Origin: Mumia flava
GTDB lineage: Bacteria; Actinomycetota; Actinomycetes; Propionibacteriales; Nocardioidaceae
Assembly: GCF_002797495.1 (NCBI RefSeq)
Contig: NZ_PGEZ01000002.1
Span: 186,001-250,000 of the forward strand
Reading direction: 5' to 3'
DNA: 64,000 bases
Numbering within the stretch: position 1 is the first letter of the stretch; every line of letters begins with the position of its first letter. The notes beneath the pieces are model-generated. The model was given only the letters and a program-made list of their open reading frames with translations, made no database searches and was not told the DNA's origin. Positions 1 through 64,000 of this stretch are shown here, piece by piece. The position numbers and the translations under genes are program-made.

Positions 1-10
1 AGGAGAACCG

Positions 11-604
11 TTGACCGTCTCGCTGCCCACCGGAGGCACCGTCCGTCCGATCACCCGGTGGGGTGAGCCGGTCATGCACCGCAGGCTCACGCCCGTGACC
101 GACTACGACGCGGACCTCGAGCAGCTGGTCGCCGACATGTTCGCCACCATGTACGCCGCCGACGGGGCGGGCCTGGCCGCGAACCAGATCGGCGTCGACC
201 TCCAGGTGTTCGTGTTCGACTGCACCGACGGTGACCACCGACGGCAGGCCGGTGTCGTGTGCAACCCGGTGCTCACCCTGCCGGAGGGCGCAGACCGGAA
301 CCTCGACGACAGCGAGGAGGGCTGCCTGTCCCTCCCCGGCGCTTACACGTACTGCGCACGACCGGACTGGTCCCGCGTGGAAGGGACCGACCACACCGGG
401 GCGCCCGTCACCTACGTCGGCGAGGGCGGGACCCTGGCGCGCTGCCTCCAGCACGAGACCGACCACCTGATGGGCACCGTCTTCGGCGACCGGGTCCCGG
501 CCCGCGCCCGCAAGAAGCTCTACAAGCAGGCCGAGTCGATCGCCGACGACTACCCGAAGGACTGGCCGGCCGCGCCGCGGACGAGCAGCGCACACGATCT
601 CTGA
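11..604 (+). CDS. def: Peptide deformylase
   Basis: Removes the N-terminal formyl group from nascent proteins, using a metal ion in the cytoplasm. All three family motifs are visible: GAGLAANQIG near residues 52-61, EEGCLSLPG near 102-110 with the metal ligand Cys105, and QHETDH near 147-152 with His148, Glu149 and His152. The 197-residue length is normal. The start is a TTG at position 11 preceded by AGGAG at positions 1-5; no better upstream start lies inside the window. The next gene is convergent and ends 27 bases away. The family call is secure; deformylase paralogs are common in actinomycetes, so this may not be the only copy. Confidence 0.95.
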   Translation: MTVSLPTGGTVRPITRWGEPVMHRRLTPVTDYDADLEQLVADMFATMYAADGAGLAANQIGVDLQVFVFDCTDGDHRRQAGVVCNPVLTLPEGADRNLDDSEEGCLSLPGAYTYCARPDWSRVEGTDHTGAPVTYVGEGGTLARCLQHETDHLMGTVFGDRVPARARKKLYKQAESIADDYPKDWPAAPRTSSAHDL

Positions 605-631
605 GTCCGACTCCCTGCCCGGCCCGGTCGA

Positions 632-1447
632 TCAGGCCCCGCCGAGCGCCCAGCAGGCAACCGCCGTCGCCGACGCGACATTCAGCGAGTCGATCGACGC
701 CGCCAACGGGATCGTGACCCGGAGGTCCGCGGCCTTGGTCCACCGCGCCGAGAGCCCGTGGCCCTCGCCACCCACCATGAGCGCGAGACGGGAGTCCGTC
801 CCACGATGCTGCGCCGCAACCTCACGGAGGTCGACCGCGTCCGGCGCGAGCGTCATCGCGAGGCTGGTGAACCCGTGCTCGCGCAGCAGGTCGGGGAACG
901 CGTACCAGTCGGCCACCCGGGCGTACGGGAGCCAGAACACCGACCCCATCGAGACCTTGATCGCCCGTCGGTAGAGCGGGTCCGCGCACCGTGGCGACAG
1001 CACGACCGCGTCGAACCCCAGCGCCGCGGCCGCGCGGAACACGCTCCCGATGTTGGCGTGGTCCATCAGGTCCTCGGCGACCACGACCCGCCGCGCGCCG
1101 GCGAGCACCTCCGCGACGTCGGGCAACGGCGCCCGCTCGAGACTGGCGAGGGCGCCGCGGTGCACGTGGAACCCGGTCAGCCGCTCGACGGCGTCGTCCG
1201 CCATCACGTAGACCGGCGCGTCCGTGGTGTCGAGCAGGTCCGCGAGCGGGTCGAGCCAGCGCGGCGACATCAGGAACGACCGTGCGCGGTGCCCGGACTC
1301 CAGCGCCCGTCGAACCACCTTCTCCCCCTCGGCGATGAAGAGACCGCGCTCGGTCTCCAGCAGCTTGCGGAGCTGGACGTCGCGGAGGTCGACGTAGTCG
1401 CGCAGGCGCACGTCCGCGGGGTCACCGACCTCGATCAGCTCAGCCAT
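632..1447 (-). CDS. TrmH/SpoU-family RNA 2'-O-methyltransferase
   Basis: Predicted SPOUT-class methyltransferase that transfers a methyl group from SAM to a ribose 2'-OH in rRNA or tRNA. The start MAELIEVGDPAD at 1447 gives 271 residues; the open frame continues upstream but that part reads as a shadow of the next gene. The N-terminal half has the substrate-binding fold with LLETERGLFIAEGEKVVRRA. The SpoU domain shows EDLMDHANIGSVFRAAAALG, then VMVGGEGHGLS and the knot-forming IPLAASIDSLNVASATAVA. The target nucleotide cannot be told from sequence. It lies 8 bases downstream of the precorrin-2 dehydrogenase-like gene on the same strand and is probably cotranscribed with it. Confidence 0.9.
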   Translation of the reverse strand: MAELIEVGDPADVRLRDYVDLRDVQLRKLLETERGLFIAEGEKVVRRALESGHRARSFLMSPRWLDPLADLLDTTDAPVYVMADDAVERLTGFHVHRGALASLERAPLPDVAEVLAGARRVVVAEDLMDHANIGSVFRAAAALGFDAVVLSPRCADPLYRRAIKVSMGSVFWLPYARVADWYAFPDLLREHGFTSLAMTLAPDAVDLREVAAQHRGTDSRLALMVGGEGHGLSARWTKAADLRVTIPLAASIDSLNVASATAVACWALGGA

Positions 1448-1455
1448 CGGACGGC

Positions 1456-1959
1456 TCAGCCCTCGTCCGGTCGGTGCTCCGGCTCCAGCTGGGACATCGC
1501 CCCCATCAGACGGTCCCGGGTCAGGGCCGAGTGCCGGGGATCGCGGTTGGACAGCACCGCGACGGTGGTCTCGCCCCAGCGCCCGGTCGCCGGGGTCCAC
1601 GCGGTGCCGAGCGGGGCGTCGTCCGCGCGGACGCAGAAGATCTGCCGGAGGGACGCCTCCTCGGCGATCGCCGCATTCACCGCCGGACGGTCCGTCGCGG
1701 CCATCGCGTACCACGCCCCTGCGAGGTCTCCCGACTCGTAGCCGCGCTCGAGCCACGCCACCTCACCGGCGGCGACCCGCTCGGCGATCCGGGCGTCGAG
1801 GGCGGGCGCCACGACCGTGACCGCGGCCCCGGCGTCCAGCAGCGTCGGGAGACGCCGTGCGGTGACCCGCCCGCCGCCCACGACGACGACGCGCCGCCCG
1901 GCCAGGATCAGACCGGCGACGTAGGGCGGATGGGACAGACCGGGACCGTGCTCGCTCAC
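1456..1959 (-). CDS. Precorrin-2 dehydrogenase-like (CysG N-terminal/Met8-type) protein
   Basis: Predicted NAD-dependent precorrin-2 dehydrogenase of the siroheme branch, which oxidises precorrin-2 to sirohydrochlorin. The N-terminus has a Rossmann fold with GRRVVVVGGGRVTARR near residues 21-36, followed by LLDAGAAVTVVAP. At 167 residues it matches the short dehydrogenase-only form and lacks the uroporphyrinogen methyltransferase part of CysG. The start is GTG at 1959; a TAGCAT hexamer lies six bases upstream with no Shine-Dalgarno sequence, so the transcript may be leaderless. No other cobalamin or siroheme gene is nearby. Confidence 0.8.
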   Translation of the reverse strand: MSEHGPGLSHPPYVAGLILAGRRVVVVGGGRVTARRLPTLLDAGAAVTVVAPALDARIAERVAAGEVAWLERGYESGDLAGAWYAMAATDRPAVNAAIAEEASLRQIFCVRADDAPLGTAWTPATGRWGETTVAVLSNRDPRHSALTRDRLMGAMSQLEPEHRPDEG

Positions 1960-2030
1960 ACCCCGATGCTAGCGAGGCACGCGCGCGGTAGCGTCCGGGT
2001 CACCGACCCCGAACGAGCGGAGGAGAACCG

Positions 2031-2558
2031 ATGACCCTCGACCGTCCCGTCGCCCCCGACCCGTACGACCTGCTGCCCGACGTCGGCACGTTCGACGTCA
2101 CCAGCACCGACCTCACCGACGGCGACGCGTGCCCGGCGCTGCTGCTGCACGCCGGGGACAACACCTCGCCCCAGCTGTCCTGGTCGGGCTTCCCCGCCGA
2201 GACCAAGAGCTTCGTCGTCACGTGCTTCGACCCGGACGCGCCCACGCCGTCCGGGTTCTGGCACTGGGTGCTCGTCGACGTCCCGGCCGACGTGACCGCC
2301 CTGCCGACCGGTGCGGGTGCCGGCGACGCCGACCTGCCCGGCGGAGCCTTCCACGTCCGCAACGACATGGGCCATGCGCAGTACGACGGCTGCGCGCCGC
2401 CTCCCGGCGACATGCCGCACCGCTACTACTTCGTGGTGCACGCCGTGACCGAGGACAGCCTCGGCGTGGACGCCGACGCCACGCCGGCCGTGGTCTCGTT
2501 CAACCTCGCGTTCAAGACGTCGGCACGCGCGACGCTGGTCGGGACGTACCAGCACTGA
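2031..2558 (+). CDS. YbhB/YbcL-type phosphatidylethanolamine-binding family protein
   Basis: Member of the PEBP/Raf-kinase-inhibitor-like family; the bacterial role is not defined. The family signature DPDAPTPSGFWHWVLVDVP lies near residues 66-84, and GYDGCAPP-like and HRYYFVVHAV motifs follow at the expected spacing. The 175-residue length fits the family, and no signal peptide is seen, so it is cytoplasmic. The start ATG at 2031 follows a GGAGGAGAA ribosome-binding site. Its last 47 bases overlap the 3' end of the convergent hypothetical gene that begins at 3177. Confidence 0.9.
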   Translation: MTLDRPVAPDPYDLLPDVGTFDVTSTDLTDGDACPALLLHAGDNTSPQLSWSGFPAETKSFVVTCFDPDAPTPSGFWHWVLVDVPADVTALPTGAGAGDADLPGGAFHVRNDMGHAQYDGCAPPPGDMPHRYYFVVHAVTEDSLGVDADATPAVVSFNLAFKTSARATLVGTYQH

Positions 2559-3177
2559 TCAGGCGCTCGCAGTCGTCGATGGCGTCGTTCAGCATGCCGC
2601 GGAGCACCCGGTCGGAGTCCGTGGAGACCGACCGTACGACGCCGTCGACGCTGTTGAGCACGATCCGCGGCGCCGCGCGGCGCGCGAAGTGCTTCGGGTG
2701 CGTGGTCAACCCTCGCCGGAACCCGCGCGCCCACTGCTCGGCGCTCGGCGCCTGCGCGAACGCGTTGCCGATCAGGTCCTCCATCCCGGGCGGGACGTCC
2801 GTGCCCGTGTCGTCGAACCAGCGCTCGCAGGCGAGCAGGCCGACGGCCAGCGCCCGCTGGTGCGCTCGCGGCGACAGCGGCAGCGCGGTGGTCGCCGTCC
2901 GGATGCAGACCGCCGGGTAGATCCTCGGGTCCGGGTCGTTCAGGCCGACGACGCGCGGCACCATCTCGACCATCGTGGAGCGCGTGTCGTCGCCGACGTT
3001 GTCGTTGACCAGCCGAGCGAGCCCGGCGAGGAGCGGATGGGTGCAGCGGGGCTGATCGCTCCACTTCTCGCCCGCGAGGTACGAGGCGAACTCCATGAAG
3101 CACGCGCCCTTGCGCGCGTTGCGGTGCTTGCCCGGCGAGAGGACGGGGATCAGGTCGGGGACGGTGCTCTGCCGCAT
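2512..3177 (-). CDS. Conserved actinobacterial hypothetical protein
   Basis: I do not recognise a function. The 221-residue product is soluble, with no signal peptide or membrane segment. Features that can be seen are a CTHPLLAGLARLVND stretch near residue 45, a PRVVGLNDPDPRIYPA stretch, and a basic region FRRGLTTHPKHFARRAAPR near residue 155. The ATG at 3177 has an ideal AGGAGG six bases upstream. That site is half of an imperfect palindrome, cctcct-g-aggagg at 3184-3196, which could hide it. The 3' end overlaps the convergent PEBP gene by 47 bases. Codon use and GC look native. Confidence 0.7.
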   Translation of the reverse strand: MRQSTVPDLIPVLSPGKHRNARKGACFMEFASYLAGEKWSDQPRCTHPLLAGLARLVNDNVGDDTRSTMVEMVPRVVGLNDPDPRIYPAVCIRTATTALPLSPRAHQRALAVGLLACERWFDDTGTDVPPGMEDLIGNAFAQAPSAEQWARGFRRGLTTHPKHFARRAAPRIVLNSVDGVVRSVSTDSDRVLRGMLNDAIDDCERLISAGTSRPASRVPTS

Positions 3178-3281
3178 GGCGTACCTCCTGAGGAGGGCTG
3201 GACGTGTCAGACCTTGATCTCAGTGTGCTCCCGATGCGCCCGTCCCGCTACCCGTGTGGTCCGCCGGGTGCGCGATCCGCC

Positions 3282-4508
3282 TCAGACCGGCGGTGCGGGC
3301 GGGCGTCCCTGGTCGTCCTCGCCCGGCTGGGCGGGCAGGTCGTCTGCGGTGTCCTCGAGGTCCGAGCGGTCCACGGGGGTCTCTGCGGCCGCGGTGTCCG
3401 CGCCGGTCGCGTCCTCGCCCAGCACCCGCGCCAGGCCACCCCCGGCGCCGCTGGACTGCGCGGACGCCTCCCGCGCCGCCGCGAGCGCCTCGCTGACCGC
3501 GTCGTGCGCGGCCGACAGGTCGGCCTGCGTCTCGCGCAGCTCCTCGGAGTCGTCGCCGTAGGACACCCGCGTGCGCGGCCCGTCGACCTCGGTCGGGATC
3601 TGGCCCTGGAACTGACCGACGGCGGCACCGAGACCCTTCATCGCCTCGCCGATCTCGCTCGGCACGATCCAGAGCTTGTTCGCGGAGCCCTCGGCGATCT
3701 TCGGGAGCATCTGGAGGTACTGGTAGGACAGCAGCGACTGGTCCGGACGGCCGTCGTGGATCGACTGGAAGACGGTCTGGATGGCCTGCGCCTCCCCCTG
3801 CGCCTTGAGGATGGAGGCCTCCCGGTCGGCCTGCGCCCGCAGGATCTGCGCCTCGCGCTGACCCTCGGCCGACAGGATCGCGGACTGCTTCTCGCCCTCG
3901 GCGGTCAGGATGGCGGACTGCCGGCTGCCCTCCGCCTGGAGGATCGCCGCGCGCTTGTCACGGTCGGCGCGCATCTGCTTCTCCATCGAGTCCTTGATCG
4001 AGGGGGGCGGGTCGATGCCCTTGAGCTCGACCCGGTTGACCCGGATCCCCCACTTGCCGGTCGCCTCGTCGAGCACGCCACGCAGCGCCGTGTTGATCCG
4101 CTCGCGGCTCGTCAGCGCCTCCTCGAGCGTCATCCCGCCGATGATGTTGCGCAGCGTGGTCATCGTCAGCTGCTCGAGCGCCTGGATGTAGTTCGAGATG
4201 CCGTACGACGCGGCGACCGGGTTGGTGACCTGGAAGTAGATCACCGTGTCGATCGAGACCACCAGGTTGTCCTCGGTGATCACCGGCTGCGGCGGGAACG
4301 ACACGACCTGCTCGCGCAGGTCGATCTTGTAGCTGACCTTGTCGATGAACGGCGTGATGACGTTCAGTCCGGCGTTCAGGGTGGCGCGGTACTTCCCGAA
4401 CCGCTCCACGATCCCGGCTCGCGCCTGCGGCACGATCTGGATGGACTTCGCGAGCGCCACCACGGCGAAGACCGCGACGAGCGCCAGGATGATCAGCAGG
4501 GGGGCCAT
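3282..4508 (-). CDS. SPFH/band 7 (slipin-type) membrane protein
   Basis: Stomatin/paraslipin-like scaffold protein of membrane microdomains, often paired with NfeD. The 408-residue protein has one N-terminal membrane segment (about residues 3-22), then the band 7 domain with QARAGIVERFGKYRATL and DLREQVVSFPPQPVITEDN. The coiled-coil follows, with repeated QSAILTAEGEKQSAILSAEG-type heptads near residues 190-240. The C-terminal 100 residues are acidic and of low complexity. The ATG at 4508 has GAGGAA upstream. An NfeD-family gene lies just upstream on the same strand, which supports a slipin/NfeD unit. Confidence 0.9.
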   Translation of the reverse strand: MAPLLIILALVAVFAVVALAKSIQIVPQARAGIVERFGKYRATLNAGLNVITPFIDKVSYKIDLREQVVSFPPQPVITEDNLVVSIDTVIYFQVTNPVAASYGISNYIQALEQLTMTTLRNIIGGMTLEEALTSRERINTALRGVLDEATGKWGIRVNRVELKGIDPPPSIKDSMEKQMRADRDKRAAILQAEGSRQSAILTAEGEKQSAILSAEGQREAQILRAQADREASILKAQGEAQAIQTVFQSIHDGRPDQSLLSYQYLQMLPKIAEGSANKLWIVPSEIGEAMKGLGAAVGQFQGQIPTEVDGPRTRVSYGDDSEELRETQADLSAAHDAVSEALAAAREASAQSSGAGGGLARVLGEDATGADTAAAETPVDRSDLEDTADDLPAQPGEDDQGRPPAPPV

Positions 4509-4610
4509 CAGCAGGGGTCCTCGTTCCTCAGGAGTGTCGACGTGGCCGAGAGCCTAGCGTGTGCCCGGGGCCGGTCGTCCGGTCGTCGGGCAGTCAGTCC
4601 TCCGAGACGA

Positions 4611-5069
4611 TCAGTCCTCGGGGAACACGACCGCGGTGGCTCCGTCGATCTCCAGGACCGACACACGTGCGCCGGAGGCGATCGGCCGGTGCGGATCGAA
4701 GGAGCGTGCGCTCCAGATCTCGCCGTCGAGCTTCACCTGCCCGTGGTCGCGGTCGATCGCCTCGACCACCACGGCGCTCTGCCCGACCAGCGCGGCGACC
4801 CCGGAGCGCAGGTCGGGGCCCGAGTGCAGCCGCCGGAGCATCGACGGGCGGGCCAGCCACAGCATCCCGAACGCGACCACCACGGCGACCAGCACGCTGA
4901 GCACCAGGCCGCCCCCGACGGCCGAGGTGACGCCGCCGGCGAACGCGCCGAACGCCAGCATCAGGAAGACCAGGTCGAGGCTGAGCATCTCGACGACCAG
5001 GAGGAAGAGGCCGAGCGCCGTCCACGCCGCCCAGGCGTTCTCGGCGAACCAATCCCAGATCCCGCTCAT
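4611..5069 (-). CDS. NfeD-family membrane protein
   Basis: Short NfeD homolog of 152 residues. It has two or three hydrophobic N-terminal segments (about residues 12-33, 34-52 and 54-73) followed by a soluble OB-fold domain, with GQSAVVVEAIDRDHGQVKLDGEIWSARS near residues 97-124. It is the expected partner of the slipin encoded just downstream. Family members of this short class lack the serine protease domain, and none is seen here. The ATG at 5069 has a TAGGAT hexamer six bases upstream and no Shine-Dalgarno sequence, so leaderless initiation is likely. Confidence 0.88.
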   Translation of the reverse strand: MSGIWDWFAENAWAAWTALGLFLLVVEMLSLDLVFLMLAFGAFAGGVTSAVGGGLVLSVLVAVVVAFGMLWLARPSMLRRLHSGPDLRSGVAALVGQSAVVVEAIDRDHGQVKLDGEIWSARSFDPHRPIASGARVSVLEIDGATAVVFPED

Positions 5070-5109
5070 GCCTCGATCCTAGGTGATCGAGGGGGCCGCG
5101 GTCCGGCGA

Positions 5110-5898
5110 TCAGGTGGTCGAGCGCCGGGCGGCGTACCGGCCGTCGCGCTTCTCCAGGATGAGCGGCATCTGGAAGGTGATCGCGAGGTTCTGGGCCGTC
5201 AGCGTGGACTCGATCGGCCCCTGCGCGGTCACGGTGCCGCCGCGGAGCATGAGCACGTGGGTGAAGCCCGGAGGGATCTCCTCGACGTGGTGCGAGACCA
5301 GCACGAGCACCGGCGCGTCGGGGTCGCGGGCGAGCTTGCCGAGGTTGCCGACGAGATCCTCGCGTCCCCCCAGGTCGAGACCGGCCGCCGGCTCGTCCAG
5401 CAGCAGCAGCTCGGGGTCGGTCATCAGCGCACGCGCGATCAGCACCCGCTTGCGCTCGCCCTCGCTCAACGTCCCGAAGGTGCGATCGCGCAGACCGTCC
5501 GCGCCCATCAGCTGCAGCAGGAGGTCGGCGCGCGACTCGTCGAACTCCTCGTACTCCTCGCGCCAGCGCCCCACCACGCCGTAGGAAGCGGTGAGCACGA
5601 CGTCGAGGACACGCTCGCCCCGGGGGACCCGGTCGGCCACGGCGGCGCTGGTGTAGCCGATCCGGTGCCGCAGCTCGAACACGTCGACCGCGCCGAGCAC
5701 CTCCTCGAGCACGGTGGCCGTGCCGGAGGTGGGGTGCATCTGGGTCGCGGCGATCTGGAGCATCGTCGTCTTGCCGGCTCCGTTCGGTCCGAGGACGACC
5801 CAGCGCTGGCCTTCCTCGACCGTCCAGCCGACCTCGTCGAGCAGCACGTTGGTGCCACGCCGGACGGTGACGTCGGCGAGCTCGAGCACGGGCGCCAT
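5110..5898 (-). CDS. Stand-alone ABC transporter ATP-binding protein
   Basis: Soluble ABC ATPase of 262 residues. It has Walker A GPNGAGKTTML near residues 37-47, signature LSEGERKRVLIARAL, Walker B LLLLDEPAAGLDLGG and the His switch LVSHHVEEI. I chose ATG 5898 because AGGAGAA lies seven bases before it; an upstream in-frame ATG at 5916 lacks such a site. No permease or binding-protein gene is adjacent, so substrate and partner are unknown. It is convergent with nothing and is divergent from the gene at 6019. The family resembles ModF-type single-domain ATPases. Confidence 0.88.
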   Translation of the reverse strand: MAPVLELADVTVRRGTNVLLDEVGWTVEEGQRWVVLGPNGAGKTTMLQIAATQMHPTSGTATVLEEVLGAVDVFELRHRIGYTSAAVADRVPRGERVLDVVLTASYGVVGRWREEYEEFDESRADLLLQLMGADGLRDRTFGTLSEGERKRVLIARALMTDPELLLLDEPAAGLDLGGREDLVGNLGKLARDPDAPVLVLVSHHVEEIPPGFTHVLMLRGGTVTAQGPIESTLTAQNLAITFQMPLILEKRDGRYAARRSTT

Positions 5899-6018
5899 GC
5901 ACTTCTCCTGCGGCATCGGTTCGGGGCGCCCCTAAACCTACGACACCCGCGGCACGGGTGCCCGCTCCGGTCCCCCGCTGACGGCAGCCGCCCGCGGGCA
6001 CGCGACTAGGCTGCTCCC

Positions 6019-6768
6019 GTGCAGTCACTCGACCGGTCGGCGCGCCACGCGTGCTGGTTCAACGCCTGGATGGCCGGCGCCGCGCCCCTGGAGACCGCGA
6101 TCGACGCGGTGGTCGGCTCCGACGCGGCCCACCACGTCGTCACCGACGGCGCGGCCTCACGGCTGGGGCTCGGGAACGACGGCTCCGTGACGCTGCTTCT
6201 CGCCTGGGGTGCGCTGCGTCGTGCCGGCGCGACCGGCGCGACCCCGGCGCTGCCCACACCCGGCGACCCGTACGGCCTCGCGGGACCACCGGAGTTCACG
6301 GCCGCCGCGACCGACGCCGGCGAAGCCGTGGTGCTGCACGGCTGCGGGCTCGGCCTCGTGCCCGAGGAGGTCGGGGGCGGCGTGTTCTGGCGGGCCTACG
6401 ACGCGCACGAGCCGCACCTGACGGAGTCCGTCGGCGACGCCAGCCGGGCGTTGCGCACGGCCCTGGCCGAGACCACGCGCGCCCTGCTCGACCTCGATCT
6501 CGCGCGCTGGCAGCCGGAGGTCCGAGCCGTGCTGTCCGAGGTGCGCGACGCGCACGACCCGCTGCTCGCACCCGGCTACGCCCCCCGGGCCGAGCAGCTC
6601 GCGGCGACCGCCTCGCGGTGTCTCGCGATCACCCGGCTCGCGGCCACCACCGACTCCGCTGCCGTCAGCGCGTGGGAGGTCGACACACGGTCCGGCCACC
6701 TGCACGGCCTCGCCCGGGCGGCGCGCCACGGACTGGTCGCCGCCTGCGACGACGGGCGCCCCCGATAG
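6019..6768 (+). CDS. Conserved hypothetical protein of actinomycetes
   Basis: No function is recognised. The 249-residue product is predicted to be soluble, starts with SLDRSARHACWFNAWMAG, and contains a Gly-rich VVLHGCGLGLVPEEVGGGVFW segment near residues 107-127 and an Ala/Arg-rich helical C-terminal half. The start is GTG 6019, preceded by TAGGCT at 6007-6012 with a six-base gap and no ribosome-binding site, so a leaderless transcript is likely. It sits 11 bases before serB on the same strand, but serB has its own promoter-like hexamer inside the 3' end of this gene. Confidence 0.65.
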   Translation: MQSLDRSARHACWFNAWMAGAAPLETAIDAVVGSDAAHHVVTDGAASRLGLGNDGSVTLLLAWGALRRAGATGATPALPTPGDPYGLAGPPEFTAAATDAGEAVVLHGCGLGLVPEEVGGGVFWRAYDAHEPHLTESVGDASRALRTALAETTRALLDLDLARWQPEVRAVLSEVRDAHDPLLAPGYAPRAEQLAATASRCLAITRLAATTDSAAVSAWEVDTRSGHLHGLARAARHGLVAACDDGRPR

Positions 6769-6779
6769 CCTCGGGTTCG

Positions 6780-8000
6780 ATGAACGCGCCCGTCCCCACC
6801 CCGTCCGCACCGCTCGACGCCCCGACCGTGTCGGTGAGCCTGATCGGTCGCGACCACGCCGGCGTCACCAGCCGCCTGTTCGAGGTCGTCGCACCGTTCG
6901 AGGTCGAGGTGATCGACGTCGAGCAGCTCGTCGTGCGCGGCCGCCTCGTGCTCGCGGTGCTGCTCACGGCACCGGCGGAGCGTGCAGACTTCGAACGCAC
7001 GATCGCCGAGGTCGCGCGCGACCTCGGGATGGACCACGACGTCACCTACGGCACCGGCGACAACCGTCCGCGGCGTCGTGGCCGCAGCCACGTCACCGTC
7101 CTGGGGTCACCGCTCGGCCCCGCCGCGTTCGCTGCGGTGACCGCGCGGATCGCCGAGGCCGGCGGCAACATCGACCGGATCGTCCGGATGGCGCGCTACC
7201 CCGTCACGGCGATCGACCTCGACGTCTCGGGAGCCGACCCGGAGCCGCTGCGCCGGGAGCTGTCGTTGGAGGCCGCACGCCAGGGCATCGACGTCGCGGT
7301 CCAGCCGCTCGGCATCCACCAGCACGCCCAGCGGCTCGTCGTGATGGACGTGGACTCGACCCTGATCCAGGGCGAGGTGATCGAGATGATCGCCGCCCAC
7401 GCCGGGTGCGAGGCCGAGGTCGCCGAGGTCACCGCGGCGGCGATGCGCGGGGAGCTCGACTTCACCGAGTCGCTGGTCGAGCGCGTCGCGCTGCTGCGCG
7501 GTGTGCCTGCGAGCGCGCTGGACGCCGTCTACGACAGCGTCGTCCTCGCGCCCGGTGCGCGGACGATGATCCGGACCCTCAAACGGCTGGGATACCGCTT
7601 CGCGCTGGTCAGCGGCGGTTTCACCCAGATCATCGACCGCCTCGCCGCCAGTCTCGGGATCGACTACGCCGACGCCAACACGCTGGAGGTCGTCGACGGT
7701 CAGCTGACCGGACGGATCACCGGCCCGGTCGTCGACCGTGCGGGCAAGGCATCGGCGCTGCGCCGGTTCGCGGCGCAGGCCGGGATCTCCGAGGCCAACA
7801 CCGTGGCGATCGGTGACGGCGCGAACGATCTCGACATGCTGGAGGCCGCCGGTCTGGGGATCGCCTTCAACGCCAAGCCGGCCGTACGTGACGCGGCCGA
7901 CACGTCGCTGTCGGTCCCCTACCTGGACGCGATCGTCTTCCTGCTCGGCATCACCCGCGAGGAGATCGAGGCCGCGGACGAGGCCGAGCGAGCTCAGTGA
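6780..8000 (+). CDS. serB: Phosphoserine phosphatase with N-terminal ACT domains
   Basis: Catalyses the last step of serine synthesis, phosphoserine to serine, in the cytoplasm. The 406-residue protein has two ACT-like regions (about residues 14-90 and 100-175) that probably bind serine. The HAD domain has nucleophile motif MDVDSTLIQGEVIE with Asp190 and Asp192, then ALVSGGFTQ, a conserved Lys in GKASAL and the Mg-binding GDGANDLDML. The layout matches long actinobacterial SerB2 enzymes. The ATG at 6780 follows TAGCCT at 6766-6771 by eight bases, which again suggests a leaderless start. The stop overlaps the convergent sixA-like gene by seven bases. Confidence 0.95.
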   Translation: MNAPVPTPSAPLDAPTVSVSLIGRDHAGVTSRLFEVVAPFEVEVIDVEQLVVRGRLVLAVLLTAPAERADFERTIAEVARDLGMDHDVTYGTGDNRPRRRGRSHVTVLGSPLGPAAFAAVTARIAEAGGNIDRIVRMARYPVTAIDLDVSGADPEPLRRELSLEAARQGIDVAVQPLGIHQHAQRLVVMDVDSTLIQGEVIEMIAAHAGCEAEVAEVTAAAMRGELDFTESLVERVALLRGVPASALDAVYDSVVLAPGARTMIRTLKRLGYRFALVSGGFTQIIDRLAASLGIDYADANTLEVVDGQLTGRITGPVVDRAGKASALRRFAAQAGISEANTVAIGDGANDLDMLEAAGLGIAFNAKPAVRDAADTSLSVPYLDAIVFLLGITREEIEAADEAERAQ

Positions 8001-8506
8001 CGCGGCGGAGGAGCCAGGAAGTCCTCCAGCCGCATGGTGCGCGGGTCGACGTCGAACCAGTCCCCGTCATAGGTCAGCACCGCTGCCGCCGAGGTCGGGA
8101 AGCCACGGTCGCCGTACGCCGTCCACGCCGCGTTGTGGGTGCCGTCGTGCAGCATCCACACGAGGTCGGCCATCGACGGGTTGTGGCCCACGACGATCAC
8201 GGTGGCGGGGTCCGTCTCGACGGTGCGGATCTCGTGCAGCACCCGCTGGGCGGAGGCCAGGTAGAGCGAGTCGAGGACCTCGACGTGGGCGTCGTCGAGC
8301 CCCAGCGCCTCGTTCAGGTCCGCGAACGTCTCCTGGGTGCGGGCAGCAGCCGAGACCAGGGCGTACGCCTCACCCGTCACGAAGTCGCTCAGCTCGTGAC
8401 CGCGTCGCCGCGCGTCGACGTGACCGCGCTCCGCGAGCCGGCGACCGCGATCATCGACCCGGTGCGGCTCGGCCTTCGCGTGCCGCACGACCACGAGCTG
8501 CTTCAC
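7994..8506 (-). CDS. SixA-type histidine phosphatase
   Basis: Histidine phosphatase superfamily protein of the small SixA class, 170 residues. The catalytic LVVVRHAKAEPH is at the N-terminus (His9), SAAARTQETF supplies the second basic cluster and VIVVGHNPSMADL the second catalytic histidine. E. coli SixA dephosphorylates a phosphohistidine in a phosphorelay or PTS protein; the actinobacterial substrate is not known. It is eight bases downstream of the dodecin gene and probably cotranscribed. The 3' end overlaps serB by seven bases. Confidence 0.9.
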   Translation of the reverse strand: MKQLVVVRHAKAEPHRVDDRGRRLAERGHVDARRRGHELSDFVTGEAYALVSAAARTQETFADLNEALGLDDAHVEVLDSLYLASAQRVLHEIRTVETDPATVIVVGHNPSMADLVWMLHDGTHNAAWTAYGDRGFPTSAAAVLTYDGDWFDVDPRTMRLEDFLAPPPRH

Positions 8507-8514
8507 GTCGGCTC

Positions 8515-8730
8515 CTACTCGTCGTCCTCGAGGCGGAAGCCGATCTTCATCGTCACCTGGTAGTGCGAGATGCCCTCGCTCCCGACGTGGCCGCGGATCC
8601 CCTCGACCTCGAACCAGTCCAGGTGGCGCAGGGTCTTCGAGGCCCGCTCGACGCCGTTGGTGATGGCCTCCGACACGCTCTCGGTCGAGGTCCCGACGAT
8701 CTCGGTGATGCTGTACGTACGGTTCGTCAT
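8515..8730 (-). CDS. Dodecin family flavin-binding protein
   Basis: Small 71-residue protein with the dodecin pattern: YSITEIVGTSTESVSEAI at the N-terminus, then HLDWFEVEGIRGHV and YQVTMKIGFRLED at the end. Dodecins form dodecamers that bind and buffer FMN/FAD or lumichrome. I chose MTNRTYSIT at 8730; the frame stays open upstream but the added residues do not match the family. The W in LDWFEVEGIRG corresponds to the aromatic residue that stacks on flavin. It precedes the SixA-like gene on the same strand and is divergent from the DUF3099 gene. Confidence 0.92.
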   Translation of the reverse strand: MTNRTYSITEIVGTSTESVSEAITNGVERASKTLRHLDWFEVEGIRGHVGSEGISHYQVTMKIGFRLEDDE

Positions 8731-8773
8731 GCGCCCATCATGCCCGCCCGCGGGCGCGGGGTACCGTGGAGGG

Positions 8774-9100
8774 ATGGACGATCGAGCAGCGGCGCCGGTG
8801 CGGATCACCAGCGTGGCGGAGGGACGCAGCGAGGAGCTGCGACGCCGACGGCAGCGCTACCTGGTCTCGATGCTGATCCGGACCGTGTGCTTCGTGCTCG
8901 CGGTCGTCACGACGGGGCCGGCCCGGTGGCTGTTCATCCTCGGCGCGCTGGTGCTCCCGTACGTCGCGGTCGTGTTCGCCAACACCGCCCGTCGCAAGCC
9001 GGAGAACGACTCCGACGTCCTGCACCCGGAGCCGATCGGCGCCCTCCCCCCGCCTCCGCCCGGTGAGTCGTCGCCGCCCTCGGCGCGCGACGATGATTGA
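8774..9100 (+). CDS. DUF3099-family small membrane protein
   Basis: A 108-residue actinobacterial protein with an N-terminal VRITSVAEGRSEELRRRRQRYL region and two membrane segments (about residues 34-51 and 56-74), matching DUF3099. The tail is Pro-rich and acidic (PPPPPGESSPPS). The function is unknown. ATG 8774 has GTGGAGGG directly upstream. It is followed by two strong hairpins that probably end transcription. Confidence 0.8.
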   Translation: MDDRAAAPVRITSVAEGRSEELRRRRQRYLVSMLIRTVCFVLAVVTTGPARWLFILGALVLPYVAVVFANTARRKPENDSDVLHPEPIGALPPPPPGESSPPSARDDD

Positions 9101-9140
9101 AGGGTGGACAACCTTGCAGGGGCGTGGAAACATTGCGAGC

Positions 9141-9209
9141 GACGTCCCGTGACCCCCGTGGGGACGTCCGACGATGCCGAGCAGCGTACCCCCGTGGCTG
9201 CTCGGCATC
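9141..9209 (+). terminator. Tandem hairpins downstream of the DUF3099 gene
   Basis: Two consecutive inverted repeats are seen. The first pairs gacgtccc (9141-9148) with gggacgtc (9161-9168). The second pairs gatgccgagcagc (9173-9185) with gctgctcggcatc (9197-9209), a perfect 13-bp stem. Their loops are almost the same, gtgacccccgtg and gtacccccgtg. There is no clear T-run, so a terminator or a structured small RNA are both possible. Confidence 0.6.
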
Positions 9210-9241
9210 GCTCGTTCCCGGGCCGGCGAGAACCCGTTCGA

Positions 9242-9279
9242 CCTGACCGATCCGTACGACCCTGACCGATCCGTACGAC
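9242..9279. repeat. Perfect 19-bp tandem duplication
   Basis: The unit cctgaccgatccgtacgac occurs twice head to tail at 9242-9260 and 9261-9279. It lies just before the ribosome-binding site AGGAG of the gene at 9290 and so falls in its promoter or leader. Each unit contains the palindrome cgtacg. Confidence 0.95.
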
Positions 9280-9289
9280 CAGGAGCACG

Positions 9290-9508
9290 ATGGAGACCTT
9301 GATCTGCTCGTCCAAGGGCTGCGACGCGCCCGCGGAGTTCCAGGTGCGGTGGAACAACCCGAAGATCCACACCCCCGAGCGACGGAAGGTCTGGCTGGCG
9401 TGCTCCGAGCACGAGCCGACGCTGAGGAGCTTCCTCGACGCGCGCGGGTTCTACCGTGACACCACGGGGCTGGACGACGACGCAGCGGACGGGACCGCCG
9501 AGGCCTGA
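9290..9508 (+). CDS. Small cysteine-containing actinobacterial protein
   Basis: A 72-residue protein with CSSKGC near the N-terminus and WLACSEHEPTLRSFLDARGF in the middle, giving a C-x4-C ... C-x2-H arrangement that could bind zinc. Homologs of this shape are common in actinomycetes and are often labelled acetone carboxylase without support; I do not assign that function. ATG 9290 has AGGAG five bases upstream. The 19-bp tandem repeat precedes it. It is convergent with moaA, whose stop is three bases away. Confidence 0.75.
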   Translation: METLICSSKGCDAPAEFQVRWNNPKIHTPERRKVWLACSEHEPTLRSFLDARGFYRDTTGLDDDAADGTAEA

Positions 9509-9511
9509 GCC

Positions 9512-10543
9512 TCAGCCGCCGATCGCGGACATCGGACGGACCGGCTGGAGGAAGCCGGCGTCGTCGATGCCGTGGCCCGGCAGCTTCGTGATCATCGCAG
9601 CCTGCCACCGCTCGGCGATCTCGGCGTCGTCGGCGCCGGCGCGCATCGCGGTCCGCAGATCGGACTCCTCGCGGGCGAACAGACAGTTGCGCACCTGACC
9701 GTCGGCCGTGAGCCGGACGCGGTCGCAGTCACCGCAGAACGGACGCGTGACCGACGCGATGATCCCGACGGTCTGCGGCCCGCCGTCGACCAGGAACTCC
9801 TCCGCCGGTGCGGAGCCCCGCGAGCGGTCGGCGGGAGCCAGGTCGTAGGCCGGCGCGAGCCGCTCGAAGATCTCGTCGGCGGTGATCATCGCCTCGCGGT
9901 CCCACCCGTGCTGGGCGTCGAGCGGCATCTGCTCGATGAACCGGAGCTGGTAGCCGCGCTCCAGGCACCAGCCGAGCAGCTCCGGCGCCTCGTCGTCGTT
10001 GATCCCGCGCATCAGCACGGCGTTGACCTTCACCGGGGCCAGCCCGGCCGCCTGCGCGGCGGCGAGCCCGTCGATCACGTCGTGCAGGCGGTCACGGCGT
10101 GTGATCTCGCGGAACGACTCCGGCCGGACGGTGTCGAGGCTGATGTTGACCCGGTCGAGCCCGGCCTCGGCCAGCGCGCCCGCGGTCCGCTTCAGACCCA
10201 TGCCGTTGGAGGTCAGCGACACCGTCGGCGACCCGGAGAGTGCCTTCGTCGCCGCGACGATGCCCGGCAGGCCACGGCGCAGCAGGGGCTCTCCCCCGGT
10301 GAACCGAACGTCGGTGACCCCCAGGCGCTCGACCGCGATCGAGACCAGGCGGACGACCTCGTCGTCGGTCAGGGTCTGCTCGGTCGGCATCCAGTCCAGG
10401 CCCTCCGCGGGCATGCAGTACTGGCAGCGCAGGTTGCACCGGTCGGTCAGCGAGACCCGCAGGTCGGTGGCGACGCGGCCGTGGGTGTCCGCGAGGGCGC
10501 CTGCCACGGGCGTCGGGAGCGTCTCGGCGGTGTCGAGGGACAT
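9512..10543 (-). CDS. moaA: GTP 3',8-cyclase (MoaA)
   Basis: Radical SAM enzyme that makes 3',8-cyclo-GTP in the first step of molybdenum cofactor synthesis. The N-terminal cluster motif is DRCNLRCQYCMP near residues 32-43, followed by VRFTGGEPLLRRGL. The C-terminal second 4Fe-4S cluster site is CGDCDRVRLTADGQVRNC. The end PVRPMSAIGG keeps the family GG tail needed for activity. The length of 343 residues is normal. ATG 10543 has TAGACT seven bases upstream and no ribosome-binding site, which suggests a leaderless transcript. No other moa gene is in the window. Confidence 0.96.
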   Translation of the reverse strand: MSLDTAETLPTPVAGALADTHGRVATDLRVSLTDRCNLRCQYCMPAEGLDWMPTEQTLTDDEVVRLVSIAVERLGVTDVRFTGGEPLLRRGLPGIVAATKALSGSPTVSLTSNGMGLKRTAGALAEAGLDRVNISLDTVRPESFREITRRDRLHDVIDGLAAAQAAGLAPVKVNAVLMRGINDDEAPELLGWCLERGYQLRFIEQMPLDAQHGWDREAMITADEIFERLAPAYDLAPADRSRGSAPAEEFLVDGGPQTVGIIASVTRPFCGDCDRVRLTADGQVRNCLFAREESDLRTAMRAGADDAEIAERWQAAMITKLPGHGIDDAGFLQPVRPMSAIGG

Positions 10544-10664
10544 GTCGACCAGTCTAGGTGCGAGGGACGACGTCTTTCACGCGTCCGGCACCCGAGGCCC
10601 CGTACGCGGCCGGGCGCCAGCCCTGCGCGGCCGCGTGCGTGGACCGGTTGGATACCGTCGTGGC

Positions 10665-11522
10665 GTGTACCGGTTCCTGCTGACGCGCCGTTGGCTCGCG
10701 TTCGCACTCTTCGTGGTGGCGCTGGCCGCGGTGTGCCTGCGGCTCGGCGCCTGGCAGTTCGACCGGCTCGACGAGCGGCAGGCTCGCAACGAGGTGACGC
10801 GCCACAACCTGTCGGCCGATCCCGTCGACCTCACCGACGTCGCCGCGGCTCCGGGCAGCACCGCCACGTCCGACCCCGACGACGAGTGGCGCCAGGTGGA
10901 GGTGCGCGGGACCTACGACCCGGACCACCAGATCGTGGTGAAGTACCAGACCCGCGAGAACCACGGGCCGGGCGTGGAGATCGTGACCCCGCTCGTGACC
11001 GCTGACGGCACGGCGGTGCTGGTCGACCGCGGCTGGGTCGCCTCGGCCAACACCGCGGCCAGCCCGGACGACGTCCCGGAGCCCGTCGGCGGCGAGGTCG
11101 AGGTGGTCGGCTGGTGGCGGGCGGACTCGACGGCGGAGACCAGCGCCGTGGTGCCCGACGACGGGCAGGTCCGAGCGATCTCGAGCGCCGGGATCGCCGA
11201 GAGCCTCCCGTACGCCGTGTACGCAGGCGGATACCTGGCGCTGGAGTCCCAGCGACCCGGCGACGACGCGCTGCTGACGCCGACCGTCCCGGACCTCGGC
11301 CAGGGACCGCACTTCTTCTACGGCTTGCAGTGGTGGTTCTTCGCGCTGCTCGCCCTGGTGGGCTTCGTCTGGTTCGCCTGGTCCGAGGCACACCCCCGAC
11401 CCGGCCGTACGACCGCCCGTGGTCCGCGCCCGAGCGCAGGCCCGCCGGCGACGTCAGAGCGCGCGGGTGGCTCCCCCGTCGACCGGGAGCATCACGCCGG
11501 TGAGGTACGAAGCGGCGGGTGA
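10665..11522 (+). CDS. SURF1-family cytochrome oxidase assembly protein
   Basis: Predicted membrane protein that helps assemble cytochrome c oxidase, possibly in heme A delivery. The 285-residue product has the SURF1 layout: an N-terminal membrane segment (about residues 10-28), LRLGAWQFDRLDER right after it, an extracytoplasmic domain with PGVEIVTPLVTADGTAVLVDRGW, and a second membrane segment near residues 222-243 beginning HFFYGLQWWFFALL. GTG 10665 follows TACCGT by six bases. The C-terminal tail overlaps the convergent SDR gene by 69 bases. The ctaA and ctaB genes of the same pathway are about 38 kb away in this window. Confidence 0.88.
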   Translation: MYRFLLTRRWLAFALFVVALAAVCLRLGAWQFDRLDERQARNEVTRHNLSADPVDLTDVAAAPGSTATSDPDDEWRQVEVRGTYDPDHQIVVKYQTRENHGPGVEIVTPLVTADGTAVLVDRGWVASANTAASPDDVPEPVGGEVEVVGWWRADSTAETSAVVPDDGQVRAISSAGIAESLPYAVYAGGYLALESQRPGDDALLTPTVPDLGQGPHFFYGLQWWFFALLALVGFVWFAWSEAHPRPGRTTARGPRPSAGPPATSERAGGSPVDREHHAGEVRSGG

Positions 11523-12212
11523 CAGCAGGAACGCCGCTGCCTGTCCGAACTCCTCGGGACGGCCGTATCGACCCATCGGGATCTTGGCCTCGGCCGCGGC
11601 ACGCGCCTCGTCCGGCTGCCCGCCGAGTGCATCGAGGTGGCGGACCCGTTCGGTGTCGATGCGCGCCGGCAGGAGGGCGTTGACCCGCACCCCACGCGGA
11701 CCGAGCTCGTCGGCGAGGTCCTTGGCGACCATCGCGAGGCCCGGTCGCAACCCGTTGCTGACGCCGAGGCCGGCGATCGGCGCACGGACCGAGTTCGACA
11801 GCACCAGAGCGATCGAGCCGCCGTCACCGAGCTCCGCCGCCACTTCGCGGGTGATCCGGACGGCCCCGAGGAAGACGCTCTCGAACGACTCCCGCCAGGC
11901 CTCGTCGGCGATCTCGGTGATCCGGCCGGCCGCCGGCCCTCCCACGCTGACCAGCAGCCCGTCGACCCGGCCGAACCGCTCGCGAGCGGCCGCGATCAGC
12001 ACGTGGGGCGTCCGCGGGTCGGCGTTGTCGGCGACGACGCCCTCGGCCTGCTCCGCGCCGAGCGCCGAGACGGCGTCCGCGACCCGTTCGGCGTCCCGTC
12101 CGCTGATCACCACCCGGGCACCGTGCGCGACCAGCACCTCGGCGGTCGCGAACCCGAGCCCACCGGTGGCGCCGGTGAGCAGGTACACGCGTTCGTCGTG
12201 TCCGTTCGTCAT
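11454..12212 (-). CDS. Atypical short-chain dehydrogenase/reductase
   Basis: Rossmann-fold SDR of 252 residues. The NAD(P) motif TGATGGLG lies near residues 13-20 and the structural NADP site NADPRTPHV near 85. The catalytic Ser is present in LVLSNS, but the usual YxxxK is missing: the expected place reads GLGVSNGLRPGLAMVAK, with Val where Tyr is expected and Arg where Lys is expected. It may bind a cofactor without standard catalysis or use another mechanism. The C-terminal half, VRVNALLPARIDTERV, is typical. It overlaps the SURF1-family gene by 69 bases. Confidence 0.85.
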   Translation of the reverse strand: MTNGHDERVYLLTGATGGLGFATAEVLVAHGARVVISGRDAERVADAVSALGAEQAEGVVADNADPRTPHVLIAAARERFGRVDGLLVSVGGPAAGRITEIADEAWRESFESVFLGAVRITREVAAELGDGGSIALVLSNSVRAPIAGLGVSNGLRPGLAMVAKDLADELGPRGVRVNALLPARIDTERVRHLDALGGQPDEARAAAEAKIPMGRYGRPEEFGQAAAFLLSPAASYLTGVMLPVDGGATRAL

Positions 12213-12246
12213 GGCCCTACCCTCTCATCGAGGCGAGGCGGGTGCG

Positions 12247-13848
12247 TCAGGCGAGGCTGACGAGCTCGGAGTAGTCCGCCGACCAGAGGTCCTCGTCGCC
12301 GTCGGGCAGCAGCAGGACCCGGTCGGGCTGGAGCGCCTCGACCGCGCCCTCGTCGTGCGTGACGAGGACGATCGCGCCCTGGTAGGACCGGATCGCTGCC
12401 AGGACCTCCTCGCGTGAGGCGGGGTCCAGGTTGTTCGTCGGCTCGTCGAGCAGCAGCACGTTCGCGGCCGAGACGATCAGCGTCGCCAGCGCCAGCCGGG
12501 TCTTCTCCCCGCCCGACAGCACCGCAGTCGGCTTGTGCGCGTCGTCGCCGCTGAACAGGAAGGCACCGAGCACGCTGCGGGCCTGGGTGTCGGTCAGCGA
12601 CGGCGCCGACGCCTGCATGTTCTCCAGCACCGTGCGCCCGAGATCCAGCGTCTCGTGCTCCTGGGCGTAGTAGCCGACCTTGAGACCGTGCCCCGGGACG
12701 ACCGCACCGGTGTCGGGCTGGTCGATCCCGCCGAGGATCCGCAGCAGGGTGGTCTTGCCCGCGCCGTTGAGCCCGAGCACCACGACCCGGCTCCCGCGGT
12801 CGATCGCCAGGTCGACGTCGGTGAAGATCTCCAGCGAGCCGTAGGACTTGGACAGCCCTTCTGCCATCAGCGGGGTCTTGCCGGCTGCGGCCGGGGTGGG
12901 GAAGTCGATCCGGGCGACCTTGTCGACGCTGCGCTCCCCCTCGACGCCGGCGAGCATCCGCTCCGCACGTCGCGCCATGTTCTGGGCCGCGACGGCCTTG
13001 GTCGCCTTCGCCCGCATCTTGTCCGCCTGGGCGAGCAGGGCCGACGCCTTGCGCTCGGCGTTCTGCCGCTCGCGCCGGCGCCGCCGCTCGTCGGTCTCGC
13101 GCTGCTGGAGGTAGCGGTTCCAGCCCATGTTGTAGACGTCGACCTCGGCGCGGTTCGCGTCCAGGTGCAGCACCTTGGTCACGACGTCCTCGAGCAGCAG
13201 CACGTCGTGGCTGATGATGACGACTCCGCCCTTGTACGACTGGAGGAACGAGCGCAGCCACACGATCGAGTCCGCGTCCAGGTGGTTGGTGGGCTCGTCG
13301 AGCAGCAGCGTGTCGGCACCGAGGAACAGGATCCGGGCCAGCTCGATCCGCCGGCGCTGACCGCCCGAGAGCGTCCCGAGCTCCTGGTCGAGCACCCGGT
13401 CGGGCAGGCCGAGGCTCGCGGCGATCGTCGCCGCCTCGGACGCGGCCGCGTAACCGCCCCCGGCGTGCAGCTCGGCGTCGGCGCGGGCGTACCGCTTCAT
13501 CGCGCGGTCGCGGACCGTGTCGTCGTCCGATCCCATCTCGATCTCGGCGGTCCGCAGCGTCGCGTACACCCGGTCGAGCTCGCGCGCCGACAGGATGCGG
13601 TCGCGCGCCGCCATCGCGGGATCGCCGCTGCGCGGGTCCTGCGGGAGGTAGCCGACGGTGCCGCGGCGCTGGATCGTGCCGGCGGTCGGGTCACCGCCCT
13701 CGCCGGCCAGCAGCTTGGTGAGGGTGGTCTTGCCCGCGCCGTTGCGCCCGACGAGACCGACCTTGTCGCCGTCAGCGACCTGGAAGGACGCCCCGGACAT
13801 CAGGACGCGGGCACCGACGCGGAGCTCGAGGTCGGAGACGGTGATCAT
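12247..13848 (-). CDS. ABC-F family ATPase
   Basis: Soluble protein with two ABC domains and no membrane part (533 residues). ABC-F proteins act on the ribosome as translation factors or antibiotic-protection factors. Domain 1 has Walker A GRNGAGKTTL and signature LSGGQRRRIELARI followed by LLLDEPTNHLD. A charged linker, ERRRRRERQNAERKASALL, lies near residues 255-275. Domain 2 has GLNGAGKTTLLRI, LSGGEKTRLALATL and LLLDEPTNNLD. The C-terminus is short. Which ABC-F subgroup it belongs to cannot be settled by eye. Confidence 0.93.
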   Translation of the reverse strand: MITVSDLELRVGARVLMSGASFQVADGDKVGLVGRNGAGKTTLTKLLAGEGGDPTAGTIQRRGTVGYLPQDPRSGDPAMAARDRILSARELDRVYATLRTAEIEMGSDDDTVRDRAMKRYARADAELHAGGGYAAASEAATIAASLGLPDRVLDQELGTLSGGQRRRIELARILFLGADTLLLDEPTNHLDADSIVWLRSFLQSYKGGVVIISHDVLLLEDVVTKVLHLDANRAEVDVYNMGWNRYLQQRETDERRRRRERQNAERKASALLAQADKMRAKATKAVAAQNMARRAERMLAGVEGERSVDKVARIDFPTPAAAGKTPLMAEGLSKSYGSLEIFTDVDLAIDRGSRVVVLGLNGAGKTTLLRILGGIDQPDTGAVVPGHGLKVGYYAQEHETLDLGRTVLENMQASAPSLTDTQARSVLGAFLFSGDDAHKPTAVLSGGEKTRLALATLIVSAANVLLLDEPTNNLDPASREEVLAAIRSYQGAIVLVTHDEGAVEALQPDRVLLLPDGDEDLWSADYSELVSLA

Positions 13849-13872
13849 ACGAGGACCCAGTGTACGGGCGGG

Positions 13873-14487
13873 TCAGCCGCCGACCTCCACGGACTCGATC
13901 ACGACCGGCTCGGCCGGCCGGTCCCCCTCGCCGGTCGGAGCCTCGGCGATCGCGTCGACGACCGCCTGGCCCTCCGGGTCGGTGACCTCGCCGAAGATCG
14001 TGTAGCCGCCGTCGAGGTGCGGCGTCTCGGCGACCGTGATGAAGAACTGCGAGCCCCCGGTGTCCGGTCCGGCGTTCGCCATCGCCAGGACGTACGGGTG
14101 GTCGAAGGTCAGGTCCGGGTCGATCTCGTCGTCGATGGCGTAGCCCGGGCCGCCGGTGCCGTCCCCGAGCGGGTCGCCGCCCTGGATCATGAACCCGGCG
14201 ATCACCCGGTGGAACGTCGTGCCGTCGTAGAACGGCTCGTCGGTCATCGTGTCGCCGGTCTCGGGGTCGGTCCACTCCTTCTCCCCCGTCGCCAGCCCGA
14301 CGAAGTTCGCGACCGTCTCCGGCGCCGCAGCGGCATCCAGCTCGAGCGGGATGTCACCGGCGCTCGTGTGCAGCACCGCGGTCTCGGCGCTGGTCCCACC
14401 ACCGCCGTCGTCCCCGCCGTCGTCGCCGCATGCCGCGAGCACCATCAGGGCCGGCACGAGCAGCAGCCCGGCGATCCGCCGCCTCAT
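13873..14487 (-). CDS. Cyclophilin-type peptidyl-prolyl isomerase lipoprotein
   Basis: Exported cyclophilin that should assist folding outside the cytoplasm. It starts [15 protein letters not shown] and has the lipobox VLAAC, so Cys near residue 19 is the likely lipid anchor, followed by an Asp/Gly linker. The isomerase domain shows [19 protein letters not shown], then [22 protein letters not shown], and the catalytic Arg in FHRV is present. I chose ATG 14487; GTG 14490, one codon earlier, is equally close to the AAGGAGA site. A strong hairpin separates it from the upstream esx gene. Confidence 0.92.
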
Positions 14488-14520
14488 CACGTTCGTCTCC
14501 TTCGTCGTCCGCACACACGT

Positions 14521-14555
14521 CAGCGGGCTCTCCTCGATGTCGGGAGAGCCCGCTG
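14521..14555 (-). terminator. Terminator hairpin after esx copy 1
   Basis: The arms cagcgggctctcc (14521-14533) and ggagagcccgctg (14543-14555) form a perfect 13-bp stem with a nine-base loop. It lies 15 bases downstream of the esx copy 1 stop on the minus strand and before the cyclophilin gene. The second esx copy has no equivalent hairpin after it. Confidence 0.75.
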
Positions 14556-14567
14556 GGTGAAGGCTGT

Positions 14568-14945
14568 GATCAGCCCTTGAGCGCGCTGGCCAGCTGCTCG
14601 TCGGTGTCCGACAGAGCCTGGGCGGCCTTCGTGAGGTAGTCGCTCATCCCGGTCAGACCCTCCACGGTCTTCTTCACGCCGGTGTTGAACTCCTCGTACG
14701 ACTCGTTGAACGCCTTCGAGGACTTGTCAGTGACGTAGCCGTTCGAGACGAGCTGGTCGATCAGGGACTTGAGCTTCTCGAGCGTCGACTCGATCTCTCC
14801 CTGGCCGGACTTCAGCTGCGACGCCGCGCCGCGCATCTCCTCGTACGTGACGTTCATGTTCGCCATGGTGCGTCCCTTTCGGTTGACGGCTCCGGAGGTC
14901 TCAGGCGAGCCCGGAGGACTCGGTGGTCGGACCCACGCTAACGGA
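14568..14945. repeat. 378-bp direct repeat, copy 1 (esx gene plus leader)
   Basis: Positions 14568-14945 match 16056-16433 at every base except A14729 versus G16217. The repeat covers the whole esx coding region, its AAAGGGA ribosome-binding site and about 79 bases upstream. It starts at the stop codon and ends where the leader begins to differ. Both copies face the same way, so recombination between them would remove one esx gene and the 1110-bp insert. Confidence 0.98.
14570..14866 (-). CDS. WXG100-family (Esx) type VII substrate, copy 1
   Basis: ESAT-6-like helical hairpin protein of 98 residues, the normal size for a type VII secretion substrate. It starts [16 protein letters not shown] and has two predicted amphipathic helices; the turn between them reads [14 protein letters not shown], so the Trp of the WXG motif is replaced by NGY. 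The protein is identical to that of the gene at 16354. The ATG at 14866 follows AAAGGGA. The nearby EssC/EccC-like ATPase is the likely secretion motor. It is followed by a terminator hairpin. Confidence 0.88.
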
Positions 14946-15076
14946 TCCGGGCTGGAAAGGCGTGCTGCCCGCATGCTAGTGAGCGGTGTCTGGCCTTACG
15001 GGCGGGATACAGCTGAAAGGTCGCAAGACAAGTCCTCGTGCCATCTTCAGCGGGGGCGGGCATTCTCGTCGGCCGC

Positions 15077-15997
15077 CTATGCAGGGGCGCATCCCAACGA
15101 TGAGCCTTCCACTACGCTCGCGGATACAGCAGTGCCCTGCTCAAGGCCCCAAGCCGTACGATCCGAGGCACCCGACTTCGACGCCGTCACACCTACGGCC
15201 TTGCCAACAATATCGTCGGCGCGCATCGGAACTGCGATCACACCTGCAGCATTCCAAAGCGCACCCACAAGCTCCCGAGCCACTCCACAGTTCGTAAACA
15301 CATACCGCAAAGTGCCATCAATTCTTGCGGGCAATGTTCCTGTTTGCTCGACGTCCTCGACTTCACCATTGCTTCCGAGGGTGTACATCATGACATTCCC
15401 ATTGCCGTCGATGTCGCCGTCGAAGGTGGGAAGGCTTGAGGGCGGCATGCGTGTGACTGGCACGTAACTCATACCACCACCCCCGACATCCTCCGAGGCC
15501 GGATCAAATCTCACAGCGATTCCCTTACAGTTCGCTGGGAACTGTACCGTATCGTTCACGGCGAGAGTCGGCGGAGTGACGCCTACGATGTAGGCACTTG
15601 GACTTAGTGGCACCGTCCGGGTCACATTCGAAGTCAGGTCAACCGAAAAGGGCCCCGGCCCGCTGCATAGCGTCGCAGCCCAGCGATAGACGACATCCAC
15701 ATCTCCACTAATCGGATACCCATCCAGTCCAAAAACCGGACGGTTCACGAAGAACGCAGTCGAGTCGATGCTCGTCCGCCCTTCGGGGACATATAGCACT
15801 TTCGGACGATTTCCCGGAACTAGATCGCTATAGCTTACGCCTCCGTATAAGCCACCGAATAGGAACCCGCTGGAATAGATGGCCGGGTTCGACTCGGCGG
15901 CCGTTGCACTCGACGTGCCACCTGTCGTTGAACTGACTCCGATGATCGCAAGTGTTGCAAGCAGAACAATCCGACGCAGCAATGAGGTCACGGCCAC
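15077..15997 (-). CDS. Exported protein of unknown function in low-GC insert
   Basis: I recognise no family. The start I favour is GTG 15997, with GGAGG six bases before it; an in-frame ATG at 16027 has no such site. The product (306 residues) begins with a Sec-type signal: basic LLRR, a hydrophobic core IVLLATLAIIGV, then a Ser/Thr-rich stretch ending SATAAES. The mature part is rich in Gly, Val, Ser and Pro and looks beta-rich. It has four Cys, in LCSGPG, ANCKG, TNCGV and GCAPA, which could form two disulfides. GC is clearly lower than in the neighbours (about 57% in a counted 60-base line) and codons end in A/T far more often. It lies between the two esx copies on the same strand. Confidence 0.75.
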   Translation of the reverse strand: MAVTSLLRRIVLLATLAIIGVSSTTGGTSSATAAESNPAIYSSGFLFGGLYGGVSYSDLVPGNRPKVLYVPEGRTSIDSTAFFVNRPVFGLDGYPISGDVDVVYRWAATLCSGPGPFSVDLTSNVTRTVPLSPSAYIVGVTPPTLAVNDTVQFPANCKGIAVRFDPASEDVGGGGMSYVPVTRMPPSSLPTFDGDIDGNGNVMMYTLGSNGEVEDVEQTGTLPARIDGTLRYVFTNCGVARELVGALWNAAGVIAVPMRADDIVGKAVGVTASKSGASDRTAWGLEQGTAVSASVVEGSSLGCAPA

Positions 15998-16055
15998 GTA
16001 CTCCCTCCAGGCTAGACGAGAATCCAATCGAGGCTAATCCCGTGATTAGTGTTGC

Positions 16056-16433
16056 GATCAGCCCTTGAGCGCGCTGGCCAGCTGCTCGTCGGTGTCCGAC
16101 AGAGCCTGGGCGGCCTTCGTGAGGTAGTCGCTCATCCCGGTCAGACCCTCCACGGTCTTCTTCACGCCGGTGTTGAACTCCTCGTACGACTCGTTGAACG
16201 CCTTCGAGGACTTGTCGGTGACGTAGCCGTTCGAGACGAGCTGGTCGATCAGGGACTTGAGCTTCTCGAGCGTCGACTCGATCTCTCCCTGGCCGGACTT
16301 CAGCTGCGACGCCGCGCCGCGCATCTCCTCGTACGTGACGTTCATGTTCGCCATGGTGCGTCCCTTTCGGTTGACGGCTCCGGAGGTCTCAGGCGAGCCC
16401 GGAGGACTCGGTGGTCGGACCCACGCTAACGGA
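16056..16433. repeat. 378-bp direct repeat, copy 2 (esx gene plus leader)
   Basis: Second copy of the repeat described at 14568-14945, offset by 1488 bases. The single difference, G16217, changes a Thr codon only at its third base. Upstream of this copy lie another 95 bases and the start of the divergent EssC-like gene, so this copy keeps what is probably the original upstream context. Confidence 0.98.
16058..16354 (-). CDS. WXG100-family (Esx) type VII substrate, copy 2
   Basis: Encodes the same 98-residue Esx protein as the gene at 14866. It is divergent from the large ATPase gene at 16529, an arrangement that suits shared control of motor and substrate. Downstream, 60 bases separate it from the exported-protein gene with no terminator hairpin, so the two could be cotranscribed. 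Because the products are identical, any partner would be either a homodimer or an Esx protein encoded elsewhere, such as the one at 30319. Confidence 0.88.
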   Translation of the reverse strand: MANMNVTYEEMRGAASQLKSGQGEIESTLEKLKSLIDQLVSNGYVTDKSSKAFNESYEEFNTGVKKTVEGLTGMSDYLTKAAQALSDTDEQLASALKG

Positions 16434-16515
16434 CGGCGGGTTCAGATGGGAGTCCCGGCGGTGAACATCGCGCCACCGGGGACGGACCACCGTCGGCGTG
16501 AGCGTCCGTCGCGCC

Positions 16516-16521
16516 TATCCT
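16516..16521 (+). promoter_or_regulatory. Likely -10 element for leaderless essC-like transcript
   Basis: TATCCT ends seven bases before the ATG at 16529, and no Shine-Dalgarno sequence is present. A -10 box there would place transcription start at or next to the A of the ATG. Confidence 0.55.
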
Positions 16522-16528
16522 GTCGACC

Positions 16529-19500
16529 ATGCGTGTCGAGGTGACCCTGGCCCACCCCCGGACCGGTGCGTGGCGGGACGTCGTGGTCGACGCCGACGAC
16601 CACGCCTCGACGAGGGAGGTGGTCGCCACCCTGCTCGAGCGGTCCTCGGGCGTCGCGGCGCACTCCGGCCTCGACCAGCCCGGTGTGATCTCCCTCGACG
16701 CGCACCGGGACCACCGCGCACGCGCCGCCGCCGGTCCCGCGCTCCCGGCGGTCTACCTGAACGGCACACCGCTGGACCTCGACGCAGCCTTCGCGGACTC
16801 CGGGGTCAAGCACGGAGCGCTGCTCACGGTCGACGACCCCACCGCATCCATCCTCGACGAACCGCACGGGCTCGTCGAGGTCAGGGTCGTCACCGGCGCT
16901 GCTGCCGGATCGGTGCACCGGCTCGGCATCGGTGCGGCCTCGATCGGCTCCGACGCGGGGTGCACGATCCGCGTCGACGACGCACGGGTGCCGCCGCTCG
17001 CCGCCACCGTGGACGTCTCGGTCGCCGGCGTCGTCACGGTCCGTCCCGCCGACGGCGCCGCGGAGGTCCTCGCCGAGACCGCCCCGCGCGCCGAGCACCC
17101 GATCGCACTCGACCGGCAGCCGGTCGACGGCGAGGCCGACTGGCCGATCGGCGCCCAGCTGGCGCTCGGGGAGCTCCTGCTGGAGCTCGAGAGCGTGACG
17201 ACACCGGACGCCGCGGTCGAGGACAGCCCGGAGGCCGGCTGGCTGGACTACAACCGCCCCCCGCGCCTGCTCCCGCCGGAGCGCCCGACGAAGTTCCGGC
17301 TGCCCTCACCCCCGTCGGACGAGAACCGCCAGGGACTCCCGTGGCTCGTGATGCTGACGCCGGTCGTGCTCGCCGTCGGGCTCGCGGTCGCGATGCAGCG
17401 CTGGTACCTGCTCACGATGGCGGTGTTCTCGCCGATGATGATGCTGGCGTCGTACATGCAGAGCCGCAAGCAGGGCAAGCAGACCTACCGCCAGCGGCTC
17501 GCCGACTACCGCGAGCGCAAGGCGGCCACCGAGGACGACGTCGAGCAGGCGGTGGTCGACGAGAGGCTCGCCCGGCGCGCGGCGGCACCGGACCCGGCTC
17601 TGGCCCTCCTGATCGCCTCGGGGCCGCGCTCACGCCTGTGGGAGCGACGTCGGACCGACCCGGACTACCTGTCGATCAGGCTGGGGATCGGCGACCTCGA
17701 GTCGGAGGTCACCGTCGAGGATCCCGAGCAGCTCGAGCACCGCCGTACGACCGTCCGCACCGCCTACGACGTGCCCGTCACCGTGTCGCTCGCCGAGCGG
17801 GGAGTGATCGGCGTCGCCGGCTCCACCGAGGTGACGCGACGACTCGCGTGCTGGGCCATCACTCAGCTGGCGGTGCTGCAGAGCCCGCGCGACACCCAGG
17901 TGTACGTCCTCACCGACGGCGACGGTGCGGCCGACTGGGACTGGCTGCGCTGGCTCCCGCACGCGCGCCCGCAGCTCGGCCAGGACGCCACCACCACGAT
18001 CGGGATCGACGCCGAGACCTGCGCACGGCGGGTCGCCGAGCTCTCGGGGCTCCTGGCGGCACGGCAGTCCGCAGCCGCCAAGCGCGACGGTCGACACGGT
18101 GACCACCCGGACGTCGTGCTCGTGCTCGACGGCGCTCGACGGCTGCGGAGCCTGCCCGGCGTCGTCGCCCTCCTCAAGCAGGGTCCCGCCCACGGGATCC
18201 GCGCGATCTGCCTCGACACCGACGAACGGCTGCTCCCCGAGGAGGCCGCGGCCGTCGTCCTCGAGACCGCGACCGGCGACGTGACCCTGCGTCAGCAACG
18301 GGTCACCGTCGTCGACGCCATCACCCCGGACCTCGTCTCCGACGCCTGGCTGTCGCGGACGGCCCGAGCGCTGGCCCCGATCCGCGACATCTCGGGCGGC
18401 GACGACGACTCGGTCCTCCCGGCGGCCTGCCGCCTCACCGAGGTGATGGGGATCGAGCCGCCCACCCCGGAGGTCATCCGGGGCCGGTGGGCGGTCAGCC
18501 CACGCTCGACCGAGGCCGTCGTCGGGATCTCGTTGGACGGGCCGTTCGCGATCGACATGCGCCGCGACGGCCCGCACGGTCTGATCGCGGGCACCACCGG
18601 CGCCGGCAAGTCGGAGCTCCTCCAGTCCGTCGTCGCCTCCCTCGCGGTCGCGAACCGCCCGGACGGGATGACCTTCGTCCTCGTCGACTACAAGGGCGGT
18701 GCGGCGTTCAAGGACTGCGTCGACCTCCCCCACACCGTGGGCATGGTCACCGATCTCGACACGCACCTGGTCGAACGGGCGCTGGTCTCGCTGGGCGCCG
18801 AGCTCACCCGCCGCGAGCACATCCTCGCCGAGGCCGGCGCGAAGGACATCGAGGACTACACCGACCTGCAGGCCAAACGCCCCGAGCTGGCCGCGATGCC
18901 GCGCCTGCTGATCGTGATCGACGAGTTCGCGTCGATGGCGCGCGAGCTGCCCGACTTCGTGACGGGCCTCGTGAACATCGCCCAGCGCGGCCGGTCGCTG
19001 GGCATCCACCTGATCCTCGCGACCCAGCGCCCCTCCGGCGTCGTCTCGCCGGAGATCCGCGCCAACACGAACCTCCGGATCGCGCTCCGTGTCACCGACG
19101 GCTCCGAGAGCACCGACGTGATCGACGCACCGGACGCCGGGCAGATCTCCAAGTCGACGCCCGGCCGGGCGTACGTCCGGCTCGGCGCCAGCTCGCTCGT
19201 GCCGTTCCAGTCCGGGCGCGTGGGTGGTCGCCGCCCCGGCGTGGTCTCGACCACGAGCGAACCGTGGGTTACCGGGATCGACACCCGCCGGCTGCCGCAG
19301 CCCGTCCCCCTCCGCCCGAAGGTCGACGCGGTCGACGACGCCGAGGTGACCGACCTGACCGTCCTCGTCGAGGCGATCCGCGGCGCCAACGAAGCCCTGG
19401 GCCTCCCGCCCCAGCACAGTCCGTGGCTGCCTGCCCTGCCGGACGCCGTGCTGCTCGACGCGCTGCTGGCCGACGCCCCAGCCTCCCGCGGCGGTCACCT

Positions 19501-21004
19501 CCTGGCTCCCGTGCCGTACGCGGTCGAGGACCTGCCCGCACAGCAGGCCCGACGGCACGCCGTGGTCGACTTCGCCACCTTCTCGCACCTCGCCGTCGCC
19601 GGTGGTCCCCGCAGCGGGCGGTCCCAGCTGCTGAGGACGTTCGCGGGCTCCGCCGCCCAGCTGGTCTCGGCCGCCGACCTCCACCTCTACGGCCTGGACT
19701 GCGGCAACGGTGCGCTCCTGCCGATCGCCGACCTGCCTCACTGCGGCGCGATCGTCCAGCGCACCCAGACCGACCGTGCGACCCGCCTGCTCAGCCGGCT
19801 GACGGCCGAGATGGCGCGGCGGCAGGAGCTGATGGGCGCTGGTGGGTACGCCGACCTGGGCGAGTTCCGCGCGGCTGTCGCACCCGACGAACGACTCCCC
19901 CACATCGTGCTGATGATCGACCGGTGGGAGGGGTTCCTCGGCGGCCTCGCCGAGACCGACAGCGGCACGCCGATGGAGCAGGTTCAGGCGATGCTGCGCG
20001 AGGGCGCCTCCGTCGGCCTCCACCTGATCATCACGGGCGACCGCCAGGTCGTGAACGCCCGGATGTCCACCCTGATCGAGGACAAGATCGGCCTGCGGCT
20101 CCCGGACCGCGGCGACTTCAGCCTGCTCGGCCTGCAGCCTCGCTCGATGCCCGAGGAGATCGCCGAGGGCCGCGGGTTCCGTTCGGAGTCCGGCATCGAG
20201 CTCCAGATCGCGCTGCTCGCCGAGGACCGTAGCGGCCAGGCCCAGGCGGCAGCCCTGCGAGCGGTCGCCGAGGCCGCCCGGGAGCGCGCGTCCGACCTCC
20301 CCCGCGCGCGTCGCCCGTTCCGGGTCGACGTGCTCCCGGGTCGGATCGGCTTCGACGAGGCCTGGGCGATGCGCCCGCCCGAGCTGCCCGCCGCGTGGGG
20401 TCTGGTCGGTGTGGGCGGCGACGACCTGACCGCCCTCGGGCTCGATCTCGTCCGGACCCCGGTGGCGCTCGTCGGCGGCCCGCCGCGCTCCGGACGGTCG
20501 ACCGTGCTCCTCGCGATGGCGGAGTCGCTCCTGCAGCGCGGGGCCGAGCTCGTGCTCGCAGCTCCCAGGCCGTCTCCCCTGCGCGACCTCGCGGGCCGCG
20601 ACGGCGTACGTGCGGTGCTCACCGGCACCGATCTGGCGGAGGACGAGCTGGCCGCGCTGGTCGACGCAGGCGAGGGTCCGGTCGTGCTGATCGTCGACGA
20701 CGGCGAGCTGCTCAAGGACGTCGACGCCAAGGGCTACCTGAAGGACCTGCAGCGCACCGGTGCTGACCGGGGCCGGGCGGTGGTCGTCGGAGGCGACGTC
20801 GACGGGATCGGGAGCGGGTTCAGCGGCTGGCAGGTCGACATGAAGGGCCGCCAGGGTGTCCTGCTCTCCCCTCAGAGCACGACGGACGGTGAGCTGATCG
20901 GCGTCCGGATCCCGCGCAGCGCCCTCGGGAACGCCCCGGCCGGACGCGCGCTGGCGAACGTCGGCGACGGCACGCTCCGTACGATCCAGGTCCCCACCCC
21001 CTGA
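16529..21004 (+). CDS. EssC/EccC-like FtsK/SpoIIIE ATPase of type VII secretion
   Basis: Membrane-anchored motor of 1491 residues. The N-terminus has a small ubiquitin-like/FHA-like part (about residues 1-190), as in Firmicutes EssC rather than mycobacterial EccC. Two membrane segments lie near residues 271-310. Three ATPase modules follow. Module 1 has a full Walker A, GTTGAGKSELL (about residues 688-698), and Walker B LLIVIDEFASM near 793. Module 2 reads GGPRSGRSQLL near 1024 and module 3 GGPPRSGRSTVLL near 1315, each with Arg in place of the P-loop Lys, and Walker B sites MIDRWE and IVDDGE. Only module 1 is likely to hydrolyse ATP well. The divergent esx genes are the probable substrates. 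No EccB, EccD, EccE or mycosin gene is in the window. Confidence 0.93.
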   Translation: MRVEVTLAHPRTGAWRDVVVDADDHASTREVVATLLERSSGVAAHSGLDQPGVISLDAHRDHRARAAAGPALPAVYLNGTPLDLDAAFADSGVKHGALLTVDDPTASILDEPHGLVEVRVVTGAAAGSVHRLGIGAASIGSDAGCTIRVDDARVPPLAATVDVSVAGVVTVRPADGAAEVLAETAPRAEHPIALDRQPVDGEADWPIGAQLALGELLLELESVTTPDAAVEDSPEAGWLDYNRPPRLLPPERPTKFRLPSPPSDENRQGLPWLVMLTPVVLAVGLAVAMQRWYLLTMAVFSPMMMLASYMQSRKQGKQTYRQRLADYRERKAATEDDVEQAVVDERLARRAAAPDPALALLIASGPRSRLWERRRTDPDYLSIRLGIGDLESEVTVEDPEQLEHRRTTVRTAYDVPVTVSLAERGVIGVAGSTEVTRRLACWAITQLAVLQSPRDTQVYVLTDGDGAADWDWLRWLPHARPQLGQDATTTIGIDAETCARRVAELSGLLAARQSAAAKRDGRHGDHPDVVLVLDGARRLRSLPGVVALLKQGPAHGIRAICLDTDERLLPEEAAAVVLETATGDVTLRQQRVTVVDAITPDLVSDAWLSRTARALAPIRDISGGDDDSVLPAACRLTEVMGIEPPTPEVIRGRWAVSPRSTEAVVGISLDGPFAIDMRRDGPHGLIAGTTGAGKSELLQSVVASLAVANRPDGMTFVLVDYKGGAAFKDCVDLPHTVGMVTDLDTHLVERALVSLGAELTRREHILAEAGAKDIEDYTDLQAKRPELAAMPRLLIVIDEFASMARELPDFVTGLVNIAQRGRSLGIHLILATQRPSGVVSPEIRANTNLRIALRVTDGSESTDVIDAPDAGQISKSTPGRAYVRLGASSLVPFQSGRVGGRRPGVVSTTSEPWVTGIDTRRLPQPVPLRPKVDAVDDAEVTDLTVLVEAIRGANEALGLPPQHSPWLPALPDAVLLDALLADAPASRGGHLLAPVPYAVEDLPAQQARRHAVVDFATFSHLAVAGGPRSGRSQLLRTFAGSAAQLVSAADLHLYGLDCGNGALLPIADLPHCGAIVQRTQTDRATRLLSRLTAEMARRQELMGAGGYADLGEFRAAVAPDERLPHIVLMIDRWEGFLGGLAETDSGTPMEQVQAMLREGASVGLHLIITGDRQVVNARMSTLIEDKIGLRLPDRGDFSLLGLQPRSMPEEIAEGRGFRSESGIELQIALLAEDRSGQAQAAALRAVAEAARERASDLPRARRPFRVDVLPGRIGFDEAWAMRPPELPAAWGLVGVGGDDLTALGLDLVRTPVALVGGPPRSGRSTVLLAMAESLLQRGAELVLAAPRPSPLRDLAGRDGVRAVLTGTDLAEDELAALVDAGEGPVVLIVDDGELLKDVDAKGYLKDLQRTGADRGRAVVVGGDVDGIGSGFSGWQVDMKGRQGVLLSPQSTTDGELIGVRIPRSALGNAPAGRALANVGDGTLRTIQVPTP

Positions 21005-21009
21005 CCGGC

Positions 21010-21139
21010 GAGTCGTCCGTGGCGGGGTCCCGAGTCATCCATGGCGGGGTCCCGAGAACGCGTCCGGCCTGAGGCGCCCGCCGTGACTCGCGAGCACGCC
21101 ACGTGCGACTCGCGAGCCCGCCGTGCGTGACTCGCGAGC
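21010..21139. repeat. 22-bp periodic repeats between convergent genes
   Basis: Two 22-bp units, gagtcgtccgtggcggggtccc (21010-21031) with a diverged second copy (21032-21053), are followed after a gap by three copies of gactcgcgagc at 21085, 21107 and 21129, again exactly 22 bases apart. Each of the latter holds the palindrome ctcgcgag. The block fills the gap between two convergent 3' ends, so it may end transcription from both sides or bind a protein. Confidence 0.85.
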
Positions 21140-21162
21140 CGACGGGGCGGCGACGCCGCGGT

Positions 21163-23883
21163 TCAGCCGCCCGCGGCGATCGGGCCCGTGGGCATCAGCT
21201 CGTCGAGCAGCGCCTCGGTCTCCGCCTCCAGGGTGGCACCGTCGAGCGCGTCACCCATCGACTCCAGCGATCCCTGGACGCCGGCGATGCCGTCGGTCGC
21301 GTAGGCGGCCCGGATCACGGCGCGCCACAGGTGCTGGTCTGCCGGTCGCGCCCGCAGACCGGCCTCGGCTGCCGCACGCGCTCCGTCGGGATCGCCGGTC
21401 GCCATCAGCTCGGCGAGGCGCCGGGCTCCGTCCACGACGACCTCCGTCATCTCCCGGGGAAGCGCGTCGCGTGCCACCCAACCGAACCGCCCCTGCGGGA
21501 CGTCGGCGAACGGCTCGGCACGGACGAGCTGGAGGCCCCGGCGGAGCAGCTCGGCCTCCTCTCCCGGGGCAGCGGCCGAGCGCGCCCGCAGGAACAGCGT
21601 CCGCAGTGCGTCCCAGTCGCAGACGACCGAGTCGGACAGGCTCAGCCGGCCCGACTGGTCCTCGCGCAGGACGTGGCTCCCGTCCGCGTCCGACCCGAGC
21701 CACTCGCGTACCCGCTCGACGGTCGCGTCCCGGACGTCGACGGTGACTCCCCGCGGCCAGATCGCCCCGCCCAGCACGGTCGGGTGGACGCCGTCGGGGT
21801 GGAGCGCGAGGTAGGCGACCATCTCGGTCGCGGCGTCGGAACGCTCGGGCGCGATGTCGCCGGCGCCCTGCACGGCCACCCGACCGAGCACCCCCACCCG
21901 GCGCGGTGCTGTCGTCCACGCTGCGTCGTCGTGCGGGACCGCCGGTTCGGAGATCGCGACGCGGTCCGCGGCCTGGTCGGTCTCGGCGCGGCCGGCCTGG
22001 AACAGCTCGGCGACGGCAGCGACCTCGCGCGCCGTCACACGGTTCGCGGACAGGGTGAGCCCGAGCTGGGGCGCACTCATCGTGCCGTGCTCGTCGACCT
22101 GGAGGCGCCACCGGGCATCACGATGCTCGCCGGCGACCAGGACCGAGAACGCGCGCCGCCGACCCCCGGCCACCAGCGCACCCAGACGTTCGGCGAGCAT
22201 CTCGTCCGGTGCGTGCCCGCAGACGATCAGGTGGGAGAGGAGCCCGCGGCGCGACATCCGACCGCTGAGCACGTCGTCGTCGAGGTCGCCGAAGACCGCC
22301 TCGATCCGGTCGATCTCGGTGCCGAGGTCGGCGACCCGGAGCCGGTGGTCGACGATGCCCGCGACGTCGCCGGGGAGATCGGTCGTCGTGACACGCACCG
22401 CGTCCGACCAGGGCGCGGTCGCGGCGCCCACCGCGATCGCCGCTGCGACCTGGGCTCCGACCGTCGCGTCACCGGCCAGGCTCACGACCCCGCCCGCGAC
22501 CTCCATGTCGATCAGGACGTCGCGCCCGTCCTCGTCGGTGCCGAGCCCGACGAGGGCCGGGTACGGGGCGGACTCCCCCGTGACGGGCGACGGGGTCGCC
22601 GTCGTCCGCCAGCGGGCGCCGTCCTCGAGCGCTTCCCACCCGGCGACGGCGTCCGGAGCCGGCGGCGCCAGGAGCAGCTCGACCGCGTCGTCGTCGACCA
22701 GAGCCGCGTACGCCGAGGGCGGGGTCGTCCCGGCCTCGCGACAGCGCGCCGTCAGGTCCCGCAAGGTCACGTCCAGCCGGTGCACCCGATCACCCGTCGC
22801 TGCGACCCGGAGCTCGGCCTCGACCTCGCGTGCGGACGCGTCGGGCGCACGCCCGGGGCCGCCTCGCCGCAGGCGCGCCAGCGCGCCCAGCACCGACGCG
22901 GCGAGCATCCCGGCGCCGATCCACCAGGCATCGCTGCTCTGGGCCTGGCCCGCCTCCTCCAGCCGGTCGACGTCACCGGTCGCCGCGGCGGCAGCACCGT
23001 CGGTCTGGGCGCTCCCCGCGCTCGACGACCCGCTCGGCGCAGGTGTCGCGGGCGCCTTCGGCTCGGGCGCGCGGACCCGGTCGACGTTCACCGCGTCCTC
23101 GGGCATCACGAGCTGCCAGCCCGGCTGGATCAGCCGGGCGAGCTCGAGCCGGCCTCCGTCGGACTGCACACGGTCGTGGTTGAGGTGGTAGATCTCGTGG
23201 TAGCGACGGCCGTCGCCGAGGTGCTTCTCGGCGATGTCCCAGAGGTTGTCGTGGTAGCCGTGCTTCGGCGCCGCGACCACGTAGACCTTCTTGCCGACGA
23301 GTCCGTCACGGTGGTCGGCCTGGTCGTCTCTGGCCTGCCGGTCGCCGGCGTCGAGTGAGGCCGCCTCGGCGGAGTCGGCCACGAAGGAGGCCTGGGGCGC
23401 CTCGACCACCCGTGTCACCGAGTCGGAGTGCGACGGCGCGGGGGCGGTCACGGCCTGCGCCGGCCCGGCGACGACGCCGGTCAGAACGACGAGGCCGACG
23501 AGGACACGGGCGAGGTTCTGGAGCGGCCCGGCCAGGGGGATGCGGCCCGCGAGTCCGCCCCGCCGCGCGGCCACGACCTCCACGACGACACAGACCACGA
23601 ACCACAGCCACACCAGCCAGACCACGCCCACCAGCACCGTGAGCAGATCCTCGATGCTGAGCTGGTCGGCCAGTCCGTCCAACGAGCCGAAGCTCGTCGG
23701 GATCGGCGGCGGTCCGGCGAGCAGCACGAGCGCGACCGGGAGGCCGACGAGCAACAACCCGAGTGCGAGCACGCCGCCGACCACCTCCGCGGGGCTGCGG
23801 CGTACGGGCTGGCGTGCCGGGGCACGGTCGGCGAAGCGCTGCGGTCCGTGCGCGTCCGGCGGACGCTGCGTCGTCCGGGTCAT
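21163..23883 (-). CDS. Membrane LysM protein with C-terminal BTAD-type regulator domain
   Basis: Large 906-residue protein that joins envelope and regulator parts. Membrane segments lie near residues 36-56, 85-112 and 128-145. A LysM-like domain near residues 198-262 reads HDNLWDIAEKHLGDGRRYHE with PGWQLVMPE at its end. Another membrane segment, WWIGAGMLAASVLGAL, lies near 320. The C-terminal 270 residues look like a winged-helix plus bacterial transcriptional activator domain (RVGVLGRVAVQGAGD, then VREWLGSDADGSHVLRE, and the helical DALPREMTEVVVDGARRL repeat region). Similar proteins often sit beside Tad loci in actinomycetes. The pilus operon lies directly upstream on the same strand. Its ligand and targets are unknown. 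Confidence 0.8.
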   Translation of the reverse strand: MTRTTQRPPDAHGPQRFADRAPARQPVRRSPAEVVGGVLALGLLLVGLPVALVLLAGPPPIPTSFGSLDGLADQLSIEDLLTVLVGVVWLVWLWFVVCVVVEVVAARRGGLAGRIPLAGPLQNLARVLVGLVVLTGVVAGPAQAVTAPAPSHSDSVTRVVEAPQASFVADSAEAASLDAGDRQARDDQADHRDGLVGKKVYVVAAPKHGYHDNLWDIAEKHLGDGRRYHEIYHLNHDRVQSDGGRLELARLIQPGWQLVMPEDAVNVDRVRAPEPKAPATPAPSGSSSAGSAQTDGAAAAATGDVDRLEEAGQAQSSDAWWIGAGMLAASVLGALARLRRGGPGRAPDASAREVEAELRVAATGDRVHRLDVTLRDLTARCREAGTTPPSAYAALVDDDAVELLLAPPAPDAVAGWEALEDGARWRTTATPSPVTGESAPYPALVGLGTDEDGRDVLIDMEVAGGVVSLAGDATVGAQVAAAIAVGAATAPWSDAVRVTTTDLPGDVAGIVDHRLRVADLGTEIDRIEAVFGDLDDDVLSGRMSRRGLLSHLIVCGHAPDEMLAERLGALVAGGRRRAFSVLVAGEHRDARWRLQVDEHGTMSAPQLGLTLSANRVTAREVAAVAELFQAGRAETDQAADRVAISEPAVPHDDAAWTTAPRRVGVLGRVAVQGAGDIAPERSDAATEMVAYLALHPDGVHPTVLGGAIWPRGVTVDVRDATVERVREWLGSDADGSHVLREDQSGRLSLSDSVVCDWDALRTLFLRARSAAAPGEEAELLRRGLQLVRAEPFADVPQGRFGWVARDALPREMTEVVVDGARRLAELMATGDPDGARAAAEAGLRARPADQHLWRAVIRAAYATDGIAGVQGSLESMGDALDGATLEAETEALLDELMPTGPIAAGG

Positions 23884-23971
23884 CTCGTTCCCCCTGCTGG
23901 GCTGGGTCGTTGGTCGGGGTTCGCTCCCACTCTTCTACGGGTGGGTGGGCGGGCGGTCAAGGGTCGCGGCG

Positions 23972-24454
23972 TCAGTCGGGACCCGTGGCGGGCTCCGCGG
24001 ACGCGGCGGCCCGCACGTCGAACGTGTCGATGTTCACCAGTCCGAGCAGCGCGGTGTCGGTCGTGTCCTCCACGCTGACCTCGACCTCCGCGCCGGCCGG
24101 CGCGACGGAGACCGCGTACTGGCCGGGTGCGTACCCGCGCTGGGTGAGGTACGAGGCAGCGCGCTGCCTCGCGAGGCCGACGTCGATCACGATCGTGCCG
24201 TCCGCGCGCAGCCGGTCGATGTCGAGCGAGTCCGCACCGACCCGCGCCGCCTGCTCGGCGTCGTCGGCGACTCGCATCCGAGCGTTCAGGGCCAGTCCTC
24301 CGTCGATCGCGAGCCCGGCCGCGACGAGGAGGACGATGGACATCCCGACCACGAAGACCGCCGCCGACCCGCGCTCGGACTCCCCGCGCGCGGCGAGGCG
24401 TACGCGCAGGGCGCTCGGGCTCGCGCGCAGGCTCCTGCCGAGAGGCACGATCAT
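23972..24454 (-). CDS. TadE/TadG-like pilus assembly protein
   Basis: Last gene of the Tad operon. The 160-residue protein has a basic start, then ESERGSAAVFVVGMSIVLLVAAGLAIDGG near residues 26-53, the hydrophobic type IV prepilin-like segment of Tad minor pilins. The rest is extracytoplasmic. ATG 24454 overlaps the stop of the preceding gene by four bases (ATGA), which sets the start. Family members are minor pilins or anchor proteins of Flp pili. Confidence 0.82.
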   Translation of the reverse strand: MIVPLGRSLRASPSALRVRLAARGESERGSAAVFVVGMSIVLLVAAGLAIDGGLALNARMRVADDAEQAARVGADSLDIDRLRADGTIVIDVGLARQRAASYLTQRGYAPGQYAVSVAPAGAEVEVSVEDTTDTALLGLVNIDTFDVRAAASAEPATGPD

Positions 24455-24873
24455 CCGAACCTCCGGTAGGTGTCGATCGGGGCGCTCCCGGTCGCGGTCA
24501 GGGTCTGGGTGCCCGACAGCCCGATCAGCCCGAGGCCGTCGTTCGGGACCGCGCACCGCAGGGTGACGTCGACGACGCCGCCCTCGGTGAAGGATCCGGA
24601 GATCTGGTCGACGTCGCACGACGCGAACCCGTCGAGCGCCTGGGTCGCGACCGTGCTCGCCCGGGCCCGTGCGCTCGGCACGTCCCGCGCGAACGACGCC
24701 GCCCGGGCCGCGTCGCGGGCTGCGGCCTCCATGTCGCCCTTGACGGACACGTAGCGACCGCCCGCGACGACGAGGAGCGTGAACATGAAGAGCACCGGGA
24801 TGAAGATCACCACCTCGACGGCCATCGAGCCCCGCTCGCGGCCCGCGGCACGGTCGCGCCACCACCGGGTCAC
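24451..24873 (-). CDS. TadE-like minor pilin
   Basis: A 140-residue TadE-family protein. Its N-terminus has RERGSMAVEVVIFIPVLFMFTLLVV, a prepilin-like segment with Glu five residues after Gly of the processing site region. Two Cys in FASCDVDQ and TLRCAVP may pair outside the cell. The start is GTG 24873, overlapping the upstream stop by four bases; the stop overlaps the downstream ATG by four. It probably forms a pseudopilin pair with the neighbouring TadE. Confidence 0.85.
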   Translation of the reverse strand: MTRWWRDRAAGRERGSMAVEVVIFIPVLFMFTLLVVAGGRYVSVKGDMEAAARDAARAASFARDVPSARARASTVATQALDGFASCDVDQISGSFTEGGVVDVTLRCAVPNDGLGLIGLSGTQTLTATGSAPIDTYRRFG

Positions 24874-25265
24874 GGCGCGTCCTCCTGGAACTGCTCGATC
24901 GGGCCCTGGACCTCTTCGCTCAGGTCGGTGACGCCGAGGAACGGCAGCAGGCGTACGGCGTGGGCCGTCACGGTCGCACGCATCTCGTCGTCGCCGACCT
25001 GGACGACCTGGACGTCGATGTCGTCGATCAGACCGCCACCGACCGTGCTGGCGTACGACGCGCCGCGGGCCTCGGCCGCGACCGTGTCGCCGGTCACCCG
25101 GGCCGTACGGCCCGCTTCACGAGCCGCGGCCGAGACGGCCTGGTTGCCGAGGTAGACGAGGGCGAACTGGACGGTCAGCAGGATCGCGATCATGAGCAGC
25201 GGCATGTAGAGCACCAGCTCGATGGCGCTGGTGCCCCGTTCGTCGCGTCGCCGCTGCTGTGTCAC
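24870..25265 (-). CDS. TadE-like minor pilin
   Basis: A 131-residue TadE-family protein with DERGTSAIELVLYMPLLMIAILL near residues 8-30, the usual short leader followed by Glu and a hydrophobic helix. The remaining part is small and acidic and should lie outside the membrane. GTG 25265 follows the Flp pilin gene by nine bases. Together with the gene that follows it gives a tandem TadE pair. Confidence 0.85.
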   Translation of the reverse strand: MTQQRRRDERGTSAIELVLYMPLLMIAILLTVQFALVYLGNQAVSAAAREAGRTARVTGDTVAAEARGASYASTVGGGLIDDIDVQVVQVGDDEMRATVTAHAVRLLPFLGVTDLSEEVQGPIEQFQEDAP

Positions 25266-25274
25266 GGAGGTGCG

Positions 25275-25484
25275 CTACTGGCTCTCGATCTTGTTGCCGA
25301 TCTCCTTGGCCTCACCCTCGAGCGCGTCGCGCAGGAAGCCGGCGACGAGGATGCAGATGCCGACGACGATAGCCGCGATGACGACCCACTCGACGGCCGA
25401 GGCGCCCTCCTCCGACCGGGTGCGCCGGATGCGCACGTCGAGCATGGTGAGCAGATAGCCCAGCGGGCTCAGCGGGTTGAACAT
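25275..25484 (-). CDS. Flp-type pilin
   Basis: Small 69-residue protein and the likely main pilin. The processing region reads RSEEGASAVEWVVIAAIVVGICI, with the Gly/Ala cleavage area followed by Glu and a hydrophobic helix, as in Flp prepilins. The leader of about 25 residues is longer than the classical form but common in actinobacteria. ATG 25484 has ACGGAGA upstream. The prepilin peptidase (TadV/CpaA) needed for cutting is not encoded in this window. Confidence 0.82.
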   Translation of the reverse strand: MFNPLSPLGYLLTMLDVRIRRTRSEEGASAVEWVVIAAIVVGICILVAGFLRDALEGEAKEIGNKIESQ

Positions 25485-25528
25485 GATGTCTCCGTTTCGG
25501 GTGGCTCGGTGCTAGGGATTCGGTGCGG

Positions 25529-26443
25529 TCAGAGGCCGACGACCTCGGCGACGGCCGGATAGATGAGGAACAGCAGGAAACCGACGCACAGCAGGAGCTG
25601 GGCGACGAGCATCGACTGCGAACGCTCTGCGGCCCGTCCCTCGATGTCGGACAGTTCGCGCTGGCGCATGGAGGCGGCGCGGGCGGCCAGCGACTGGCGC
25701 ACCTGCGCGCCGTCCTCGGCGACGAGCGCGAGCGCTGCTGCGAGATCGCGGAGCTCCTCGACCGCCATCTCCTCGCCGAGATCCCCGAGCGCGGCCCACG
25801 GGGTCACGCCCTGGAGCCGGGCGGACTCGATCGTGTCGCGGATCCGCACCATCGCCCAGCCGTCGCTCAGGGCGGCCGCGGCCGACAGCGACTCGGGCAC
25901 ACCGCGCCCACCCGCGAGGTTCATCGAGACCAGGTCGAGGAAGGCGCTGACCACGTGCTTGAAGTCGCGGCGTCGATCGGCCGCCTCGCTCGCGAGCTGG
26001 AGCGTGACGAGCGCGGCACCGACCAGGGCGCCGAGCCCGGCGAGCCAGATCGGCAGGTTGAAGCCCACACCGAAGAAGAGCACGGCCGGGATGAGCGCGA
26101 TGCCCGGGGCGAACAGCCCGGCCAGGGCCCCCATCACGGTCATGCCGAGGTGCGCCTCGACCGAGCGCCCCATCACCGCCAGGTCGGCCCGGACACCGGC
26201 CGGCAGGCGCCAGCCCCGCAACTCGAGGAGGGTCGCGATCCGCGACCCGAGGCGGCGGACCCGGAGCGACTCGTCCTGGTGGCGACGGTCGGCGGTCAGG
26301 CTGAGGTGGGTCGACGAGCGGCGACGGGCCGCGTCGAGCCGGGCCAGCTCCGAGGCTGCGGTGCCGGTGCCGTGGTCGAACTGAAGCACGAGCGTGAGCA
26401 CCCCGAGCCCGCACAGCGCCCCGGCCAGCATGACGAGCATCAT
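25529..26443 (-). CDS. TadC-like type II secretion F-domain protein
   Basis: Inner membrane platform protein of the Tad pilus, 304 residues. It has an N-terminal membrane segment, then a central pair (HLGMTVMGALAGLFAPGIALIPAVLFFG and LAGLGALVGAALVTLQL), the T2SSF domain with GVPESLSAAAALS and VRQSLAARAASMRQRE, and a final membrane segment LLLCVGFLLFLIYPAV. The ATG 26443 overlaps the tadB-like stop (ATGATG), which fixes the start over a longer open frame. Confidence 0.86.
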   Translation of the reverse strand: MMLVMLAGALCGLGVLTLVLQFDHGTGTAASELARLDAARRRSSTHLSLTADRRHQDESLRVRRLGSRIATLLELRGWRLPAGVRADLAVMGRSVEAHLGMTVMGALAGLFAPGIALIPAVLFFGVGFNLPIWLAGLGALVGAALVTLQLASEAADRRRDFKHVVSAFLDLVSMNLAGGRGVPESLSAAAALSDGWAMVRIRDTIESARLQGVTPWAALGDLGEEMAVEELRDLAAALALVAEDGAQVRQSLAARAASMRQRELSDIEGRAAERSQSMLVAQLLLCVGFLLFLIYPAVAEVVGL

Positions 26444-27303
26444 CGGCGGCCTCCGTCGGCCGTCGTGAAGAGGAAGCGCTGCGGCAGCTCGAAGACCGCG
26501 AGCCGACGCATCCACAGGAAGCCCAGCGCGAACAGCCCGAGGATGAGCAGCAGCACGAGCTGGCCGGCCGGTGTGGAGTACGGGGCGAGGTAGTCGCGGT
26601 TGAACACGATCAGACCGCCGACGAACACGACCGTGATGCCGACGACGATCTGCACGCTCCGGCGGGTGCTCGCGCGTCCGGCGTTGACACGACGCCGCAT
26701 CTCGAGCTCCTCGCGGGCCGAGTCCGCCAGCGAGGACAGCACGTCACGCAGGCCGGGTCCCCGCAGGCGGGCGTTGAGCATCAGGGTCGCGATCACGAGG
26801 TCGGCGCTGGGGTCGTCGAGATCGTCGGCGAACTGCTGCAGCGCCGTCGGGAGGGGCGTACGCATCCGAAGCCGGTCCGACAGCGCGATCAGCTGCGGCT
26901 GGATCGCGGGCGAGGCGGCGTACGCGGTCGCGGGGATCGCCTGCTCCAGCCCGACCGCACCGGCGATCGTGTCGCGCAGCGACTCGGTCCACGCGGCCAG
27001 GCCCTCGAGGCGTGCCATGGCCTGCTTCTCGTGGGCCGCGCCTCCCATCAGCATCGGCGCGAAGAAGACGAGAGCGCCGAGCGCGATCGCGAGCACCGGC
27101 CACCGGGTGAAGAGCAGCACCGCGAGGCCCACGCCGACAGCGATCGGCAGGCGCGTCCCCAGGGTCCGCATCCCGTCGACCAGGCCGCTGCTCGCGGCGA
27201 CCTCGCGGTCCGGCTCCCGCGCGGTCATCGCCCAGATCAGCATCAGCACGCCACCGCCGATCAGGGCGCCGGTGAGGGCGAGCAGCAGGATCTGGGCGGA
27301 CAT
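26440..27303 (-). CDS. TadB-like type II secretion F-domain protein
   Basis: Second platform protein, 287 residues. Membrane segments lie near residues 5-26, 53-86 and in the last 70 residues. The T2SSF domain shows LEGLAAWTESLRDTIAGAVGLEQAI and ARLRGPGLRDVLSSLADSAREEL. The ATG at 27303 shares one base with the stop of the CpaF-like gene, and its own stop overlaps tadC, so the three are translationally coupled. Confidence 0.88.
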   Translation of the reverse strand: MSAQILLLALTGALIGGGVLMLIWAMTAREPDREVAASSGLVDGMRTLGTRLPIAVGVGLAVLLFTRWPVLAIALGALVFFAPMLMGGAAHEKQAMARLEGLAAWTESLRDTIAGAVGLEQAIPATAYAASPAIQPQLIALSDRLRMRTPLPTALQQFADDLDDPSADLVIATLMLNARLRGPGLRDVLSSLADSAREELEMRRRVNAGRASTRRSVQIVVGITVVFVGGLIVFNRDYLAPYSTPAGQLVLLLILGLFALGFLWMRRLAVFELPQRFLFTTADGGRR

Positions 27304-28607
27304 CAGTGCACGCCCTGGTGGAACGACGCCGGCTGGTAGCCGACCCGCACGAGCTCGTCGAGGCAGCTGATCGCCGCGGCCGGGACGGCACCGTCGTGGC
27401 CCTCGGCGAACACCTCGCTGGACAGCACGCGCCCGTCCACGCCGTTGACCTCGCGCACGGAGGTCACCATCCGGCGCAGGGTCCCGCCGTCGGCGTAGTC
27501 GTTGCGGCGCTGGACGAAGACGACGAAGTCGATCGCACCGGCGATCAGCATCATCGTCGCGTCGGCCGGCAGCCGCTCCGCCGACTGGATCGCGTACGTG
27601 CAGATGCGGTTGAAGACCTCGAGCGAGGAGTTCGCGTGGATCGTCGACAGCGACCCGTCGTTGCCCTGGCTCATGGCGTTGAGCATCGTGACGATCTCGT
27701 CGCCGAGCACCTCGCCCACGATGACCCGGCTCGGGTTCATGCGCAGCGACCGGCGGACCAGGTCGGCCATCCCGATGTAGCCGCGACCCTCGGAGTTCGG
27801 GAGGCGCTCCTCGAACGCGACGACGTTCGGGTGGAGGTCCGCGAACTCGCCGAGCCCGAGCTCGAGCGCCCGCTCGACGGTGATGAGGCGCTCGTGCGGC
27901 TCGATCTCGTTCGCGAGCGCCCGCAGGAGCGTCGTCTTCCCGGCGTTGGTGGCGCCGGCGATCATGATGTTCTTGCGGGCGCGCACGGCCGCGGACAGGA
28001 ACGCTGCCAGGTCCGGCGACAGCGTGCCGTTGTCGACCAGCAGGTCGAGACTGACCCGCGACAACCGGGCCCGCCGGATCGAGAGCGACGGCCGCTGGGT
28101 CACCCCCATCACGGCCGACAGCCGGCTCCCGTCGGGCAGCCGCAGGTCGAGCTGAGGGTTCGCGGTGTCGAACGGCCGGCTGGTCAGGCCGGAGTGCGCG
28201 GCCAGCACCTGCACGAGCTCGATCAGCTCGTCGTCGCTGTCCGCGATCGGCGGCAGCTTGCGCTCCTCACCGTCGGCGTACCCCACGAAGACGTCGTCGC
28301 AGCCGTTGATGTCGATGTTCTCGACCTCGGGGTCGTCCAGCAGCGGCTGGAGGCGGCCCACGCCGTACAGGGCGGCGTGGATGCCGTCGGCGAGCTCGGA
28401 CTCCTCGAGGGTGTCCGGCGGCGTGCGCCCCGCCGAGATCTCCGCCCGGGCGTGAGCCTCGATCACGCGGGCGATGACGGCGCGGGCGTACTGACGCTCG
28501 TCCTCGCTCGACATCGGCGGCAGACCCGAGTCCGCGTCCTCGCGGCGCTGACGCGAGACCGCGTCCGCGACCTCGCTGCGCAGCCGGCGCAGCAGCATCT
28601 GATCCAT
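27303..28607 (-). CDS. TadA/CpaF-type pilus assembly ATPase
   Basis: Secretion ATPase of the type IV filament class, 434 residues, which powers pilus assembly. It has NIDINGCDDVFV in the N-terminal domain, Walker A GATNAGKTTLLRAL near residues 220-233, the Asp box ITVERALELGL, Walker B SRVIVGEVLGDEIVTMLNAM and the His box DGSLSTIHANS. All catalytic motifs look intact. It overlaps the tadB-like gene by one base and the cpaE-like gene by one base. Confidence 0.93.
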   Translation of the reverse strand: MDQMLLRRLRSEVADAVSRQRREDADSGLPPMSSEDERQYARAVIARVIEAHARAEISAGRTPPDTLEESELADGIHAALYGVGRLQPLLDDPEVENIDINGCDDVFVGYADGEERKLPPIADSDDELIELVQVLAAHSGLTSRPFDTANPQLDLRLPDGSRLSAVMGVTQRPSLSIRRARLSRVSLDLLVDNGTLSPDLAAFLSAAVRARKNIMIAGATNAGKTTLLRALANEIEPHERLITVERALELGLGEFADLHPNVVAFEERLPNSEGRGYIGMADLVRRSLRMNPSRVIVGEVLGDEIVTMLNAMSQGNDGSLSTIHANSSLEVFNRICTYAIQSAERLPADATMMLIAGAIDFVVFVQRRNDYADGGTLRRMVTSVREVNGVDGRVLSSEVFAEGHDGAVPAAAISCLDELVRVGYQPASFHQGVH

Positions 28608-29395
28608 CAGACGACCTGCCTCTCGTCGTAGCCACCGGCACGCGCGCCCGCCAGCTCGCGGATCCGGGAGGTGACGTCGACCAGGGACCGGAACAGCAGG
28701 GATCGCCGCTGCGCCCGCGGCGAGGCGGTACGCAGAGCCCGCACCGCCTTCGGGTCGTACGCGACGGTGCCGAACACAGGCACCGGGACGCCGGCCGAGG
28801 CCAGGAGCCGCTCGAGGTCCTCGCGGCTGCGCCGGTCGCCCGGATCACCCACCAGGACGACGCCGACACCTACGGAGCCGATCGAGGAGATCCGCAGCGG
28901 CTCCCGCAGTCCGAGGAGTCGCTCGCGCAGGTGCGCCAGCGACTCGACCTCCGAGCGCGCGACGAGCACGAGCGCGTCGGCCGCCTCGATCACCGGTCCG
29001 ACCGGTGTGCCCGGCACGATCCGGCCGCAGTCGGCGAGCACGTCGCGCGGATCGGCGGCCAGGCCGCGGGCGACGCTCGGCCAGGCCATGCCGAGCCCCT
29101 GCACCTGCGCCGGGCTGCGGACGCCGGCGAGCACCGGGGTCCCGTCGTCGAGGAGCTGGAGGTGGTCGTCGAGCGCCGCGTCGCGCCCGCCCCGCAGCGC
29201 CACCGCGTACGACAGCAGTCCGCGCTCGGTCTCGAGGGGCGTCCCGTCAGGGGCCGTCGACCGCAGCGCGACGTCGCCGCCGACCGGGTCGAGATCGGCG
29301 ACCACCGGATCGGTCGGCCAGGACGCGGCCAGGGCCGTCACGGTCTGCGTGACGCCGGGCGATCCCTTAGCCGAGGCGAAGGCGATCAGGCTCAT
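28607..29395 (-). CDS. CpaE-like MinD/ParA-family protein
   Basis: A 262-residue P-loop protein of the kind that localises pilus assembly. The deviant Walker region reads FASAKGSPGVTQTVTAL: the signature Lys is kept, but the P-loop Lys before Thr is Val, so ATP binding or hydrolysis may be altered. VVADLDPVGGDVALR matches the MinD switch region, and ADALVLVARSEVESLAHLRE the later strand. It has no receiver domain. The gene overlaps the cpaB-like and cpaF genes by one base each. Confidence 0.85.
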   Translation of the reverse strand: MSLIAFASAKGSPGVTQTVTALAASWPTDPVVADLDPVGGDVALRSTAPDGTPLETERGLLSYAVALRGGRDAALDDHLQLLDDGTPVLAGVRSPAQVQGLGMAWPSVARGLAADPRDVLADCGRIVPGTPVGPVIEAADALVLVARSEVESLAHLRERLLGLREPLRISSIGSVGVGVVLVGDPGDRRSREDLERLLASAGVPVPVFGTVAYDPKAVRALRTASPRAQRRSLLFRSLVDVTSRIRELAGARAGGYDERQVV

Positions 29396-30156
29396 CAGCC
29401 GTCCCCGAGGGCGCGCAGGTCGGCGTCGTCGATCGCCACGCCGCGGCGGACCAGCGCGATGCCGAGGAGGTTGCTCCCCGCGGCGTCCACGACGGCGTCC
29501 GCGGAGTCGGCGTCGACCAGCACGGTCGCCGATCCGTCGCCGCCCTCGCCGCCGGTCAGGCCGCCGCCTTCCTCGGCCGACGTGCTGAGGACCAGTCCGA
29601 TGGCGAGCGGCGTCACCTGGTCGCCGGCCGACGTGCCGGTCCGGACCAGCCTGACCTCGTCGCCGGAGCGCAGGCCCGGCGGTACGAGACCCGCCGTCAT
29701 CGGGACGCCGACCTGGGCGCGGCCCTCCCCCATCGGCTCGGCGGTGGTCAGCATCGTGACGTCGAGCAGCTGTCCCTGGCTCACCGGCACCCGTGTGTAG
29801 GTCCCGAGCACCTCGGCGGCCTGGTCCTCGGGCACGAGCTGGAGTCCTTCGCTGGCGACCGGGGTCGTCCGCAGCAGGTCGGTGGTGATCTCGGTGCCGG
29901 CCGGCACGTCCTGCGCCAGCACGAGCACCGGCTCGCGCGAGTCGAGGTTGAGCGCCAGGAGGCCCGCGATCGCGGCCCCACCGATGATCAGGAGGATGCT
30001 GAGGGCAACCATCGCGGGGCGGCGTCGGCGCGGCGGCGACGGTCGGTCGTTGCGGAGGGCGGCCATCGCATCGCGCGTCCGGACGCCCCGCTCGGCACGG
30101 TCGCGCTGCCGGTCGTGGACCGACGTACCCGACGCGCGCGTGGACTCGGTGGACAT
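29395..30156 (-). CDS. CpaB-like SAF-domain protein
   Basis: First gene of the Tad operon, 253 residues. It has a basic N-terminus, one membrane segment (AMVALSILLIIGGAAIAGLLALNL, about residues 48-71) and then a SAF domain (VLVLAQDVPAGTEITTDLLRTTPV). A later GLVPPGLRSGDEVRLVRTG segment matches the RcpC/CpaB fold. I chose ATG 30156, which has AAGGAT upstream, over an open frame reaching 30195. A Gly-rich loop, EEGGGLTGGEGGDGS, lies near residue 190. Confidence 0.83.
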   Translation of the reverse strand: MSTESTRASGTSVHDRQRDRAERGVRTRDAMAALRNDRPSPPRRRRPAMVALSILLIIGGAAIAGLLALNLDSREPVLVLAQDVPAGTEITTDLLRTTPVASEGLQLVPEDQAAEVLGTYTRVPVSQGQLLDVTMLTTAEPMGEGRAQVGVPMTAGLVPPGLRSGDEVRLVRTGTSAGDQVTPLAIGLVLSTSAEEGGGLTGGEGGDGSATVLVDADSADAVVDAAGSNLLGIALVRRGVAIDDADLRALGDG

Positions 30157-30318
30157 GAGGGGGATCCTTCGGGGGTCGTACGCGGTCACGGACACGCCCC
30201 GGTGCGCGAGAACGACGGTGGTCCCGAGACCGATGACGCGGACGTCCGCAGTCTAAGGTATGGAGGCGTCAGCACCGAATCTCCTCGGGTGAGCCGCAGG
30301 GCTGCTAACGTCCTGCGC
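30157..30318. promoter_or_regulatory. Divergent promoter between Tad operon and WXG operon
   Basis: This 162-base gap holds the start signals of two operons. On the plus strand TAACGT (30306-30311) lies seven bases before GTG 30319. On the minus strand TAGACT (30251-30256) is a good -10 for the Tad operon, leaving a leader of about 85 bases. Next to it is the perfect 12-bp palindrome gcggacgtccgc at 30238-30249, well placed to act as an operator over the Tad start site. Confidence 0.5.
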
Positions 30319-30615
30319 GTGTCCGACCTCTCCATCGACGGCGCCATGCTGGTCCGCGTCCGCTCCACGATGAAGCAGATCGAGGACCTCCTCTCGGCGC
30401 CCGCCAAGCGGATGAAGGACGTCGACGCCGCCGACCTGGGCCCGTCGGAGCTCGTCGAGCGGGTCAACGCCTTCGGCGACGAGTGGTCGTACGGGATCGA
30501 GCAGCTCGGCGAGTTCTCCGGCTCGATGGTCGAGGCCCTGGACGCGATCCAGGAGGCGTTCGACGCGGCCGACACCGATCTCGCGAACGCGCTCAACGAC
30601 GCGGAGAAGGAGTAG
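30319..30615 (+). CDS. WXG100-like helical protein
   Basis: A 98-residue protein of Esx size with two long predicted helices. It starts VSDLSIDGAMLVRVRSTMKQIEDLL; the turn contains FGDEWSYGIEQLG, a W-S-Y-G variant of WXG. GTG 30319 has TAACGT seven bases before it and no ribosome-binding site. It opens a four-gene operon with the WXG-containing protein at 30622. It is a likely type VII substrate or chaperone-like partner; the assignment rests on size, helices and context. Confidence 0.7.
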   Translation: MSDLSIDGAMLVRVRSTMKQIEDLLSAPAKRMKDVDAADLGPSELVERVNAFGDEWSYGIEQLGEFSGSMVEALDAIQEAFDAADTDLANALNDAEKE

Positions 30616-30621
30616 CGCCCG

Positions 30622-31860
30622 GTGGCCCCCACGAGCGCAGCGGACTATCCGACCCTGGGATTCGACCCGGCACCCGGCGACGTCGTCGCCGTCGACGGTC
30701 TCGTCCTCACCCTGAAGAACGTCTCCGGGGCCCTGGACGAGGTCGCGAACGTGCTCCACGGGTCGGCCGACGGCCGGTGGCGCGGGAAGGCCGCCGAAGC
30801 CTTCCGCGACCTGCTCGACGACGAGCTCCGACCGAAGGTCGACGACGCCCACCAGGCGTTCGGCGACGCGCACCGCCACCTCGGCTCCTGGGCCACGAGC
30901 CTCGAGAGCTACCAGAGGCGTGCGGAGCGGCTGGAGAGCGACGCGGCCGCCGCACAGCAGCGTGCCGACGCGGCGCAGGCGACCCTCGACGGGCTCCCGG
31001 CGGCCCCCACGCCCGGCGCTGCGCCTCCCGACGACCCCGAGGAGGCCCGCCGGCAGCGCGAGCAGCAGACCCGGAGGACCGGAGCCCGGACCGACCTCGG
31101 CAACGCCGACGCCGACGTCGCGAGCGCCCGCGAACGCGCCCGGACGCTGCACGGGGAGTACGAGCAGCGCGGTCGCGACCTCGCCCGCCTCCTCGAGGGT
31201 GCGGTCGACATCGCTCCGTCCGAGCCCGGCTGGCTGGACAGGATCGGTGACGCGATCGGCGACTTCTTCGAGGCGATCGACGACTTCCTCGCCGACATCG
31301 GCGACGCGCTGATCGAGCTGCTCGCGGAGTTCGCCCCGCTGCTCGCCCTGATCGGCGACATCGCCGGGCTGCTGAGCACCGTGCTGGGCCTCCTGGCCCT
31401 CATCCCCGGTCTCCAGTTCCTCGCCGTGCCCGCACTGATCCTCGGCGGCGTGGCCCTGCTGAGCCACTACCTCGCGGCGGTCGGCGAGACCGGCAGCTTC
31501 CTGGAGGCGCTCAAGGACCCGGCCGTGATCATGGACGCGGTCGCCCTCGCGCTCGGGGGTGGCGCCTTCGCCCTCGGCGCGAAGCTCACCGGCGTCGCCC
31601 GGGCGTCGGGCAACACCCGGATGGTGCCGCAGCTGATCGGCGGCGCACGCGAGGTCCCGTACGGCTTCTTCAACATCGCCCGCGGCACCGTCACCTCGAT
31701 GGAGATGCCCGAGCTCGTCGTCCGCACGATCAACCTGCACGTCAGCTGGGGCTCGTTCGGCGCCGTCGGCGCGGGCGCCCAGGGCAACGCGAACCTCCTG
31801 GGACGGCTGTTCAGCGGTGACGTCGGACCGATGCGCGACACCTCCCCGGTGGCGTCGTGA
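30622..31860 (+). CDS. WXG-domain protein with long coiled-coil and hydrophobic region
   Basis: A 412-residue candidate type VII secreted or membrane-acting protein. The N-terminal domain has a WXG motif in GRWRGKAAEAFRDLL near residues 51-65. A coiled-coil rich in Ala, Arg and Glu runs from about 85 to 200, broken by a Pro-rich linker. Residues 205-300 are strongly hydrophobic (LIELLAEFAPLLALIGDIAG, LLALIPGLQFLAVPALILGG). The tail of about 90 residues matches no toxin fold I know. The start is GTG 30622, six bases after the previous stop. Its stop overlaps the next gene by four bases. Confidence 0.68.
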   Translation: MAPTSAADYPTLGFDPAPGDVVAVDGLVLTLKNVSGALDEVANVLHGSADGRWRGKAAEAFRDLLDDELRPKVDDAHQAFGDAHRHLGSWATSLESYQRRAERLESDAAAAQQRADAAQATLDGLPAAPTPGAAPPDDPEEARRQREQQTRRTGARTDLGNADADVASARERARTLHGEYEQRGRDLARLLEGAVDIAPSEPGWLDRIGDAIGDFFEAIDDFLADIGDALIELLAEFAPLLALIGDIAGLLSTVLGLLALIPGLQFLAVPALILGGVALLSHYLAAVGETGSFLEALKDPAVIMDAVALALGGGAFALGAKLTGVARASGNTRMVPQLIGGAREVPYGFFNIARGTVTSMEMPELVVRTINLHVSWGSFGAVGAGAQGNANLLGRLFSGDVGPMRDTSPVAS

Positions 31861-32528
31861 CGGCACTGCGCGGCACCCTCGACCTGAGCGTCCCCGAGGA
31901 CCTCTTCGACGTGATGGTCCCGGAGGATCCCGAGGAGGCCCGGGCCGTGTTCCGCGACCTGTTCTCGCGGATGTTCCCGCGCGCCGGTGCCCACGATCTC
32001 GGCGTGCTGACCGACGGGCTGCTCGCGTGGCGCCGGCGTCTGCGCGACTCTGGCGTCGTCCTGCACGGGATCGTGGCGCTGCCGGCGAGCGAGACCGGTG
32101 CGACCCCGGCCCACTGGCACTTCTTCGCCGGGGTGGTCGACGTGCCCGAGGCCGGGGAGCTCGACGCCGGGGTGGTGGCGGCGCGCTACCTCGGGGACCA
32201 GCTCGAGCCCGACCGTGCCTACACGGAGGCCTACGAGACCGACATGGGCTGGGGTGTCGGTGTGATCACCGAGGTGCCGCTCCAGCCCGGGGACCTCCCG
32301 CCCGACCTGCGTGCGGCCGCCGGCGCCGGCGAGCCGACCGCGTTGCCACCGGTCCTCGGTCTCGCTGCGGCGATCGCGGCGGCTCCCGACAGTCGGCACG
32401 GCCTCCTGGTCGTCGGGCTCTGCCTCGACGTCGAGCGCACGCTCGAGATGGCCGCCGTCGTCGCGAGCGTCGCCGGGACGTCTGTGGTCCACGTCGAGGA
32501 GTCGGGCGCGGTCGACGGGACGCCATGA
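31857..32528 (+). CDS. Unknown protein in WXG operon
   Basis: I do not recognise this 223-residue protein. It is soluble and acidic, begins LRGTLDLSVPEDLFDVMVP, and has HGIVALPASETGATPAHWHFF near residues 62-82 and a hydrophobic VLGLAAAIAAAP near 165. GTG 31857 overlaps the stop of the WXG-domain gene (GTGA), and its own stop overlaps the next ATG, so it is made together with both. It could serve as chaperone or immunity partner of the preceding protein; this is only suggested by position. Confidence 0.6.
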   Translation: MTALRGTLDLSVPEDLFDVMVPEDPEEARAVFRDLFSRMFPRAGAHDLGVLTDGLLAWRRRLRDSGVVLHGIVALPASETGATPAHWHFFAGVVDVPEAGELDAGVVAARYLGDQLEPDRAYTEAYETDMGWGVGVITEVPLQPGDLPPDLRAAAGAGEPTALPPVLGLAAAIAAAPDSRHGLLVVGLCLDVERTLEMAAVVASVAGTSVVHVEESGAVDGTP

Positions 32529-33721
32529 GCGGCCCGATCACGCTTCCGGACGGACAGCCCCTTCCTTCCACGCGCGCCGAGCTGCTCGAGGCCCGGCACG
32601 CCGCCCTCGCGGGACTGAGCCCGCGGGTCGCGTCGGTCCGTGCCGGGCTCGCCCAGCTCGGGTGGTCCCTGCTCGGCGCCGCGGCCGCCGGCCTACTCGC
32701 TGCGGGTCTCGGGGACGGCGCCAGCGCCTGGGTACGGATCCTGCTGGTCGGTGCGGCGGTCGCCCTCGGTGCGATCGCGTCCGGCGGCCTCGTCACCGTC
32801 CTGCGCGGTCGGGCGCAGGACCGTCGGGCGGCCCGCGCCTGGAGCGTGGCCGACCGCACCGAGCCCGCTCGTGCCCTCGCACCCGGCCCGATCGACACCG
32901 AGCTGAGGACGCCGTACGACGCTCGCGACGACCCCGACCTCGACCGCGTCGCGTCCGGCGCCGCGACGGCGGCCCACGCCGGCCTGTACCGCTTCTCGGT
33001 CCTCGAGCTCACCCTGCTCGTCCCCGCCGGTCTGGTGCTGGGCCTCGTGGCAGCCCTCGCAGCGCTGTCCGGGGTGGACTCCCCCGCCACGAGCGCGGCG
33101 GCTGCGGCGGCTGCCGCGTTCCTGCTCGTGCCGGCGGCCGTCACCGGTGTGCTCCTCACCCGTGAGGCCGGCATGCGTCAGCGCCTCGCGACCCTCGTCT
33201 CCCTGGAGAACCAGGTGCTGCGAGCGCGTCGCGCCGTGATCACCGCTGCGGAGCCCCCGTCACCGGTGCGTCCCGTTCTGCCCGGGGCGTTCGTGGTGGT
33301 CGTGGTCGTCCTGGGACTCGCCGTGCTCGCGATCCGCATCGCGAGCTCGAGCCCTCCGGCACTCGTCGTCACGCTGGCGGTCCTCGCCGCGCTGGGGCTG
33401 CTGGCCGCCGTGCGGCTCGTGCGTGCGCGCCGGTTGCACCTCGTCCCGCTGCTCAGCGGCGACGGGCGCACGATTCCGCCGGCCCGAGGCCCGGCCGTGT
33501 CGGTCGCGCAGGACGGCGGCCCCGTGATCGTGCGCACGCGCGACGGACGCGTGCTCCTGGAGCTCCCCCCTGGTGCGGCCACCGACGCGGTCGTCCTCGG
33601 CCGCACCCGCGGACCGTTCGTGGGCGTCGTGGCGCTCGGCACCGTGGACGAGCCGGTGGTGCTCGCCGGCTCCGGTGTGGAGCGCCACCCCGTCCTCAGC
33701 GCGCTCGTGCAGCCTCGTTGA
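32525..33721 (+). CDS. Polytopic membrane protein in WXG operon
   Basis: A 398-residue protein of unknown function with about six membrane segments in three pairs, near residues 42-65/70-92, 158-182/186-210 and 255-278/282-300. A cytoplasmic or outer C-terminal domain of about 95 residues follows, ending VERHPVLSALVQPR. ATG 32525 overlaps the previous stop by four bases. The layout does not match EccD or other known type VII membrane parts. Its 3' end overlaps the convergent VLRF1 gene by 26 bases. Confidence 0.65.
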   Translation: MSGPITLPDGQPLPSTRAELLEARHAALAGLSPRVASVRAGLAQLGWSLLGAAAAGLLAAGLGDGASAWVRILLVGAAVALGAIASGGLVTVLRGRAQDRRAARAWSVADRTEPARALAPGPIDTELRTPYDARDDPDLDRVASGAATAAHAGLYRFSVLELTLLVPAGLVLGLVAALAALSGVDSPATSAAAAAAAAFLLVPAAVTGVLLTREAGMRQRLATLVSLENQVLRARRAVITAAEPPSPVRPVLPGAFVVVVVVLGLAVLAIRIASSSPPALVVTLAVLAALGLLAAVRLVRARRLHLVPLLSGDGRTIPPARGPAVSVAQDGGPVIVRTRDGRVLLELPPGAATDAVVLGRTRGPFVGVVALGTVDEPVVLAGSGVERHPVLSALVQPR

Positions 33722-34403
33722 GGACGACCGCGTACGAGCGCACGTCGCGCACCGCACGCTCGAGACTCGCGAGCCGCGGCTCCTTCACCTCCAGCCACCG
33801 AAGTCCGGGATCGAGCGTGCGGTCCGCCGCCGTGAGCACCTGAGCCACCAGGGCACGGTCTCCCCCGCCGGCGATGCGCAGATCACCCGGCACCAGCCGT
33901 ACGACGTGGTCCGCGGCCGACCCGGCCAGCGCGTCCGCCTGGTTCGCTCGGCGCCGGGCGTAGCGCTGCTGGCTCCACCCGCCGGCCTTCGTCCGGCCCT
34001 GCACGTAGCGCGTCCCGGTCTTGTGGGCGACGAGCCGCCCGTCCTCGACCCGACCGACCGCGTACCCGCCGCGGCGGACCAGGACGATCCCGAAGTCCTC
34101 GAGGGGCGGCTCGTCCTCGTACGTCGCGATCGCGCCGTCCGGGGACGTCCACGTCACCCGTGTCCCCGACCGCGTCACGATCGCCTGTCCGTGACGCGCC
34201 GAAAAGCGCTCGGTCCACCCGTGCAGCCGGTCGTACGGGACGAGGACGGCGGTCTCGACAGGCTCGCCCGGCGATACGGGCGAGTCGACCGACGGGTCTC
34301 GATCGCTCGCTCCGCTCGCGCCTCGACCACCGGTGGCGCCGCCTCGACCGCCGGTGGCTGCGCCTCGACCTCCGGCGGAAGCAGCAGGAGGCTCCGCGAC
34401 CAT
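33696..34403 (-). CDS. acVLRF1-type peptidyl-tRNA hydrolase
   Basis: Actinobacterial relative of Vms1-like release factors, which free nascent chains from stalled or split ribosomes. The 235-residue protein has the hallmark GTRYVQGRTKAGGWSQQRYAR near residues 130-150, where GGWSQQR takes the place of the GGQ loop. Upstream are WTERFSARHG and GIVLVRRGGYAVG. Residues 11-31 are Gly/Arg repeats encoded by three 21-bp tandem units, and residues 33-50 come from a sequence that looks like a dispersed intergenic repeat, so the true start may be downstream of ATG 34403. Confidence 0.85.
   Translation of the reverse strand: MVAEPPAASAGGRGAATGGRGGATGGRGASGASDRDPSVDSPVSPGEPVETAVLVPYDRLHGWTERFSARHGQAIVTRSGTRVTWTSPDGAIATYEDEPPLEDFGIVLVRRGGYAVGRVEDGRLVAHKTGTRYVQGRTKAGGWSQQRYARRRANQADALAGSAADHVVRLVPGDLRIAGGGDRALVAQVLTAADRTLDPGLRWLEVKEPRLASLERAVRDVRSYAVVLNEAARAR
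34320..34382. repeat. Three 21-bp tandem repeats
   Basis: Units at 34320-34340, 34341-34361 and 34362-34382 share gcctcgacc and ccggtgg or ccggcgg. They are read on the minus strand as GGRGAAT, GGRGGAT and GGRGASG-like heptads at the start of the VLRF1 frame. Just beside them, gtctcgatcgctcgctccgc at 34296-34315 resembles short repeats scattered in Nocardioidaceae intergenic regions. Confidence 0.85.
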
Positions 34404-34413
34404 CGGGATGGGA

Positions 34414-34809
34414 TCAGACGTTGAAGCCGAGGGCGCGCAGCATCTCGCGGCCGTCCTCGGTGATCTTGTCCGGGCCCCACGGCGGCATCCAGACCCAGTT
34501 GATCCGGAACTCGTTCACGATGCCCTCGAGGGCGCTGCGGGTCTGGTCCTCGATCACGTCGGTCAGCGGGCACGCCGCCGACGTCAGGGTCATGTCGATG
34601 GTGGCGTTGTTCGAGCCCTCCATCTCGACGCCGTAGACGAGGCCGAGGTCGACGACGTTGATCCCCAGCTCGGGGTCGACGACGTCCTTCATCGCCTCGG
34701 TGACGTCCTCGGCGGTCGTGGTGCTTGTCCCGGCCGGTGACAGGTCGACCTCCGGGAGGTCGCTCGCAGCCTCGGTCGCCGGCGACTGGTCGGTGTGGGT
34801 CTCGCTCAT
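34414..34809 (-). CDS. sufT: SufT-like DUF59/MIP18-family Fe-S assembly factor
   Basis: Last gene of the suf operon. The 131-residue protein has a disordered N-terminal 35 residues, then the DUF59 domain: VTEAMKDVVDPELGINVVDLGLVYGV near residues 36-61 and TLTSAACPLTDVIEDQT near 74-90, with the conserved Cys in AACPLT. Members help mature or deliver Fe-S clusters. ATG 34809 overlaps the sufU stop by four bases, which sets the start. Confidence 0.9.
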   Translation of the reverse strand: MSETHTDQSPATEAASDLPEVDLSPAGTSTTTAEDVTEAMKDVVDPELGINVVDLGLVYGVEMEGSNNATIDMTLTSAACPLTDVIEDQTRSALEGIVNEFRINWVWMPPWGPDKITEDGREMLRALGFNV

Positions 34810-35261
34810 CGTTCCTCCTCGCTCGTCGACCCGGCCGCCTGCGCGGTCGCGTCCTTGAATGCCATCCACCCCAGCAGCGCGCACTTCACGCGCGCGGGGA
34901 ACTGTGCGACGCCGGCGAACGCGATGCCGTCCTCGAGCGTCTCCTCGTCGGGCTCGACCTTGCCACGACCCTGCATCAGGGTCTGGAACTCCTCGAGCAG
35001 CACCATCGCCTCGGTGACCGGCTTGCCGGACACGAGGTCGTACATCACCGAGGTCGCCGCCTGGCTGATCGAGCAGCCCTCGGCGTCGTACGAGACGTCG
35101 GCGACCCTGCCGCCCTCGAGGTGCACCCGCAGGGTCACCTCGTCGCCGCAGGTCGGGTTCACGTGGTGGACCTCGGCCTCGTACGGCTCGCGCAGGCCGG
35201 CGCCGTGCGGCTTCTTGTAGTGGTCGAGGATGATCTCCTGGTACAGCGTGTCCACGTCCAT
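34806..35261 (-). CDS. sufU: SufU Fe-S scaffold / sulfurtransferase
   Basis: Accepts sulfur from SufS and passes it to the SufBCD complex. The 151-residue protein has the zinc/sulfur ligands Cys38 and Asp40 in NPTCGDEV, Cys63 in AEGCSISQA and Cys127 in ARVKCALLGW. It starts MDVDTLYQEIILDHY like other actinobacterial SufU proteins. A GTG at 35267 that overlaps the sufS stop is an alternative start two codons earlier. Confidence 0.95.
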   Translation of the reverse strand: MDVDTLYQEIILDHYKKPHGAGLREPYEAEVHHVNPTCGDEVTLRVHLEGGRVADVSYDAEGCSISQAATSVMYDLVSGKPVTEAMVLLEEFQTLMQGRGKVEPDEETLEDGIAFAGVAQFPARVKCALLGWMAFKDATAQAAGSTSEEER

Positions 35262-35263
35262 CG

Positions 35264-36522
35264 TCACATCACCTTGAAGTACTTCTGCGTGTGGACGATT
35301 CCCTCGGCGAGCGCGTCGATCTCCTCCAGCGTCGTGTAGAGGTAGAACGACGCCCGCGTGGTGGACTGCACGCCGAAGCGCCGGTGGGCGGGCTTCGCGC
35401 AGTGGTGCCCCGCGCGGATCGCGATCCCCTGGGAGTCCAGGATCTGCGCCACGTCGTGCGGGTGGACCCCGTCCAGGGTGAAGCTGATCGCTCCCCCGCG
35501 CTCGACGGGCTCGCTCGGACCGACGATCGTCACGCCGTCGATCGACTGCAGCCGCTTCAGGGCGTACGCGGTGATCTCCCGCTCGTGCGCGGCGATGGCG
35601 TCCATCCCGATCGCGGACAGGTAGTCGACCGCCGCGCCCAGACCCACGGCCTGCGCGATCGGCGGTGTCCCGGCCTCGAACTTCGCCGGTGGCGGGGCGT
35701 ACGTCGAGCGCTCCATCGTGACGGTCTCGATCATCTCGCCGCCGCCGAGGAACGGCGGCAGGGCCTCGAGGACCGTACGGCGGCCCCAGAGCACGCCGAT
35801 GCCCGTCGGGCCGACCATCTTGTGGCCGGTGAAGGCCACGAGGTCCGCTCCGAGGGCGGTGAGGTCCACCGGCAGCTGCGGGACGGCCTGCGACGCGTCG
35901 ACCATCACCAGCGCACCGACCGCGTGGGCCCGCGCGATGATCGTCTCCAGCGGCGTCACCGTGCCGAGCATGTTCGAGACCCAGGCGACGGAGACGATCT
36001 TCGTCCGCTCGTTGACCAGCGTGTCGAGGTCGTCCAGGTCGAGCCGGCCCTCGTCGGTCAGCCGGAACCACCGCAGCGTCGCGCCGGTGCGCTCGCAGAG
36101 GAGCTGCCACGGGACGATGTTCGAGTGGTGCTCCAGCTCGGAGATCACGATCTCGTCGCCGGGCCCGACCGCGAGGTCGCCGGTGGCGTTGCGCAGGGCG
36201 TTCGCGACCAGGTTGAGCGCCTCGGAGGCGTTGCGGGTGAACACGATCTCGTCGCGCGAGGGCGCGTTCACGAACGCCGCGACCTTGTCCCGCGCCCCCT
36301 CGAACGCCTCCGTCGCCTCGGCGCCCAGCTGGTGCATCGCGCGGGCGACGTTCGCGTTGTGCTGCAGGTAGTGCTCGGCCATCGCGTCGACCACCTGCTG
36401 CGGCTTCTGCGAGGTGTTCGCCGAGTCGAGATACACCAGCGGGCGGTCACCGGCCAGGCGACGGCGCAGGATCGGGAAGTCCTCCCGAACCCGCGCGACG
36501 TCGTAGAAGCCGGTGCCCGTCA

Positions 36523-36523
<1 letters not shown>
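35264..36523 (-). CDS. sufS: Cysteine desulfurase SufS
   Basis: PLP enzyme that takes sulfur from cysteine for Fe-S cluster assembly, 419 residues. The PLP lysine is in AFTGHKMVGPTGIG, with VDASQAVPQLPVDL and SELEHHSNIVPWQLL as cofactor and substrate contacts. The active Cys is in RAGHHCAKPAHRRFG. The short loop around this Cys is typical of class II (SufS) enzymes, which need SufU. ATG 36523 shares one base with the sufC stop. Confidence 0.96.
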
Positions 36524-37281
<758 letters not shown>

Positions 37282-37329
37282 GTGTGGTGACTCCGTACGT
37301 GGTTCGAGTAGATCAGAGTTCGGGTGGTC

Positions 37330-37353
37330 GGAGCCGCGGTCGCGCGCGGCTCC
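37330..37353 (-). promoter_or_regulatory. Intercistronic hairpin inside the suf operon
   Basis: ggagccgcg (37330-37338) pairs with cgcggctcc (37345-37353) across a six-base loop, a perfect 9-bp GC stem. It lies between the Rieske-type gene and sufC in the only long gap of the operon. It could slow or partly stop transcription, or protect mRNA ends. Confidence 0.5.
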
Positions 37354-37361
37354 GCGGAGGA

Positions 37362-37697
37362 TCAGATGCTGGGGCTGGACACGTCGACGAGGACGCCTCC
37401 GTCCTCGGTGACCTTGGCGGGGTAGACGGGGACGGGCTCGGTCGCCGGGAGGTTCAGGACCTCCCCGGTCCGGGCGTCGAAGCGCGAGCCGTGCAGCCAG
37501 CACTCGAGGGTGCAGTCCTCGACGTCGCCCTCGGACAGCGGGACCGCGGCGTGCGAGCACTCGTCGCGCACCGCGAAGACCTCCTCGCCGCAGCGGGTCA
37601 GGGCGATCTCCACGCCCTCGACCTCCACGGCGACCACGCCGCCGTCGGGGACGTCGGCGAGGTCGGTCGCGTAGCTGAACCCGTCCATCGCGCTCAC
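37362..37697 (-). CDS. Rieske-type [2Fe-2S] ferredoxin of the suf operon
   Basis: Small 111-residue protein with the two Rieske motifs, CSHAAV (Cys47, His49) and CWLHGSRFD (Cys66, His69), the ligands of a [2Fe-2S] centre. It resembles the soluble ferredoxin parts of oxygenases and nitrite reductase small subunits. Its place between sufD and sufC suggests an electron-transfer role in cluster assembly. GTG 37697 overlaps the sufD stop by four bases. Confidence 0.93.
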   Translation of the reverse strand: MSAMDGFSYATDLADVPDGGVVAVEVEGVEIALTRCGEEVFAVRDECSHAAVPLSEGDVEDCTLECWLHGSRFDARTGEVLNLPATEPVPVYPAKVTEDGGVLVDVSSPSI

Positions 37698-38893
37698 CGC
37701 TGCTCGGCGGCCACGGACTCGGCGACGCCGACGTGCTTGGCGAGCTCGCGCTCGACCGTCTCCAGCAGGCGGTCCTGGATCTCGGACACGCCGATCCGCC
37801 GGATGATGTCGTTGAAGAAGCCGTGCACGACGAGACGACGCGCCTCGACCTCCGGGATGCCCCGGCTCTGCAGGTAGAACAGGTGCATGTCGTCGAAGCG
37901 GCCGGTCGTCGACGCGTGGCCCGCGCCCTCGATCTCACCGGTCTCGATCTCGAGGTTCGGGACCGAGTCGGCGCGAGCGCCGTCCGTGAGCACGAGGTTG
38001 TCGTTGCTCTCGTACGTCTCGATCCCGACGCCCTCCTTGCGGATCAGCACGTCGCCGATCCACACGGTGTGCGCGGACTCGCCCTGCAGCGCGCCCTTGT
38101 AGTCGACCTTGCTGCGCCCCTTGGGGTTGTTGTGGTCGACGAAGAGGCGGTGCTCGAGGTGCTGGCCCGCGTCGGCGAAGTAGAGGCCGAGCATGTCGAC
38201 CTCGCCGCCGGTGCCGGCGTACTCGACCGAGGAGTTGATCCGCACCAGGTCGCCACCGAAGGTGACGACGACGTGCTTGAGGTGCGCGTCGCGGCCGACC
38301 AGCGCGTGGTGGTGCGCGACGTGGACGGCGTCGTCGTCCCAGTCCTGCACGGCGACGACGGTGAGCTGCGCTCCGTCACCGAGGACGATCTCGACGTTCT
38401 CCGCCCAGGTGGCGGAGCCGACGTAGTCGACGACCACGGTGGCCTGCGAGAACGGCTCTGCCTCGATCACCAGGTGACCGGCGCCCGCAGACTCGGTGCC
38501 GGTGCCGTGCAGCGTGATCGTGGTCGGCGTCGACGCGACGACCTCCGCCGGCACGACGACCTTGAGGACCTGGTCAGCCGCTGCCCAGGCACGAGCCGAG
38601 ACGCGGTCGACCGGCACGTAGTGCGACGAGCCGCGCGACGGGTCGTTGGTCCCGACGGTCTCCGTACGCACCTCCGGCGCCGCGTCGACCTCGACCTTGT
38701 GGTCGCGGTTGTCGAGCACGGCGTCGCTGTGCAGGCCCCGCATCCGCTTCAGCGGGGTGAAGCGCCAGATCTCCTCCAGGCCCTTCGGCACCGCGTGGTC
38801 GGCCGGGTCGAACGACCCCTCCGGGTGCAGGTGGCTGACGACGCGGGTCTCGATCGCGTCGGCGACGGTGGGTTCAGTGGTGGTCGCAGTCAC
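37694..38893 (-). CDS. sufD: SufD component of the SufBCD complex
   Basis: Forms the scaffold heterodimer with SufB, 399 residues. The N-terminal part has [12 protein letters not shown]. The beta-helix core includes [21 protein letters not shown] and [20 protein letters not shown]-type repeats. The C-terminal helix contains [21 protein letters not shown] and [10 protein letters not shown], the family hallmark. The start is GTG 38893, overlapping the sufB stop by four bases. Confidence 0.95.
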
Positions 38894-40344
38894 CCGACGG
38901 CACCTTCCATTTGCAGTTCGATCAGACGGTTGAGCTCCAGCGCGTACTCCATCGGGAGCTCGCGGGCGATCGGCTCGACGAAGCCGCGGACGATCATCGC
39001 CATCGCCTCGTCCTCCTCCAGCCCACGGCTCATCAGGTAGAAGAGCTGGTCGTCGCTGACCTTCGAGACGGTCGCCTCGTGGCCGAGCGAGACGTCGTCC
39101 TCGCGGACGTCGACGTACGGGTAGGTGTCGGAGCGGCTGATGTCGTCGACCAGCAGCGCGTCGCACTTGACCGTGCTGGCCGAGTGCTCCGCACCCTCGG
39201 TGACCTGGAGCAAGCCCCGGTAGGACGTACGGCCGCCGCCGCGCGCCACGGACTTGGAGATGATCGAGCTGGACGTGTGCGGGGCCGCGTGGACCATCTT
39301 CGCGCCCGAGTCCTGGTGCTGGCCCTCGCCCGCGAACGCGAGCGACAGCGTCTCCCCGCGGGCGTGCTCGCCCATCAGGTAGATCGCCGGGTACTTCATC
39401 GTCACCTTCGAGCCGATGTTGCCGTCGACCCACTCCATCGTCGCGCCCTCCTCGCAGACGGCGCGCTTGGTGACGAGGTTGTAGACGTTGTTCGACCAGT
39501 TCTGGATGGTCGTGTAGCGGCAGCGGCCGCCCTTCTTGACGACGATCTCGACGACCGCGGAGTGCAGCGAGTCGGTCTTGTAGATCGGCGCGGTGCAGCC
39601 CTCGACGTAGTGGACGTACGCGTCCTCGTCGACGATGATCAGCGTCCGCTCGAACTGGCCCATGTTCTCGGTGTTGATCCGGAAGTAGGCCTGCAGCGGG
39701 ATGTCGACGTGCACACCCGGCGGGACGTAGATGAACGAGCCGCCCGACCACACCGCGGTGTTGAGCGCCGAGAACTTGTTGTCGCCGACCGGGATCACGG
39801 TCGCGAAGTACTCCTCGAAGAGCTCCGGGTGCTCCTTGAGCGCCGTGTCGGTGTCGAGGAAGATCACGCCCTGCTCCTCCAGGTCCTCACGGATCTGGTG
39901 GTAGACGACCTCCGACTCGTACTGGGCGGCGACACCCGCGACGAGGCGCTGCTTCTCCGCCTCGGGGATGCCGAGCTTGTCGTAGGTGTTCTTGATGTCC
40001 TCCGGCAGGTCCTCCCAGCTCTGGGCCTGCTTCTCGGTGGAGCGGACGAAGTACTTGATGTTGTCGAAGTCGATGTCGCCGAGCTCGGCGCCCCAGGTGG
40101 GCATCGGCTTGCGGTCGAAGAGCTTCAGGCCCTTCATCCGCTTGTCGAGCATCCACGGGGGCTCGTTCTTCTTGCCCGAGATGTCCGCGACGACCGCGTC
40201 GTTCAGGCCGCGCTTCGCGCTGGCGCCCGCGACGTCGGGGTCGGCCCAGCCGAAGTCGTAGCGGCCGAGACCCTCGAGCTCGGGGTTGGCCTGCTCGATG
40301 GCGTTCGGCGCGTTGCCCACGCCGGTGTCCGGGGTGGTGGTCAT
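38890..40344 (-). CDS. sufB: SufB Fe-S scaffold protein
   Basis: Main cluster scaffold, 484 residues. It has [21 protein letters not shown] in the core, then [12 protein letters not shown], and the conserved Cys in [12 protein letters not shown] that corresponds to the site needed for cluster formation in E. coli SufB. The C-terminus [21 protein letters not shown] is typical. No intein is present, unlike some mycobacterial SufB proteins. ATG 40344 shares one base with the sufR stop. Confidence 0.97.
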
Positions 40345-41030
40345 CAAGAGGTCCTCTCGTCGTTGGTGACCGAAGCCTGGGTGTCGGGGACGTACGTCGT
40401 GCAGATGCCGTCGCCGTGGGCGATCGTGGCGAGACGCTGCACGTGATGTCCCAACATCCGGGCGAACGCTTCTGTTTCCGCTTCGCACAGCTCGGGGAAC
40501 TCGGCGGCGACGTGCGCCACCGGGCAGTGGTGCTGGCAGAGCTGCTCGCCGCCCGGCGCCTGACGCACGCTCGCGGCGAACCCGTCCTCGCTCAGCGCGT
40601 CCGCCAGCACCTGCGGGCGCTCCTCGGCGCCGGTGCGCTCCAGCAGCGGCAGGTAGCGCCGCTCCAGGTCGCGGCTGCGCTGCCGCGCGAAGGCGGCGAC
40701 CGCGTCGTCGCCGACCGTCTTCGCCAGGAAGCGCAGGGCGCTGACCGCGAGGTCGTCGTAGTCCTGCTCGAACGCCTCACGTCCGGCGTCGGTGATCCCG
40801 AACACCTTCGCGGGACGTCCGCGCCCACGCCGTGACGGGATCCGGCGGGGCTCCTGCTCCTCGACCAGGCCCTCGTCGTCGAGGTTGTCGAGGTGGCGGC
40901 GGACCGCGGCCGGCGTCAGGTCGAGACGCTGCGCCAGCTGGGCGGCGGTCGACGGGCCCTCCTCCATGATGCTGCGCACCACGCGCTGACGAGTCGACGA
41001 CTCGTCAGAGGAGACCCGAGCTGTTTTCAC
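40344..41030 (-). CDS. sufR: SufR-type Fe-S-sensing repressor
   Basis: ArsR/winged-helix regulator at the head of the suf operon, 228 residues. The DNA-binding helix-turn-helix reads [21 protein letters not shown] near residues 27-47, with a basic wing [14 protein letters not shown]. Four C-terminal Cys (165, 169, 182 and 210) can bind an iron-sulfur cluster. SufR proteins repress the operon when the cluster is present. The GTG start at 41030 lies inside a candidate operator. Confidence 0.93.
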
Positions 41031-41041
41031 AACATCAGTGT
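41027..41041 (-). promoter_or_regulatory. Candidate SufR operator over the sufR start
   Basis: On the minus strand the site reads ACACT-GATGT-TGTGA, two half sites with a five-base spacer. It fits the ACACT-N5-TGTGA form I recall for the mycobacterial SufR box. The GTG start codon of sufR is inside the right half site, so bound SufR would block the transcription start and the first codons. An AT-rich taataa, a possible -10, is 8-9 bases upstream. Confidence 0.65.
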
Positions 41042-41104
41042 GCCGTTATTAGTGCGGCCCGTTCAACGAAGGCCAGCCTTACCCGATCCCCGGTGTGGCG
41101 GGGA

Positions 41105-41485
41105 TCACTCGGTGGCCGTCGACGGCACGACCATGCGCAGGTGGACCTCGCCGACCAGCTCGTCGTCCCACACGACCACCATCGAGCCGCGGCTGCCGGA
41201 GCTCCAGGTGAAGGTCACGCGGGCTCGGTCCGCGGCGAGCTCCTCGACGTCGTCGATCAGCATCGCGTCCGTCGGAGGCTGCGCGGTGTACGCGGCGGCG
41301 ATCTGCTCCCGTCCGCCGAACGGGCCGTACGGGTTGTTCTCGATGTCCATCGCGGCGTCCTCGGCGAAGGTCGCGACGAACGGACCGAAGTCCCCGGACT
41401 GCACGCACGCGTTGAACAGGTCGCAGTGACGTTCGACCTTCTCGCGGAGGCTGGGCCCCTCCGCCGGTCCAGGTTGAGGAGTCAT
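41105..41485 (-). CDS. NTF2/SnoaL-like family protein
   Basis: A 126-residue protein with the cone fold of the NTF2-like superfamily: VERHCDLFNACVQSGDFGPFVATFAED near residues 17-43, GPFGGREQIAAAY near 54-66 and a beta-rich end. Such proteins include isomerases and many of unknown role; the substrate cannot be inferred. ATG 41485 has TAGCCT six bases upstream and no ribosome-binding site. It lies between the suf operon and the polymerase pair, transcribed toward sufR. Confidence 0.75.
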   Translation of the reverse strand: MTPQPGPAEGPSLREKVERHCDLFNACVQSGDFGPFVATFAEDAAMDIENNPYGPFGGREQIAAAYTAQPPTDAMLIDDVEELAADRARVTFTWSSGSRGSMVVVWDDELVGEVHLRMVVPSTATE

Positions 41486-41571
41486 CGCTCCAGGCTAGCG
41501 AGCCGATGAGTCGTGGCCGCGGCGGCGGTCGTAGGACCACAGGTGTCCCCGACTCCCTCTAGGTTGATCCC

Positions 41572-42660
41572 ATGGCGAGCGACGCGGTCGAGATCGAGGT
41601 CGGCGAGCAGGCGGTGCGGGTCAGCAGCCCGGGTCGCGTGATCTACGAGGAGACTCCGTGGTCCGCCGAGGTGACCAAGCTCGACGTCGTCCGCTACTAC
41701 GTGGCCGTGGGCGACGGCATCCTGCGCGCCCTGCACCGCCGACCGACGACCCTCGAGCGCTGGCCGAAGGGAGTGCGGGAGGGGATGGTGCTGTCGACGC
41801 GCCTGGACAACCGCGGCGACGCCTTCTACCAGAAGCGCGTGCCCAAGGGCGCCCCGCCGTACGTCGAGACGGCGAGGATCCGCTTCCCGTCGGGCCGCTT
41901 CGCCGACGAGGTCTGCCCGCACGACCTGGCCACCATCGCCTGGGCCGCGCAGATGGGCACGCTGACGTTCCATCCGTGGCCGGTCCGCGCCGACGACGTC
42001 GACCACCCCGACGAGCTGCGGATCGACCTCGATCCCCAGCCGGGGACCGACTTCTCCGACGCCGTCCGGGTCGCCGGCGTGGCCCGCACGCTGCTGGCGG
42101 AGCTCGGCATGACGGGCTTCCCGAAGACCAGCGGCAACCGCGGCGTCCACATCTACGTCCGGATCGAGCCGCGGTGGTCGTTCACCGACGTCCGGCACGC
42201 CGCGATCGCGTTCGGTCGCGAGCTGGGCCGGCGCACGCACGGCGTGACGACGAGCTGGTGGAAGGAGGAGCGCGGCGAGGCGATCTTCGTCGACTACAAC
42301 CAGAACAGCCGTGACCGCACCATCGCCAGCGCGTACAGCCTCCGCCCCAAGCCGGGAGCTCCGGTTTCCACGCCGCTGACCTGGGACGAGCTCGCCGAGG
42401 TGACCGATCCGACGGTGTTCAACCTCCACACCGTGCCGGCACGGATCGCCGAGCACGGCGACCCGCACGCCACGATCGACGGCACGGGCTCGTCGCTGGA
42501 GCCCCTGCTCGCGCTGTACGCCGCGGACGAGGAGTCCGGGCTCGGCGAGATGCCGTACCCCCCGGACTACCCCAAGATGCCGGGCGAGCCGCCGCGGGTG
42601 CAGCCGAGCAAGAAGGTCGCCGAGCACTGGGACGACGCCGGCAACCGGGTCGAGCCGTGA
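41572..42660 (+). CDS. Stand-alone LigD-type polymerase domain (PolD-like)
   Basis: Archaeo-eukaryotic primase-polymerase of the LigD POL family, 362 residues, without ligase or nuclease domains. Metal ligands are in RIDLDPQPG (Asp152 and Asp154), followed by TSGNRGVHIYVRI and IFVDYNQNSRDRTIASAYSLR. Family enzymes prefer ribonucleotides and act in end joining or gap repair. TAGGTT lies six bases before ATG 41572, so a leaderless transcript is likely. A DinB2-like polymerase gene follows 30 bases later. Confidence 0.92.
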   Translation: MASDAVEIEVGEQAVRVSSPGRVIYEETPWSAEVTKLDVVRYYVAVGDGILRALHRRPTTLERWPKGVREGMVLSTRLDNRGDAFYQKRVPKGAPPYVETARIRFPSGRFADEVCPHDLATIAWAAQMGTLTFHPWPVRADDVDHPDELRIDLDPQPGTDFSDAVRVAGVARTLLAELGMTGFPKTSGNRGVHIYVRIEPRWSFTDVRHAAIAFGRELGRRTHGVTTSWWKEERGEAIFVDYNQNSRDRTIASAYSLRPKPGAPVSTPLTWDELAEVTDPTVFNLHTVPARIAEHGDPHATIDGTGSSLEPLLALYAADEESGLGEMPYPPDYPKMPGEPPRVQPSKKVAEHWDDAGNRVEP

Positions 42661-42690
42661 GCAGCGGCGCAGGAGCCGGGTGCTGAGCCG

Positions 42691-43731
42691 ATGTGGGTGC
42701 TGCACGTCGACCTCGACGAGTTCCTCGCAGCCGTCGAGGTGCTACGGCACCCCGAGCTGGCAGGGCGTCCGGTGGTGGTCGGCGGGCGCGGTGACCCGAC
42801 CGAGCGCGCGGTGGTCTCGACGGCGTCGTACAAGGCCCGTGAGTACGGGATCCGGTCCGGGATGCCCCTGCGGACGGCCGTGAAGCGGTGTCCCGAGGCG
42901 GTGTTCCTGCCGGTCGACAAGCCGACGTACGAGGCGGCCTCGGAGGAGGTCATGGAGGTCCTCCGCTCGTTCGACGAGGCGGTCGAGGTGCTCGGGTGGG
43001 ACGAGGCGTTCGTCGCCGCGGACCGTCATGACCCGCACGACCTCGCTGCGTCGGTACGGTCGCGGGTGCTGGAGCGCACACGCCTGCACTGCTCGGTCGG
43101 GATCGGCGACAACAAGATCCGCGCGAAGAACGCCACGGACCACGGCAAGCCCCGCGGCACGTTCACGCTCACCCGGGACAACTGGTGGGCCGTGATGGGC
43201 GACCGGCCGGTGGACGCGGTGTGGGGCGTCGGGCGCCGGATCGCCGCCCGCCTCGCGCCGCTCGGCATCGTGACGGTGCGTGACCTCGGCGAGGCCGACG
43301 AGACTGCGCTCGTCGCCGAGCTCGGACCGACGATGGGACCCTGGTACCGCCGGCTGGCCCGCGGCGTCGACGCGTCGCCGGTGGACCCCACCCCCTGGGT
43401 GCCGCGGTCGCACGGCCACGAGGAGACCTTCCAGACCGACCTGGACGACCCGGGCGAGATCGAGGCGCAGGTCCGGCGCCTCGCCGCCCTGGCGGCGGCG
43501 GACGTGGTCGCCGACGGACGGCCGGCGGTCCGGGTGCGCCTGAAGATCCGGTACGTGCCGTTCGACACGCGTACGCGCAGCCACAAGCTGCCCGCACCCA
43601 CGAGCGACGCGTCCACGATCGCCGACGCCGCGGTGGCGCTGCTGGCGCGGACCGACCGGACCCGCGCGGTGCGACTGCTCGGCGTGACCGCGGAGATGGG
43701 TCCCCCGGAGCCATCCGCCGGTCGAGCCTGA
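42691..43731 (+). CDS. Y-family DNA polymerase, DinB2-type, with Leu steric gate
   Basis: Translesion polymerase of 346 residues. The catalytic acids are in VDLDEFLAAVE (Asp7 and Asp9) and GWDEAFV (Asp104 and Glu105). The residue after Phe11 that normally is Phe/Tyr and excludes ribonucleotides is Leu12. The same change marks mycobacterial DinB2, which uses rNTPs readily. Other DinB2-like stretches are CSVGIGDNKIRAK and WAVMGDRPVDAVWGVG. No beta-clamp motif is obvious at the C-terminus. It is directly downstream of the PolD-like gene. Confidence 0.92.
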   Translation: MWVLHVDLDEFLAAVEVLRHPELAGRPVVVGGRGDPTERAVVSTASYKAREYGIRSGMPLRTAVKRCPEAVFLPVDKPTYEAASEEVMEVLRSFDEAVEVLGWDEAFVAADRHDPHDLAASVRSRVLERTRLHCSVGIGDNKIRAKNATDHGKPRGTFTLTRDNWWAVMGDRPVDAVWGVGRRIAARLAPLGIVTVRDLGEADETALVAELGPTMGPWYRRLARGVDASPVDPTPWVPRSHGHEETFQTDLDDPGEIEAQVRRLAALAAADVVADGRPAVRVRLKIRYVPFDTRTRSHKLPAPTSDASTIADAAVALLARTDRTRAVRLLGVTAEMGPPEPSAGRA

Positions 43732-43757
43732 CGGGACCACGCTTGCGTCAAGGATGG

Positions 43758-43793
43758 TTCTGTGGTTCATTAGTCGAGTGATGAACCACAGAA
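43758..43793 (+). promoter_or_regulatory. Operator-like inverted repeat before gntR
   Basis: ttctgtggttcat (43758-43770) and atgaaccacagaa (43781-43793) are perfect 13-base complements with a 10-base spacer. The right arm runs into the GAAGG ribosome-binding site of the GntR gene. This is the form expected for an autoregulatory site of a YtrA-class repressor. Confidence 0.8.
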
Positions 43794-43806
43794 GGAAGGC
43801 GATCGG

Positions 43807-44193
43807 ATGTTCGACGGCCCCGAACCGATCTATCTCCAGATCGCCGATCAGATCCGCTCCCAGATCCTCAGCGGTGACCTCGCCGAGGGGAGCCAGGTGA
43901 TGTCGACCACGCAGTACGCCACGACGTTCCGGATCAACCCGGCGACCGCCGCCAAGGCGTTCACGATCCTCGTCGACGAGGACCTGATCGAGAAGCGGCG
44001 CGGCCTCGGCATGTTCGTCGCAGCCGGCGCACACGACCGCCTGCGGGCCGAGCGCCGTGCCCGCTACCTCGACGAGGTCTTCCGCCCCGCCGTCGCCCAG
44101 GCGGACCTGCTGGGCCTGGATCGCAGCACGCTCTCCGACGTCCTGCGAGAGCAGCCGCTGCCCGCACCGACCCGTACGGAGGACTCCGCATGA
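43807..44193 (+). CDS. GntR-family (YtrA-type) transcriptional regulator
   Basis: A 128-residue regulator with a GntR winged helix, PIYLQIADQIRSQILSGDLAEGS near residues 7-29 and INPATAAKAFTILVDEDLIEKRRGLGMFV near 48-76. The C-terminal tail is short and lacks a ligand-binding domain, as in the YtrA subgroup that controls ABC transporters. It starts the operon with the ABC pair that follows and overlaps the next gene by four bases. The perfect inverted repeat upstream is its likely target. Confidence 0.92.
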   Translation: MFDGPEPIYLQIADQIRSQILSGDLAEGSQVMSTTQYATTFRINPATAAKAFTILVDEDLIEKRRGLGMFVAAGAHDRLRAERRARYLDEVFRPAVAQADLLGLDRSTLSDVLREQPLPAPTRTEDSA

Positions 44194-45071
44194 CCACCAC
44201 CGGCTTCGACGCCGTCTTCAGCGACGTCCGGGTGACCTTCGGCCGGACCGACGCGCTCGACGGCGCGAGCTTCACCCTCCCGTCCGGCACGATCACCGGC
44301 ATGCTCGGCCGCAACGGAGCCGGCAAGTCCACGGCGCTCGCGCTCCTGGCCGCCTTCCGCCGCCCCGATGCCGGCACCGTTCTGGTCCAGGGCCACGACC
44401 CCTTCGAGAACGCCGCCGTGACCGCGGGCGTCCAGCTGGTCCGCGAGTCCGGGGACGTGCTCGGGGACAGCCCCGTGAAGGAGACCCTGGGCTACTACTC
44501 GGACGCCCGGCCGGATTGGGACGGCGAGACCGCGCGCCGGCTGCTCGACCTCTTCGAGGTCCCGCTGGACCGCTCCCCCGACAGCCTGTCGCGCGGCAAG
44601 CGCTCGGCACTCGGATGCGTCCTCGGGATCGCGGCCCGCGCGCCGCTGACGATCTTCGACGAGTCCTACCTCGGGATGGACGCACCGAGCCGCTACGCGT
44701 TCTACGACGCGCTGCTCGACGACTACACCGCGCACCCGCGCACGATCGTGGTCTCCAGCCACCTGATCGACGAGGTCGAGCGCCTCTTCGAGAACGTCGT
44801 CGTGCTGCACCGCGGAGCCGTCCTCACCCAGACCGACGCGGACGACCTGCGCGCCCGCGCCGTCAGCCTCACCGGACCCGCCTCGGCCGTGCGACCGCTC
44901 ACCGACGGCCACGCCGTCCTCGCCCAGCGCTCGCTCGGGACGACGACCCAGGTCACGCTCAACGGTCCGTTCGACCCCGACCTGCCGCGCAAGGCAGCGC
45001 AGGCCGGCGTCGAGGTCGGCCGCGTCTCGCTCCAGGACATCTTCGTCCACCTCACCCAGGAGGCCCGATGA
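44190..45071 (+). CDS. ABC transporter ATP-binding protein (YtrB-like)
   Basis: ATPase of 293 residues. Walker A is GRNGAGKSTALALL, the signature is shortened to DSLSRGKRSALGCVLGIAA, Walker B region is LTIFDESYLGMDAPSR, and SSHLIDEVERLF holds the His switch. The Glu after Walker B Asp is present. The fold and operon match ATPases encoded beside YtrA-type regulators, whose cargo is mostly unknown, with antibiotic or envelope stress as common triggers. Confidence 0.9.
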   Translation: MTTTGFDAVFSDVRVTFGRTDALDGASFTLPSGTITGMLGRNGAGKSTALALLAAFRRPDAGTVLVQGHDPFENAAVTAGVQLVRESGDVLGDSPVKETLGYYSDARPDWDGETARRLLDLFEVPLDRSPDSLSRGKRSALGCVLGIAARAPLTIFDESYLGMDAPSRYAFYDALLDDYTAHPRTIVVSSHLIDEVERLFENVVVLHRGAVLTQTDADDLRARAVSLTGPASAVRPLTDGHAVLAQRSLGTTTQVTLNGPFDPDLPRKAAQAGVEVGRVSLQDIFVHLTQEAR

Positions 45072-45829
45072 CCGCCACCACGCTCCCCTACGACGCCGCG
45101 GCCCTCGACCGGCGGACCACCCTGCTGTCCGGCGTGAGCGCCTTCGTCGGCACGTGGCGGGTCGGCCGCTACTTCTGGGCGATCGTCGTGGCGATCACGA
45201 TCGCCGTGCTGTACCTCACCGATCGCTACGGCGAGGTCGAGGGCACGGTCGCCGACGGGATCCTCGGGTCGGAGAAGATCTTCCTCGGCGTGATGGGCAT
45301 CATCATCCCCCTCGCCATGCTCTCCCTGCACCTGGCTGCGGGAGGCACCCGGCGGGCGCTGTTCCGCGGGCTGCTCGGCGCGGGGGTCGCGCTGGCGGTG
45401 ACGTTCGCGATGGCCGGCGCGGCCGGCATGCTCGTCGAGTCCCTCGTCGCCGACGCCGCCGGGTGGCCCGGCTCCGTGCAGGACGCGAGGCTGTACGACG
45501 AGGCGGGCGACTTCTTCGCCATCGTGCTGTCCTGGAGCCTGTCGGGGCTCGCGTACTTCCTCGGCGGGGCGACCGTCGGCATCGCGTACAGCCGCTGGGG
45601 TCCGTTCCGAGGCACCGTCGTGCTCGTCCCGATGATCGCCGCGGTCGCCGCGGTCGAGGTGATGCTGGGGGGCGGAGCCCTCGGCCCCGTCTTCACCCAG
45701 ATGGCCGACCAGACCGCCGGTGTCGTCGCGGTGGCGGTGTCCGTGGTGATCATCGCCGTCCTCGCCGTGGTGCTGCACCGCACCATCCGCGACGTCCCGA
45801 TCAGGACCGGGGCGCCGGGCGACGGGTGA
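45068..45829 (+). CDS. ABC transporter permease paired with YtrA-type operon
   Basis: Membrane protein of 253 residues with about six segments, beginning near residue 34 (YFWAIVVAITIAVLYL) and ending near 240 (VVAVAVSVVIIAVLAVVL). It overlaps the ATPase gene by four bases. No conserved permease motif is visible beyond hydrophobic segments; assignment comes mainly from the operon. The substrate is unknown. Confidence 0.8.
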   Translation: MTATTLPYDAAALDRRTTLLSGVSAFVGTWRVGRYFWAIVVAITIAVLYLTDRYGEVEGTVADGILGSEKIFLGVMGIIIPLAMLSLHLAAGGTRRALFRGLLGAGVALAVTFAMAGAAGMLVESLVADAAGWPGSVQDARLYDEAGDFFAIVLSWSLSGLAYFLGGATVGIAYSRWGPFRGTVVLVPMIAAVAAVEVMLGGGALGPVFTQMADQTAGVVAVAVSVVIIAVLAVVLHRTIRDVPIRTGAPGDG

Positions 45830-45850
45830 TCCCGCGCCCGCGCGGCCGTC

Positions 45851-46933
45851 TCACCCCAGCACGTCGGCCAGGTCGTACGACGCGACCTCCTCGAGCTGCT
45901 CGTACGTGCACGACTGCGGGTCACGGTCCGTGCGCCACCGGCGGAACCGTGCGGTGTGGCGGAAGCGGGTCCCCTCCATGTGCTCGTAGGCCACCTCCGC
46001 GACGAGGATCGGATCGATCGGCACGAACGACAGGTCCTTCCCGGCGCTCCAGCGACTCTGAGCGCCGGGAAGGCGGTCCCCTGCGTGCGCCTCGGCCTCG
46101 GCCCAGCGGCCCCACGGGTGGTCGCTGAACTCCACACGCAGCCGGTCGAGCTCCGCCGCGAGCTCGACGCGCCGCGAGGCGGTGAACGAGGCGCTCACGC
46201 CGACGTGCTGCAACGACCCCCGGTCGTCGTACAGCCCCAGGAGCATCGAGCCCAGCGCCGGCTCCTCGGGTGTCGAGGTCTTGTGCAGCCGGTAGCCCGC
46301 GATCACGACGTCGGCCGTGCGCTCGTGCTTGACCTTGAACATCGTCCGGCCGTTCTGCGCGTACGGCGACGACAGCGGTTTTGCGACGACGCCGTCGAGA
46401 CCCGCTCCCTCGAACTGCTCGAACCACTCCTGCGCCGTGGCGGCGTCGGTGGTCGTCCGCGTCAGGTGGACCGGGGCGCTCGCGTCCGCCAGAGCCGCTG
46501 CGAGCGCGTCCCGCCGCTGCGCGAACGGCGCCGCGGTCAGGTCCTCGTCCCCCAGTGCGAGCAGGTCGAACGCGACGTACGAGGCCGGGGTCCGCTCGGC
46601 GAGCAAGGAGATCCGGGACGCGGCCGGGTGGATGCGCTCCTGGAGCACCTCGAACTCGAGCCGCCCCCCGACGGCCACCACGATCTCGCCGTCCAGCACG
46701 CACCTCTCGGGCAGGTGCTCTCGGAACGCCGTGACGAGCTCGGGGAAGTAGCGCGTCAGGTCACGGGTGTTGCGGCTCGTCATCTCGACCGTGTCGCCGT
46801 CGCGGAAGACGATGCAGCGGAACCCGTCCCACTTCGGCTCGTACGACAGGCCGCCGTGAGCGTCGGCGGACGGAACCCCCTTCACCGACTTCGCGAGCAT
46901 CGGACGGACGGGCGGCATCACGGGCAGGTCCAT
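45851..46933 (-). CDS. ATP-dependent DNA ligase, LigC-type
   Basis: Ligase of 360 residues without polymerase or nuclease domains. The adenylated Lys is Lys34 in YEPKWDGFRCIV, with Arg39 of the same motif. Motif III-like AFDLLALGDEDL, motif IV EGAGLDGVVAKPL and motif V TMFKVKHERTADVVIAG follow at the expected distances; the OB domain fills the last 140 residues. LigC enzymes back up LigD or act in excision repair. It is convergent with the permease gene and 2 kb from the PolD-like/DinB2-like pair. Confidence 0.92.
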   Translation of the reverse strand: MDLPVMPPVRPMLAKSVKGVPSADAHGGLSYEPKWDGFRCIVFRDGDTVEMTSRNTRDLTRYFPELVTAFREHLPERCVLDGEIVVAVGGRLEFEVLQERIHPAASRISLLAERTPASYVAFDLLALGDEDLTAAPFAQRRDALAAALADASAPVHLTRTTTDAATAQEWFEQFEGAGLDGVVAKPLSSPYAQNGRTMFKVKHERTADVVIAGYRLHKTSTPEEPALGSMLLGLYDDRGSLQHVGVSASFTASRRVELAAELDRLRVEFSDHPWGRWAEAEAHAGDRLPGAQSRWSAGKDLSFVPIDPILVAEVAYEHMEGTRFRHTARFRRWRTDRDPQSCTYEQLEEVASYDLADVLG

Positions 46934-47010
46934 GGCGCGATTCTTCCCTCCCCCACCGACATCGGACCAGTCGCCGGGCCGGTCGGGCCCGCTTCGTACA
47001 CTGGACCATC

Positions 47011-47934
47011 GTGACCCAGCCCGCCGTCGACGTCCGCGGCCTCGTGATGCGTTACGGCGAGACCACCGCCGTCGACGGCCTGACCCTCGCCGTCGAGCCC
47101 GGGACCGTCACCGCCGTCCTCGGACCCAACGGCGCCGGGAAGACGACGACGATCGAGACCTGCGAGGGCTACCGCCGCCCGCAGGCGGGCACGGTCCGCG
47201 TGCTCGGCCTCGACCCGGTCCGCGACGCGGCGGCGCTGCGTCCGCGCGTCGGCGTGATGCTGCAGGACGGCGGCGCGTGGTCCGCGTCGCGCGCCGGCGA
47301 GATGCTCGCGCACATCGCCCGGCTGTACGCCCACCCCCTGGACGTGACGGCGCTCTCGGCCCGCCTCGGGCTGGACACCCTCGGACGCACCCCGTACCGC
47401 CGCATGTCCGGAGGTCAGCAGCAGCGTCTGGCCCTCGCCACCGCGATCGTCGGGCGCCCGGAGCTCGTCTTCCTGGACGAGCCCACCGCCGGGCTCGACC
47501 CGCAGGCACGCCGCGCCGTCTGGGACCTGATCGACGAGCTGCGCGAGTCCGGGGTCACCGTGGTGCTGACGACGCACTTCATGGACGAGGCCGAGCGGCT
47601 CGCCGACTGGGTCCACCTGATCGACCACGGCCGCCTGGTCGCCTCCGGCACGCCGGCCGACCTCACCAGCGACGGCGCCGAGAACACGCTGCGCCTGCGC
47701 GGCCCCGCCGGGATGGACGTCGCCGGGCTGGTGACCGCGCTCCCGTCCGGGACCCAGGTCGTCGAGCAGGTGCCCGGCACGTACGTCGTGTCCGGCTGCG
47801 TCTCGCCGGCCCTGCTGGCGGCGGTGACCGCGTGGTGCGCAGGGTCCGGCGTCCTGCTCGACGAGGTCGTCGTCCGGCGCCGCTCGCTCGAGGACGTCTT
47901 CCTCGACCTCACCGGACGGGAGCTGCGCTCGTGA
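47011..47934 (+). CDS. ABC exporter ATP-binding protein
   Basis: ATPase of 307 residues. It has Walker A GPNGAGKTTTIETCEGY, Q-loop GVMLQDGG, signature MSGGQQQRLALATAI, Walker B LVFLDEPTAGLDPQ and TTHFMDEAERL. The C-terminal 75 residues form an extra domain with no known motif. The order ABC pair then ctaA resembles the mycobacterial region next to suf. GTG 47011 is preceded by TACACT with eight bases between, so leaderless translation is likely. Confidence 0.92.
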   Translation: MTQPAVDVRGLVMRYGETTAVDGLTLAVEPGTVTAVLGPNGAGKTTTIETCEGYRRPQAGTVRVLGLDPVRDAAALRPRVGVMLQDGGAWSASRAGEMLAHIARLYAHPLDVTALSARLGLDTLGRTPYRRMSGGQQQRLALATAIVGRPELVFLDEPTAGLDPQARRAVWDLIDELRESGVTVVLTTHFMDEAERLADWVHLIDHGRLVASGTPADLTSDGAENTLRLRGPAGMDVAGLVTALPSGTQVVEQVPGTYVVSGCVSPALLAAVTAWCAGSGVLLDEVVVRRRSLEDVFLDLTGRELRS

Positions 47935-48704
47935 CGCTCGACCTCGCGCCCCGTCCCGGCGCCGCCGGCGTCGGCCGGATGATCGCCGCCCAGGTCGCCA
48001 TGGAGACACGGCTGCTGCTGCGCAACGGCGAGCAGCTGCTGCTCGCTCTCGTGATCCCGCTGCTCCTGCTCGTCGCCGGCACCGAGTCGTCGCGGATCGT
48101 CGACCTCGGCCCCGGACGGCCGATCGACATCATCGCCCCTGGCGTGCTGGCCCTCGCGATCCTGTCGTCGTCGTTCACGTCGCTCGCGATCGCCACCGGC
48201 TTCGAGCGGCGCTACGGGGTGATCAAGCGGCTCGGCTCGACGCCGCTCCCCCGCTGGGGCCTGCTCGTCGGCAAGGCGGGCTCGGTCCTGCTCGTCCAGC
48301 TCGTCCAGCTGGTGGTGCTCTGCGCGGTCGCGCTCTGGCTCGGGTGGCAACCGCACGGCGGCGCGGCCGCGTACGGCTGGCTGGTCGTCTACACGCTGCT
48401 CGGGACCGCGGCGTTCGGTGCGCTCGCCCTGCTCGTCGCCGGGACCCTGCGAGCCGAGGCGACCCTGGCGGTCGCGAACCTCGTCTACGTGCTGCTGCTC
48501 GTCGGTGGCGCCGTGCTCGTCCCGCTGGACCGCTACCCCGAGGCAGCGCAGGCCCCGATGACGCTCCTGCCGACCGCGGCCCTGTCCGACGGTCTGCGCA
48601 CCGTGTTCGCCGGAGACGCACCCCCGACGTCCAGCCTCGTCGTGCTGCTGGTCTGGGCAGGTGTCGCCTCGGTCGCGACGGCGAGGACCTTCAAGTGGGA
48701 GTGA
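47931..48704 (+). CDS. ABC-2 type exporter permease
   Basis: Membrane protein of 257 residues with six predicted segments and the ABC-2 features FERRYGVIKRLGSTPLPRWGLLVGK near residues 91-115. GTG 47931 overlaps the ATPase stop by four bases. The cargo is unknown; the position before ctaA could point to heme or oxidase biogenesis, but nothing in the protein shows this. Confidence 0.88.
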   Translation: MTLDLAPRPGAAGVGRMIAAQVAMETRLLLRNGEQLLLALVIPLLLLVAGTESSRIVDLGPGRPIDIIAPGVLALAILSSSFTSLAIATGFERRYGVIKRLGSTPLPRWGLLVGKAGSVLLVQLVQLVVLCAVALWLGWQPHGGAAAYGWLVVYTLLGTAAFGALALLVAGTLRAEATLAVANLVYVLLLVGGAVLVPLDRYPEAAQAPMTLLPTAALSDGLRTVFAGDAPPTSSLVVLLVWAGVASVATARTFKWE

Positions 48705-48770
48705 CGCGGTGAGCAGGACGCGGAAGGCAGCAGAGGGCGGGCCCGACGGCACCGTCGGAGAGGAGACGCG

Positions 48771-49721
48771 GTGATCGGCCCCTTCCGAGACCCGACGACC
48801 CGGTTCGTCCGGGTGTGGGCCTGGACCTCCCTCGTCGCGAACATCGGCATCATCGTCACCGGCGGCGCCGTACGCCTGACCGGCTCCGGGCTCGGCTGTC
48901 CGACGTGGCCGAAGTGCACCACCGAGTCCTTCGTCCCTCACGGCGAGCTGGGCTGGCACGGCGCGATCGAGTTCGGCAACCGTCTGCTCACCTGGGTCCT
49001 GGTCGTCGTCGCGATCGCCACCTGGGTCGCGGTGAAGCAGTGGCGCCCGCGCCGTACCCGTGCGTTCCGGCTCGCCACCATCATCGCCTTCGGGATCCCG
49101 GCGCAGGCGGTCGTGGGCGGGATCACGGTCCTCACGGACCTCAACTCGTGGGCCGTCGGCATCCACCTCGCGATCTCCGGTGTGCTCGTGAGTCTCGCCT
49201 CCGCGCTGATCCGCGAGACGTACCATCCGGCCGACGCCGTCCCGGCGCCCCTCGCACCGGCCGCGGTCGGGCTCGCCTGGCTCACCTACGCCGCGATGTG
49301 GGTGACGGTGATGATCGGCACCGTCGTGACCGGTGCCGGCCCGCACGCCGGCGACCCGGACACGGCCCGCAACGGCCTCGACCCCGTCGCGATCACGCAG
49401 GCGCACGCGGACGCGGTGTTCCTCACGATCGGGCTGTCGGTCGGGCTCCTCCTGCTCTACCGGGCGATCGGCGCCGGCCCCACAGCCGTGACGGCGGCGA
49501 CGGCGCTGGTCGCGGTCGAGCTGGCGCAAGGCCTGATCGGCTTCGTGCAGTACGCGACCGACCTGCCGGAGATCCTCGTCGGCATGCACCTGCTCGGCGC
49601 CGGTGTGCTGATCGCGACCACCACCTGGGCGACCCTCGCCGCGCATCCCCGCACGATCCCCGCCCCCGCCTCCCCTGGTTCGGCCGGCGGTTCGGCGCCC
49701 GCGCCGGTTGCCGACGCCTGA
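48771..49721 (+). CDS. ctaA: Heme A synthase (CtaA/COX15)
   Basis: Membrane enzyme of 316 residues that oxidises a methyl group of heme O to make heme A for cytochrome oxidase. It has about eight membrane segments. The first loop holds GGAVRLTGSGLGCPTWPKC, with the Cys pair typical of bacterial CtaA, then HGAIEFGNRLLTWVL with the conserved Glu and His ligands. TVVTGAGPHAGDPD and the late VGMHLLGAGVLIA supply the second half. GTG 48771 follows AGGAGA. The partner ctaB lies 1.2 kb downstream on the other strand. Confidence 0.95.
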   Translation: MIGPFRDPTTRFVRVWAWTSLVANIGIIVTGGAVRLTGSGLGCPTWPKCTTESFVPHGELGWHGAIEFGNRLLTWVLVVVAIATWVAVKQWRPRRTRAFRLATIIAFGIPAQAVVGGITVLTDLNSWAVGIHLAISGVLVSLASALIRETYHPADAVPAPLAPAAVGLAWLTYAAMWVTVMIGTVVTGAGPHAGDPDTARNGLDPVAITQAHADAVFLTIGLSVGLLLLYRAIGAGPTAVTAATALVAVELAQGLIGFVQYATDLPEILVGMHLLGAGVLIATTTWATLAAHPRTIPAPASPGSAGGSAPAPVADA

Positions 49722-49780
49722 TACCGGACGGGCCGTCGTCGGGTAGCGCACCGCGATCGGCCCGCGTCACCGGACCGGGC

Positions 49781-49972
49781 ATGCCTGCGTTCGGGCCCCT
49801 GCTGAGCTGATGCCTGCGTTTCGTACCGTACGGCGGTTCGTACGCAGGCGTGTGCGTCCGGCTGCCGATCCGGACCGCCCAGCTGCATGCGTTCAGCACA
49901 TCCTGCGGCACCGAACGCAGGCATGTACGTCGCTGCATGGCCGCGGAGGTTCGTGCGCAGGCACGTGCGTCG
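49781..49972. repeat. Cluster of CGCAGGC / GCCTGCG motifs
   Basis: The gap of 254 bases after ctaA holds related short motifs in both directions: atgcctgcgttcg at 49781, atgcctgcgtttcg at 49810, cgtacgcaggcgtgtgcgtc at 49839, cgaacgcaggcatgtacgtc at 49912 and cgtgcgcaggcacgtgcgtc at 49952. The three right-facing copies share cg(a/t)(a/g)cgcaggc followed by tgcgtc or tacgtc. Opposed copies could form long stems, so this may be a bidirectional terminator or a binding-site array. Confidence 0.75.
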
Positions 49973-49975
49973 GGT

Positions 49976-50749
49976 TCAGAGCCGCGGCTGGGAGCCTGAG
50001 CGCCGGAACAGGCGGACGAGCTGATCGCCGACGACCTCCGGCTCGTGGCGGATCGCGTACGAGCTGAAGATCAGCAGCCTCGGACCTGCGATCACGATCT
50101 CGTTCGCACGCATCAGGTCGTTGTCCCACTGCACGATGTCCCGGTGCGGAATCCCGTGGATCTCGCAGGCGATCCCGTCCTCGAGCCACGCGACATCGAG
50201 GTAGTACCGGCCGTCGTCACCACGCATCCGGACCTGCCGCGACGGCGGCGGGAGGCCGACTCGGGCGCGGATCTGGTCGAAGTCGCGCTCGGGAAGCGAC
50301 TGGATTCCGCCAGCGGCATCGAGGACGGACTCGATGATGAGGCCACGGTGCCGACATCGTCCGCGGCGCGAGAGCGCATCCCGCACGTCGGACGCCCGGA
50401 CGAGCCGTTGTTGGACCGCCGCCAGGACGACGGCGCGTGCATAGCGGGGACGCTCCGACCAGGACGCGAGGTCGACCGTGCTTCGCGCGGGTCGGGTCAG
50501 GCTCGGGACTCGCAGCGGATGGACGTCTCGCTCGTCGAGCATCGTCGACTCGTGGATCTGGATTCCGTCGATCGCCGGGTGGCGGCCGCCGTGCGGGATC
50601 GCCACGGTCGTGAGATCCGGATCGAACCCACGCAGACCGTCGTGACGAAGCGCGGAGGCGCCGGCCAGGACGGATCCGGGTGGGCATGCCAGGAGCCGCA
50701 CGAGCTCGCGCTCGACGTCCGCGAGCGGGCCGTTGTGGGTGACGAGCAC
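49976..50749 (-). CDS. AbiEi/DUF559-like protein, possibly frameshifted
   Basis: A 257-residue protein resembling the many actinobacterial AbiEi/DUF559-like proteins: VLAGASALRHDGLRGF near residue 28, PARSTVDLASW, RGLIIESVLD, and a C-terminal endonuclease-like fold with YLDVAWLEDGIACEIHG. The start GTG 50749 gives a protein that begins inside the family's usual N-terminal segment. The missing part, RRAGELRARRWQRAPRG, is readable just upstream in another frame, and the frames would join if the CCCC run at 49-52 of 50749-50752 had three bases. No cognate toxin gene is visible nearby. Confidence 0.6.
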   Translation of the reverse strand: MLVTHNGPLADVERELVRLLACPPGSVLAGASALRHDGLRGFDPDLTTVAIPHGGRHPAIDGIQIHESTMLDERDVHPLRVPSLTRPARSTVDLASWSERPRYARAVVLAAVQQRLVRASDVRDALSRRGRCRHRGLIIESVLDAAGGIQSLPERDFDQIRARVGLPPPSRQVRMRGDDGRYYLDVAWLEDGIACEIHGIPHRDIVQWDNDLMRANEIVIAGPRLLIFSSYAIRHEPEVVGDQLVRLFRRSGSQPRL

Positions 50750-50924
50750 CCCGCGGTGCGCGCGCTGCCACCGTCGGGCGCGCAGCTCCCCCGCACGACG
50801 TTGCGGCCGAACACGCGCTCGGGCCAGTTCGACGAAGGTGCCTGCCTTCCGGGCCGGTAGCCGGAGCAGTTGCAGGCGTGTCGGTCCTGCCCGGGTGGCG
50901 GTGGCGACGGGGCGTGGGCGGGCG

Positions 50925-51878
50925 TCAGCGCAGGAAGGGGTCGACCGCAGCCGCGACGAAGAGGAACGCGAGATAGGCGTTCGACCAGTGGAACAGCCGC
51001 ATCGGCTTCAGCTCCGCCAGCTCCGAGCTGCGCTGCGCCCGTGCGTGCAGGAGGTGGGCCTCGACCAGGAAGGCGGCTCCGAGCACGGCGGCTGCGGTCG
51101 GGTAGAACCACCCGGTCGGCACGACGGGCCAGAGCAGCAGCGACGTCGCGACCATGACGTAGGAGTACGAGAGGATCTTGCGGGCGACCACCGAGGCGGG
51201 CGCGACCGCGGGCAGCATAGGCACGTCCGCCGCCGCGTAGTCCTCGCGGTAGCGGATCGCGAGCGCCCAGAAGTGCGGCGGCGTCCAGAAGAACACCACG
51301 GCGAACAGCACCACCGGGGCCCACGCGAGCTCGCCGGTGACGGCGGTCCAGCCGATCAGCGCGGGGAAGCAGCCCGCGGCGCCTCCCCACACGATGTTCT
51401 GGGTGGTGCGCCGCTTGAGCAGCATCGTGTAGCCGACGACGTAGAAGACGTTGGCGGCGAGCGCGAGACCGGCCGACAGCCAGTTCACGAGCAGACCGAG
51501 CCACAGCGTCGAGACGACCGCGAGGGTCAGTCCGAACCACAGCGCCGCGCGGGTCGTGACCGCGTGCCGCGGCAGCGGGCGACGCCGGGTCCGGCGCATC
51601 CGCTGGTCGATGTCGGCGTCGAAGACGCAGTTCAGGGCGTTCGCGCTCCCGGCCGACAGCGTCCCGCCGACGAGCGTGGCGATCACCGGCCACAGCGGCG
51701 GCACGCCCTGCGCTGCCAGGAACATCACCGGCACCGTGGTCAGCAGCAGCAGCTCGATGATCCGCGGCTTCATCAGACCGACGTACGCGCCGACGACGTC
51801 GGCGACGCGGGGACGACCGCCGGAGACCTCGGAGCGAGCCCGCTGGGCAGCGTGGATCTCGGGGTCGGTTGCGGTCAC
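50925..51878 (-). CDS. ctaB: Protoheme IX farnesyltransferase (CtaB)
   Basis: UbiA-family membrane enzyme of 317 residues that adds a farnesyl chain to protoheme to make heme O. The first Asp motif is [15 protein letters not shown], followed by RPLPRHAVT; the second region is [17 protein letters not shown] with ADVPMLP. About nine membrane segments are seen. GTG 51878 has TAGACT six bases upstream. It is divergent from the tkt operon, as in mycobacteria. Confidence 0.96.
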
Positions 51879-52115
51879 GGGGTGAGTCTAGCCGCCGCGA
51901 CCCGGCCCGCACGCGCGGGTGCGGGCCGGGTCGCACGGCCGTGACGGGCGCCACGGCGGCCTACGTCCGCCCACCGACCTGTGATCCCCGCGCCCCTGCC
52001 CGCACGAGTAGGCTCGGCGGTGAGACCGGAGGTGATCGGGGCGCGCCCGTCGACCGGGTCCGCACCTCGCACCGCTTCGCCAGCCGCACCCACCCTGCAA
52101 GAGGAGCAGCCCGAC

Positions 52116-54269
52116 GTGAGCAGCAAGACCCTGGAGTGGACCGACCTCGACCAGAAGGCGGTCGACACCGTCCGTGTCCTCGCGATGGACGCCGTCCAGA
52201 AGGTCGGCAACGGCCACCCCGGTACGGCGATGAGCCTGGCGCCCGCTGCGTACCTCCTCTACAACAAGCTGATGCGCCACAACCCGAGCGACCCGCACTG
52301 GATGGCGCGCGACCGGTTCGTGCTGTCCTGCGGCCACTCGAGCCTCACCCAGTACATCCAGCTGTACCTCACCGGCTACGGGCTCGAGCTCGACGACCTC
52401 GAGTCGCTGCGGACCTGGGGCAGCCGGACCCCCGGCCACCCCGAGTTCCGGCACACCCCGGGCGTGGAGGTCACGACCGGCCCGCTCGGCCAGGGCGTCG
52501 GCAACGCCGTCGGCATGGCGATGGCGTCGCGACGGATGCACGGCCTGCTGGATCCGGATGCTCCGCTCGGCGAGAGCCTGTTCGACCACCACGTGTACGC
52601 GATCGCGTCCGACGGCGACCTGGAGGAGGGCGTGTCGTCGGAGGCGAGCTCGCTGGCCGGGACGCAGCAGCTCGGCAACCTGACGATGATCTGGGACGAC
52701 AACCACATCTCGATCGAGGACGACACCGCGATCGCGTTCAACGAGGACGTGCTCAAGCGCTACGAGGCGTACGGCTGGCACGTCCAGATGGTCGACTGGA
52801 CGCACGGCGGCACCGAGTACGGCGAGGACGTCGAGGGCCTGTGGGCCGCGCTCCAGGAGGCCGAGGACGTCACCGACCGGCCCAGCCTGATCGCATTGCG
52901 CACCATCATCGCGTGGCCCTCGCCCGGCGCCCAGAACACCGGCGCAGCCCACGGATCGGCCCTCGGCGCCGACGAGGTCGCGGCGACGAAGGAGGTGCTC
53001 GGATTCGATCCCGAGCGCAGCTTCGAGGTCGCCGACGACGTCATCGCGCACACCCGTGAGGCACGCTCCCGCGGCACCGCCGAGCAGGAGGCCTGGCAGG
53101 AGCGGTACGAGCAGTGGCGCTCCGCGCAGCCGGAGCGTGCGGCGTTCCTCGACCGGATCACCGCCCGCGAGCTGCCCGAGGGATGGACCGACGGCCTCCC
53201 GACGTTCGACGCGGACGAGAAGGGCGTCGCGACGCGCAAGGCGTCGGGCGAGTTCCTGACCGCCGCCGCCGAGCAGCTGCCCGAGCTGTGGGGCGGCTCC
53301 GCGGACCTCGCCGGCTCGAACAACACGACCCCGAAGGGCCAGCCGTCCTTCATCCCCGCCGAGCACAGCACCAAGATGTTCGAGGGCAACGAGTACGGCC
53401 GGGTCCTGCACTTCGGGATCCGCGAGCACGGCATGGGGGCGATCCTCAACGGCATCGCGCTGCACGGCCCGACGCGCCCGTACGGCGGCACGTTCCTCGT
53501 GTTCTCCGACTACATGCGCCCCTCCGTACGGCTGGCCGCGCTGATGCAGCTGCCGGTCACGTACGTGTGGACCCACGACTCGATCGGCCTGGGCGAGGAC
53601 GGCCCGACCCACCAGCCGATCGAGCATCTCGCCGCGCTGCGGGCGATCCCGGGTCTCGACGTGATCCGCCCGGCCGACGCGAACGAGACCGTCGCGGCGT
53701 GGACCAAGGTCGTACAGAGCCCGACCCACCCGGCCGCGCTCGCGCTCAGCCGCCAGAACCTCCCGGTCTTCCCGCGCGAGGCCGACGGGTTCGCCTCGGT
53801 CGAGGGCGTCGCGAACGGCGGCTACGTGCTGCTCGACACCGACGGCGATCCCGACGTCGTGCTGGTCGCGACCGGCTCCGAGGTGCAGCTCGCCGTCGCC
53901 GCGCGCGAGCAGCTGGCCGCCGACGGCGTCGCCGCGCGGGTCGTGTCGATGCCGTGCCGCGAGTGGTTCGACGCGCAGAGCGCCGACTACCGCGACTCCG
54001 TGATCCCCCCGCACGTGCGGGCACGGGTGAGCGTCGAGGCGGGCGTGGCCCAGGGCTGGCGCGAGGTGGTCGGCGACGCCGGCCGCACGGTCAGCCTCGA
54101 GCACTACGGTGCCTCGGCGGCGTACGAGACGCTGTACGAGCAGTTCGGCATCACCGCCGACGCCGTGGTCGCGGCCGCCAAGGAGAGCCTCGCGGCCGCC
54201 CAGCACACCGGCGGGGTGAGCGTCTTCGCCCGCCCCCAGACCACGGTGCTGCCGCAGACCGACCACTGA
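52116..54269 (+). CDS. tkt: Transketolase
   Basis: TPP enzyme of the non-oxidative pentose phosphate pathway, 717 residues. It has [16 protein letters not shown] near residues 29-45, the TPP/Mg motif [18 protein letters not shown], and [18 protein letters not shown]-like [20 protein letters not shown] in the pyrimidine domain. I chose GTG 52116, with GAGGAGC upstream, because [19 protein letters not shown] is the family start; the frame is open back to 51981. It is the first gene of a six-gene pentose phosphate operon. Confidence 0.96.
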
Positions 54270-54315
54270 CGGGCGTCGGCTCGAGTCCGACGCACGAGAC
54301 CCTAAGGAGACTGCG

Positions 54316-55440
54316 ATGACCGACCGACTCCGAGCACTGAGCGACGCAGGCGTGTCCGTCTGGCTCGACGACCTGTCCCGGGAGCTGACCGAGACCGGCG
54401 CGCTGCAGAGCCTGGTCACCGAGGACAGCGTCGTCGGGGTGACCAGCAACCCGACGATCTTCGCCTCCGCCATCAAGGAGGGCGAACGCTACGAGGGCCA
54501 GACCGACGAGCTCCTCGCTGCCGACCCGCAGCTCAGCGTCGCCGAGCTGATCCGGGAGCTCACCACGACCGACGTCCGCTCGGCCTGCCGGATCCTCCGC
54601 CCGGTCTACGACGCGACCGACGGCAAGGACGGACGGGTCTCGCTGGAGGTCGACCCGACGCTCGCGTACGAGACCGACGCGACCATCGAGCAGGCCAGGA
54701 CCCTGTGGTCGAAGGTCGGCGAGCCGAACATGTTCATCAAGATCCCCGCGACCCGCGAGGGCCTGCCCGCGATCGCGGCGACGATCGCGGCCGGGATCAG
54801 CGTCAACGTCACGCTGCTGTTCTCCCTCGAGCGCTACCGCGAGGTCCTGGACGCCTACGCGTACGGCCTGGAGCAGGCGGCCGCCGACGGCATCGACCTC
54901 TCCACGATCCGGTCGGTTGCGTCGATCTTCGTCAGCCGGATCGACTCCGAGGTCGACAAGCGGCTCGACGCGATCGGGTCCGAGCAGGCCGCCGGCCTCA
55001 AGGGGCAGGCCGGGATCGCCAACTCGCGGCTCGCCTACGCCGAGTTCGAGGCCTTCACGGCAACCGATCGCTGGCAGGAGCTGGCCGCGAAGGGTGCGAA
55101 CCCGCAGCGCCCGTTGTGGGCGTCGACCGGGGTGAAGAACCCGGACTACCCCGACACGCTGTACGTCACCGAGCTCGTCGGCCCCGACGTCGTGAACACG
55201 ATGCCCGGGGCAACGCTGAAGGCCTTCAAGGACCACGGCGAGATCACCGGCGACCATCTCACCGGCAGCGGTGCGCAGGCCCGCCGGACCGTCGACGAGC
55301 TCGGCGCGGTCGGCGTCGACTACGACGACGTGATGGCCACGCTGGAGTCGGAGGGCGTGGAGAAGTTCGAGTCGTCGTGGGGCGACCTCGTGCGGACGGT
55401 GCAGGACCAGCTGACGGCAGCGCGGGCCCGGACCGCGTGA
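54316..55440 (+). CDS. tal: Transaldolase
   Basis: Transfers dihydroxyacetone units between sugar phosphates, 374 residues, the long actinobacterial form. The Schiff-base Lys is Lys142 in [32 protein letters not shown] lies near residue 46 and [15 protein letters not shown] near 212. ATG 54316 follows AAGGAGA. It is 46 bases after tkt. Confidence 0.95.
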
Positions 55441-55463
55441 GCCAGGACGAGAGGGGGACGCCG

Positions 55464-57098
55464 GTGAGCGACGACGACACGCCGGCCGGGTTCGAGCTCG
55501 GCCTGGCCTACCCGGACGCCGAGGCCCTGGAGGCGGCGATCGCGGACCTGGTCGAGGAGCGGGTGGCGAGTCGCATCGCCGCGCACGACGCGACGCTGTG
55601 GGGCCCGGACGCCGAGGAGGAGGCCGCGAAGCGGCTCGACTGGGTCGACCTGCACGTGACCTCCGCGTCCCTGGTCCCGCAGATCGAGGAGCTGCGCGCG
55701 GAGCTGAACGACCGCGGCGTCCACCACGTCGTGCTGTGCGGCATGGGCGGCTCGTCGTTGGCGCCGGAGGTGATCTGCGCGACCGACCAGGTCGGGCTGA
55801 CGGTGCTCGACTCCTCGGATCCCGACATGGTCCGGGGTGTCCTCGACGGTGACCTCTCGAGCACGGCGGTGGTCGTCTCGAGCAAGTCCGGCGGGACGGT
55901 CGAGACCGACAGCCAGCGACGCGCGTTCGAGGCCGCGTTCCGGGCCGCCGACATCGACCCGTCCGAGCGGATCGTGGTGGTGACCGACCCGGGGTCTCCG
56001 CTCGACGACCTGGCGAGCGAGAGCGGCTACCGCGTCTTCCACGCCGACCCCGGCGTCGGCGGTCGCTATTCCGCGCTCACCGCCTTCGGCCTCGTCCCGA
56101 GCGGGCTCGCGGGTGCGGACATCGCCGGCCTCCTGGAGGACGCCGGTGACATCGCCGAGGACGTCACGGCCGACGACGACACGAACCCGGCGCTGGTGCT
56201 CGGCGCCCTGCTCGGACTCGCCAACGCCGGAGGCGTCGACAAGCTGGTGCTCGCCGAGGCCGGGACCGCGAACCGTGGATTCGCCGACTGGGCCGAGCAG
56301 CTCGTGGCGGAGTCGACCGGCAAGACCGGGCACGGCATCCTCCCGGTCGTGGTCGCCTCTCCGGAGTCCCCGAACGCCACCGCCAGCACGTCCGACGAGG
56401 TTCTCGGCATGCTCGGTCCGATGCGCGACGACCACCCGGTCGCCGCGTCCGGGTACGGCTTCGCGATCGACGCCCCGCTCGGCGCGCTGTTCCTGCTGTG
56501 GGAGGTCGCGACCGCCGTCGCGGGCCGGATGATCGGGATCAACCCCTTCGACCAGCCCGACGTCGAGAGCGCCAAGCAGGCGGCGCGTGACATGCTCTCG
56601 GGCGGCAGCGCCGAACCGGACCCGGTCTTCACCGATGACGCGATCACGGTCTTCGACACCTCGGGCTGGCTCCCGGAGGACGTGGTGACGGTCTCCGGCG
56701 CGGTGGCCGCACTACTCGACCACCTCGATCCGGAGCACGGGTACGTCGCGGTGCAGGCGTACCTCGACCGCCTCGCTGATCCCGCGCTCGCGGGCGTCCG
56801 TGACACGCTCGCGACCCGGACCGGGCGCCCGACCACCTTCGGCTGGGGTCCGCGCTTCCTGCACTCCACCGGCCAGTACCACAAGGGCGGGCCGCCGACC
56901 GGCGTGTTCCTCCAGGTCACCAGCGAGCCTGCGCACGACCTGGCGGTGCCGGGACGCGACTTCAGCTTCGGGGAGTTCCTGCTCGCCCAGGCGGTCGGCG
57001 ACGGGCAGGTGCTCGCCGGACACGGCCGGCCGGTGCTCCGGCTCCACCTGGACGGATCGTCGCGCGCACGCGAGGAGCTGCTGGAGGCGCTCGGGTGA
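55464..57098 (+). CDS. pgi: Glucose-6-phosphate isomerase
   Basis: Interconverts glucose 6-phosphate and fructose 6-phosphate, 544 residues. It shows [15 protein letters not shown] near residue 90, [14 protein letters not shown] near 134, and [19 protein letters not shown] near the end, the SIS-domain pattern of a bacterial subgroup. GTG 55464 has GGGGG seven bases upstream; GTG 55437 overlapping the tal stop is a weaker option. Its place inside the operon links glycolysis to the pentose phosphate genes. Confidence 0.93.
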
Positions 57099-58657
57099 GC
57101 TCCCGGCCGTGGGGTCCTCCGCTGGACTCCCCCAACCCCTTGCGTCAGCCCGAGGACCGGCGTCTCCCACGGATCGCGGGTCCGAGCTGCGTGATCATCT
57201 TCGGCGTCACGGGGGACCTGTCGCGCAAGAAGCTGATGCCGGCCATCTACGACCTCGCGAACCGCGGTCTGCTCCCGCCGGGCTTCTCGCTGGTCGGCTT
57301 CGCACGACGCGAGTGGGAGGACCAGGACTTCGCCCAGGTCGTCGAGGACTCGGTGCGCAAGCACGCACGGACCGAGTTCCGCGAGGAGGTGTGGAAGCAG
57401 CTCGCCGAGGGCTTCCGCTTCGTGCCGGGCTCCTTCGACGACGACGAGGCCTTCGAGCAGCTGGTCCAGGTCGTGACCGACCTCGACCGGGAGCGCGGCA
57501 CGGGCGGCAACTACGCTTTCTACCTGTCGATCCCGCCGAGCTTCTTCTCGACCGTCGTGGACCAGATCAAACGCCACGGGCTGGCGCAGTCCGAGGGCGG
57601 ATCCTGGCGTCGCGTGGTGGTGGAGAAGCCGTTCGGGCACGACCTGGAGAGCGCACGGGAGCTCGACGCGGTCGTCTCCGACGTGTTCCCACCCGAGTCG
57701 GTGTTCCGGATCGACCACTACCTGGGCAAGGAGACGGTCCAGAACATCCTGGCGTTCCGGTTCGCCAACGAGCTGTTCGAGCCGGTCTGGAACTCCCACT
57801 TCGTCGACCACGTCCAGATCACGATGGCCGAGGACGTCGGGATCGGCGGCCGGGCCGGCTACTACGACGGCATCGGCGCCGCCCGCGACGTGATCCAGAA
57901 CCACCTCCTCCAGCTGATGGCGCTGGTCGCGATGGAGCCGCCGGTGTCGTTCTCCGCGCGGAGCCTGCGCCTGGAGAAGCTGAAGATCCTCGCCCAGGCC
58001 CGTCCCCCGGCACGCCTCGACCTGCACACCGCTCGCGGCCAGTACGCAGCCGGCTGGGCCGGCGGGCTCAAGGTCCGGGGCTACCTCGACGAGCAGGACA
58101 TCCCGAAGCGCTCGGGGACGGAGACCTTCGCCGCCATCCGGCTCGACATCGACACGCGCCGCTGGGCGGGCGTGCCGTTCTACCTGCGCACGGGCAAGCG
58201 GCTCGCACGCCGCGTCACCGAGATCGCCGTCGTCTTCAAGCGCGCTCCGCACCACCCGTTCACCAAGACCGAGACCTCCGAGCTCACCCAGAACGCCCTG
58301 GTGATGCGGATCCAGCCGGACGAGGGCGTCACGGTCCGCTTCGGCGCGAAGGTCCCGGGCACCGCCATGGAGCTGCGTGACGTCAACATGGACTTCGCGT
58401 ACGGCGGGGCGTTCGTCGAGTCGAGCCCCGAGGCGTACGAGCGGTTGATCCTCGATGTGCTCCTCGGCGATCCGCCGCTGTTCCCCCAGCAGGAGGAGGT
58501 GGAGCAGTCGTGGCGGATCCTGGACCCCGTCGTGGACTTCTGGGCCGGGCGCTCCGGGGAAGGCGACCGGCCCGACCAGTACGTGTCGGGAGGCTGGGGC
58601 CCGCAGTCCGCGGTCGACATGCTCGCCCGGGACGGACGAGTCTGGCGGCGGCCGTGA
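57095..58657 (+). CDS. zwf: Glucose-6-phosphate dehydrogenase
   Basis: First enzyme of the oxidative pentose phosphate pathway, 520 residues, makes NADPH. The nucleotide site is [18 protein letters not shown] near residues 34-51. The active-site segment [13 protein letters not shown] lies near 205-217, and [14 protein letters not shown] just before it. The start GTG 57095 overlaps the pgi stop by four bases. Confidence 0.97.
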
Positions 58658-58673
58658 GACGCGAGGAGACACC

Positions 58674-59699
58674 ATGAAGGTCGAGCTCACCGACACCAGC
58701 GCCAGCATGGTCGCCGCCGCACTCGTCCGGGCGCGGGTCGCGGCCGGAAGCCCCGCGATGGGGATGGTGCTGACGCTGGTCATCATCACCGACGAGGCCC
58801 GCTACTACGACGCGATGAGGGCGGCGCGGGCGATCGCCCGCGAGCACCCGGCGCGCGTGCTCGGGGTGGTGCTCCGGTCCGGCCGCGGCGCCGCCAACCT
58901 CGACGCCCAGGTCCGGATCGGCAACGACTCCGCCGGCGAGTCCGTCGTGCTGCGGATGAGCGGCGAGCTCACGCAGCACGCCGAGTCGGTCGTCCTGCCG
59001 TTGCTCCTCCCCGACTCCCCCGTCGTCGCCTGGTGGCCGGGCGCGGCGCCGAAGTCTCCCGCCGACGACCCGCTCGGGTCCCTCGCGAACCGCCGGATCA
59101 CCGACGCCGCCTCGAGCCGTACGCGGCACGCATCACTGATCCGGGTCGCCCGCGCCTACCAGCCCGGCGACACCGATCTGTCCTGGACGCGGCTGACGCC
59201 GTGGCGAGCCCTGCTCGCGGCTGCGCTCGATCACGTCGACGTCAAGATCACGTCGGCGTCGGTGATGGCCGAGCGCGGCAACCCCAGCGCCGACCTCATG
59301 GTCGCGTGGCTGGAGTCCCGGCTGCGCGTTCCCGTCCACCTCGGCACCTCCAAGGGCCCGGGGATGACCGAGGTCCGGTTGTGCTCGACCGTCGGCGACG
59401 TCGCCGTGGTCCGCAGCGACGGCCGGCACGGGACGTACATCGTCCCCGGCGAGGCGGACCGGGCGGTCGCCCTGAAGCGCCGCACCACGGCCGAGCTGCT
59501 GGCCGAGGACCTGCGTCGGCTGGACGAGGACGAGGTCTACGCCGAGACGATCAAGCGGCTCCTCCGTCGTGCCGACGCCGCCGACCGGAAGGCATCGGCG
59601 AAGAAGGCCACGCCGAAGGCCCCCGCCAAGAAGACAGCGAAGCGCACCACGAAGACGTCGGCGAAGCGCGCGACGCCGAGCACCGACGCGAAGGAGTGA
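58674..59699 (+). CDS. opcA: OpcA, glucose-6-phosphate dehydrogenase assembly protein
   Basis: Partner needed for full G6PDH activity in actinomycetes and cyanobacteria, 341 residues. The N-terminal half has VLTLVIITDEARYYDAMRAA and the centre LLLPDSPVVAWWPGAAP. The last 45 residues are a Lys/Ala/Thr/Pro tail (KKATPKAPAKKTAKRTTK) like histone H1 tails, an unusual addition. ATG 58674 follows GAGGAGA. It lies between zwf and pgl. Confidence 0.93.
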   Translation: MKVELTDTSASMVAAALVRARVAAGSPAMGMVLTLVIITDEARYYDAMRAARAIAREHPARVLGVVLRSGRGAANLDAQVRIGNDSAGESVVLRMSGELTQHAESVVLPLLLPDSPVVAWWPGAAPKSPADDPLGSLANRRITDAASSRTRHASLIRVARAYQPGDTDLSWTRLTPWRALLAAALDHVDVKITSASVMAERGNPSADLMVAWLESRLRVPVHLGTSKGPGMTEVRLCSTVGDVAVVRSDGRHGTYIVPGEADRAVALKRRTTAELLAEDLRRLDEDEVYAETIKRLLRRADAADRKASAKKATPKAPAKKTAKRTTKTSAKRATPSTDAKE

Positions 59700-59700
59700 G

Positions 59701-60435
59701 ATGACCGGCCCCGAGATCCTGATCGAGACCGACGCGAGCGCGCTGGCGGAGGTCGTGGCGGACCAGCTGGTGTCCACGCTCTCGGCCCTGCAGTCCCAAG
59801 GCACGACGCCCAGCATCGTGCTCACCGGCGGGACGATCGCCGAGAAGATCCACGAGGAGGTCGCGCGACGCGCGAGCGACGGCCGGGTCGACTGGAGCAA
59901 CGTCGAGATCTGGTGGGGTGACGAGCGCTACGTCCCCGCGGGCGACCCGGACCGCAACGAGGGCCAGGCACGAGTAGCGTTCCTCGACGGTGTCGGGGTC
60001 GACGAGACGAAGGTTCACCCGATGCCGGCGGACGACGGGACCGACCTGGACGCGGCCGCCGCGCGGTTCGCTGCCGAGGTCGGCACGCGCACCTTCGACC
60101 TGGTCATGCTCGGCCTCGGACCGGACGGCCACGTCGCGTCGCTGTTCCCGGGCAAGCCGACGCTCGCGGAGACCGAACGGACCGCCGTCGCCGAGCACGA
60201 CTCCCCCAAGCCGCCGCCGCGCCGGATCACGATGACGTTCCCGGTCCTGAACCGCGGTCGCGAGGTGTGGTTTCTCGTGTCCGGGTCGGGCAAGGCCGAC
60301 GCCGTCGCCCGGGCCCTGACCGGGTCGCCGGTCGAGCAGACGCCGGCCTCGGGCGTGCACGGCTCCGAGCAGACCCTGTGGATGCTCGACGAGGGCGCCG
60401 CGTCCGCGCTGCCCGACGAGCTCCGCCCGTCCTGA
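59701..60435 (+). CDS. pgl: 6-phosphogluconolactonase
   Basis: Hydrolyses 6-phosphogluconolactone, the second oxidative pentose phosphate step, 244 residues. It has IVLTGGTIAEKIHEEV near residue 40, IWWGDERYVPAGDPDRNEGQA near 71 and LVMLGLGPDGHVASLFPG near 132, with the catalytic His in GPDGH. ATG 59701 overlaps the TGA of opcA by one base and follows AAGGAG. It closes the operon. Confidence 0.96.
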   Translation: MTGPEILIETDASALAEVVADQLVSTLSALQSQGTTPSIVLTGGTIAEKIHEEVARRASDGRVDWSNVEIWWGDERYVPAGDPDRNEGQARVAFLDGVGVDETKVHPMPADDGTDLDAAAARFAAEVGTRTFDLVMLGLGPDGHVASLFPGKPTLAETERTAVAEHDSPKPPPRRITMTFPVLNRGREVWFLVSGSGKADAVARALTGSPVEQTPASGVHGSEQTLWMLDEGAASALPDELRPS

Positions 60436-60471
60436 GCGACGCGCCGGCCACGAACGGGGGGCGCGCCCCGA

Positions 60472-60825
60472 TCAGTACAGGACGTCGCCGCTCGCGCGGC
60501 GCTCGCGCAGCGTGGCCAGCGCCTCGGTGAGGATCTGCTCCGCCTCGTCGTCGCTGCGACGCTCCTTCACGTACGCGAGGTGCGTCTTGTACGGCTCCGT
60601 GCGCGGGGCCGTCGGTGGGTTCTCGTGGTCCTGGCTCGCCGGGAGACCGCAGCGTGGGCAGTCCCACGACTCAGGGGCCTCGGCCTCCGCGGCGAAGCTC
60701 AGCACGGTGGTGTGCACGTTCGCGCAGTAGAACGTGATCGCACGCCGCGGCGCAGCCTCCCCCCGCTCGGCCTCACCCATCGGTCCGGAACCGACCCGGC
60801 TTCCTCGAATCGCCCCGCTGGACAC
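60472..60825 (-). CDS. rbpA: RNA polymerase-binding protein RbpA
   Basis: Actinobacterial transcription activator that binds sigma and RNA polymerase, 117 residues. The zinc region reads YCANVHTTVLSFAAEAE near residues 33-49, then WDCPRCGLPA; the first Cys, the His and the C-x2-C match RbpA. The C-terminal sigma-interaction part includes THLAYVKERRSDDEAEQIL. GTG 60825 follows AGGAGAG. Confidence 0.95.
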   Translation of the reverse strand: MSSGAIRGSRVGSGPMGEAERGEAAPRRAITFYCANVHTTVLSFAAEAEAPESWDCPRCGLPASQDHENPPTAPRTEPYKTHLAYVKERRSDDEAEQILTEALATLRERRASGDVLY

Positions 60826-60900
60826 CAGTGCTCTCCTGTCCCCTCGTCACACGTTGCCGTCACCCGCGCCCCCACGGGTGGTCGAAGTCTATGCAGTCCA

Positions 60901-60929
60901 CCCCGTGGTCTGTCGAGACCGACACGGGG
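60901..60929 (-). terminator. Hairpin downstream of secG
   Basis: ccccgt (60901-60906) pairs with acgggg (60924-60929), and inside it ggtct (60907-60911) pairs with agacc (60916-60920) across gtcg, leaving a three-base bulge. It lies 11 bases after the secG stop. No T-run is clear, so it may be a weak or factor-assisted terminator. Confidence 0.55.
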
Positions 60930-60939
60930 GTTGCCGAGA

Positions 60940-61173
60940 TCAGCTGAAGCGGTAGAGCAGCCCGAGAGCGATGACGGCGACGGCCCAGATGACGGCCGTC
61001 CCGACCGTGATGCGGTTGAGGTTCTTCTCTGCGACCGACGAGCCGCCGAGGCTGCTGGAGACACCGCCGCCGAACATGTCCGACAGGCCACCGCCGCGGC
61101 CCTTGTGCATGAGCACGAGCACGATGAGCAGCAGGCTGGAGAGCACCAGCAGGACTTGGAACGTGAGGATCAC
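60940..61173 (-). CDS. secG: SecG, protein-export membrane subunit
   Basis: Small subunit of the SecYEG channel, 77 residues. Two membrane segments (about residues 4-22 and 55-74) flank a Gly-rich loop, HKGRGGGLSDMFGGG, with the family pattern. ATG 61173 is 38 bases after the tpiA stop, giving the tpi-secG order common in actinomycetes. Confidence 0.93.
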   Translation of the reverse strand: MILTFQVLLVLSSLLLIVLVLMHKGRGGGLSDMFGGGVSSSLGGSSVAEKNLNRITVGTAVIWAVAVIALGLLYRFS

Positions 61174-61211
61174 GATGACGGCTTCCTGGATCGGGGGGTG
61201 TCCGACGCGGC

Positions 61212-62018
61212 TCAGGCCACGCCCGACAGGTCGGGCAGGTCGTAGAAACGGCAGATGGCGGCGAACTCCTCAGCCTGGAGGCTGGCCCCACCGACCAGGG
61301 CGCCGTCCACGTCGGACTGCGCCATGATGGCTGCGGCGTTCGCTGCCTTCACCGAACCTCCGTACAGGATACGCACCCGCTCCGCCGCCGACGAGGACCA
61401 CGTCGACGCGACCTGCTCGCGGATCGCCGCGCAGACCTCCTGAGCGTCCTCCGGCGTCGCGACCTCGCCGGTGCCGATCGCCCACACCGGCTCGTACGCG
61501 ATCACGGACGTCGCCACCTGCTCGGGCGTCAGCCCGGCGAGCGAACCCTCCACCTGCGCGACGCAGTGGTCGACGTGCGTGCCGGCCTGCCGGATGTCGA
61601 GGCCCTCGCCCACGCAGACGATCGGCGTCATGCCGGCAGCGACGGCCTTCTGTGACTTCGCGGCGACGGTCGCATCGTCCTCACCGTGGTGCTCACGGCG
61701 CTCCGAGTGACCGCTGAGCACGTACGAGCACCCGAGCTTCGCCAGCATCGCGGCCGAGATCTCGCCGGTGTAGGCGCCGGCGTCGTGGATCGAGACGTCC
61801 TGCGCCCCATAGCGGATCGGGAGGCGGTCACCGTCCACCAGCGTCTGCACGCTGCGCAGGTCGGTGAACGGCGGGATCACCGCGACCTCCGAGCGTGCCG
61901 GGTCGTGCTTCTTGTCCGACAGCACCCACGCCAGCTTCTGCACCAGGACGACGGCCTCCTGGTGGTTGAGGTTCATCTTCCAGTTGCCCGCGATCAGGGG
62001 CGTGCGGTCGTTCGCCAT
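61212..62018 (-). CDS. tpiA: Triosephosphate isomerase
   Basis: Interconverts dihydroxyacetone phosphate and glyceraldehyde 3-phosphate, 268 residues. It has [14 protein letters not shown] with the substrate Lys, [13 protein letters not shown] with the catalytic His, and [17 protein letters not shown] with the catalytic Glu and flexible loop. It follows pgk by three bases. Confidence 0.97.
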
Positions 62019-62021
62019 CCG

Positions 62022-63212
62022 TCAGCCCTCCAGGACCTGCAGGCCGGGAAGCGTCCGGCCCTCGAGAAACTCCAGCGAGGCTCCCCCGCCGGTCGAGATG
62101 TGCCCGAAGTCGTCGTCGGCGAACCCGAGCCGGCGGACGGCGGCAGCAGAGTCGCCGCCGCCCACGACCGACAGGCCGTCGACCTCCGTCAGGGCCTGCG
62201 CGACGGCCTTCGTACCGGCCGCGAACGCAGGGAACTCGAAGACGCCCATCGGGCCGTTCCAGAACACCGTGGCCGACGCGCGCACGCGGTCGGCGAACGC
62301 GGACGCGGACACGGGCCCGATGTCCAGACCCATCTGGTCCGACGGCATCGCATCAGCGGCCACCGTGGTGGGCGGCGCGTCGGCGGAGAACGTCGGTGCC
62401 ACCACGACGTCGCTCGGCAGCACGATGTCGACGCCGCTCTCCTCCGCGCGGCGCAGGTAGCCCTGCACCGTCTCGATCTGGTCGGACTCCAGCAACGAGG
62501 AGCCGACGTCGTGGCCCTGGGCCGCCAGGAACGTGAAGACCATGCCACCGCCGATCAGCAGCGCGTCGGCCTTGTCCAGCAGGTTGTCGATCACGCCGAG
62601 CTTGTCGGAGACCTTCGAGCCGCCGAGCACCACGGCGTACGGCCGCTGCGGGTCGGCGGTCAGCCGACGCAGGACCGACACCTCGGCCTCGACCAGGCCC
62701 CCGGCCGCCGCGGGGAGCCGCTGCGCGAGGTCGTACACGCTCGCCTGCTTGCGGTGGACCACACCGAACCCGTCGGAGACGAAGACGTCCCCGAGCGCGG
62801 CCAACCGATCGGCGAACGCACCCCGCTCGGCGTCGTCCTTGCTCGTCTCGCCGGCGTTGAAGCGGACGTTCTCGAGCAGCGCGACCTGCCCGTCGCCGAG
62901 ACCCGTGACGACCTCCTGCGCCGAGGCCCCGACGGTGTCGGAGGCGAAGGCCACCGGCGACCCGAGGAGCTCCGCGAGCCGCTCGGAGACCGGACCGAGC
63001 GAGTACGCCGGGTCCGGCTCGCCCTTCGGCCGGCCCAGGTGGGCCATCACGGCGACCCGGGCCCCCGCGTCGGCGAGCCTCCGCAGGGTCGGGACGCTCG
63101 CCCGGACCCGCCCGTCGTCGGTGATCGTCGTGCCGTCCAGCGGCACGTTCAGGTCGCTGCGGACGAGCACGCGCGTCCCGCGCAGGTCGCCCAGGTCGTC
63201 GATGGTCTTCAC
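62022..63212 (-). CDS. pgk: Phosphoglycerate kinase
   Basis: Makes ATP from 1,3-bisphosphoglycerate, 396 residues. [17 protein letters not shown] lies near residues 14-30, [17 protein letters not shown] near 56-72, [14 protein letters not shown] near 200 and [15 protein letters not shown] near 350. All substrate and nucleotide motifs look intact. It lies between gap and tpiA on the minus strand. Confidence 0.97.
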
Positions 63213-63243
63213 GTGACTCCCGTGGATCGGCTCGCGGCGTCGC

Positions 63244-64000
<757 letters not shown>

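Follow-up and report, generated by a model that had tools for sequence, protein, structure and literature searches.

In the stretch of DNA analyzed in this study (64,000 nucleotides of Mumia flava contig NZ_PGEZ01000002.1, referred to below as the window), a gene predicted to encode an exported protein lies between two almost identical direct copies of an esx gene, beside a type VII secretion motor and a Tad pilus cluster. The best reading of these data, which we hold with about even confidence, is that a unit composed of esx and an accessory surface-protein gene was inserted recently by recombination at esx. This reading is based on (i) the empty layout of the locus in a congener (genome G003), (ii) the foreign composition of the insert, (iii) the almost complete identity of the two esx genes, and (iv) the insertion, in another genus, of a cassette-gene relative into a Tad operon.

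Direct comparison confirmed the claim of the initial annotation that two direct esx copies of 378 bp, placed 1488 bp apart, differ at a single silent position. The distal copy (14568–14945, minus strand) carries esx1 (14570–14866) and the proximal copy (16056–16433, minus strand) carries esx2 (16058–16354), each repeat comprising the 98-aa esx gene, its leader of 79 bp and the 2 bp that follow the stop codon. The sole mismatch (A/G at 14729/16217) is synonymous, and the two genes are alike at 296 of 297 bases, with no amino acid differences. The encoded protein is a member of the WXG100/EsxA family, as revealed by matches to PF06013 (E 5.9e-20; 71.8 bits, cutoff 27.3) and TIGR03930 (52.6 bits, cutoff 44.85). 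Only 6 of the 345 repeated 20-mers of the whole window fall outside the esx pair, which excludes a chance origin of the repeats; the other direct-repeat families at 13000–19000 (the 20 largest of 35 were examined) do not exceed 45 nt.

At 14400–16600 neither a sigma-70-like promoter nor a T-run terminator was called, Rfam gave no match at gathering score at 13800–17000, and no tRNA genes were found across the window. Two short inverted repeats were observed: CTAATC-N4-GATTAG at 16034–16049, located after the esx2 stop codon and before the start of the cassette gene, may represent an operator or a weak terminator, and a hairpin-like structure at 14521–14555, between esx1 and the adjacent peptidyl-prolyl isomerase (PPI) gene, may be a shared terminator.

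The 1110 bp enclosed by the repeats (14946–16055) have a GC content of 58.3%, compared with 71.8% for the window, in which the lowest non-overlapping stretch of this length reaches 65.0%; a low-GC insert of about 1110 bases with one gene, as proposed in the initial annotation, is therefore present. The cassette gene (15077–15997, minus strand; 306 aa, 4 Cys) starts with GTG behind a GGAGGG site recognized by eye. Its GC3 is 59%, against 91–96% in six neighbouring genes, and its composition is foreign-looking and not ameliorated. The N-terminus of the product is hydrophobic and, judged by eye and from hydropathy, the protein is probably Sec-exported, in agreement with the Sec-type product suggested earlier.

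Searches with the cassette protein gave no match in Pfam (including WXG/LXG-like families), NCBIfam or PHROGs; PADLOC, applied to three members of the family, also gave no match, and in the PDB phmmer found nothing at E 1, the best profile hit having E 0.88. The fold predicted from the single sequence (mean pLDDT 33.7) was not used for fold searches. No relatives were found in plasmids and none were confirmed in viral contigs. At the DNA level, the insert shared nothing beyond one 20-bp match with the loci compared, and the 131 bp to the left of the cassette gene folded no better than shuffled sequences. A composite transposon or an IS-borne cassette was considered and rejected: no transposase or recombinase is found inside the flanking repeats, the only gene called there lacks a Pfam match, and the repeat itself is an esx gene.

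The surrounding locus has the defining pair of type VII secretion, an EssC/EccC-like FtsK ATPase adjoining a WXG100 gene. The motor (16529–21004, plus strand, divergent from esx2; PF01580, FtsK/SpoIIIE) matched TIGR03928 with E 1.4e-168, yet remained under the curated cutoff. Against the equivalog models of EssC (T7SSb), EccCa and EccCb (both T7SSa) it scored 562.9, 420.3 and 318.1 bits, with cutoffs of 778.4, 509.15 and 346.55, respectively; since all of these scores are under the curated cutoffs, the motor is assigned just to the EssC/EccC type and neither to T7SSa nor to T7SSb proper. Its residues 119–191 match Yop-YscD_cpl weakly (20.1 bits, under the cutoff of 33.2), a domain that we take to be FHA-like. 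The next gene (21163–23883, minus strand) encodes a 906-aa protein, presumably a LysM protein, with a weak BTAD match (PF03704, E 7.7e-4, under the cutoff), whose gene is conserved next to those for EssC and the Tad proteins. It is followed by the Tad (Flp) pilus cluster (23972–30195, minus strand), composed of genes for a TadG-like protein, two TadE proteins, TadC, TadB, CpaF, a CpaB-like SAF protein, and a protein lacking a Pfam match that we assume to be CpaE-like. On the other side of the esx pair lies the PPI gene (13873–14514, minus strand; PF00160), which in G003 adjoins the single esx.

The named relatives of esx all come from actinobacteria (Knoellia koreensis, an Actinomycetales MAG and Paraoerskovia marina). 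Genomes of three families, f1, f3 and f23, share a neighbourhood in which Tad genes and a gene for a LysM/BTAD-like protein accompany the EssC-type motor (window 16529–30195; loci L023, L060, L061, L062, L075/L112, L113 and L114).

Variants T7SSc to T7SSj have been described, and in the available text of that article Tad genes adjoin T7SSg and T7SSh, both of Bacillota (PMC11217815). The window resembles the variants in having a WXG100 gene and an EssC-type ATPase, and its cluster at 23972–30195 provides the Tad adjacency by which T7SSg and T7SSh are defined there (PMC11217815). T7SSg and T7SSh, however, are reported from Bacillota, with ATPases without FHA domains (PMC11217815), and the window may differ from them: it is actinobacterial and encodes a BTAD-like protein as well as a motor whose FHA-like N-terminal match is weak and under the cutoff. 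The sole new actinobacterial type in the available text is T7SSd, of Olsenella and Bifidobacterium (PMC11217815).

Six genomes of the genus were compared, including that of the window (G000). Two esx copies occur only in G000 and one in G003 (82% amino acid identity), while the other four genomes gave no match at E ≤ 0.001. A close motor is likewise present within the genus only in G003 (74%), the best matches in the other genomes being 29–32%. The order of genes in G003 is ABCF-PPI-esx-EssC-LysM/BTAD-Tad, with one esx and neither insert nor cassette, which provides the single-esx, insert-free relative that the initial annotation had proposed to look for. Compared with this layout, esx1 of the window retains the PPI flank and esx2 the EssC flank, and the added DNA therefore corresponds to one esx block plus the insert.

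Either esx copy of the window is alike to the G003 gene at 247 of 297 bases (83%), with 18 amino acid differences. Since the two copies agree with each other at all but one of these bases, their duplication or conversion must be recent relative to the split from G003. The single silent change in 378 bp, set against 83% gene identity to G003, supports the recent duplication or gene conversion suggested earlier; an old duplication of esx was rejected on account of the same single change.

The insertion at esx may be pictured as follows. The ancestral layout would have been a T7SS/Tad locus with a single esx, to which a 1488-bp unit, one esx copy and a gene for a foreign exported protein, would have been added via homologous recombination at esx. 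This step may have resembled integration by a single crossover, or else a duplicative exchange of equivalent outcome, through the 378-bp block of leader and esx. The copies would be identical owing to the recency of the event and possibly to gene conversion, and the cassette protein, exported by Sec, might function together with the Tad/T7SS apparatus on the cell surface. Such a layout would permit loss or replacement of the cassette through the same repeats, one intact esx always remaining, and the same logic may hold for esx copies enclosing substrate-like modules in other actinobacteria.

The cassette family is rare and patchy. Members were detected in 2 of 58 relatives, 4 of 391 genomes sampled from the order, 2 of 394 from the class, and 1 of 12 from the genus of G569 (the samples overlap, and the genome of the window is counted in all but the last). 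The five distinct members come from G000, G158, G328, G056 and G569, and three cysteines are common to all of them in the alignment. In G158 the relative is located approx. 0.3 kb from LysM/BTAD-Tad genes, with EssC approx. 9 kb away. In G569 it lies inside a Tad operon, between tadE and a gene without a Pfam match that is presumably Flp-pilin-like; the Tad genes that flank it adjoin without a cassette in 11 of 11 congeners (in five of them at greater length). Neither repeats of more than 40 nt nor esx were found flanking the relatives in G569 or G158, which indicates that the esx pair is not the general route of movement of the cassette gene. In G328 and G056 the relatives are placed away from T7SS loci, and the Tad/EssC locus of G328 is on another contig.

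Three of the five members are thus located in Tad/EssC loci if the window, the starting point of the search, is included, and two of four if it is not; the family is tied to Tad pilus clusters at least as much as to the type VII motor. The initial annotation had proposed an accessory cargo loaded next to a type VII motor. Its accessory nature is supported by the patchy distribution, while the tie to the motor has to be shared with Tad. We infer that the cassette protein may be a surface accessory of the Tad/T7SS apparatus. These observations link a previously undescribed, patchy family of exported proteins to actinobacterial loci that combine Tad pilus and type VII genes.

Some further observations concern genes at comparable positions. 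In G158, a 26-bp inverted repeat (96%) is present just downstream of the cassette homolog (L075:7409–7464). A two-gene unit, encoding a short protein that by eye is lipoprotein-like and an exported-looking protein of 288–345 aa, was noted in four genomes, adjacent to esx or close to EssC (L059:6442–8078, L062:7602–9001, L112:8669–10100 and L114:15662–17220); two of its exported proteins were compared and showed no relation to the cassette protein. The exported proteins that G090 and G114 encode between the EssC and esx genes were tried as cassette relatives and showed no recognizable relationship to the cassette protein (hhalign probability 0.1–0.2).

Near-identical esx copies are not confined to the window. 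Searches of 294, 394 and 299 genomes (overlapping samples, searched with different cutoffs and, in the last case, with another esx as the query) gave matches in 44, 62 and 18 genomes, respectively, and at least two matches were present in 21 distinct genomes. A pair of at least 98% DNA identity was found in 13 of these 21 (G000, G148, G171, G195, G225, G264, G280, G284, G650, G810, G888, G1034 and G1121), the safe count being 11, because the contig-end fragments of G171 and G225 may show one copy twice. The best pair reaches only 94–97% in three genomes (G268, G270 and G304), and the copies are clearly diverged in five (G189, G240, G529, G786 and G800). Matches located at contig ends (four in G225 and two in G171; L139–L142, L155 and L156) suggest that esx repeats break assemblies and that the copy numbers in these two genomes are uncertain.

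In six of the 21 genomes, esx copies 91–100% identical enclose other genes within approx. 5.5 kb (99.7–100% in G000, G650 and G888, 94.8–98.3% in G264, and 91–92% in G304 and G268), a count that covers the surroundings of the copies in G000, G148, G264, G268, G270, G280, G284, G304, G650, G810, G888, G1034 and G1121 and of one of the three copies of G529. In G270, G280, G284, G810 and G1034 the near copies follow one another head to tail, and no called gene of note separates them. The closest parallel to the window is G650, in which 396-bp repeats, 100% identical and 4065 bp apart, surround five genes; the copies of G888 are identical at 285 of 285 bases and lie 4.4 kb apart. The initial annotation had suggested looking in close relatives for a different gene between two esx copies; other genes beside or between near-identical esx copies were in this way found in other actinobacteria, G650 and G888 among them. 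In G650, G888, G264, G304 and G268 the enclosed genes encode a 100-aa partner and a protein of approx. 360–440 aa; these being genes of another kind, the likeness to the window is purely architectural.

From their position and the 100-aa partner, we infer that the module proteins are effector-like; no clear Pfam domains were found in them. Partner and effector-like proteins are 26–56% identical between modules of one genome in G650, G888, G1121, G264 and G810, and 40–68% in G304 (29–55% in the comparisons of module proteins made inside G650 and inside G888), and the esx copies of such modules are 91–100% identical. In G1121, a second esx is placed in an orphan module on another contig (286/288 bases, 99.3%), and the identity does not extend beyond its start and stop codons, a pattern that suggests gene conversion. 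The copies of G148 are alike at 294 of 297 bases and are separated by 2.1 Mb on one contig. Orphan esx genes, without an EssC match in the stretch examined, were noted in L098:9272–12904 (G1121), L070 (G148) and L101 (G732); those of L098 and L101 each head a partner-effector-like module, and those of G1121 and G148 are approx. 99% identical to the copy at the EssC locus.

In a tree of 48 esx sequences, in which the multi-copy genomes were represented by G000, G148, G264, G268, G270, G280, G284, G304, G650, G810, G888, G1034 and G1121 (G270 and G280 by their near copies), the copies were sisters in all seven multi-copy genomes outside group g7. Within g7, those of G270, G280 and G284 grouped by genome, three of the four copies of G264 grouped together, and those of G304 and G268 were mixed.

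These data bear on several other explanations of the window. The arrangement could be an ordinary, one-off event, consisting of the insertion of a foreign gene and a single duplication of esx, with the resulting pair as a neutral and transient by-product that is to be lost. This is a possible, if somewhat doubtful, explanation: it agrees with the occurrence of the esx-cassette-esx layout in only one of six genus genomes, with the unameliorated composition of the cassette, and with the same gene family being present without esx repeats in G569 and G158, but it does not account for the near-identical esx of 13 multi-copy genomes (11 without contig-end fragments), nor for the six in which esx copies enclose other genes. 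It might also be supposed that every substrate or accessory gene needs its own adjacent esx for expression or co-secretion, with identity kept by selection and gene conversion. The near identity to the locus copy of esx genes placed away from it in G1121 and G148 is in line with this, as is the co-directional arrangement of esx2, the cassette gene and esx1; the Sec-type N-terminus of a product without a WXG/LXG-like match, and the lack of a flanking esx of the window's type beside the G569 and G158 relatives, make it unlikely.

An assembly artefact, in which ambiguity of the repeat graph joined a separate piece of esx and cassette into the locus, is highly improbable. By reasoning, a short-read graph with 378-bp repeats would equally fit an EssC-esx-PPI locus plus such a piece, and the contig-end matches of G225 and G171 indicate that repeats of this kind trouble assemblies. 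However, a one-base difference distinguishes the two copies, the 378-bp repeat occurs exactly twice in the whole assembly, and a 1.17-Mb contig, inside which the pair sits, runs through the site.

Recent insertion by recombination at esx leads to a wider proposal. It is plausible that esx serves as a general exchange handle. More specifically, and only tentatively, esx with its leader may be a recombination handle in actinobacterial EssC-type loci, where modules carrying, or flanked by, conversion-kept esx copies would be gained, lost or exchanged and esx itself never lost; in the window, a gene for a Tad-linked surface protein would have been loaded very recently. Against the insertion at esx stand the cassette relatives without flanking esx (G569 and G158), those outside T7SS loci (G328 and G056), the different kind of genes that esx copies enclose elsewhere, with enclosing copies only 91–92% identical in G304 and G268, the five multi-copy genomes with diverged esx, and the three more in which the best pair is only 94–97% identical. 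If esx copies are exchange handles, this would explain a conserved type VII core beside gene turnover, and the modules should differ between strains, with junctions falling in esx.

Among the literature matches listed, which were judged by title and start of abstract and in which subscription journals are mostly uncovered, none described accessory genes enclosed by esx repeats in these actinobacteria. For Mycobacterium tuberculosis, the available text of PMC13061034 describes gene conversion between esx paralogues and gives Uplekar 2011 as a reference. Near-identical esx genes of one genome exchange sequence there, as may also be the case in the window; the M. tuberculosis networks, however, comprise several esx pairs of classical ESX systems (PMC13061034), whereas in the window the lone esx gene of an EssC/Tad locus is directly repeated around a foreign gene. 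In firmicutes, the available text of PMC9484751 reports recombination between tandem T7SS immunity genes (esaG/tipC). There, homologous recombination between tandem paralogues adds and removes genes at a T7SS locus, as is proposed for the window, but it is the variable immunity genes that are repeated (PMC9484751), whereas in the window the repeated part is the conserved WXG100 gene and the enclosed part is variable.

A longer and more diverged direct repeat was observed in Knoellia koreensis (L020:1544–5091), where 1.8-kb copies, 84% identical, adjoin a BTAD-like gene and esx.
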